From Sulfuritalea sp. (GTDB lineage Bacteria; Pseudomonadota; Gammaproteobacteria; Burkholderiales; Rhodocyclaceae), in assembly GCF_017302275.1 (NCBI RefSeq), contig NZ_JAFLDR010000043.1:1-32439 (forward strand): a stretch of 32,439 nt of DNA, read 5' to 3'. The notes under the pieces were generated by a model. That model had not been told where the DNA came from and did not search any database. It worked only from the letters and a program-made list of their open reading frames with translations. A program made the position numbers and the translations under genes. This document shows positions 1-32,439 of the stretch, piece after piece (the stretch's first letter is position 1; each line of letters opens with the position of its first letter).

Positions 1-305
1 GTATCGAAGGCCTGCGTCGGCCGAAGGTCGCGCCAGGCAGCCTGCAGGCCAAACTGCAGCCGATGTTGGCCAATGCGCTGACCGAGAAAGCGATCATCAA
101 TTTCCTCAACGACCTGGTCGCCTTCTATCTGGTCAAAGTGCATTGGGAATTGATCAGCCAGCGCTGGCTCAAGGACCCGGTGAAGAACGCCAACGCCTGG
201 CTGACCGTGTTCTACCTGATGTTCCTGCTGGTGCGCTACCGCAAGTCGATTGCGGCCGAGGCGGCGAAGCCCGCCGCCGTGCCGGTTCCAGCCGTGCAAT
301 CATGA
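1..305 (+). CDS. C-terminal part of an unrecognised membrane protein (5' end outside window)
   Basis: The reading frame is open from base 3 and ends with the TGA at 303-305, so the gene begins before the window. An internal ATG at 63 is possible as a start, but the frame is equally protein-like before it. About 100 residues are visible: a basic stretch, an amphipathic segment, one hydrophobic segment near VFYLMFLLV that could span the membrane, and an Ala/Pro-rich tail. The stop overlaps the ATG of the copper ATPase (ATGA, 302-305), which suggests co-translation and a role connected with that transporter. I do not recognise a family. Confidence 0.6.
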
Positions 306-2746
306 AAAATTTCAGCGTCGCCCATCGCCTCTCGCGCCGTATCCGCCTGTTGGCGCCGGCGCTGGTGAAGCATCCCGAGCGCTGCTACATACTGGAAATC
401 CTGCTGCGCAAGCACGGCGCGGTGAAGCATGTGAAGAGCGTGCCCGCGATCGGCTCGGTGACGCTGCATTACGATCCGGTCCAGTTGCCCGAAGCGCGCC
501 TGCTGGCGGTGGTCGATGCCGTGATCGGCAATATCGCCGTTGCCCCGGCGCCGACTCTTGCTCCCGAACCTGCTTCTCCAGCAGTCATCGACGGTCCGGT
601 GCAGGAATGCAATGCCGCCGTCGAAGGCATGACCTGCGCCTCCTGCGCGCTGCTGATCGAGATGGGCCTGCAGCGCGATCCGCGCATCGACGCGGCCTCG
701 GTGAATTTCGCCGCCGGCACGGTCAGCGTCAAGGGGCGGCTGTCGCGCGAGGCCTTGTTCGCGTCGGTCAAGGGCATGGGTTACGAAGCCCGGCCGATGG
801 ACACGCTGGCGCAGCGCCGTTTGCTGGTCGAACGCGAGAAGGCGCGATTGGCGGAGGCGAGGGCGCGCCTGGTCCGCTCGGCGCTGATGACCGCGCCGGT
901 GATGGTCTCGGGCATGCTGATGCACCAGTCACCGCTGCTGCGCCTGCTCGAACTCGGCCTGTCCACGGCCGTGCTGGCCGATCCCGGGCGCGAAATTTTC
1001 CGCAAGGCCTGGGCGCTGGCGCAGCGCGGCGAGGCCAACATGGACACGCTGATTGCCATGGGCGCCGGCGCCGCCTGGGCCTACAGCCTGCCCGGCGCCG
1101 TCCGGCCGCATCACCACGTGTATTTCGAATCGGCGGCGGCCATCGTCGCCTTCGTCCTCGGCGGCCGCTACATGGAAGAGCGCGCCAAGGGCAAGGCCTC
1201 CGAGGCGATCCGCAAGCTGATCGAACTGCAGCCGGACACGGCGATCCGCGTGACCGCCGATGGCGACGAAACCGTGGCCATCGACCAGGTCGAGGTCGGT
1301 GATCGCCTGCGCGTGCGCCCCGGCGACAAGGTCCCGGCCGACGGCGTGGTCGAAGAGGGCAGCTCCAGCGTCGACGAATCCATGCTCACCGGCGAATCCC
1401 TGCCGGTAGCCAGGGGCGCCGGCGACGCGGTGGTCGGCGGCACGCAGAACGGCAACGGCGGCTTCATCCTGCGCGTCACGGCGGTCGGCGCCGACACGGC
1501 GCTGGCGGGCATCGTCAAGCTGGTCGACCATGCCCAGGGTTCCAAGCTGCCGGTGCAGAAACTTGCCGACCGCATATCGGCGCGCTTCGTGCCGGCGGTG
1601 GCCGGCATCGGCGGCCTGACGCTGGCCGGCTGGATGCTCGCCGGGCATCCGCCGGCAAGGGCGCTGGCGCATGCCGTGGCGGTGCTGCTGATCGCCTGCC
1701 CCTGCGCGCTGGGGCTGGCGACGCCGACCGCGATCATGGTCGGCACCGGCCAGGCGGCGCGGCGCGGCATCTACATCCGCAAGGGCGAGGCGCTGGAAAC
1801 CGCGGCGACGCTCGACACCCTGGTGTTCGACAAGACCGGCACCATCACCGAAGGCAGGCCGGTGGTGACCGACTACATCGCCGTCGAAGGCGTCGATGCG
1901 GCGCACAGCCTGGCACTGGTGGCCGGCGCCGAAGCGCATTCCGAACATTTCCTGGCGCGTGCCATCACCACCTGGTGCCGTGCGCGCGGCGTCTCTCCAG
2001 CGCCGACGCTTGATTTCCAGGCATCGCCGGGTCTCGGTGTGCGGGCGCGCACCAAGGGCAGGAAGCGCGAGGACGTCCTGGTCGGCAACGCCGCGTTGCT
2101 GGAGACCGCCGGCATCGACTTCGGCGCCCAGCGCGAGCAGGCGCAAGCCTGGGCCGAGCAGGGCAAGACACCGGTCTTCGCCGCCGTCGACGGCCGGGTC
2201 GTGGCGCTGTTCGCCATCGCCGATGCGGCACGGCTTGGCGCCGCCGAGGCCATTGCGCTGCTACACCGGCTGGGCCTGAAGACCGTGATGGCCACGGGCG
2301 ACCTCGATGCGGTGGCCAACCACGTCGCGCGTGAAGTCGGCATCGACCGCGTCATCGCGCGCGCCACGCCGGCCGACAAGCTCGAACTGATCCGCAAACT
2401 GCAAGCCGAGGGCCGTCGCGTCGGCATGATCGGCGACGGCATCAACGACGCCCCGGCGCTGGCGGCGGCGGATGTCGGCTTCGCCATCGGCGGCGGCGCC
2501 GACATCGCCGTCGAATCGGCCGACATCACGCTGGTCGGCGGCGACATCGCACGCGTCGCCGGCGGCATCGAGCTGTCGCGGCGGACCATGAAGATCGTGC
2601 GCCAGAACCTGTTCTGGGCGCTGGGCTACAACGTCGTGGCGATCCCCGTCGCGGCGGCCGGACGCCTCAACCCGATGATCGCCGCGGCGGCGATGGCCAT
2701 GAGTTCGGTCTCGGTGGTGACCAACTCGCTGCGGCTGCAGAAGTGA
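302..2746 (+). CDS. Cu(I)-translocating P1B-type ATPase
   Basis: An 814-residue heavy-metal P-type ATPase that pumps Cu(I) across the inner membrane. It opens with a degenerate HMA-like domain lacking CxxC (about residues 1-75). A Pro/Ala linker and a true HMA domain with GMTCASC (about 109-115) follow. The membrane and catalytic core has [12 protein letters not shown] in the transport helix (CPC near 466), DKTGT (Asp near 510) and GDGINDAP. The C-terminal helices carry [14 protein letters not shown] and [11 protein letters not shown], which fit the Cu(I) P1B-1 signatures N-x6-YN-x4-P and M-x2-SS-x5-N. The usual SEHP motif reads SEHF, which is unusual. The ATG at 302 is preferred because it overlaps the upstream stop; a longer in-frame start at 143 would bury the neighbour. 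The TauE/UreH-like gene follows. This pairing resembles ccoI-type oxidase assembly loci, so delivery of copper to periplasmic oxidases is as likely as detoxification. Confidence 0.93.
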
Positions 2747-2747
2747 C

Positions 2748-2778
2748 GACTGGATTCCCGCCGGCGCGGGAATGACGG
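2748..2778. repeat. dRS3-like inverted repeat (ATTCCCGC / GCGGGAAT)
   Basis: ATTCCCGC (2754-2761) and GCGGGAAT (2766-2773) form a perfect 8-bp stem with loop CGGC, inside a GACTGGATTCCCGC...GCGGGAATGACGG context. This is the common proteobacterial dispersed repeat whose reverse translation gives the tell-tale peptide PSFPRRRESS. It fills the 35-bp gap between the ATPase and the next gene and could also act as a transcript-stabilising or attenuating hairpin. It is the only copy I see in the window. Confidence 0.75.
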
Positions 2779-2781
2779 CAC

Positions 2782-3495
2782 ATGGACCACAGCCAGCACG
2801 CCCACATCGCCGAGTTTTCCGCGCAGTTCTCCTACTGGGCCGCCTTCATGGTCGGCATCCTCGGCAGCGGCCATTGCATCGGCATGTGCGGCGGGCTGGT
2901 GTCGGGCTGCTTCATGAAGCTCAAGGCCGTCGGCCCCTGGCCCTACGCCGCCTACCATGCCGCGCGCATTTCGATCTACGCCGTGGTCGGCCTGGTCGCC
3001 GCGCTGCTCGGCACGGTGCTGGTGGCCAGCGGCATGACGGGCCTGGCGCAGGGCGTGCTGCAGATCCTTGCCGGTGCCATCGTCATCCTGCTCGGCCTCG
3101 ACCTGCTCGGCGTCTCGCCGATCCGCAATACCTACGGCTTCGCGCCCGTGGCCTGGCTGCGCCGCCAGTTCGTCACCGCCACGCAAAAGGGGCCGGTGCT
3201 CGGCGCCGCCATCAGCGGCGCGATCAACGGCCTGATGCCCTGCTCGATGACCATGGCCATGGCGGTGCAAGCCACCACGGCGCCGAGCCCGCCCGAAGGC
3301 ATGCTGCTGATGCTGGCCTTCGGTGCCGGCACGCTGCCCTCGATGCTGTTCGCCTCGGTGTTGTTCGGCAAGCTCGGCCCGAAATTGCGCGGCAGCCTGC
3401 AGAAGCTCGCCGCGCTGTTCGTCATCGCGCTCGGCGCGGCGACCCTGTGGCAGGGGCTGCGTTTCTACCTGGTGATGTACAAGCTGGTGGTTTGA
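2782..3495 (+). CDS. Sulfite exporter TauE/SafE / UreH-like membrane protein
   Basis: A 237-residue polytopic inner-membrane protein of about six helices. It belongs to the UreH-like/DsbD-like transmembrane family usually annotated as sulfite exporter TauE/SafE. The signatures are GHCIGMCGG (Cys32 and Cys36) in the first helix and LMPCSM (Cys154) at the start of the second half, the paired Cys/Pro motifs typical of this family. The N-terminus MDHSQHAH is His-rich. Family members commonly sit beside a copper ATPase in cbb3-oxidase (cco) assembly loci, as here, where a role in copper or thiol-redox handling is inferred. The last 73 bp of the gene recur almost perfectly downstream of the next gene, and a decayed third copy lies past the cytochrome gene. 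Confidence 0.85.
   Translation: MDHSQHAHIAEFSAQFSYWAAFMVGILGSGHCIGMCGGLVSGCFMKLKAVGPWPYAAYHAARISIYAVVGLVAALLGTVLVASGMTGLAQGVLQILAGAIVILLGLDLLGVSPIRNTYGFAPVAWLRRQFVTATQKGPVLGAAISGAINGLMPCSMTMAMAVQATTAPSPPEGMLLMLAFGAGTLPSMLFASVLFGKLGPKLRGSLQKLAALFVIALGAATLWQGLRFYLVMYKLVV
3411..3483 (+). repeat. 3'-end repeat, copy 1 (intact gene end)
   Basis: The last part of the TauE/UreH-like gene. It matches 4912-4984 over 73 bp with a single mismatch (caggggctg versus cagggcctg), and matches 5551-5617 with more substitutions. This copy is the true coding end; the stop follows at 3493-3495. Confidence 0.9.
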
Positions 3496-3619
3496 GAGCT
3501 GGCTGAACGAATCCCGGTTTGGCGGTCGGTAATTCCGGAATAGACGGAACGCTGATCCGGATTGGACGGGCTTCAGGTACAGTATCGACGGCTCATTCAG
3601 CGTACTGGCTCCGATCGAA

Positions 3620-4843
3620 ATGACTCATTCCCTGATTCCTCGCCACCTGCATCCCCAGCTTGACATAGCCATGGGCGATACGCCGGCGGTGCTGATCAAT
3701 GGTCCGCGTCAGTGTGGCAAGACGACGCTGGTACGACTTTACGCGGACCGAATGGCCTACTTCTCTCTGGACGATCCAGCCCTGTTGGCAGCGGTGCGTG
3801 CCGACCCGCTGGGCTTTGTCCGCCGCCAGGATCGTCTGATCATTGATGAAGTCCAGCGAGCCCCCGAACTGCTGTTGGCGCTCAAGCTCGCCATCGACCA
3901 GGATCGCCGTCCCGGGCGTTTTCTGTTGACCGGCTCGGCCAATCTGATGGCCTTGCCCGCGGTCGCCGACAGCCTGGCCGGACGGGTGGAAATCCACACC
4001 CTGCTGCCGCTTTCCAATGCTGAAATCGCCGAACGCCCGGCCGACTTCGTCGAACGCCTGCTGCGCGGCGATTGGCCGCCCGCAGCGCCCGGGGAGAAGC
4101 GCGAGGACATTGTCGGCCACGTGCTGGCCGGCGGTTATCCCGAAATGCGGCAGCGTGCCACGCCGGCGAGGCGCCAGGCCTGGACGCGCGCCTACCTGAC
4201 CACTCTGGTCGAGCGCGATGTGCGGGATGTCGCCGACATCGCCCAGACCACGAAGATTCCGCAACTGCTGGGCATCCTGGCCCGGTTGAGCGGCCAGTTG
4301 CTGAGCCTGCAGCAGATCGGCGGGCAGATCGGGCTTGACGGCAAGACCGTCGAGAAATACATCGGCATCCTGGAGAAGATGTACCTGGTGCGCCGCCTGC
4401 CGGCCTGGAGTGGCAATGAGCTGAGCCGCCTGATCAAGACGCCCAAGCTCCACTTTTTTGATGCCGGGCTGCAAGCCAGCCTGGCACGCCTGACGCCGGA
4501 ACGGGCCTGGCTGGAGCGCACGCGCTTTGGCGCCACGCTCGAAACCTGGGTCCATGGCGAATTGCTCAAGACACTCGCCCTCGGGCAGGAGCCATGGTTC
4601 CTTTTCCATTACCGCGACAAGGATCAGGTGGAGGTCGATTTCGTGCTCGAATCGCCGCTGGGCGAGATGGTCGGCATCGAGGTCAAGGCCTCCGCGACGG
4701 TCACCCCGGCCGACTTCAAGGGCTTGCGCCGCCTGGCCGCGACTTGCCCACACCGCTTTCGGGCCGGCGCCGTGCTCTACGACGGCGAGCATGTCCTGTC
4801 CTTCGGCGATGGCATGTACGCCGTTCCGCTGCGCCGCCTGTAG
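3620..4843 (+). CDS. AAA-family ATPase with DUF4143 domain (first copy)
   Basis: A 407-residue cytoplasmic ATPase of the AAA_14/DUF4143 type. It has a Walker A motif GPRQCGKTT (residues 28-36), a Walker B LIIDEVQRAP and a sensor-like segment LLTGSANLM. A winged-helix-like middle precedes the C-terminal DUF4143 region with DFVLE...GIEVKASA, a PD-(D/E)xK-like core seen in the family. The biological role of these proteins is not established, and they are often sporadic and horizontally acquired. The start at 3620 is the first ATG in a protein-like frame and lies 124 bp after the previous gene. The gene is bracketed by near-identical copies of the previous gene's 3' end, as expected for insertion with duplication. 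A second family member lies at 11993. The two share the motif order but are clearly different sequences. Confidence 0.9.
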   Translation: MTHSLIPRHLHPQLDIAMGDTPAVLINGPRQCGKTTLVRLYADRMAYFSLDDPALLAAVRADPLGFVRRQDRLIIDEVQRAPELLLALKLAIDQDRRPGRFLLTGSANLMALPAVADSLAGRVEIHTLLPLSNAEIAERPADFVERLLRGDWPPAAPGEKREDIVGHVLAGGYPEMRQRATPARRQAWTRAYLTTLVERDVRDVADIAQTTKIPQLLGILARLSGQLLSLQQIGGQIGLDGKTVEKYIGILEKMYLVRRLPAWSGNELSRLIKTPKLHFFDAGLQASLARLTPERAWLERTRFGATLETWVHGELLKTLALGQEPWFLFHYRDKDQVEVDFVLESPLGEMVGIEVKASATVTPADFKGLRRLAATCPHRFRAGAVLYDGEHVLSFGDGMYAVPLRRL

Positions 4844-4911
4844 CAAGGCAGCGCCAGGCCGGTCACGAAAATCATCCGGAACGGCGCCCCTGCTGAAAGA
4901 CGCAAGACGTC

Positions 4912-4984
4912 CGCGCTGTTCGTCATCGCGCTCGGCGCGGCGACCCTGTGGCAGGGCCTGCGTTTCTACCTGGTGATGTACAAG
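4912..4984 (+). repeat. 3'-end repeat, copy 2
   Basis: A displaced copy of the TauE/UreH-like 3' end (positions 3411-3483), 72 of 73 bases identical, lying between the DUF4143 gene and the cytochrome c gene. Similarity fades sharply on the left at about 4912 and on the right after the AAG at 4984. The copy keeps the original frame and runs without a stop into the cytochrome c frame. Confidence 0.9.
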
Positions 4985-5044
4985 ATGGTTGCTTGGGCGA
5001 CAATCCGACTCGCGTCACAAGCCATCGATCGAAGGAGCCTGCCC

Positions 5045-5515
5045 ATGAACTTGCCTCTTGCCGTATTGCCCTGCCTTGCCGGCCTGCTCGCCTTGCCCGC
5101 GGTAGCCGCGGAAGCCGCCAATGCCGCCTTCGCATCGGGCCACCGGCCCGCCGTCACGCTGGAACTCAAGACCCGCCTGGCGCGGGCCGATGCGGCGGCC
5201 GGCGCGGCCTTTTTCGAGCGCAAATGCTCGCAATGCCACGACGGCGAAAAGACCGGCGGCCACGCCAAGGGACCCTTCCTGTGGAACCTGTTCGGGCGCA
5301 AGGCGGGTGCGATCGCCGGCTTCGAGTTTTCGCCGGCAATGCTGCGCGCCGGGGTGATCTGGGACTACGCCACGCTTGACCACTACCTCGCCGACACGGA
5401 GCGCGCCGTGCCGGGCAAGGCGATGAATTTTGTCGGCATCCCCGATCCTGCGCTACGCGCCGCAGTGGTCCTGCACCTGCGCACGCTCAACGACGCAACG
5501 CCGGCACTGCCCTGA
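5045..5515 (+). CDS. Periplasmic monoheme class I cytochrome c
   Basis: A 156-residue c-type cytochrome with a cleavable signal peptide (about residues 1-22, ending AVAA). It has one heme-attachment motif CSQCH (Cys61, Cys64, His65) and a probable axial Met127 in KAMNF, preceded by a Pro-Gly. The length and the WNLFGRKAG segment fit the small soluble cytochrome c2/c550 group. The ATG at 5045 is chosen because GAAGGAG (5031-5037) lies 7 bases upstream and the signal peptide starts there. An earlier in-frame GTG at 4973 falls inside the duplicated repeat. Its job is presumably to carry electrons between periplasmic or membrane partners such as the CuA enzyme further along, but no partner is proven by position. 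Confidence 0.9.
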   Translation: MNLPLAVLPCLAGLLALPAVAAEAANAAFASGHRPAVTLELKTRLARADAAAGAAFFERKCSQCHDGEKTGGHAKGPFLWNLFGRKAGAIAGFEFSPAMLRAGVIWDYATLDHYLADTERAVPGKAMNFVGIPDPALRAAVVLHLRTLNDATPALP

Positions 5516-5550
5516 GCGGGCGGCCGGGCTGTCGTTCGCATTTCATCTTC

Positions 5551-5617
5551 GCGCCCGGTGCGGTGACGCCGTGGCAGGGGCCGTGCTTCTATCGGGTGGT
5601 GTACAAGCTGGTGGCCT
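5551..5617 (+). repeat. 3'-end repeat, copy 3 (decayed)
   Basis: A diverged copy of 3417-3489, recognisable by shared blocks such as GTGGCAGGGG, TTCTA and GTGTACAAGCTGGTGG in the same order and spacing. It lies just after the cytochrome c stop and has several substitutions, so it is older than copy 2. It is non-coding here. Confidence 0.7.
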
Positions 5618-5630
5618 GTTCGCCGTAGCG

Positions 5631-5645
5631 CCAGCGCCGACTCTT
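5631..5645 (+). repeat. 15-bp dispersed repeat CCAGCGCCGACTCTT
   Basis: A forward copy between the decayed 3'-end repeat and the stop codon of the thioredoxin-like gene. Close relatives in the window are 545-559 (CCGGCGCCGACTCTT), 1997-2011 (CCAGCGCCGACGCTT), 10285-10299 (reverse, exact), 11889-11903 (CCAGCGCCGACTTTT) and 14837-14850 (CCAGCGCCGACTCT). Weaker CCGGCGCCGACTTT copies are at 24147 and 31631. In three genes the plus strand encodes PAPTL within a variable linker. Confidence 0.7.
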
Positions 5646-6111
5646 AACGCGGGTCACTGAGGCCGAGCGATTGGCGGGTGCTTGCAATACCTACTACGCC
5701 GGAGACCGCGATGCGATTGCCGCGACCGTCGAAGAACAGGGTCCGTGGCAGTTCTCCGCGCCATTTCGGATCGAGTGCGAAGGCGATCGCTTCAGGAGAA
5801 TCGGCGCCATAGACGTAACGCTTGCCCGGCACTTTGACTCGATCGAGCGACGTCGCCACCTCGGCGGACAAGGGCTCCGCGGCGACGGTGATCAGCCGCA
5901 GGCCGGCATCGGCTTTGACCATGTCGGCGAACAGCTCGAGGTTCTTCTTGCAATGCGGACAATCGGTGGACCACAGCGCGACGATGGTGGGCCGCGTGTG
6001 TGCCTTCGCGTCGGTGAGCATTCGTGCCGATGATCGGTCGAGGGCAAGGAAGGCCGTGGCGAAGACGGTGCCGCAGGCCAGCAGCATAGCAATCAGGAAG
6101 AGGCGTTTCAT
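5644..6111 (-). CDS. TlpA/thioredoxin-like periplasmic protein with CPHC motif
   Basis: A 155-residue protein with an N-terminal hydrophobic signal or anchor (residues 1-24). A thioredoxin-fold core follows, with WSTDCPHC (Cys51, Cys54) and a cis-Pro-like segment LPRTLFF later. It should act as a periplasmic thiol-disulfide oxidoreductase, reducing or loading a partner protein. The ATG at 6109-6111 overlaps the stop of the upstream BNR protein gene, so the two are translationally coupled. The stop lies inside a copy of a 15-bp dispersed repeat (5631-5645). Position at the end of the TonB receptor operon suggests it keeps cysteine ligands of the neighbouring BNR protein or receptor reduced; this is inference. 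Confidence 0.85.
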   Translation of the reverse strand: MKRLFLIAMLLACGTVFATAFLALDRSSARMLTDAKAHTRPTIVALWSTDCPHCKKNLELFADMVKADAGLRLITVAAEPLSAEVATSLDRVKVPGKRYVYGADSPEAIAFALDPKWRGELPRTLFFDGRGNRIAVSGVVGIASTRQSLGLSDPR

Positions 6112-7322
6112 GGCAGACGGAACACGCGCATGCCTTCGAGTTCGGTGCGCCAGTAGGCGAACAGGTCCTTGCCGAAGGTGATGGCACGCGGATGATCGGA
6201 GGCGCCGTTCGCGGCACCCAGCGTCAGGCGCTTGAAACTGGCGCCGCCGTCCTCCGAGATTTCGGCGTGCAACTGCGTCCGCTCGCCGTCGAATTCCTTC
6301 CACAGGATGCCGATGCGCCGGCCGGCGACGGCAATGTCCGCGCGGGCGGCCTGCTCACCGCCGACAAACCGCTGGCCCTCGATGCCGCCGTTTGCCAGAC
6401 GCCCATAAAAGGCGCGGCCCTCGCCATTCTTCTGGTTGAACCAGACGGCATGCCGCGTGCCATCGGGCGCCACGGCCAGCGCCGGCCCGTGGTGGGGGCA
6501 GCCATCGACTTTCCAGCGGTCGAAGGTGGCGCGCTCGACGCCGGCCGGCGCTCCGTCAGGCTTGAGTTTTGCGAGTGCATGGTCGCGCTCGTTGGGCTCG
6601 AATACATGCCGCCAGAGGATCAGCGGGGCGCCGTCGGTATCGACGGCCGCCGCGATCCGGCAGCACTCGCAGGAATGATCGGCGACCCGGGTTTCCGGCT
6701 TGAAGCTTCTGCCGCCGTCGTCCGATACCGCCGCGTAAATGGCGGCGCCGCGATAGGGGGTCTTTGCCGCCCTGGCCGATTCGAGGTCGCGCTTGTCGAT
6801 CCAGGCGAGATAGATTCGTCCGTCGACGCCGATCACCATGGTCTCGAAACGATGGGTGATTTCCTGTCGATCACGGTGCACGGTGATCGGTGTCGCAAAA
6901 CTGGCGCCGCCGTCGTCGGAACGGGCCAGCCGCACTTCGCCGGTGTTGGGTTTGGCCAGCGGCCTGGTCCAGGAAACCAGCACGCCGCCATCCTGCGCGA
7001 AAGCGATTTTCGGCCGGTTCTCGCCGTCGCCGGCTATGGCTTCGGGCCGGGCGTTGACGATCGTCGGTGGCGACCAGTTGGCGCCCTGGTCGCGGCTGCG
7101 ATACAGCAGTAGATGATCGCCCTGCTTGGCTACCGCCAGCAGTTGGCCATCCCTGGCGAACGCCGCCGAGCTGCCCAGGTCGACTCGGGCTTTCTTCCCC
7201 ATGGCTGACATGCCCGCCATCGTTGCCTTGTCCTTCGGCTCAGCGGCGGTGGCGAAATGCGGCAGCATCGACGCGGCTATTGCCAGCATCGCAATGGCGC
7301 CCAGTCTGTGCAAGGACGTCAT
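6108..7322 (-). CDS. Secreted BNR-repeat (sialidase-like beta-propeller) protein with CECC and CPHH motifs
   Basis: A 404-residue exported protein with a signal peptide (about 1-27) and a beta-propeller made of Asp-box repeats: RSRDQGANW (75-83), RSDDGGASF (134-142), SDDGGRSF (200-207) and SEDGGASF (356-363). It would be annotated as exo-alpha-sialidase-like, but nothing suggests sialic-acid chemistry. Two clusters look like metal sites: HSCECC (His216, Cys218, Cys220, Cys221) and GCPHH (Cys275, His277, His278). A Met-rich stretch MAGMSAMGKK follows the signal peptide. I infer periplasmic metal binding, perhaps copper, in support of the adjacent TonB-dependent receptor. The ATG at 7322 is chosen for the signal peptide; the frame is open further upstream but is not protein-like. 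It overlaps the thioredoxin-like gene by 4 bp. Confidence 0.8.
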   Translation of the reverse strand: MTSLHRLGAIAMLAIAASMLPHFATAAEPKDKATMAGMSAMGKKARVDLGSSAAFARDGQLLAVAKQGDHLLLYRSRDQGANWSPPTIVNARPEAIAGDGENRPKIAFAQDGGVLVSWTRPLAKPNTGEVRLARSDDGGASFATPITVHRDRQEITHRFETMVIGVDGRIYLAWIDKRDLESARAAKTPYRGAAIYAAVSDDGGRSFKPETRVADHSCECCRIAAAVDTDGAPLILWRHVFEPNERDHALAKLKPDGAPAGVERATFDRWKVDGCPHHGPALAVAPDGTRHAVWFNQKNGEGRAFYGRLANGGIEGQRFVGGEQAARADIAVAGRRIGILWKEFDGERTQLHAEISEDGGASFKRLTLGAANGASDHPRAITFGKDLFAYWRTELEGMRVFRLP

Positions 7323-7333
7323 CGATTCGACCC

Positions 7334-9763
7334 TCAGTAGTTGAATTTCAGGCTGGCGAAATAGGTCCGCTGCTGATACGGATACAGGGTGAAGTACTTG
7401 ACGTCGCCGATGTTGTCGATGCCGACGGAGGCCGACCACTGCTTGCCAAGTTTGTAGAGCAGCTTGGCGTCAAAGACGCCGAAGCTGCTGCGCCCGCCAT
7501 AGACGTTCGGGTTAGGGTCCGGGTATTGCCCGGTGGCCGTGTTGAGGAGACCGCTGTGCTGGCGTCCGCTGTAGCGAAAGCCGAGGCTGGCGGAAAGCGC
7601 GTCGGAGACACGATAGGTCGCCAGCAGCGACGCGCGCCAGACCGGGATCAGGGGCAGTTCCGTGCCCACCAATCCGGGGTTGGCGATATTTTGCGTGATC
7701 CGCGAATGGATGTAGGCGATGCTGCCGGACAGATCGAGGCCGCGAATCCACAGGTCGCCGGCTTGCAGAGCGGTTTCGATTCCCCAGGTGCGGACCTTGT
7801 CGATGTTCTGCACGCTGCTGATGCTGAAGCCGGGCAGGGTGGTGACATCGGTCTGGGAAACCAGCGCGCCCTGCTTTTCCTCGCCGAACAGCGAGGTTCG
7901 CCACAGGCCGTTGGTCAGGAAGCGTTCCACGGTGAACTCCCAGGAATCGGCGGTTTCCGGCTTGAGATTCGGGTTGTTGGTCTTCGCGACGTTGTAGGGC
8001 GCCGGGAATCCGGCGATCTGCGCGGGAGTGGCCGCCGTCGAGGTGCCGGTAACGGTTATGCCGACGTTCTTGAATAGTTCGCCGACCGTCGGAAAACGCA
8101 CGCCCCGGCCAAATGAGGTCCGCAGCGCCAGCATGTCGGATGCCTGCCAGGAGAGCGAGGTCTTGGGCGAGAAGGCATGGACCGTCTTGCTGGCGTAGTC
8201 CACATTGGCGCCGCTGGCGAAATTGCTGCCGTTCAGCGCACTCCATTTTTCCTGGCGCCCGCCCAGCACCAGTTTCAGGTCGGGCGACAACTGCCAGGCG
8301 TCCTGCAGGTAAATCGCCTGGGTGCTGGTGGTGCCCCTGGAGTTGGTGCTCAGCGCGGCGGCATCGCTGGTCCGCCACGGTCCGGCCGCGAGCGTGAATT
8401 GATCGGAGCGGGTCTTGTAGGTATCGGCGTGGAAGCCGAAGCTGACCTGGTGCCGGCTTTTCAGACTGCCGTCGGGTCGCCACTCGCCGCGCAGATCCAA
8501 GTTGGCCCAGCCTGTTCCATCCGCGAAGCTGATGGTTCCCGCCGTGGCATCGCGGCTTGCCGTGGTGCCGAAATTGCCCGAGCTGGCGCGGGTCACGTCC
8601 TTGGTCTGATTGAAGTGGCTGGCGGCCAGTTCCCAATCCCAGGTGCCGCCGCTTTGCGATTTCACCGACAGGCCGTGCATGCGGTACTCGGCTTCGGCGT
8701 GACTGATGCTGGGCGCGGTAACGGAATAGTCCCGGCCGTTGATGCGGACATAGCGGTAAATGCCGGCCGCCGTGCTGGTGCCGTAGATCGTGTTGCCAGC
8801 GGCATCGCGCAGATAGCTATCGACGAGCTTGTCCGAGGTGTTCTGCCAGAGGTTTAGGGTGTAGATGGCGCGCACCGTTGGCGAAAAGTCGTAGGCCAGC
8901 TTGATCGTGCCGTCGTCCTTCACGGTATGGTCCATGCTGGTGGCGGCGGTATTCACCCGCGGACTGTTGGCGATGTTGTTGTCGAAATGCGCACCGGTAA
9001 CCACGGTGAATTGCCCCGCGGCGGCGGGCGCTCCCGCCTTGGCTGTGGCGGCGGTGAAGTCGGTCGGATGGCTGTGGTTGTCGAGCCGATCGACGCTGAC
9101 GCGGAACGACCAGTCGCCGGCCTTGTGGCCCAGGCTTGCGGCGCCATGCATGCCGGTGAAGTTCTTGTCCGTTCCGTAGAGCCTGAAGTTCTGGCCGAAG
9201 GTATCGATTTTGGCGCTGGCCTCGAACCGTGTCGGCATGTGGGTTTTCATCAGCACCACGCCGCCCACCGAATTGCCGGGATACAGCGCGGAGAATGGGC
9301 CGTACATGACATCGACGCGATCGATGGCATCCTGCGACACCAGACCCCAGCGCGGACCGGGACAGCAACTGTTGACCAGGTGGTTCGAGAGCAGCAAACC
9401 ATCCGCATAAACTATGGTTTCGGCGCTGGAATTGACTCCGTACATGCGCATGGCCAGGCCGCCATTGACGTCGCCGATGAAGCGTTCGCGAACGTGTACG
9501 CTCGGCAGGTACAGGAGCGCTCCGGCCGAGGACACGGAGTTGATGCTTTCCGCGATCTGCTTTCGCGTGAAGCTCTCCGTGGTCGATGGCACATTGGCGG
9601 GCGCCTCGGGCTTGGCTGATTCCGCCGATACGGAAACCTCCTTGAGCCTGGCATCGCTTTCGTCCGCTGCGCTGGCGTCCGTGAAAAGAATGCCAAGCGT
9701 GGCAGCCACGGCCATGGTGAAGCGACGGCGCCTGCCGATCGGGGAAAATGCTGTGTAGATCAT
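7334..9763 (-). CDS. TonB-dependent outer-membrane receptor
   Basis: An 809-residue receptor with a signal peptide (about 1-33), a TonB box-like LKEVSVSA (40-47), a plug domain, and a 22-strand-type barrel ending in the aromatic LKFNY expected of outer-membrane proteins. Late barrel segments show family features such as SFGRGVRFP, NPNLKPETADSWE and the final GIDNIGDVKY. A vicinal Cys pair in the plug (NSCCPGPRW, Cys133-134) is unusual and could bind or sense a metal. The substrate is not proven; the copper-rich neighbourhood makes a copper complex or chelate my leading guess, and siderophore or cobalamin cannot be excluded. The ATG at 9763 is preferred over a TTG at 9808. The gene follows exbD and is 11 bp ahead of the BNR gene. 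Confidence 0.92.
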   Translation of the reverse strand: MIYTAFSPIGRRRRFTMAVAATLGILFTDASAADESDARLKEVSVSAESAKPEAPANVPSTTESFTRKQIAESINSVSSAGALLYLPSVHVRERFIGDVNGGLAMRMYGVNSSAETIVYADGLLLSNHLVNSCCPGPRWGLVSQDAIDRVDVMYGPFSALYPGNSVGGVVLMKTHMPTRFEASAKIDTFGQNFRLYGTDKNFTGMHGAASLGHKAGDWSFRVSVDRLDNHSHPTDFTAATAKAGAPAAAGQFTVVTGAHFDNNIANSPRVNTAATSMDHTVKDDGTIKLAYDFSPTVRAIYTLNLWQNTSDKLVDSYLRDAAGNTIYGTSTAAGIYRYVRINGRDYSVTAPSISHAEAEYRMHGLSVKSQSGGTWDWELAASHFNQTKDVTRASSGNFGTTASRDATAGTISFADGTGWANLDLRGEWRPDGSLKSRHQVSFGFHADTYKTRSDQFTLAAGPWRTSDAAALSTNSRGTTSTQAIYLQDAWQLSPDLKLVLGGRQEKWSALNGSNFASGANVDYASKTVHAFSPKTSLSWQASDMLALRTSFGRGVRFPTVGELFKNVGITVTGTSTAATPAQIAGFPAPYNVAKTNNPNLKPETADSWEFTVERFLTNGLWRTSLFGEEKQGALVSQTDVTTLPGFSISSVQNIDKVRTWGIETALQAGDLWIRGLDLSGSIAYIHSRITQNIANPGLVGTELPLIPVWRASLLATYRVSDALSASLGFRYSGRQHSGLLNTATGQYPDPNPNVYGGRSSFGVFDAKLLYKLGKQWSASVGIDNIGDVKYFTLYPYQQRTYFASLKFNY

Positions 9764-9816
9764 GAATCGAAGCTCCGGTGACGTGTCGTGCTGGCGGGTT
9801 CCTGCCAACGAGCCAA

Positions 9817-10227
9817 CTATTTCTTGCTTTCGGTGACGAAGGCGATGCGATTGATGCCGGCCTTTTGCGCGGCAGCAAGGATGTCCGCGACGTTCTCGTA
9901 ACGCGTGCCGCGGTCGGCGCGCAGGTGCAGTTCGGGATTGCGCGCGGCGGTGGCGGCGAAATGGGCTTCGAAATCGGCGCGATGGGCCGGGGCGCCGTCG
10001 AGGAAATAGCGGCCGTCGGCATCTAGCGCGAGCTGGATCACCACCGGCTTGTCCTCGACCTTCTGCGAGCTGACCTGCGGCAGGTCGATCGGCACCGCCT
10101 GGTGCATGGCGGGAATGGTGATGATGAAAATGACCAGCAATACCAGCATCACGTCGACCAGCGGCGTGGTGTTGATCTCGCCCATCGGCTGTGGCGTGCC
10201 GCCTTCGCTGAAGGAACCGAATGCCAT
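9817..10227 (-). CDS. exbD: ExbD biopolymer transport protein
   Basis: A 136-residue ExbD/TolR-family protein. It has a short cytoplasmic N-terminus with INTTPLVDVMLVLL, in which Asp25 is the conserved proton-carrying residue of the single membrane helix (about 21-41). The periplasmic domain includes LRADRGTRYENV. With ExbB it forms the proton-driven motor that energises TonB. It lies 7 bp after exbB and 53 bp before the receptor gene, consistent with a dedicated motor for that receptor. Confidence 0.93.
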   Translation of the reverse strand: MAFGSFSEGGTPQPMGEINTTPLVDVMLVLLVIFIITIPAMHQAVPIDLPQVSSQKVEDKPVVIQLALDADGRYFLDGAPAHRADFEAHFAATAARNPELHLRADRGTRYENVADILAAAQKAGINRIAFVTESKK

Positions 10228-10234
10228 GATGGCC

Positions 10235-10975
10235 TCAGGCGCCCTGGCGGGCCAGCGTGGGCGTCGCCGCCGCGGCTTGCGCGGAAGAGTCGGCGCTGGC
10301 GGGACGGCGCGCTCCGGTGGTGAAGTAGGCGTGCAAGTCGTGGGCGAAGCCGTCGAGCTGCGCCATGACCAGGCGGTTGGCGCGGGTTAGCGCGTTGTAG
10401 GCCAGCACGGCGGGGATGGCGACGAAAAGGCCGGCCGCGGTCATGATCAGGGCTTCGCCCACCGGACCGGCGACCTTGTCGAGCACCACACTGGTGGAAC
10501 CCGACAGCGCGATCAGCGCATGGTAGATGCCCCACACGGTGCCGAAGAGGCCGATGAAGGGTGCGGTCGAGCCGACCGAGGCGAGGAAGGTGAGCCCGGT
10601 TTCGAGGCTGGCCTGCGCCGCCAGCATCCGGTTGCGCAGGCTGCGCGTCAGTGCATCCGACAGGCTGACGCCGGCGCCGAGGCCGGACTCCGAGTCGTAG
10701 CTGTCGCGCGCATGCGCTCCGGCACGCGCCATGTCGGCGAACAGCCCGGTGCGGTCGGCGGCATCGATGGCGGCCAGTGCATCATGCAGGTTGCGCGCTT
10801 GCCAGAAGGCTTCCGGGGCGCGGTCGCAGGCGAGGTTGATGCGCAGTTGGCGGGCGAAGCGGCCGACGATCAGCGCCCAACTGCCGACCGAGAGCAGCAG
10901 CAGGAGTATCGCCGTGGCATGGGTGACGAGGTCGCCCTGCTGCCAGAAGTGAACCAGACCGAGTTGGGTTTGCAT
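10235..10975 (-). CDS. exbB: ExbB / MotA-TolQ family proton channel
   Basis: A 246-residue inner-membrane protein with three helices. The first lies near residues 15-35. The conserved pair carries LASVGSTAPFIGLFGTVWG (about 131-149) and EALIMTAAGLFVAIPAV, both diagnostic of ExbB/TolQ. It forms the pentameric channel of the TonB energising complex. The Ala-rich C-terminal tail contains, in another frame, a reverse copy of the 15-bp dispersed repeat (10285-10299), so the tail may have been altered by it. It starts 5 bp after the tonB stop. Confidence 0.94.
   Translation of the reverse strand: MQTQLGLVHFWQQGDLVTHATAILLLLLSVGSWALIVGRFARQLRINLACDRAPEAFWQARNLHDALAAIDAADRTGLFADMARAGAHARDSYDSESGLGAGVSLSDALTRSLRNRMLAAQASLETGLTFLASVGSTAPFIGLFGTVWGIYHALIALSGSTSVVLDKVAGPVGEALIMTAAGLFVAIPAVLAYNALTRANRLVMAQLDGFAHDLHAYFTTGARRPASADSSAQAAAATPTLARQGA
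10285..10299 (-). repeat. 15-bp dispersed repeat CCAGCGCCGACTCTT (reverse copy)
   Basis: An exact reverse copy of the 15-mer also found at 5631-5645. It lies within the C-terminal coding tail of exbB. Near-identical forward copies are at 545, 1997, 11889 and 14837. Confidence 0.8.
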
Positions 10976-10980
10976 GGGGC

Positions 10981-11631
10981 TCAGCTTTCAAGTTGGAAGG
11001 TGATGGGAACCTGGACCCAGCCGGCGATGGCCTGTTCGCCGCGCTTGGCCGGCACGAAGCGCCAGCGGCTGACGGCTTCCTCGGCGGCCTGGTCGAGGCG
11101 GGCGAAGCCGCTGCCGAGCTTGATCTCGACTTTTTCGGCCAACCCGGCGGCGCTGACGAAGACGCGCAGCAGCACCTTGCCCTGCTCGCCGAGGCGGCGA
11201 GAGGCATGCGGATACACCGGCTTGGGGTTGTGCAGGTAGTCGGCATCGAAGCGCGCGGCGGTGATGGCGACCGGTGCCGGTGCGGGCGCGACATCGATCG
11301 GCAGCGCCCTGGGTGGCGCCGGTGGCTGCGGCTGCACGACGAAGGCGGGTGCCGCGTCGCTGACGGCATTCGAGGTCAGCAGCGGCAGAGGCGCCGGTGG
11401 CTGGAGCTTCTTTGGCCTGGGCGGCTCGGGTGGCTTGGGTTTGGGCAGCTCCGGCAGGATTTCGACCAGGCGCACCGCCATCGGCTGGATTGCGGCCTTC
11501 AGTTGCTCGGCCGGCACCACCACCGCGATCAGCGCGATCAGCAGCGCGTGCGCCGCCGCCGCGCCGGTGAAGGACGCAAACGGCCGCTCGGGGCGGCCGG
11601 CGGATGGCAGGCGAGGCAGCAGAAGTCCCAT
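10981..11631 (-). CDS. tonB: TonB energy-transducing protein
   Basis: A 216-residue TonB: an N-terminal membrane helix (about 20-42, ASFTGAAAAHALLIALIAVV), a Pro/Lys-rich periplasmic spacer (KPKPPEPPRPKK and following) and a C-terminal TonB domain. That domain carries YPHASRRLGEQGKVLLRVFV and ends in a beta-strand VPITFQLES. The ATG at 11631 gives a normal-length N-terminus. A GTG at 11703 would add 24 residues of poor quality, so I do not use it. First gene of the TonB-ExbB-ExbD-receptor operon; no convincing promoter is visible upstream. Confidence 0.92.
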   Translation of the reverse strand: MGLLLPRLPSAGRPERPFASFTGAAAAHALLIALIAVVVPAEQLKAAIQPMAVRLVEILPELPKPKPPEPPRPKKLQPPAPLPLLTSNAVSDAAPAFVVQPQPPAPPRALPIDVAPAPAPVAITAARFDADYLHNPKPVYPHASRRLGEQGKVLLRVFVSAAGLAEKVEIKLGSGFARLDQAAEEAVSRWRFVPAKRGEQAIAGWVQVPITFQLES

Positions 11632-11992
11632 GGGTTGCGAGCTATTGCGAAAGGCGCGAAGTGTGTTGCATCGACCGGTACAAAAAGTGCGGCTAATCGC
11701 CACATGCGACGCATTGCCGCGCGACGTGATGTCGCAGCCTCCGGGAATCCGGCGGATTGCTGACCACGATCAAGGAAGCGGCGGAAAGTTGATGCCTGCG
11801 GCACCGCCTGCTTGTGGTTACGCAGGCGTTCTGCCGGCCGCAGCCGGCCGTCCTCAAGGCCCGTCCTCAAGCTCGGATCGCCGTCCCGCCAGCGCCGACT
11901 TTTCTTATGGGCCTCCAGTTGATGAAGAAAATCGACCGGTTGCCGGCAATTTATCATTGCAAAAACGGGAACTGAAATCCATAATTGCAAGC
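11632..11992. other. 361-bp intergenic region between tonB and the second DUF4143 gene
   Basis: A divergent spacer without a convincing gene. It holds a hairpin CGCCTGC (11805-11811) / GCAGGCG (11822-11828) and a GC-rich run GCCGGCCGCAGCCGGCC (about 11833-11849). It also contains one dispersed-repeat copy (11889-11903) and an AT-rich stretch with two ATTGCAA-like words (about 11957 and 11982) just before the ATPase start. The weak frames across it are open by base composition only. I see no clear -35/-10 pair for tonB. Confidence 0.6.
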
Positions 11993-13162
11993 ATGAAACG
12001 TAACCTGACCGCACAATTGCTGGAGGCCATCGACTACTCGCCGGCCGTAGTCCTGCTCGGGCCGCGCCAGTCGGGCAAGACCACGCTGGCCTTGGAGCTT
12101 GCCCGTGAGCGCCCGGCGATCTATCTCGACCTGGAGTCGGAGCAGGACCGCGCCAAGCTGGCGCAGCCGGAACTGTATCTGGCCGACCATCTCGACAAGC
12201 TCGTCATCCTCGACGAAGTTCACCGCGCGCCCGGCCTGTTCCCGGTGCTGCGCGGCCTGATCGACCGCGCCCGGCGCGATGGTCGGCGGGCCGGCCAATA
12301 TCTGCTGCTGGGTTCGGCCTCGCTCGACCTGCTCAAGCAATCCGGCGAAACCCTGGCGGGGCGCGTCGCCTATCTGGAGCTGACGCCCTTCCATGTGCTG
12401 GAGGTCGCCGAGCGACCGCTGGACGAACTCTGGCTGCGCGGCGGGTTTCCCGAAAGCCTGCTGGCCGGGAGCGATGCGCGCAGCCTGCGCTGGCGGCAGG
12501 ATTTCATCCGCAGCTACCTGGAGCGAGACATTCCCCAGTTCGGCCCGAGGATCGCCGCCGAGACGCTGCGGCGGTTCTGGACCATGCTGGCCCATCATCA
12601 GGGTGGATTGCTCAACACGGCCCAGTTCGCGCGCAATCTCGGCGTCGATGTGAAGACCGCCGGCGGCTACCTCGGCCTGCTGGTCGATCTGTTGCTGGTG
12701 CGCCGGCTGCTGCCTTGGCACAGCAATCCAGGCAAACGGCTGGTGAAGTCGCCCAAGGTCTTCATCCGTGACAGCGGCATCGTGCATGCCTTGCTCAACA
12801 TTCCCGACAAGGAAACGCTGCTGGCCCACCCCGTGGTGGGTGCCAGTTGGGAAGGGTTTGCCATCGAGAATCTGCTCGCCAACGCCATGGCGACCGATCC
12901 GATGGTTCAAGCCTGTTTCTACCGCAGTAGCGGCGGGGCGGAGATCGATCTGCTGCTGGCTTGGCCGGACGGCCGCCTCTGGGCCATCGAGATCAAGCGC
13001 AGTCTGGCGCCCAAGCTGGAACGCGGCTTCCATGCCGCCTGCGCCGATCTGAAACCGGAACGGCGCTTTGTCGTCTATCCGGGGGGCGAGCGCTACCGCT
13101 TGGCCGAAGACATCGAGGCCGTGCCACTGCCCCAGTTGGCGAAATCGCTGCGCGGCGGCTGA
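11993..13162 (+). CDS. AAA-family ATPase with DUF4143 domain (second copy)
   Basis: A 389-residue ATPase of the same AAA_14/DUF4143 family as the gene at 3620. It has Walker A GPRQSGKTT (23-31), Walker B LVILDEVHRAP, sensor-like LLLGSASLDLL and a C-terminal nuclease-like core with EIDLLLAW...AIEIKRS. The ATG at 11993 is chosen because the upstream extension is low-complexity and starts inside tonB. The preceding AT-rich DNA contrasts with its surroundings and may carry its promoter. Function unknown; it has no obvious link to the copper and respiratory genes on either side. Two such genes within 9 kb suggest independent acquisitions rather than a tandem duplication, since the proteins differ widely. 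Confidence 0.9.
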   Translation: MKRNLTAQLLEAIDYSPAVVLLGPRQSGKTTLALELARERPAIYLDLESEQDRAKLAQPELYLADHLDKLVILDEVHRAPGLFPVLRGLIDRARRDGRRAGQYLLLGSASLDLLKQSGETLAGRVAYLELTPFHVLEVAERPLDELWLRGGFPESLLAGSDARSLRWRQDFIRSYLERDIPQFGPRIAAETLRRFWTMLAHHQGGLLNTAQFARNLGVDVKTAGGYLGLLVDLLLVRRLLPWHSNPGKRLVKSPKVFIRDSGIVHALLNIPDKETLLAHPVVGASWEGFAIENLLANAMATDPMVQACFYRSSGGAEIDLLLAWPDGRLWAIEIKRSLAPKLERGFHAACADLKPERRFVVYPGGERYRLAEDIEAVPLPQLAKSLRGG

Positions 13163-13281
13163 AAAGCTCGTTTGAGCAGGGCTCGAACTTCCCACCGGGA
13201 CCGGGCCGGCGCCTTGCGCAGTTGACGGCGGTCAACACATCGCCGGAAAGCCAGCGTCCGGAGCACTGTCTGCGACGAAAT

Positions 13282-13324
13282 GCCGCATGTCCGCTATATG
13301 CGGCGCACCTAATATTGCGCCGCA
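13282..13324 (+). promoter_or_regulatory. Overlapping alternative hairpins / palindromic operator upstream of the first NosL-like gene
   Basis: GCCGCAT (13282-13288) can pair with ATGCGGC (13298-13304). Alternatively TGCGGCGCA (13299-13307) can pair perfectly with TGCGCCGCA (13316-13324) across the 8-base loop CCTAATAT. The two stems share bases 13299-13304 and exclude each other. As DNA, the second stem is a 26-bp palindrome centred on a -10-like TAATAT (13310-13315), which would suit a repressor operator. As RNA, it would suit a leader switch. The gene starts 24 bases later. Confidence 0.5.
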
Positions 13325-13347
13325 CACTCACTTTTCAGGAGATCACC

Positions 13348-13953
13348 ATGGACCGACGCGACGCCCTCAAACTTTCCCTTCTTGCCGGAGTCGGCTTGGC
13401 CGCCGGTAACGCACAGGCACAAGCGGCCTGCGCCACGGACGGCACGCCGGCGCAGTTCACGCCGAAGAAGCCGGCCGATGCCAATCCGTTGGAGCGCGAG
13501 TTCGAGAAGTATCCGAAGTGTCCCTATTGCGGCATGGACCGCAAGGAACATCATCGCGCGCGCATGCTGGTGCAGTACAGCGACGATCTGACTGATGGCG
13601 TCTGCTCGATCCATTGCCTGGGCCTCAGCCTCGGCGTCAACATCGACCGCGAGCCGAAAATGATCTGGGGCCCCGATTACGGCAGCACCGCCGAGCCGCG
13701 CCCGCTGGTGCCGGTGGAAAAGCTGACCTACCTGATCGGTGCCGACCTCAAGCATGCGATGACCAAGCGCAGCAAGCATTCCTTCGCGGCGAAGGAGGTG
13801 GCCGAGCAGTTCAAGCAGAAGCATGGCGGGGAATTCGGCGACTTCAACGAGGCGCTCAAGCAGTCCTACCTCGACATGGCAGCCGACGTAGCGCAGATCC
13901 GCAAGAACCGCGAGGAGCGCCGCCGGAGAATGATGGAGCAGAAGCAGGGCTAA
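13348..13953 (+). CDS. NosL-family copper-binding protein with TAT signal
   Basis: A 201-residue exported protein. The N-terminus MDRRDALKLSLLAGVGLAA is a twin-arginine-type signal. The mature part has the NosL-type motif CPYCGM (58-63) and a second Cys pair CSIHC (86-90) next to the family's ASIHCL-like segment. NosL is the Cu(I) lipoprotein involved in maturing nitrous-oxide reductase. This version lacks a lipobox and has a long charged C-terminal helix (KNREERRRRMMEQ). AGGAG (13337-13341) lies 6 bases before the ATG. The second NosL gene follows after 10 bp, so the pair is an operon. No nosZ is in the window, so copper delivery to another cuproenzyme is also possible. Confidence 0.85.
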   Translation: MDRRDALKLSLLAGVGLAAGNAQAQAACATDGTPAQFTPKKPADANPLEREFEKYPKCPYCGMDRKEHHRARMLVQYSDDLTDGVCSIHCLGLSLGVNIDREPKMIWGPDYGSTAEPRPLVPVEKLTYLIGADLKHAMTKRSKHSFAAKEVAEQFKQKHGGEFGDFNEALKQSYLDMAADVAQIRKNREERRRRMMEQKQG

Positions 13954-13963
13954 ACTGCTCGCC

Positions 13964-14437
13964 ATGCGTATCCTGCTTTCCTTCCTGCTGGCGATCTGGG
14001 TGGCCGTGGCCGCCGCCCAGGCGCCGCCCAAGCCCGGGCCGAAAGACCTTTGCCCGGTGTGCGGCATGCTGGTCTCGAAGTATCCCAACTGGGTGGCGAC
14101 CATCGTGTACAAGGATGGCCATGCCCACCATTTCGACGGCGCCAAGGACATGTTCAAGTTCTGGCACGATCCGGCGAAATACGCCGCCGGCCATCGGCGC
14201 GAGGACATGGTGGCGATCTGGGTCACCGATTTTTATGGCCTCGCGCGCATCGACGCGAAGAAGGCGTTCTACGTCACGGGCTCCGACGTGCTCGGCCCGA
14301 TGGGGCACGAATTCCTGCCATTGGCGAATCGCGCCGACGCCGAGGAGTTCCTCAAGGACCACAAGGGCCGCCGCATACTGGGCTTCGAGCAGGTGCTACG
14401 CGGCATGCCGGAGCAGCTTGACGACGGGCGCTTCTGA
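13964..14437 (+). CDS. NosL-family protein (second copy)
   Basis: A 157-residue exported protein with a signal peptide (about 1-19) and the NosL motif CPVCGM (Cys30, Cys33). The family's characteristic YKDGHAHHFDGAKDMFKF region is next, followed by TDFYGLARIDAKKAFYVTGSD, also typical of NosL. It is probably a periplasmic Cu(I) carrier. It lies 10 bp downstream of the first NosL-like gene and differs strongly from it, so the two may hand copper on rather than be redundant. The cytochrome c/d1 gene begins 93 bp later on the same strand. Confidence 0.87.
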   Translation: MRILLSFLLAIWVAVAAAQAPPKPGPKDLCPVCGMLVSKYPNWVATIVYKDGHAHHFDGAKDMFKFWHDPAKYAAGHRREDMVAIWVTDFYGLARIDAKKAFYVTGSDVLGPMGHEFLPLANRADAEEFLKDHKGRRILGFEQVLRGMPEQLDDGRF

Positions 14438-14530
14438 AGTGCCGCGAATTAGCGAAAATCAAGGCCGGGCGGCGCCGCTGGGCTAAGCTGGAGCCTCTCG
14501 CATCGAGCCAGCCCGCCAAAGGTCCGCCGC

Positions 14531-16123
14531 ATGAATACCACGCTGATTTGCCGCCTTGCGTTCCTCGCGTCCGCGCTTTGCGCCATTGCGCTGCCGGCCG
14601 CCGCCGTCGATGCGCCCGCCCTCTACCAGCAGCACTGCGCCGCCTGCCATGGTCCCGGGCGGCTCGGCCTGACCGGCCCGGCCCTGCTGCCGGAAAGCCT
14701 CGCGCGCCTGCGCAAGCCCGAAGCCGTCAAGGTCATCACCGAAGGCCGTGTGGCAACCCAGATGCTGGGCTTTGCCGACCGCATGAACAAGGAAGAGGTC
14801 GCCGCGCTGAGCGATTACATCTACACCGCCGTGTCGCCAGCGCCGACTCTCAGCGAAGCCGACATCCGCGCTTCGCGTATCGTCAGTTTCGCGCCGGGCA
14901 GCCTGCCGGGCAAACCCGCCGAGGCGTTCAAGGGCGTGGACATGATGAACTTGTTCATCGTGGTCGAGACCGGTGACCACCACATCACGGTGCTCGACGG
15001 CGACAGGCTGGAACCCATCCACCGCTTTCCCAGCCGCTATGCGCTGCACGGCGGCCCGAAGTTCACTCCGGACGGGCGCTACGTATTCTTCGCCTCGCGC
15101 GACGGCTGGATCACCAAGTTCGACATCTGGAACCTCAAGGTGGTGGCAGAGATCCGCGCCGGCATCAACACACGCAACGTCGCCGTCTCGGGCGACGGCA
15201 AGTACCTGGCGGTGGCCAATTACCTGCCGCATACCCTGGTGCTGCTCGATGCCGACCTCAACCTGCTCAAGGTGCATCCGGTGCGCGGGCGCGACGGCAA
15301 GGAGACTTCCCGGGTTTCGGCGGTGTACGACGCGGCGCCGCGGCAGAGTTTCGTCGCCGCGCTGAAGGACGTGCCCGAGGTCTGGGAGGTCAGCTACAAC
15401 CCGAAGGCCGAGGACATCCCCGGCGGCATCATCCACGACTTCCAGTACAAGGAAGGTGCCTTCATCCCCGGCTTCCTCAATGTGCGGCGCACGATGCTGT
15501 CCGAACCGCTGGACGACTTCTTCTTCACCCAGGACTACTCGACCCTGATGGGCGCCTCGCGCACCGCCGGCCAGGGCCAGGTGGTACACCTCGACGTGCG
15601 CAAGAAGATCGCCGACCTCAAATTGCCGGGCATGCCCCACCTCGGTTCCGGCATCACCTGGAAATACGCCCCGCCGGGCGGGACGGAGCGGACGGTGATG
15701 GCCACGCCGAATCTCAAGGAGGGCCTGGTCACGGTGATCGATCTCAACGACTGGAGCACGGTAAAGAGCATCCCGACGCTGGGCCCCGGCTTCTTCATGC
15801 GCAGCCATGAGAACACGCCCTACGCCTGGACCGATTCGATGATGTCCAAGGCCAAGGACACGCTGCAGGTGATCGACAAGCGCACGCTGGAAAGGGTCGC
15901 CGAAGTGAAGACCGACCCGGGCAAGACCCTGGCCCACGTCGAATTCACCCGCGACGGCAAGCACCTGCTGGCCAGCCTGTGGGAACGCAAGGCCGACGGC
16001 GGCGCGCTGATCGTGTTCGACGCCGCAACGTTCAAGGAAGTCAAGCGCATCCCGATGGACAAGCCGGTGGGCAAGTACAACCTGCACAACAAGATCAGCC
16101 GTTCGGAAGGCACCAGCCACTGA
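14531..16123 (+). CDS. Cytochrome c / d1-type beta-propeller protein (NirN/NirF-like, not a nitrite reductase)
   Basis: A 530-residue periplasmic protein: a signal peptide (1-25), an N-terminal cytochrome c domain with CAACH (36-40) and a C-terminal eight-bladed cytochrome d1-type propeller. A His in RYALHGG aligns with the proximal d1-heme ligand of NirS. The SHEHPEF segment that holds distal catalytic His in NirS reads ALKDVPEV here. The later LHDGG segment is also not conserved (DDFFFTQD). The C-terminus GKYNLHNK is typical of the superfamily. I therefore read it as a d1-family heme-carrying, electron-transfer or biogenesis protein like NirN/NirF rather than an active cd1 nitrite reductase. 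The linker after the cytochrome domain contains SPAPTL, encoded by the dispersed repeat. It follows the two NosL genes. Confidence 0.85.
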   Translation: MNTTLICRLAFLASALCAIALPAAAVDAPALYQQHCAACHGPGRLGLTGPALLPESLARLRKPEAVKVITEGRVATQMLGFADRMNKEEVAALSDYIYTAVSPAPTLSEADIRASRIVSFAPGSLPGKPAEAFKGVDMMNLFIVVETGDHHITVLDGDRLEPIHRFPSRYALHGGPKFTPDGRYVFFASRDGWITKFDIWNLKVVAEIRAGINTRNVAVSGDGKYLAVANYLPHTLVLLDADLNLLKVHPVRGRDGKETSRVSAVYDAAPRQSFVAALKDVPEVWEVSYNPKAEDIPGGIIHDFQYKEGAFIPGFLNVRRTMLSEPLDDFFFTQDYSTLMGASRTAGQGQVVHLDVRKKIADLKLPGMPHLGSGITWKYAPPGGTERTVMATPNLKEGLVTVIDLNDWSTVKSIPTLGPGFFMRSHENTPYAWTDSMMSKAKDTLQVIDKRTLERVAEVKTDPGKTLAHVEFTRDGKHLLASLWERKADGGALIVFDAATFKEVKRIPMDKPVGKYNLHNKISRSEGTSH

Positions 16124-16175
16124 GGCACGAAGCTGAGGTATCGTTGCGGGATCGCGATCATCCGGGTCACCGGCC

Positions 16176-16460
16176 ATGAGCCACAAGCACCGCAACGTCC
16201 TGCAGGCCATTTTCCACGACCCGATCAGCGGCAACATCCACTGGCGCGAGGTCGAGTCGCTGCTGCACCACCTGGGTGCCACGGTGGAATCCGCGCACGG
16301 CGCCCGCTTTCGCGTCGTCCTCAATCGCCACGAATTCACCGTGCATCATCCGCACCACGGCAGCGACATGGACCGCAACGACATTCGCTACCTGCGCGAA
16401 CACCTTGCCGCGGCAGGCGTCAGCCTGTCGAGCTACGACGAGCGGGAGAAGCCGGCGTGA
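16176..16460 (+). CDS. HicA-like toxin-family protein
   Basis: A 94-residue basic protein resembling the HicA-type mRNA interferase subfamily that begins with SKHRxxLxAIFxDPxSGNI. The core is WREVESLLHHLGA, then GARFRVVLN and EFTVHHPHH. Classical HicA has a catalytic His in a GSHH segment; here that place reads GARF, so activity is uncertain. The stop TGA overlaps the GTG of the next gene, so the pair is translationally coupled. No HicB-like gene is present. The downstream acidic protein could be an unusual antitoxin. Confidence 0.55.
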   Translation: MSHKHRNVLQAIFHDPISGNIHWREVESLLHHLGATVESAHGARFRVVLNRHEFTVHHPHHGSDMDRNDIRYLREHLAAAGVSLSSYDEREKPA

Positions 16461-16654
16461 CCTACGAGGAACACCTCGACGAAGTGGCGACGCTGATCAC
16501 CGAGCTGTTCGATGCCGGGGACGAAACAGCGATTGCCATCGTGATGCGCGCACAGGCCGACGACTTTTTCAGCGGTCACGATGACGATCCGTCAATATGC
16601 ACGTTGAAGCGCGCGCAAGCCGACGCGCGGGCGGTGTTCAGCAAGTATCGCTAG
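16457..16654 (+). CDS. Small acidic protein coupled to the HicA-like gene
   Basis: A 65-residue, strongly acidic, probably helical protein with repeated Asp/Glu and an Ala-rich C-terminus. It uses a GTG start at 16457 that overlaps the preceding stop by GTGA. I do not recognise a domain, and it has no HicB fold signature. Coupling and opposite charge suggest a partner of the HicA-like protein. The reading frame is short, so confidence is moderate. Confidence 0.55.
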   Translation: MTYEEHLDEVATLITELFDAGDETAIAIVMRAQADDFFSGHDDDPSICTLKRAQADARAVFSKYR

Positions 16655-16696
16655 GCCGGGATTGCCAGGAGGGGATTCTTGCCGGGCAACGCAGAA

Positions 16697-17131
16697 TCAG
16701 GGCTTGCGGCTCCATGTGCCCGCCGCGTCGCGCAGCCACCAGCCGGACTTCCATTGCTTTTGCCAGCGGGCGCGCTGGAGCTGCCAGACCTCGGCCTCAT
16801 CGTTGCGCCGGCCATTGCTGTCGGCCAGGGCCTGGATCAGCGCCTTGCGCTCCTGGTTCTCGACGTCGATGAGCTTTTCGGCGATCTGGCGCTTGCCGAG
16901 GGTCATCTTGCTGCTGTCGCGCAGGTAGATGAAGCCGTCCTGGCCGAGGCCGATCTCTCCGGATTCGTAGAAGCGCACCAGGCGCGAGGTGCGCTGCGCC
17001 AGGGCATGCTTGACGACGACCACCGTCGGCGCGCCAATGTCGAGGTTGATCGGGGCCCGGGTCGGATCGGCGGCCGTGGCGGCCAGGGCGGGCAGGGCCA
17101 GGCAGGACAGCAGGAGCAGAAGCTTGTTCAT
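16697..17131 (-). CDS. DUF1318/YdbL-like periplasmic protein
   Basis: A 144-residue exported protein with a signal peptide (about 1-18, LALPALAAT). The small YdbL/DUF1318-like region reads GEIGLGQDGFIYLRDSS, then VENQERKALIQALADSNG, followed by a basic Trp-rich tail (KQWKSGWWLRD). Family function is poorly known. The ATG at 17131 is chosen for its signal peptide and an AAGG upstream. It lies 20 bp after the SCO gene and is probably co-transcribed with it. It converges with the small acidic gene, 42 bp apart. Confidence 0.7.
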   Translation of the reverse strand: MNKLLLLLSCLALPALAATAADPTRAPINLDIGAPTVVVVKHALAQRTSRLVRFYESGEIGLGQDGFIYLRDSSKMTLGKRQIAEKLIDVENQERKALIQALADSNGRRNDEAEVWQLQRARWQKQWKSGWWLRDAAGTWSRKP

Positions 17132-17151
17132 GGTGGACCTTCGGTGGGGAT

Positions 17152-17733
17152 TCATTTGCCGGCGAGCAGCAGTTTGAGGTCGGCGGCGACATTCGCCGGC
17201 GTCTCGCCATGGCGCAGCAGCAGGCGAAGCTTGCCCTGCGGGTCGAAGGCGTAGCTCCCGGTCGAGTGGTCAACGCTGTAGCTGTCGGGCGTCTTGCCCG
17301 GTTGCTTGACGTAGAAGACCTTGAAGTCCTTGGCCGTCGCGGCGATGACTTCGTCGCTGCCGCGCAGGCCGAGGAAGGAGGGATGGAAGCTCGGCACATA
17401 CTGGGCTAGCAATGCCTGCGTGTCGCGCGCCGGGTCGACGGTGGCGAACAGCACCTGCACGCGCTTGCCGTCCTCACCGAGCAGGGTCATGGCCTCGCGC
17501 ATGGTCGACAGCGTGGTCGGGCAGACGTCGGGGCATTGCGTGTAGCCGAAGAACAGCACCACGGCCTTGCCGCGAAAGTCGGCGAGGCTGCGCGCCTGGC
17601 CGTTGTGGTCGGTGAGCTTGAAGTCCTTGCCCCAATCGACCATGGACAGATCGGTGGAGACGAATTTACGCGGTTCGCTGCATCCGGCAGCCAGCAGCGC
17701 GAGGGCGAGGAACAGAGCCGACAGGAGTTTCAT
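17152..17733 (-). CDS. SCO1/SenC-family copper chaperone, lipoprotein
   Basis: A 193-residue lipoprotein (lipobox LAAGC, Cys18) with a thioredoxin-like SCO domain. The copper ligands are CPDVC (Cys67, Cys71) and His155 in VDHSTG. SCO proteins deliver copper to, or reduce, the CuA site of oxidases. The gene is divergent from the orphan heme-copper subunit I (start 17828), with a shared 94-bp spacer. On its strand a -10-like TACACT (about 17768-17773) lies upstream. A second, membrane-anchored SCO protein occurs at 23345. Confidence 0.93.
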   Translation of the reverse strand: MKLLSALFLALALLAAGCSEPRKFVSTDLSMVDWGKDFKLTDHNGQARSLADFRGKAVVLFFGYTQCPDVCPTTLSTMREAMTLLGEDGKRVQVLFATVDPARDTQALLAQYVPSFHPSFLGLRGSDEVIAATAKDFKVFYVKQPGKTPDSYSVDHSTGSYAFDPQGKLRLLLRHGETPANVAADLKLLLAGK

Positions 17734-17827
17734 GGCGGGCACGGGAAAATATCCGGGGCGGGGTGCTAGTGTAACCTCTCCGCCCTCCAAGCTTGCCGTA
17801 TACTTCTTATATTTTCGCGGGACAATA

Positions 17828-19168
17828 GTGAATTCGCATATCATCGAGGTCGCCCCGGGGGCGCCGCAAAAGCTCGCCCGCGCCTGGCTGTGGATGGGGC
17901 TAATGGCCCTCATCGGCTCCGGCCTGCTGGCCATCCTGCTGGTTCTGTCGCGCACGCCGGGCATCCAGGATGTCTTTCCGCTGAAGGGTTTCTTCCGTGC
18001 CGCGCTGGTGGTGCATGTCGACCTCTCGGTGGCGATCTGGTTCATGGCCTTCGCCGCCGTGATCTGGAGCGCGCTGGGGCGCGCCGCCCACGCCTGGCTG
18101 GGCTGGGCAGGGCTGGGGCTGGCGGCGCTGGGCACGGCGCTGATGACCGTCTCGCCCTTCCTGCCCGGCGCCGAGCCGGTACTCAACAACTACATCCCGG
18201 TGTTGCAGCAGCCCTTCTTCCATGCCTCGCTGTGGATTTGCGGCGCGGGCTTCGCGCTGGCGGTGCTGCGCGCCCTGCTTACCACCTGGCCGCGCCCGGC
18301 GTTCGGCGCGCCGCTGCAAACCGGCGCCTTCCTCGGCGCTGTGGCGGCCTTCCTGGCGCTGGGCGCCTTCATCTGGTCGTTCCTGATCGTGCCGCGCTCG
18401 CCGGAGATCGAGGACAAGCTGTATTTCGAAGTCCTGTTCTGGGGCGGCGGGCATACCCTGCAATTCCAGCACGCGCTGCTGATGGTGGTGGCCTGGCTGT
18501 GGATAGGCTCCGCGCTGGGCAAGGGCATGGACGATACGCCGCGCGCGCTGTCGGCGATGTTCTGGATCGCTGCGCTGCCCTTGCTGGTGGTGCCGGCGAT
18601 CTACCTGACCATCCCCGCCGGCGAACTGCCGCACATGGAGCTCTTCGCCAAGCTGATGATCTGGGGCCACCCCTACATGGCGCCGCTGATCCTGGCCGGC
18701 CTGCTGGCGCTGTGGGCGGTGCGCGGCGCGCCGGCAAGCGGGGCGAAATCCGCCTTTGTCGCGTCGTTCGTCCTGTTTGCCACGGGTGGCGTGCTGGGCT
18801 ACATGATCCAGGGCGCCAACGTGGTGATTCCGGCGCACTACCACGGCTCGACAGTGGGCGTGACACTGGCCTTCATGGGCCTGGCCTACGTGCTGCTCCC
18901 GCGACTCGGTTACGGCGAGGTCGATGGCGCCATGGCGCGCTGGCAGCCCTACGTGTACGGCGGCGGCCAGCTGATCCACATCCTCGGCCTGGCCTGGTCG
19001 GGCGGCTACGGCGTACAGCGCAAGGTGGCGGGCGCCGAACAGGCGCTGACCACGCTGCCGCAGAAAATCGGCATGGGCATGATGGGCGCCGGCGGCCTGA
19101 TCGCCGTGATCGGCGGCATCATGTTCGTGCTGGTGCTGCTCAGGCTGATGCTGAAGAAGCGCGGCTGA
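17828..19168 (+). CDS. Divergent heme-copper oxidase subunit I-like protein (cbb3/NOR-like), orphan
   Basis: A 446-residue polytopic protein with about 12 membrane helices. His63 in VVHVDLSVAIWF would bind the low-spin heme. His209 in FWGGGHTLQFQH sits where the first CuB/FeB ligand is in other family members. His337 and His339 in PAHYHGSTVG match the two heme ligands of the late helix. The expected His-His pair of the active site is not obvious; the nearest candidates are His269 (followed by Met) and His281 in WGHPY. There is no His-x3-Tyr, so it is unlikely to be a standard oxygen reductase. It is annotated cbb3-like by general resemblance, and nitric-oxide reduction is possible. It starts with GTG at 17828; a longer frame reaching into the SCO gene is not credible. 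No subunit II is adjacent. Confidence 0.8.
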   Translation: MNSHIIEVAPGAPQKLARAWLWMGLMALIGSGLLAILLVLSRTPGIQDVFPLKGFFRAALVVHVDLSVAIWFMAFAAVIWSALGRAAHAWLGWAGLGLAALGTALMTVSPFLPGAEPVLNNYIPVLQQPFFHASLWICGAGFALAVLRALLTTWPRPAFGAPLQTGAFLGAVAAFLALGAFIWSFLIVPRSPEIEDKLYFEVLFWGGGHTLQFQHALLMVVAWLWIGSALGKGMDDTPRALSAMFWIAALPLLVVPAIYLTIPAGELPHMELFAKLMIWGHPYMAPLILAGLLALWAVRGAPASGAKSAFVASFVLFATGGVLGYMIQGANVVIPAHYHGSTVGVTLAFMGLAYVLLPRLGYGEVDGAMARWQPYVYGGGQLIHILGLAWSGGYGVQRKVAGAEQALTTLPQKIGMGMMGAGGLIAVIGGIMFVLVLLRLMLKKRG

Positions 19169-19178
19169 CTGCGGCGCC

Positions 19179-19204
19179 GCGCCGCCGACAGCAAGAGGCG
19201 GCGC
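19179..19204. terminator. Possible bidirectional hairpin between convergent genes
   Basis: GCGCCGCC (19179-19186) pairs with GGCGGCGC (19197-19204) across a 10-base loop. It sits in the 103-bp spacer between the plus-strand heme-copper gene and the minus-strand cytochrome b gene. There is no T-run, so factor-independent termination is uncertain. Confidence 0.4.
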
Positions 19205-19271
19205 CCCACAGGGACTTCTTTCGGTCGCTGGCGATACGGTGATCGGCAGCGCCCGCGTCGGCATTCGTCGA

Positions 19272-21185
19272 CTACTTTTTCGGCTGGAAGGCCATCGAGC
19301 GCGCCGAGATGGTGAAGGCATCGGAAAAGCACATGCCTTCCTCGGCACCCTGGTTCTTCAGCGAGGGGAAGATCGCCTCGACCATCTTCACCGAGCCGCA
19401 GGCGTAGATCTCCTTGCCGGCGAGGTCGGGGAAATCGGCCAGGATGGCTTCGTGTACCAGGCCTGTGCGGCCGTTCCAGTTGTCTTCCGGCGCAGCATCC
19501 GACAGCACCGGGATGAAGTGGAAGTTCTCGTGATCCCTTGCCCACCGTTGCGGCAGGTCCGGCAGATACAGGTCGGCCAGTCTGCGTACCCCCCAGTACA
19601 GGTGAATAGGACGCTTGAGGCCGCGATGGAAGGCATCCTCGACCATGCTCTTGACCGGGGCGAAGCCAGTGGCACCGGCGACGAAGACGATCGGACGCTC
19701 GGATTCGCGCAAGGAGAAATCACCAAGCGGGCCTTCGAAGCGCACGACATCGTCTTCCTTCATGTGTTCGAACACATGGGTGGTAAAGCGGCCGCCCGGC
19801 ATCAGGCGAATCTGCAGTTCGATCAGGTCGGGCTGATGCGGCGGATTGGCGAAGGAGAAGGCGCGCCGCTGGCCGTCGTCGAGGATGATGTTGATGTACT
19901 GTCCGGCCTTGAACGGGATTTGTTGCCCCAGAGGCAATTTGAGCATGACACGCATCACGTCGTGGGTGAGTTTCTCCATGGTCACCACGCGGGCGCTGTA
20001 TTCGCGAATCGCGGAGGGAACGGCCGACGTTTCGTATTCGATCTCGACATCGCCCAGTGCCGTGGCGCAGCACAGCAGCACCTTGCCTGCCGCGCGCTCC
20101 TCGGCCGACAGTGCGCTCGGCTGATACAGGCCGGGATCGACATTTCCGCTGAGCACGGTGCATTTGCAGTTGCCGCAGCCGCCGTTGCGGCATTCGTAAG
20201 GCAGGTTGATGTCATGGCGCAGGCCGGCATCGAGCAGGGTTTCGTCGAAGCGGATGGCGACGGTCTTGTGATCCGGGTGGAAGGTGACGACGGCTTCGGC
20301 CGGGGCCTCACCCATGCGCTTGGGCGGCAGCCAGGGCGCGAGGAAGAGCAGCAGGGTGAAGCCGATCATGCCGAACCACAGCTTCATCGGGTCGACCCAA
20401 TACACCAGCGCCAGGGTCGGCATCTGGAACCAGTCGATCTGGATGTTGGTCGGCACCACCAGCATGTCGGCTTCGCCGCCCTGGCTGACGACCGGCTTCA
20501 CAAGTGACAGCACGATGAACATCAGGGTGAAGGCGATGGCGATTTCCCGTGGCGGATTGATGTGGGCCCGCGGCACGCGCTGCACATGCACCCAGGCCAG
20601 TACGCCGGCGATCAGCGGCGCGCCGATGTGGACGAATGCCAGCAGCGTGAACAGCCGGCTGTTGACGTTTTCCTGGTAGATGAAGTTGCGGATCAGGGTG
20701 CCGTTGAACATCGGCAGCACGTCGAACCATTCGGCCGTGGCGATGACGACGAATTGCGCCAGCTTGTCCCAGACCAGCATGAAGCCGTTGAGGCCGGAGA
20801 TGTACACCAGCCAGATCAGCGCCACGCCGATGGCCCAGGAAAACCAGCGGAAGCCGCGGTAGCGATCGTAGGCGAAGTGGCGCAGCATGTGCAGCAGCAT
20901 GGTCAGGATCATGCCGTCGGTGGCGTAGCGGTGCACGCTGCGCATGATGCCGCCGGCCCACCACTGATTGTGGGTGATGCGCTCGACCGACTGGTAGGCG
21001 TCGTGTACCCCGGTTTCGGCGAAGATATACAAATACAGGCCGGTGCCGATCAGCAGCCAGAATTGCCAGAAACTGATGGTGCCGAGGTGATAGAAGGGGT
21101 TCAGCTTTTCGCCGAAGGCGAGATTGAACACGTTCTCGAAGCGCATGAAGAACCAGCGCACGAGGGATTGGATGAGTTTTAGCAT
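19272..21185 (-). CDS. Fusion protein: bc1-type cytochrome b + [2Fe-2S] ferredoxin + FAD/NAD(P)H reductase
   Basis: A 637-residue membrane protein with three modules. Residues 1-285 are a cytochrome b N-terminal domain with b-heme ligands His85/His99 and His186/His200 at the canonical 14-residue spacing. Residues about 295-390 are a plant-type ferredoxin: CRNGGCGNC (Cys332, 337, 340) and Cys372. The rest is a ferredoxin-NADP reductase-like module with RAFSFAN (441-447, FAD), GATGFAP (504-510, NAD(P) site) and YACGS near 594. It should move electrons between NAD(P)H and a quinone or heme partner at the membrane. It starts with ATG 14 bp downstream of the small protein gene. The hydrophobic part resembles that of the 21702 gene closely enough to be paralogous. 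I know of no characterised enzyme with this architecture. Confidence 0.9.
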   Translation of the reverse strand: MLKLIQSLVRWFFMRFENVFNLAFGEKLNPFYHLGTISFWQFWLLIGTGLYLYIFAETGVHDAYQSVERITHNQWWAGGIMRSVHRYATDGMILTMLLHMLRHFAYDRYRGFRWFSWAIGVALIWLVYISGLNGFMLVWDKLAQFVVIATAEWFDVLPMFNGTLIRNFIYQENVNSRLFTLLAFVHIGAPLIAGVLAWVHVQRVPRAHINPPREIAIAFTLMFIVLSLVKPVVSQGGEADMLVVPTNIQIDWFQMPTLALVYWVDPMKLWFGMIGFTLLLFLAPWLPPKRMGEAPAEAVVTFHPDHKTVAIRFDETLLDAGLRHDINLPYECRNGGCGNCKCTVLSGNVDPGLYQPSALSAEERAAGKVLLCCATALGDVEIEYETSAVPSAIREYSARVVTMEKLTHDVMRVMLKLPLGQQIPFKAGQYINIILDDGQRRAFSFANPPHQPDLIELQIRLMPGGRFTTHVFEHMKEDDVVRFEGPLGDFSLRESERPIVFVAGATGFAPVKSMVEDAFHRGLKRPIHLYWGVRRLADLYLPDLPQRWARDHENFHFIPVLSDAAPEDNWNGRTGLVHEAILADFPDLAGKEIYACGSVKMVEAIFPSLKNQGAEEGMCFSDAFTISARSMAFQPKK

Positions 21186-21199
21186 GGTCGTGGTCGGCG

Positions 21200-21709
21200 T
21201 CAGTTCTTGGCCTGGCGGAAGAACAGACCGCCTTGGTCGGGGTTGAAATCGATCACCAGCACCTGCGCCGGCTTCAATGTGATTTGCTCTTCCTTGACGA
21301 AGTTGTAGCCGGGATTGACCAGGTTGTCGTTCATCCTGGCGGCGAGCTTGTAGGTGCCGGCTTTCAGTTCGAAGCGCTTGAATACCGTGCCGACGCCGTC
21401 GCGCGAAAGGCCGGTGGGGTGCATGATGACCTCATAGAGGGGCTTGTCGTCGAGTTCCAGGACGATCTTGGTGTCCGAACGGCCGCGCGGGCAATCCAGC
21501 GGCGCGCGCATGTTGGGCGGCAGCTTGGCGAGTTCCTCGGCCGTGCGCTTGCGGCATTCGCGTCCGCCGAGGTGGCTCATGGACAGCTTGACCAGGGCCA
21601 CGTCGTCCGGAATCTGCTTGTAGATCGGATTGGTCGAAAAGTAACCGATGAAGGCGGCAAAGGCGCCGTAAAGCACGATTTGCCCGATGATGGCAGCGGG
21701 TTTAGCCAT
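21200..21709 (-). CDS. Conserved-looking single-TM protein between the two cytochrome b fusions
   Basis: A 169-residue protein with one N-terminal membrane helix (about residues 5-24) and a beta-rich extracytoplasmic domain. A Cys pair, GGREC and LDCPRG, is separated by about 20 residues. The C-terminal half (KPLYEVIMHPTGLSRDG, AGTYKLAARMND) looks like a small Ig/cupredoxin-like or accessory domain, but I do not recognise it. Its first 8 bp overlap the end of the upstream cytochrome b gene (21702-21709) and it lies 14 bp before the next one. It is probably an obligate subunit of the same complex. Confidence 0.8.
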   Translation of the reverse strand: MAKPAAIIGQIVLYGAFAAFIGYFSTNPIYKQIPDDVALVKLSMSHLGGRECRKRTAEELAKLPPNMRAPLDCPRGRSDTKIVLELDDKPLYEVIMHPTGLSRDGVGTVFKRFELKAGTYKLAARMNDNLVNPGYNFVKEEQITLKPAQVLVIDFNPDQGGLFFRQAKN

Positions 21710-23261
21710 GGTGTTGGGTTCTCCGGGTAAAGGCGGGAATCTTGCTATGTGTTTCAGGCGTGGTTTCGAGTCGGCGGCGGAATTCGGCTACCACGGTGGC
21801 GAGCTTGCTGTCTTCGCCGCGCGCGACGGGGACGATTTCAATGCGATCGAGCGGCACCAACTGGCGCAGATTCGGTTCGCGGCGCCGCGTCAGGCGTTCG
21901 CGGGTCCATTCCATGCCGAGGCGGAATTCGCAGCCGCCATCGCGGCAGCCGGCCACCACCACGCCGTCGGCCCCGCTGCGCAGGGCGTATTCGATGAAGG
22001 ATGGCGGCAGCATGCCGGCGCAGATCAGGCTGATGGCGACCGTGTCGGTGCCGGCCAACGGTCGCACGTCCGCAGCCTGGTCGCAGCCGAAAACCACCAG
22101 CCGGTGGCGCCCGGTCAGCTTCGCCAGGCCGGTTTCGAGCTGCTGGCGCATCACGTCGACGGGCTGCTGAGGCATGTCGATGCCGGTGACCAGGGTTTGC
22201 TGGCTGCGGAAAGGCGTCGACGATGGGCAGGAGCCGGCGCAAATCCCGCAGCCGGCGCAGAGGTCGGCGTCGACGATGGCGATCTGATGGCCGCGCTTGT
22301 CCGGGTGCGGCGCCATGGTGATGGCCTCGTAGGGGCAATCGACGTGGCAGCGGCTACAGCCATTGCAGTTGGGCGCATCGACCACGGCGATGTCCTGGCG
22401 TGCCGGGTGGGGCAGGAAGGGCAGGGCAAAGAGCAGGATGGTGACACCGAAGATCAGGGCCCACACGGCGGCGGGCGACGTCAGGTCGGTCAGCGGATGG
22501 AGGAACAGGATGAACCAGTCCAAGCGCAGGCCGGTGGCCACCACCGCGAGATCGGCCGGGGCTTCCGACACGGCGGGCTTGACGGCGGCCAGCAGCAGGA
22601 AGGCCGCCAATGTCGCCAGCATGACGCGACGCGACGGCAGGTAGTCCACCCGGCTGATGCGATTGACGTGGGCCCAGAGGCCGAGCAGCAGCATCAGCGG
22701 CACGCCGATGTGGATGAACACCAGCACCGTGAAGAAGCGGTCGTTGATCAAGTCGGGGGCGAGGAAATTGCGCGCCGTGGCGCCGTTGAACAGCGGCAGC
22801 CAGTCAAGCAACTCGGTGGTGGCCACCGCCGAGAACTGCGCCAGCCGGTCCCAGACTATCCAGTAGCCGCCGATGCCGGAAATGAAAACCAGCCAGATCA
22901 GCGGCACGCCGGTGACCCACGAGTAAAGGCGGAAGCCATGGTAGCGCCCGTAGGCCCACTCGCGCAGCAGGTGCAGGAACATCACCAGGACGAAGGCATC
23001 CGAGGCGTAGCGATGCAGGCTGCGCATCACGCCGCCGAGATACCACTGTTCCCGGGTCAGCCAGTCGATCGAGTTGTAGACGCCGTCGATGCTGGTGTCG
23101 AGCACGGTGTAGAGATAGAGACCGCTGACGACGAGGATCCAGAGGAAAAACAGGCCGAGCGCGCCAAGATGACGCAGGGGATTATCCGCGCCACCGAAAG
23201 CACCGTCGAAGGCGATCTCGGTGCGCTCGAAAACGCTGCGCGTTGCGGCAAGCAAACTCAC
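21702..23261 (-). CDS. Fusion protein: bc1-type cytochrome b + 2x[4Fe-4S] ferredoxin + MvhD-like domain
   Basis: A 519-residue membrane protein. Residues 1-285 are a cytochrome b domain with His83/His97 and His184/His198 as heme ligands. Residues about 290-350 hold two [4Fe-4S] motifs, CNGCSRCHVDC (299-309) and CAGCGICAGSC (335-345). Residues about 385-485 are like the delta subunit of methyl-viologen-reducing hydrogenase (MvhD), with Cys393, Cys414 and GCRDGGC (Cys439, Cys444) for a [2Fe-2S] cluster. In methanogens MvhD carries electrons to heterodisulfide reductase. Here it is fused to a quinone-type cytochrome b. The gene is preceded by an FNR-like box and a -10 element and begins a three-gene set with the other fusion. 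Function is unknown; a quinone/iron-sulfur electron gate is inferred. Confidence 0.9.
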   Translation of the reverse strand: MSLLAATRSVFERTEIAFDGAFGGADNPLRHLGALGLFFLWILVVSGLYLYTVLDTSIDGVYNSIDWLTREQWYLGGVMRSLHRYASDAFVLVMFLHLLREWAYGRYHGFRLYSWVTGVPLIWLVFISGIGGYWIVWDRLAQFSAVATTELLDWLPLFNGATARNFLAPDLINDRFFTVLVFIHIGVPLMLLLGLWAHVNRISRVDYLPSRRVMLATLAAFLLLAAVKPAVSEAPADLAVVATGLRLDWFILFLHPLTDLTSPAAVWALIFGVTILLFALPFLPHPARQDIAVVDAPNCNGCSRCHVDCPYEAITMAPHPDKRGHQIAIVDADLCAGCGICAGSCPSSTPFRSQQTLVTGIDMPQQPVDVMRQQLETGLAKLTGRHRLVVFGCDQAADVRPLAGTDTVAISLICAGMLPPSFIEYALRSGADGVVVAGCRDGGCEFRLGMEWTRERLTRRREPNLRQLVPLDRIEIVPVARGEDSKLATVVAEFRRRLETTPETHSKIPAFTRRTQHHG

Positions 23262-23306
23262 GTTGGGGATCCCGAATCCGGCATCGGCGCCGATTATTAG
23301 GGATTA

Positions 23307-23348
23307 ATGATATTCGGCTCGGCGATTTTTTGAATTGACTCTTATCAA
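23307..23348 (-). promoter_or_regulatory. FNR/Dnr/NnrR-type box with -10 for the cytochrome b genes
   Basis: TTGACTCTTATCAA (23335-23348) matches the FNR/CRP-family consensus TTGAT-N4-ATCAA at all but one position and is symmetric as TTGA-N6-TCAA. On the minus strand a -10-like TATCAT lies at 23307-23312. If transcription starts near 23300, the box centre falls at about -41.5, the class II activator position. The box overlaps the stop codon of the SCO gene. The first cytochrome b gene starts at 23261. Confidence 0.6.
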
Positions 23349-24214
23349 CCGGATCGAATCCCGCTGGAGTCGGTCTTGCGGGTGAAGCTCCAGGCGACCC
23401 AGCCGAGAAAAAAGAGGAAGCTGATGAAGCCTGCAATCTCAAAATAGAGTGCGTAGTTGGTGCGGTAGCGCCCGGTCAGCGGGTCATACACGGAGCAGAT
23501 GATGCGCAGACGGTCGGCGAGTTCCTCGATGGTGCTGGTCTGTGGCGGCAGCGGCGCGCCGGTGACCATGCGCTTTAGCGGTTCGGCGATGTCCTCGGCG
23601 GTGAAGCTCTCGCCATACACCTGGCGCACGATGCGACCTTCGGCATCGACAAACGTGACCTGGTTGAGATGGTCGAAGCCGGCGGTGGTGGTGGCGTAGC
23701 TGAACCCAAAATCGGCGGTCAGCTCACCGACGATGGCGGCCGCCGGGCTGAGGAACTCCCAGTTGGGCAGGTTGATGCCGTGCTGATGGGAGAACGCCTT
23801 CAATGCCTCGGGCGAGTCGAAGGGCTGGTTGAAGCCGATGCTGACGATGTGAAAGCGGTTGGCGCCGAGCATGGCGACGGTGTTTTCGACCGCCTTCTGC
23901 AGGTTGCGCGTGGTGGTCGGGCAGACCTGGAAGCAGGCGGTGTAAATGAAATTGACCAGCAGCGGTTTGCCCTTGTAGTCGGCCAGGCGCACGGGTTTGC
24001 CGCGTCGGTCGAGCAGGACGTGGTCGCCGATCTGGCGGCCGATGGCGGCCTGCGATCGCTCGTAGGCGATCTTGTTGTCCAACGTAGTCAGCACGAGGCC
24101 GCTACGGTCGCCCTGCGGCACGGCCGCCATTGGCGCCGCCGTGGTACCGGCGCCGACTTTGGCGGCAAGCAGCAAGAACGCGACCGCGAGTGCAGAGCGG
24201 ATCGGGAAACGCAT
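23345..24214 (-). CDS. SCO-family protein with C-terminal membrane anchor
   Basis: A 289-residue SCO/SenC-like protein with a signal or anchor at residues 1-22. The SCO domain has TACFQVCP (Cys94, Cys98) and His182 in GFDHLNQV. A C-terminal extension ends in a membrane helix (about 262-282, ALYFEIAGFISFLFFLGWV). The extra helix and the wider loop around the Cys pair distinguish it from the SCO at 17152. It should serve the CuA site of the adjacent subunit II. It lies 14 bp after the heme O synthase gene. The plus-strand sequence CCGGCGCCGACTTT at 24147 near its N-terminus resembles the dispersed repeat. Confidence 0.9.
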   Translation of the reverse strand: MRFPIRSALAVAFLLLAAKVGAGTTAAPMAAVPQGDRSGLVLTTLDNKIAYERSQAAIGRQIGDHVLLDRRGKPVRLADYKGKPLLVNFIYTACFQVCPTTTRNLQKAVENTVAMLGANRFHIVSIGFNQPFDSPEALKAFSHQHGINLPNWEFLSPAAAIVGELTADFGFSYATTTAGFDHLNQVTFVDAEGRIVRQVYGESFTAEDIAEPLKRMVTGAPLPPQTSTIEELADRLRIICSVYDPLTGRYRTNYALYFEIAGFISFLFFLGWVAWSFTRKTDSSGIRSG

Positions 24215-24228
24215 GGCAACGAGCCCGG

Positions 24229-25113
24229 CTAGAAGCGGGCGTCTATGATCGCCGTGGCGAGCACCAGCGTCAACTGCGCCAGCGAGGAATGGAAGCAGGC
24301 CATCGCCGTGCCGCGGCCCGGGTCCCGCGCGAGGCGCCAAGCCTTCTGGATGAAAAGCGCGCCGCCCAGGGCGGCCCCGGCGAAGTAGATAATGCCCAGG
24401 CCGAAGAACAGCGGCACGAAGGTGGCAGCGACCAGAACCAGGGTGCTGGCGAATATGGCCTGTGCCGCGCGCGCATCGCCGACCACCACCGGCAGCATGG
24501 GTACGCCGGCGGCAGCGTAGTCGTCGCGATAGGCGATGGCCAGACTCCAGAAGTGGGGTGGCGTCCACAGGAACAGCACGAAAGCCAGCGCCAGCGGTAC
24601 GGCACCCACCTGCGGTTCGGCGGCGGTGGCGCCGGCCAGCACGGCCCAACTGCCGGCGAGCCCGCCGAAGACGATGTTGAGCCAGGTGCGGCGCTTGAGC
24701 CAGACGGTATAGACAATGGCGTAGAAAAAAGCGCCAAGGAAGGTGAACAGCGCGGCCCAGGCGTTCAGTGCCATCCAGGCGGCAGCCACGGAGACCGCCA
24801 TCAGACCGAAGATCACCACCAGCCAGATCGGGCCATGCTTGACCTCGCCGGTGGCGAAAGGGCGATTCTTGGTGCGCGACATCAGCGGATCGGTGTCGTG
24901 CTCGTAGTATTGGTTGAAGGCGCCGGCACTGGCCGAGGAAACCAGTACCGCGAGGGTCAGGATGACGAGTTGCATCGCGCTCAAGCTGGGACCGGAGCTG
25001 ACGGCCAAGCCGGCCAGCGCGGTAAAGGTGATGACCACGCCGATACGCAACTTGAAAACTCCGGCGATGGTGCGGAAGCCGATTCCGGAAGGCTTGGGCA
25101 GCGTCTTTTCCAT
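24229..25113 (-). CDS. cyoE: Protoheme IX farnesyltransferase (heme O synthase)
   Basis: A 294-residue UbiA-superfamily prenyltransferase with about nine helices. It has NQYYEHDTDPLMSRTKNRP, which carries the Asp-rich prenyl-diphosphate site, a loop YTVWLKRRTWLNIVFGG and the segment LWTPPHFWSLA, all characteristic of CtaB/CyoE. It makes heme O from heme B for the heme-copper enzyme encoded just upstream. No heme A synthase gene (ctaA) is in this window, so the enzyme may carry heme O or B, or heme A may be made elsewhere. It lies 109 bp after subunit I, separated by a strong stem-loop. Confidence 0.94.
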   Translation of the reverse strand: MEKTLPKPSGIGFRTIAGVFKLRIGVVITFTALAGLAVSSGPSLSAMQLVILTLAVLVSSASAGAFNQYYEHDTDPLMSRTKNRPFATGEVKHGPIWLVVIFGLMAVSVAAAWMALNAWAALFTFLGAFFYAIVYTVWLKRRTWLNIVFGGLAGSWAVLAGATAAEPQVGAVPLALAFVLFLWTPPHFWSLAIAYRDDYAAAGVPMLPVVVGDARAAQAIFASTLVLVAATFVPLFFGLGIIYFAGAALGGALFIQKAWRLARDPGRGTAMACFHSSLAQLTLVLATAIIDARF

Positions 25114-25141
25114 GGGCGATTGGGTATGGGGGTTGGTTCAA

Positions 25142-25184
25142 CCTGCGTGAATCGGGCCTGTCCGCCAGGCCCGATTCACGCAGG
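25142..25184. terminator. Perfect 19-bp stem-loop between subunit I and heme O synthase genes
   Basis: The sequences at 25142-25160 and 25166-25184 are exact reverse complements (19 bp, CCTGCGTGAATCGGGCCTG and its complement) around the 5-base loop TCCGC. No T-run follows on the minus strand. It may partially terminate transcription after the oxidase structural genes, or stabilise their mRNA 3' end, giving less of the assembly genes. A smaller GC hairpin (about 25184-25202) adjoins it. Confidence 0.7.
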
Positions 25185-25222
25185 CCCCGCGCGGGAGCGC
25201 GGGAGCCTGTGCTAGCGAAGGA

Positions 25223-26917
25223 TCAGCTCAGACCCCAGACTTCGGACAGGTACTTCCAGTTCACGAAGTAGTAGAGGACGAAGCAGACCAGGAGGGTCAT
25301 GGCCAGCACCACCGTGCCCGGAACCGAGACATGGTCGTGGCTGCCGGTGCCCGAGGCGTGAGCCGCCAGGGACTGGTCGGGGATCGGCGTCGGCTTGTCG
25401 GAGACCGGGCCGCCGTCGAGCTTCTTGCCGAACAACAGGGACCAGACGACGAGGAAGATCCACAGGCCGCCGCCGATGACCGCGATCACGCCGAAGATGC
25501 CGGTGAGACCCATCATCAGGTAGGCGGCGCCCGGCCACTCATACTGGAAGGGCGCGCCGGAGAAGGCCATGTCCCAATGGCGACGGGAGACGCCGAGGGT
25601 GCCGGCGCCCATCATCACCAGGCCGAGTACCGACATGCTGATGCCGAACAGGTAGGGCTGGATCTGGCACAGCTTGGGGAACATCATCTCGCGACGGAAC
25701 AGGGTCGGCACCAGCAGGTAGGTGACGGCCATGAACGCCAGCGTGGTGCCGGTGACTACCGTGGTGTGGAAGTGACCCGGCACGTAGAAGGTGTTGTGCA
25801 TCAGCATGTTGATCTGCTCGGTACCGAGCACGACACCGGAGATGCCGCCGAGGAAACCGAAGCTGACCAGCGAGATGAACATGCCCGAGAACACCGGGTT
25901 GCCCCAGGGCGCCTTGCGCAGCCACTCGAACAGGCCGTTGGTCAGGCCTTTCTTGCGCTGGGCGGCTTCGATCGCGCCCGGAACCGTGAAGCCGTGGATC
26001 ATCGAGGCCATCACCGCGAAGTACATGAAGTAGGAGGTGTTGAGCACCTTCCACTCCGCGCTCATGCCCGGGTCGGACAGCAGGTGGTGGGCCGAGGCCA
26101 GTTGCAGGAACAGGATGTAGAGCAGGAAGGCGAAGCGCGACACCTTTTCCGAAAGCGGCTTGGCGCCGAAGACCACGGCGGCGATCAGGTACCAGATCGA
26201 GACGTGGGCAGCGACGTTGATCTGCTGCGAGGAGTGACCCAGCGCCCACCAGACCATGCGATACAACTGGGCATCGACTTCCTTGATCAGGCCAACCGAC
26301 CAGAGCAAGGTCGGCAGCAGGATGCCGGCGCCGGCCAGGATCGTGAACACGGCGATGATTGCCGCCGTCAGGGCGCCGAAGGTTACCAGCGGAATCGATC
26401 CGGTGTAGGTCTTGTCGCGCCTGGCCACCACCAGCGTGCCGAAGAACACGCCGCAGCCGATCAGGGCGCCCACCGCGAACAGGATGATGCCGAGGTAGAA
26501 GTGGGGTGCGGCCATCATCGGCACGTAGGAGGTGAACATCACGCTCGACTCGCCCTGGAAGATGGCGACGTTGGTCATGATGCTGCCCACCACCATCAGC
26601 CAGAAGGCGGCCCAGGCGACCTTGGGCGTCGCCAGCCGGCAGCGCAGCAGCGTCGATGAGGCGAAGTAGAGCACCGCGATCTCGAAGAAGATGATCCAGA
26701 AGATCAGCATGTCGACGCCATGCACCGTCAGGATCATGTAGAACTGGTCGGCCGGCAGCAGCTTGATCGCCGGCCAGCGGGTGAGGATCACCAGCAGGGC
26801 GGTGATGCCGCCCACCAGCAGCCAGAGGACGCCGGCTACGGCATTCCAGCGCATCAGCTTGTCGGCTTCGAGTTCGAATTGAAGCCCGGTGCGCGGACAG
26901 GTACGGTATTGAGCCAT
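25223..26917 (-). CDS. Heme-copper enzyme subunit I (B-family-related; NO-reductase-like, lacks cross-link Tyr)
   Basis: A 564-residue catalytic subunit with 13-14 helices. Ligands are clear: His66 (TVHGVDML) and His384 for low-spin heme, His382 for high-spin heme (GHFHTT), and His228, His277 and His278 (SAHHLLSDPG) for CuB. In A- and B-family oxygen reductases the fourth residue after the first CuB His is the cross-linked Tyr (HPEVY/HPIVY). Here the segment is HSSQQ, giving Gln232. Tyr loss is characteristic of nitric-oxide-reducing members, and the overall sequence is like the CuA-containing eNOR type as I recall it. An oxygen reductase role is not excluded. It lies 13 bp after subunit II. 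It could be annotated ba3/bo3 subunit 1 by homology. Confidence 0.85.
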   Translation of the reverse strand: MAQYRTCPRTGLQFELEADKLMRWNAVAGVLWLLVGGITALLVILTRWPAIKLLPADQFYMILTVHGVDMLIFWIIFFEIAVLYFASSTLLRCRLATPKVAWAAFWLMVVGSIMTNVAIFQGESSVMFTSYVPMMAAPHFYLGIILFAVGALIGCGVFFGTLVVARRDKTYTGSIPLVTFGALTAAIIAVFTILAGAGILLPTLLWSVGLIKEVDAQLYRMVWWALGHSSQQINVAAHVSIWYLIAAVVFGAKPLSEKVSRFAFLLYILFLQLASAHHLLSDPGMSAEWKVLNTSYFMYFAVMASMIHGFTVPGAIEAAQRKKGLTNGLFEWLRKAPWGNPVFSGMFISLVSFGFLGGISGVVLGTEQINMLMHNTFYVPGHFHTTVVTGTTLAFMAVTYLLVPTLFRREMMFPKLCQIQPYLFGISMSVLGLVMMGAGTLGVSRRHWDMAFSGAPFQYEWPGAAYLMMGLTGIFGVIAVIGGGLWIFLVVWSLLFGKKLDGGPVSDKPTPIPDQSLAAHASGTGSHDHVSVPGTVVLAMTLLVCFVLYYFVNWKYLSEVWGLS

Positions 26918-26930
26918 CTCGGTGTCCCCT

Positions 26931-27470
26931 TTATTTCACGTAAATACGGCCGAGCATCGAGTGGTGCCCGATGCCGCAGAATTCATTGCAGACGATGGAG
27001 TAGGTGCCGGCCTTGGTCGGGGTCATCTTGACCACGTGTTCATAGCCGGGAATGACCTGGATATTGATGTTGGTCGGCTGCAAGGAAAAGCCATGGTTGT
27101 AATCCACCGAGGAGAGGTGGATCTTGTAGGTCTTGCCGGCTTCCAGCTCCAGGATCGGATACCAGGCCCACAGACGCGCCAGCAGGAAGGCCTCGCCCTT
27201 GGCATTCGGCTTGGCGACCGGAATCTGCTGCTCGGTCTCGGTGCGGATGGTGTTTTCCTTGACGAAGGCTTCCGTCTTGGCGGTGAACATTTCCGTGGTG
27301 GTCTTGTACACCTCGTTGGAAAGGTTCTGTTTGCCATTGACGTGCCAGTAAATCATCATGACGAACATGATCATGCCCCAGACGAAGGCAATACCGATCC
27401 AGACCCATTCTTGGCCGGAAATCGGCGTTTTCCACCACAACCTATCTGACGGCGGCAGGATTGCGCTCAT
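26931..27470 (-). CDS. CuA-containing subunit II
   Basis: A 179-residue protein with one N-terminal membrane helix (about 22-43) and a periplasmic cupredoxin domain. The CuA site is complete: His126 (DYNHGF), Cys161, Cys165, His169 and Met172 in CNEFCGIGHHSM. It takes electrons from a cytochrome c or cupredoxin and passes them to subunit I. The single helix and small size are typical of B-family-related enzymes (ba3-like). It lies 13 bp ahead of subunit I and 30 bp after the small subunit. Confidence 0.93.
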   Translation of the reverse strand: MSAILPPSDRLWWKTPISGQEWVWIGIAFVWGMIMFVMMIYWHVNGKQNLSNEVYKTTTEMFTAKTEAFVKENTIRTETEQQIPVAKPNAKGEAFLLARLWAWYPILELEAGKTYKIHLSSVDYNHGFSLQPTNINIQVIPGYEHVVKMTPTKAGTYSIVCNEFCGIGHHSMLGRIYVK

Positions 27471-27500
27471 ATTGAAAATCTCCCTGATTGACGGAACTGC

Positions 27501-27647
27501 TTATTTGGCGAGCGGAACGCTCATGATGTCTACGATGCCCCAAAGGATGTACAAGACTCCGGGAGACGCAACCCCGAGGAACAGGAGCAGGAAGTGGTTG
27601 TCCAGCAGCTTCTGCATGAAAGGAACGTCTTCGTCGTTGTTCGCCAT
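27501..27647 (-). CDS. 48-residue single-helix subunit (subunit IIa-like)
   Basis: A short frame with ATG at 27645-27647 and TAA at 27501-27503. It encodes 48 residues with a short charged N-terminus (MANNDEDVPFMQKLLD) and one membrane helix (about 18-42, HFLLLFLGVASPGVLYILWG). A GAGGGCAG element lies a few bases upstream. Its position immediately before subunit II resembles the small IIa/CbaD-type subunit of B-family heme-copper enzymes. Because of its size it is easily missed by gene finders. Confidence 0.8.
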   Translation of the reverse strand: MANNDEDVPFMQKLLDNHFLLLFLGVASPGVLYILWGIVDIMSVPLAK

Positions 27648-27896
27648 TTTTCTGCCCTCATTTTTATGGCGCGTGCCGCGCGCGGTTGAATCGGAAATAC
27701 TAAATACTCGTGCCAGCGAAGATAGCCCGCACAGGGTGCTAGGGTAATTGATTCAGGACAAGAAAACACAGCGTTTGCAACGACTTCCCTGCTGCGCTGC
27801 GGCAATTCGTCGCAGCGGCGGATGGCCGCAGTCGGCCCCTGGGCACTGGTAAGCTATTGACCCACCACATTTTGAACCACCTTTCCGGAGTCCCCG
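27648..27896. promoter_or_regulatory. 249-bp divergent intergenic region
   Basis: It separates the heme-copper operon (minus) from the nitroreductase gene (plus). It contains the weak FNR-like box and a GGGTGCTAGGGTAA word (27735-27748) resembling GGGTGCTAGTGTAA in the SCO/heme-copper divergent spacer near 17761. A GC-rich stretch and an SD-like CCGGAG (about 27884-27889) before the nitroreductase ATG follow. Both promoters must lie here, but only the minus-strand one has a candidate. Confidence 0.6.
27748..27761 (-). promoter_or_regulatory. Weak FNR/Dnr-like box upstream of the heme-copper operon
   Basis: TTGATTCAGGACAA matches TTGAT-N4-ATCAA except for two bases of the right half. A minus-strand -10-like TATCTT (27719-27724) would place the box centre near -42. 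An alternative -10-like TACCCT (27741-27746) would overlap the box, so the assignment is uncertain. The operon starts at 27647. Confidence 0.35.
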
Positions 27897-28490
27897 ATGA
27901 AACCCTCCCTTGATCTCAGCGCGCTGGACCAGCTCTTTCGCCAGGCGCATACCTTCAACAAGTTCGCCGACCAGCCGGTTGCCGAGGACGTTATCCGCGA
28001 GCTCTACGAACTGCTGAAATGGGGGCCGACCTCGATGAACGCCCAGCCGGGGCGCTATGTCTTTCTAAGGCCCGGTTCGGCGCGCGAGCGCTTGATTCCG
28101 GCCATGATCGCCGCCAACGCGGAAAAGACGCGCAAGGCGCCGCTGACCGCGATCGTGGCCATGGATACGTGCTTTTTCGACCACCTGCCGACCCAGTTCA
28201 AGGCCTACGACGCGCGCCCGATGTTTGCCGGCAATGCGCCGCTGGCGGAAGCCACGGCCTTCCGCAACAGTTCGCTGCAGGGCGCCTACCTGATGCTGGC
28301 GGCGCGCGCCTTGGGCCTGGATTGCGGGCCGATGAGCGGCTTCGATGCGGCGAAAGTGGATGCCGAGTTCTTTCCCGACGGGCGCTGGAAGAGCAATTTC
28401 ATCGTCAACATGGGCTATGGCCTGGAAACCGGCGGGCACTATCCGCGCGGCCCGCGCCTGGCCTTCGAGGAGGCGGCGCAGATCCTGTGA
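27897..28490 (+). CDS. Nitroreductase-family flavoprotein (RutE-like)
   Basis: A 197-residue FMN-dependent nitroreductase-family enzyme. It is close in length and layout to RutE/HadB-type malonic-semialdehyde reductase. Diagnostic parts are AHTFNKFADQPV near the N-terminus, ELLKWGPTSMNAQPGRYVF (FMN-binding), ALGLDCGPMSGFD and a C-terminal NMGYG. It uses NAD(P)H and FMN to reduce a small aldehyde or nitro compound. No other rut genes are present. The downstream convergent operon contains a methylmalonate/malonate-semialdehyde-type dehydrogenase, so handling of a semialdehyde is a plausible shared theme. It converges with the hydrolase gene with only 9 bp between. Confidence 0.88.
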   Translation: MKPSLDLSALDQLFRQAHTFNKFADQPVAEDVIRELYELLKWGPTSMNAQPGRYVFLRPGSARERLIPAMIAANAEKTRKAPLTAIVAMDTCFFDHLPTQFKAYDARPMFAGNAPLAEATAFRNSSLQGAYLMLAARALGLDCGPMSGFDAAKVDAEFFPDGRWKSNFIVNMGYGLETGGHYPRGPRLAFEEAAQIL

Positions 28491-28499
28491 TCGAATGGT

Positions 28500-29450
28500 T
28501 CACGCCGCTTCCTGCGACTCCAGCCAGTAGGCGAGGCCCTGGGCGTTGAGTTCCAGGTCGAGGTGCCAGATTTCGAGGATGCTCTGGTCCGAGATGCGCA
28601 CGCCATGGTGGCGCGCCTCGTCCAGCAGCAGCCGGGTCAGTCCGTCGCGGATCACGGCGGTCTTGTCGGCGGCGGCGCTCGCACCGAGCGCGATATCCAC
28701 ATAGCGGTCGAGCAGGCGCAGCACCTTGCGCCCCAGTTCGGCGGGCGGCGCGAGCCGGCTGAAGTGGGTCAGATACACCGCGTCCGGATTGAACGACAGC
28801 ATGAGCTCGATCGAGGCGCGCATTTCGTCGGGGTCGAACTGGATCGGCGTCGATGAGGGCATGATCAGCGGCCGTCCGTCGACATCGAGTTCGCGGTAGG
28901 AAATGCCAAAGGTGTCGCCGGTGAAGATGCCGCCCGACTGGCGGTCGACGATGGCGATGTGGTGTTTGGCATGGCCCGGCGCGTCGATGCAGAGTAGCTC
29001 ACGCGAGCCGAGCCTGAGTACGGTGTTGTCGCGGGCCTCGATGATGCGCGCGGCGGGAATCGGGATCAGGCTGCCGTACATGCGCCGCGCGCGCTCCTGG
29101 CCATACACCCCCTCGACGCCGGCCATCAGCTTCGAGGGCTCGACCATGTGTCGCGCGCCGCGCGGATGCACCACCAGTTTGGCGTTGGGGAAGGCTTCCA
29201 TCATTACTCCGGCGCCGCCGGCGTGATCGAGGTGGATGTGGGTCAGGATCACGTAGTCCACTGATTCCGGACCGAGGCCTCGCGCCCCCAGCGCCGCCAG
29301 CGCCTGCGGCATGACTTCGAAGTTGGCGGTATCGACAAAAGCGGCGCGACCGTCGCTTTCGATCAGGTGGATGGCAGCCAGCAAGGGACGCATATAGTCG
29401 GCATCGAAGGCATAAATGCCGTTGTGGTAATCGATGAGCGGGCCGGTCAC
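28500..29450 (-). CDS. Metallo-beta-lactamase-fold hydrolase
   Basis: A 316-residue cytoplasmic hydrolase of the MBL superfamily. The metal motif THIHLDHAGG (His71, His73, Asp75, His76), a third His in DAPGHAKHH and Asp in GDTFG are present, giving a binuclear zinc or iron site. The GTG start at 29450 overlaps the stop of the GMC gene (GTGA). A larger upstream frame is overlap with the GMC gene in another frame. Substrate unknown; with the flanking dehydrogenases it may open a lactone or thioester intermediate. Confidence 0.87.
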   Translation of the reverse strand: MTGPLIDYHNGIYAFDADYMRPLLAAIHLIESDGRAAFVDTANFEVMPQALAALGARGLGPESVDYVILTHIHLDHAGGAGVMMEAFPNAKLVVHPRGARHMVEPSKLMAGVEGVYGQERARRMYGSLIPIPAARIIEARDNTVLRLGSRELLCIDAPGHAKHHIAIVDRQSGGIFTGDTFGISYRELDVDGRPLIMPSSTPIQFDPDEMRASIELMLSFNPDAVYLTHFSRLAPPAELGRKVLRLLDRYVDIALGASAAADKTAVIRDGLTRLLLDEARHHGVRISDQSILEIWHLDLELNAQGLAYWLESQEAA

Positions 29451-31074
29451 GGCGCGGTTCTCCGCGCGGCGCGGATCAGCTCGGCGCCGCGTTCGGCGAT
29501 CATCACCGTCGGCGCATTGGTATTGCCCGAGGTGATGGTCGGCATGATCGAGGCATCGATCACGCGCAGGCGGCCGATGCCGCGCACGCGCAGCTCGGAA
29601 TCGACCACTGCGTTCGGGTCGTCGGCCCGGCCCATGGCGCAGGTGCAGGTGGGATGGAAGATGGTGGTGCCGATGTCGCCGGCCGCCCTGGCCAGATCCT
29701 CGTCCGTCTGCTTCTGCGCGCCGGGCTGGTGCTCTTCGGGACGGTAGGGCGCCATGGCCGGCTGGGCGACGATGTTGTGCGTCAGGCGCAGCGCGCGCGC
29801 GGCGACCTGGCGGTCGTTGTCGGTGGACAGGTAGTTCGGTGCGATGACCGGTGCCGTCGCCGGGTTGCGGTCGCGGATATGCACCACGCCGCGCGAGGAC
29901 GGACGCAGGTTGCACACGCTTGCGGTGAAGGCCGGGAAGGAGTGCAGCGGATCGCCGAATTTCTCCAGCGACAGGGGCTGGACGTGGAATTCGAGGTCGG
30001 GGGTTGCCACTTCGGGCGAGGAATGAAAGAAGCCACCCAACTGGCTGGGTGCCATCGACAAGGGGCCGCTGCGGAACAGCGCGTACTCCAAACCCATCAT
30101 CGCCTTGCCCCACAGGCTGTTGGCGCGCTGGTTCAGCGTCTTGATGCCATGGACCTTGAAGATCATGCGCAACTGCAGGTGATCCTGCAGGTTGCCGCCG
30201 ACGCCGGGCAGGTCGTGCAGCAGGGGCACGCCACGGTTTTGCAGCAGCGCAGCCGGACCGATGCCGGAGCGCTGCAGGATTGCCGGCGAGCCGATGGCGC
30301 CGGCCGTGAGCAGGGTCTCGATGCGCGCCCTGACCTTGTGCGGCAAACCGCCAAGGCTGAACTCGACGCCGCGCGCTTCCTTGCCATCGAAAATCAGCTT
30401 GTCGATCAGCGCGCCGGTGACGACCTTGAGGTTCGGGCGGTGGAGTACCGGGCGCAGCATGGCCTTGGAGGCATTCCAGCGCACGCCCTTCTTCTGGTTC
30501 ACCTCGAAGTGGCCGATGCCGAAATTGTCACCGTGGTTGTAGTCGGACTTGAAGGGGATGCCCGCCTGCTGCGCGGCCTCGGTGTAGCGGTCGAGGATGT
30601 CCCAGTGCAGGCGCTGCTTCTCGACGCGCCATTCGCCCTGGTCGCCGTGCATGGCGTCGGCGCCGCCCCAGTAATCCTCGCTCTGCTTGAAGATGGGCAG
30701 CACGCTGTCCCAGTTCCAGCGCGAATCGCCGGTGATCCGCGCCCACTCGTCGTAGTCGCGCACCTGGCCGCGCAGGTAGAGCATGCCGTTGATCGAGGAG
30801 CAGCCGCCGAGCACCTTGCCGCGGGCGTAGATGATCGAACGGCCATTGAGGCCCGGCTCGGCCTCGGTCTTGTAGCACCAGTCGGTGCGCGGGTTGTTGA
30901 TGCACTTGAGGTAGCCGATCGGGATGTGGATCCAGATCCAGTCATCCTTGCCGCCGGCTTCGAGCAGCAGCACCGTCACGTCGGGATCGGCCGAGAGGCG
31001 GTTGGCCAGCACGCAGCCGGCGGTGCCGCCGCCGGCGATGACGTAGTCGAACTCGCCGAAATCGACGGGCTGCG

Positions 31075-31078
<4 letters not shown>
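29447..31078 (-). CDS. GMC-family FAD-dependent oxidoreductase (choline dehydrogenase-like)
   Basis: A 543-residue GMC oxidoreductase. The ADP-binding motif GGGTAG (16-21) and FAD-attachment region [14 protein letters not shown] are followed by a GMC signature [18 protein letters not shown]-terminal active-site region carries [10 protein letters not shown] and [18 protein letters not shown]. It oxidises an alcohol to an aldehyde with electrons going to the respiratory chain. The GTG start at 31078 overlaps the stop of the dehydrogenase gene (GTGA), and its own stop overlaps the hydrolase start. The aldehyde it makes could be the substrate of the adjacent dehydrogenase, though the pathway is not identified. 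Confidence 0.92.

Positions 31079-32439
<1,361 letters not shown>

Follow-up and report, generated by a model that had tools for sequence, protein, structure and literature searches.

Two cytochromes b with different redox arms at the tail of an eNOR-type operon in Sulfuritalea: a candidate electron-entry module for nitric oxide reduction

The locus and its cofactor ligands

What could two neighbouring cytochromes b that bear different redox arms serve? This question is raised by a 32,439-nucleotide contig of Sulfuritalea sp. (NZ_JAFLDR010000043.1), which was analysed at its full length and is called the window here. The earlier note described two adjacent minus-strand cytochrome b genes with four haem ligands each, one extended by a [2Fe-2S]/FAD/NAD(P)H arm and the other by a 2x[4Fe-4S] plus MvhD-like arm, with a single-TM protein encoded between them. 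Pfam matches and residue conservation, counted in homologue rows filtered by length, bear out each part of this description. The NAD(P)H-armed dihaem cytochrome b (19272–21185, minus strand) matches Cytochrome_B, Fer2, FAD_binding_6 and NAD_binding_1. Its haem histidines H85, H99, H186 and H200 are invariant and its [2Fe-2S] cysteines are kept in 75 of 75 homologues. The FlpD-armed six-helix dihaem cytochrome b (21702–23261, minus strand) matches Cytochrome_B, the 4Fe-4S dicluster family and, at its C-terminus, FlpD (MvhD-like); the histidines H83, H97, H184 and H198 are invariant, and the eight [4Fe-4S] and four FlpD cysteines kept, in 97/97. Chance was rejected as the source of the domain order, given that the ligands do not vary in any of the 75 to 97 homologues compared. 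The small protein of 169 residues (21200–21709, minus strand) matches no Pfam or NCBIfam family at E 0.01, and two of its cysteines, C52 and C73, are kept in 99/99 homologues. Its gene shares 8 bases with that of the FlpD-armed cytochrome b, and in 33 of 36 loci of the class the two are same-strand neighbours. The predicted model of the FlpD-armed protein (mean pLDDT 79.6, pTM 0.73) was used for a fold search, from which the poor model of the NAD(P)H-armed protein (mean pLDDT 62, pTM 0.40) was excluded.

Absent from the earlier note were four same-strand genes upstream and one convergent gene. HCO2 (26931–27470, minus strand) matches COX2 and encodes a cupredoxin subunit II with the CuA motif CxxxCxxxHxxM, found in 85/85 homologues. 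The adjoining HCO1 (25223–26917, minus strand; COX1, E 1.2e-64) encodes the haem-copper catalytic subunit I. These are followed by a CtaB/CyoE haem O synthase (24229–25113, minus strand; UbiA, E 1.8e-52), which many related operons have between HCO1 and SCO1 and others lack, and by a SCO1/SenC copper chaperone (23345–24214, minus strand; SCO1-SenC, E 7.7e-14), whose start was chosen by eye from the ORF. On the other side of the cytochromes b, HCOb (17735–19168, plus strand, start uncertain; COX1, E 1.2e-9) is a divergent haem-copper-oxidase-like membrane protein, which in many relatives comes immediately after the small protein. It adjoins a second SCO1-like copper chaperone (17152–17733, minus strand), named by reading the sequence. 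NosL-like genes are also found in the window, NosL being reputed to handle copper. A separate full-length bc1-like cytochrome b is encoded on another contig of the same genome.

The oxidase form of the catalytic-subunit motif is HxxxY. HCO1 has HSSQQ at this place, and HxxQQ is found in 80 of 80 homologues. In section 2.7.1 of PMC8756737 a Gln at the position of the cross-link Tyr of subunit I is the mark of eNOR, and HCO1 carries this Gln; the replacement and the adjoining cupredoxin subunit II are both shared with the eNORs treated there. Judged from these sequence features, the haem-copper enzyme of the operon is an eNOR-type NO reductase, and the trio formed by the two cytochromes b and the small protein is the tail of its operon.

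Linkage of the trio and association with eNOR

The NAD(P)H-armed protein has at least 547 relatives. Gene neighbourhoods were taken from the best 80 named loci, 65 of them at least 12 kb long; the 15 shorter loci, 10 of which lack the FlpD-armed gene, are short contig pieces and were left out of the linkage count. Among the 65, the FlpD-armed protein is encoded in 64, the small protein in 65 and eNOR in 58. The sole locus without the FlpD-armed gene starts at a contig edge. At least four gene orders are found among the best 80 of the at least 547 relatives. A decayed-looking cytochrome b fragment occupies the expected place of the FlpD-armed gene in one of the shorter loci with the NAD(P)H-armed protein (L127), which may be a true exception to the linkage. 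In two others (L118 and L129) the reading frame of the NAD(P)H-armed gene seems broken. Five Accumulibacter genomes (L093–L096 and L100) keep the trio together and have eNOR, CtaB and SCO1 elsewhere. The assembly factors thus remain with eNOR while the trio moves as a unit.

Viewed from the FlpD-armed side the picture differs. Of the 34 class genomes that encode the FlpD-armed protein, 30 gave no second cytochrome b, at most four candidates per genome being scored, so that two different arms are not obligatory. The claim that the genes belong together therefore stands from the NAD(P)H-armed side, where they are not routinely apart, and mostly does not hold from the FlpD-armed side. The NAD(P)H-armed cytochrome b is an optional second copy. 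Its reductase arm, used as a query, gives matches in 329/369 class genomes, mostly to generic Fer2-FNR reductases, and these were not scored as the fusion. Within the genus, 23 of 25 genomes match the NAD(P)H-armed protein, some only in part. Among other genomes of the same order that were tested it was found in 1/16, a patchy distribution that counts against a module for eNOR, as does genome G082, whose NAD(P)H-armed gene (2.18 Mb) and eNOR cluster (0.25 Mb) lie at separate places on one contig of 2.86 Mb. In an exploratory comparison of distances over 51 loci, from which the eNOR distances had been removed, the two haem domains correlate at 0.53, the two halves of one protein at 0.64 and 0.57, and the small protein at 0.40 and 0.30. 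The linkage supports a joint module of the trio.

The FlpD-armed cytochrome b is present in 34 and eNOR subunit I in 33 of the 369 class genomes, and 32 have both (Fisher p 1.4e-42, computed on genomes that are not independent). Thus 32 of the 33 sampled genomes holding eNOR have this cytochrome b, the nearly constant partner of which is an NO reductase. The two genomes with the cytochrome b and without an eNOR match are explicable by incompleteness or by an eNOR gene cut at a contig end: G215 is 77% complete and its contig stops within SCO1, and in G259 the eNOR gene is truncated by the end of the contig. However, G264 (97% complete) has eNOR and lacks the cytochrome b, which counts against the module. 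Two records of Thermus and Thermomicrobium eNOR (about 44% identical, HGAQQ) have no cytochrome b within 7 kb, in contrast to the dihaem cytochrome b module found here, and eNOR can thus function without it. The literature searched gave no account of a cytochrome b accompanying eNOR, nor of the trio; an earlier mention in wider eNOR surveys or in comparative work on Accumulibacter is possible.

Trees were computed from length-filtered rows or drawn subsets. The NAD(P)H-armed clade forms one group (98/99, and 100/100 in the tree that includes the FlpD-armed copy of genome G156). Four genomes of one family have two tandem FlpD-armed copies, which fall in separate branches (94/95 and 92/82). G156 encodes a further cytochrome b copy with a flavodoxin-FAD-NAD(P)H arm. 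Its haem domain is identical over 288 residues to that of the FlpD-armed neighbour, so that this pair reflects very recent copying, a gene conversion or a faulty assembly. Cytochrome b pairs have at least two and probably three separate origins.

Relation to bc1 and other known systems

Both proteins share with the cytochrome b of bc1/b6f the four haem-ligand histidines in helices B and D, and they keep helices A–F with two b haems across the membrane. In contrast to bc1/b6f they lack helices G–H, and the redox arm follows helix F instead; with a bc1-like topology the arm would face the cytoplasm. No gene for the Rieske and cytochrome c1 partners adjoins them, and none was found among the 24 window ORFs scanned (a P-type ATPase ORF was among those left out), in agreement with what had been noted before. 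The segments of the bc1 quinone pocket (cd and ef regions) are present, with a nearly invariant WD and an invariant DW. At the place of PEWY, located by the structural range from the fold search and by eye, stands xDWF with an invariant Asp-Trp. P[ED]W[YF] occurs anywhere in 1/75 NAD(P)H-armed and 1/97 FlpD-armed homologues. With the PEWY/PDWY Qo motif replaced and no Rieske or cytochrome c1 gene among the ORFs scanned, filing as a bc1/b6f complex was rejected. The earlier suggestion of a bc1-like bifurcation at quinone is not supported, because no Rieske partner was found among these ORFs and xDWF replaces PEWY.

Other known families account for parts of the two proteins. A NOX/ferric reductase type is ruled out, since the membrane part matches PF00033/PF13631 and no FRD family at E 0.01. 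The FlpD arm matches residues 572–771 of HdrA2 and MvhD chains. Unlike Hdr/Mvh and QmoB-type proteins, it is devoid of the HdrA flavin domain and is joined to a bc-type cytochrome b; an HdrA/Qmo flavoprotein was rejected, as the HdrA FAD domain is missing and the match is confined to the C-terminal ferredoxin-FlpD part. The NAD(P)H arm, with 5ogx and 1krh as solved relatives, has the same Fer2-FAD-NAD order as BenC/MmoC-type reductases (best E 2.2e-59, a match that falls short of the family cut-off). Whereas those serve an oxygenase, the arm is joined here to a membrane cytochrome b. The haem domain gives weak-to-moderate profile matches, far below the family cut-offs, with the cytochromes b of the Sulfolobus SoxC and ExtP families. 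SoxC also accompanies a haem-copper oxidase. Neither SoxC nor ExtP cytochromes b are known to carry arms of these kinds.

The original description by Garcia Martin in 2006 reportedly concerned an Accumulibacter fusion of a cytochrome b with domains that bind flavin and NAD(P). Among the matches listed, 11 of 12 loci titled Accumulibacter have a haem domain 77–80% identical to that of the NAD(P)H-armed protein, and the twelfth (L118) is 60% identical. Four Accumulibacter genomes have exactly three PF00033 matches each. Their lengths and positions identify them as bc1, the FlpD-armed protein and the NAD(P)H-armed protein, the last being the only reductase-armed cytochrome b there. The unusual cytochrome b/b6 that, according to a passage of PMC9041414 citing Garcia Martin 2006, enables anaerobic succinate dehydrogenase in Accumulibacter is probably this NAD(P)H-armed protein, an identity that we infer. 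For the NAD(P)H-armed half, the statement that no such enzyme had been described thus went too far. That passage of PMC9041414 is silent on the FlpD-armed sister, the small protein and eNOR.

Possible roles in NO reduction

There is, in our estimate, an even chance that the trio is an accessory NAD(P)H/Fe-S electron-entry module for NO reduction by eNOR, a reading that is built on domain content, cofactor ligands, gene linkage and co-occurrence with eNOR. The FlpD-armed subunit, which would be the ancestral one, may take electrons from a low-potential cytoplasmic donor through its 2x[4Fe-4S]-FlpD arm. In some Rhodocyclales/Burkholderiales a second cytochrome b copy would have acquired the NAD(P)H-flavin-[2Fe-2S] arm, and NAD(P)H could thereby feed the same module. 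Electrons would then pass to the quinone pool, or across the membrane to eNOR, and drive the reduction of NO to N2O. Against such a module, the complete CuA motif in HCO2 means that an ordinary cytochrome c could supply eNOR directly. The electron supply of proteobacterial eNOR was found nowhere described in the literature searched, and the FlpD-armed dihaem cytochrome b is a concrete candidate for it.

The NAD(P)H-armed protein could instead act in central metabolism as a quinol:NAD(P)+ (or NAD(P)H:quinone) oxidoreductase, which would reoxidise quinol so that succinate dehydrogenase runs forward without an external acceptor, the link with eNOR being incidental. We regard this as rather unlikely. 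It is the role proposed for the Accumulibacter cytochrome b/b6 in the passage of PMC9041414, it agrees with the presence of the NAD(P)H-armed protein among the three PF00033 matches of four Accumulibacter genomes, and in five the trio lies apart from eNOR. However, eNOR is present in 7/7 Accumulibacter genomes tested, and in the class sample a cytochrome b without an eNOR match occurs only in the incomplete G215 and in G259 with its cut gene. This role also leaves the FlpD-armed partner unaccounted for, and uphill transfer from quinol to NAD(P)+ requires an energy source that is absent from the architecture. The linkage with eNOR could also be the sign of an assembly role, in which transmembrane electrons reduce copper, or cysteines of SCO1 or the small protein, for eNOR maturation, in the manner of a ferric/cupric reductase. 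SCO1 and CtaB in the operon, the two invariant cysteines of the small protein and the NosL-like genes would fit, but we hold it to be decidedly doubtful: where the Accumulibacter cluster is split, it is the trio that departs, SCO1 and CtaB remaining with eNOR, and a 2x[4Fe-4S]-FlpD arm is, on general knowledge, elaborate for such a task.

A complex in which the two cytochromes b form an obligate heterodimer and bifurcate or confurcate electrons among NAD(P)H, quinone and a low-potential Fe-S carrier is scarcely probable. Its favourable points are the co-inheritance of the trio in the longer loci among the best 80 relatives and its movement as a unit, the repeated origin of pairs, the correlated haem-domain distances of the exploratory comparison and the conserved quinone-pocket segments. 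In G156, moreover, one identical haem domain bears two different arms, and a two-armed dimer would be easy to form there. On the other side stand the many FlpD-armed class genomes in which no second cytochrome b was found, the rarity of P[ED]W[YF] and the lack of a Rieske-like acceptor. One family even pairs two FlpD arms, so that differing arms are not required. It is likewise improbable, if slightly less so than either of the last two readings, that a Rieske-free six-helix cytochrome b heterodimer constitutes a new class of quinone-linked energy converter, with Asp-Trp for PEWY, which would join NAD(P)H, a low-potential Fe-S carrier and quinone via two armed subunits and power or energise eNOR.

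The findings in Accumulibacter bear on wastewater biology in two ways. Since its cytochrome b/b6 probably belongs with an NO reductase cluster, the role of this protein in an anaerobic TCA cycle merits re-testing. In addition, the Accumulibacter genome UBA5574 is given in PMC6446978 as being without NO reductase. An eNOR gene with the Gln signature was found in UBA5574, and this affects predictions of how much NO and N2O is released.

The trio and its eNOR operon

The window is contig C38 in its entirety (32,439 bases). The genome it belongs to measures 4.4 Mb, and its closest named relatives among the matches listed are Rhodocyclales and Sulfuritalea MAGs. The two armed cytochrome b fusion proteins described in the earlier note were both borne out by Pfam. 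The FlpD-armed protein (21702..23261, minus strand) carries a 2x[4Fe-4S]-FlpD arm, and the NAD(P)H-armed protein (19272..21185, minus strand) a [2Fe-2S]-FAD-NAD(P)H arm of FNR type. The single-TM small protein encoded between them (21200..21709, minus strand) gave no match in a Pfam scan. According to the ORF coordinates, its gene overlaps the FlpD-armed gene by 8 bases and is separated from the NAD(P)H-armed gene by a 14-base gap. In alignments of homologues filtered by length, every row keeps the four haem histidines, both for the NAD(P)H-armed (75/75) and for the FlpD-armed (97/97) protein. The [2Fe-2S] cysteines of the former (75/75), the latter's eight cysteines for [4Fe-4S] and four for FlpD (97/97), and a pair of cysteines in the small protein (99/99) are likewise invariant.

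Upstream of this trio, on the same strand, Pfam places SCO1, CtaB, a haem-copper subunit I (HCO1, 25223..26917) and a cupredoxin subunit II (HCO2, 26931..27470). Oxidases have H-x-x-x-Y at the position where this subunit I has H-S-S-Q-Q; HxxQQ is found in 80/80 homologues. The CuA motif of subunit II is present in 85/85 homologues. A Gln at the place of the cross-link Tyr in subunit I is the criterion for the NO reductase eNOR in an extract of PMC8756737. Since a subunit I with this Gln signature and a cupredoxin subunit II lie upstream, the trio is predicted to be the tail of an eNOR operon. HCOb (17735-19168, plus strand), a divergent haem-copper-oxidase-like protein conserved in eNOR clusters, has five invariant histidines (H94, H240, H368, H370 and H415; 64 rows). 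A CuB site is expected to have a His-His pair; HCOb lacks one where it normally lies, and only 7 of the 64 rows have HH at any position. No solved relative was found by sequence at E 0.01. HCOb may be a haem-only subunit. Beside the cluster, on the plus strand, are genes for a cytochrome c plus cd1-type protein (14531-16123) and two NosL-like proteins (13354-13953 and 13964-14437). The window also encodes an AAA_14/DUF4143 ATPase (3620-4843, plus strand), and the ORF at 11261-13162 (plus strand) resembles, by reading, a second one.

Co-occurrence with eNOR and the second cytochrome b

The FlpD-armed subunit has eNOR as its conserved partner. Among 369 evenly drawn genomes of the class, the FlpD-armed cytochrome b is present in 34 and eNOR subunit I in 33, with both in 32. 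Genome G264 (97% complete) has eNOR without the FlpD-armed protein and is, on these data, a true exception. G215 and G259 have the FlpD-armed protein and no eNOR match; the former is 77% complete and its contig stops within SCO1, and in the latter a contig end cuts the eNOR gene. In 33 of the 36 class loci examined, the gene for the small protein is adjacent to that for the FlpD-armed protein and has the same orientation; two of the others are cut by contig ends and one is the separate NAD(P)H-armed locus of G082. In a phylum sample, 33/299 genomes, window genome included, have the FlpD-armed protein. A plasmid of the alpha-proteobacterium Defluviimonas carries HCO2-HCO1-CtaB-SCO1-cytochrome b-small protein. 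On this plasmid (L174), a hemerythrin gene (14098-14502, plus strand) lies directly 3' of the last two. No cytochrome b was seen within 7 kb of eNOR (HGAQQ) in one Thermus and one Thermomicrobium record.

Among the 34 class genomes with the FlpD-armed protein, a clear second family member was detected in four, namely G082, G156, G342 and the window genome, at most four candidates being scored per genome. In three of the four it is NAD(P)H-armed, and a contig end truncates the G342 gene. The window's genus has a NAD(P)H-armed match, in some cases partial, in 23/25 genomes (its own included), and 1/16 other genomes of the order has the protein. A named scan covered the best 80 loci of at least 547 relatives, and the FNR arm is present in 79 of these 80. 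The armless one is L159 (1588-2454, plus strand), which belongs to the NAD(P)H-armed clade and stops after the haem domain. Where these best 80 loci are at least 12 kb long (65 loci), the FlpD-armed protein is encoded in 64, the small protein in 65 and eNOR in 58, which supports the joint module proposed in the earlier note. The seven without eNOR are L080, L143 and L159, cut by contig ends, and the Accumulibacter loci L093-L096. Gene order follows at least four arrangements, the genes nonetheless staying together. L127, with only a cytochrome b remnant at the place of the FlpD-armed gene, is a possible exception to trio linkage.

Origins of the pairs and the Accumulibacter proteins

The NAD(P)H-armed proteins form one group in a maximum-likelihood analysis of 83 haem domains (98/99), and do so again in a 46-row tree from which the distant outgroup was left out (100/100). 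The first tree is rooted on a single, distant bc1 sequence with a very long branch, so the position of its root is weakly supported, and with it the order in which the two arms appeared. A tandem FlpD-armed pair occurs in four genomes of a single family (L206-L209). Together the eight sequences make up one clade (100/99), within which each copy has its own branch (94/95 and 92/82), and at L207, the only long contig of the four, the pair lies within an eNOR operon (subunit I HSTQQ). G156 has a further copy, of 846 aa, in which the haem domain is joined to flavodoxin, FAD and NAD domains. The two genes at this locus (L065; 2975-5512 for the flavodoxin-FAD-NAD arm and 10019-11536 for the ferredoxin-FlpD arm, both minus strand) are about 5 kb apart, and their haem domains are identical over 288 residues. 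This pair would be a very recent copy with an arm swap, a conversion or an assembly error. Cytochrome b pairs thus have at least two origins, and probably three. A NAD(P)H-type arm is on the copy in two of three origins, the third origin itself being probable.

A 2006 Accumulibacter paper reportedly described an unusual cytochrome b/b6 fused to NAD(P)- and flavin-binding domains. Each of four Accumulibacter genomes shows exactly three matches to PF00033 (E 1e-5), of which only the NAD(P)H-armed cytochrome b bears a reductase arm. In excerpts of the literature, the 'unusual cytochrome b/b6' of Ca. Accumulibacter is put forward as a means of running an anaerobic TCA cycle (PMC9041414), and 'a novel cytochrome' is the wording for Accumulibacter (PMC2289847). 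The NAD(P)H-armed cytochrome b described here is probably that published protein, which would then be read anew. The genome UBA5574 is listed among those without Nor, and a 'ba3' oxidase is described in Accumulibacter, in passages of PMC6446978. This genome (L096, G372) encodes an eNOR subunit I with HSSQQ at L161, and the Accumulibacter 'ba3' gene may be the eNOR found here. The trio is a variation on known kinds, the eNOR operon and the bc-type cytochrome b.

Proposed role of the trio

The trio is a separable unit. At five Accumulibacter loci (L093-L096 and the shorter L100) it is present without eNOR alongside, and in the same genomes (5/5) eNOR is found with CtaB and SCO1 at another place; the split operon thus occupies two places (L093-L096, L100 and L168-L173). 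At L093, HCOb is still near the trio despite the split. The partnership with eNOR and the separability of the trio agree better with an electron-entry module than with a role in assembly, since it is CtaB and SCO1 that remain with eNOR when the cluster splits. As an electron-entry module for eNOR, the trio would deliver electrons either to quinone or to eNOR directly. Within it, the two cytochromes b may pair as the heterodimer put forward in the earlier note. Quinone bifurcation by the trio, as put forward in the earlier note, is unlikely. The window genome encodes other HdrA/QmoB-like proteins with FlpD (named by reading), among them a QmoB/HdrA2-like protein ending in ferredoxin and FlpD on contig C12 (L215) and an HdrA-like protein beside an MvhD-like one on C65 (L214), and a cytoplasmic low-potential pool is therefore plausible in this organism. 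Finally, the evolutionary distances of the two haem domains correlate at 0.53 after removal of the eNOR distances (51 loci; exploratory, without significance test). This exploratory comparison favours a coupling of the two domains, although shared transfer may account for the correlation.
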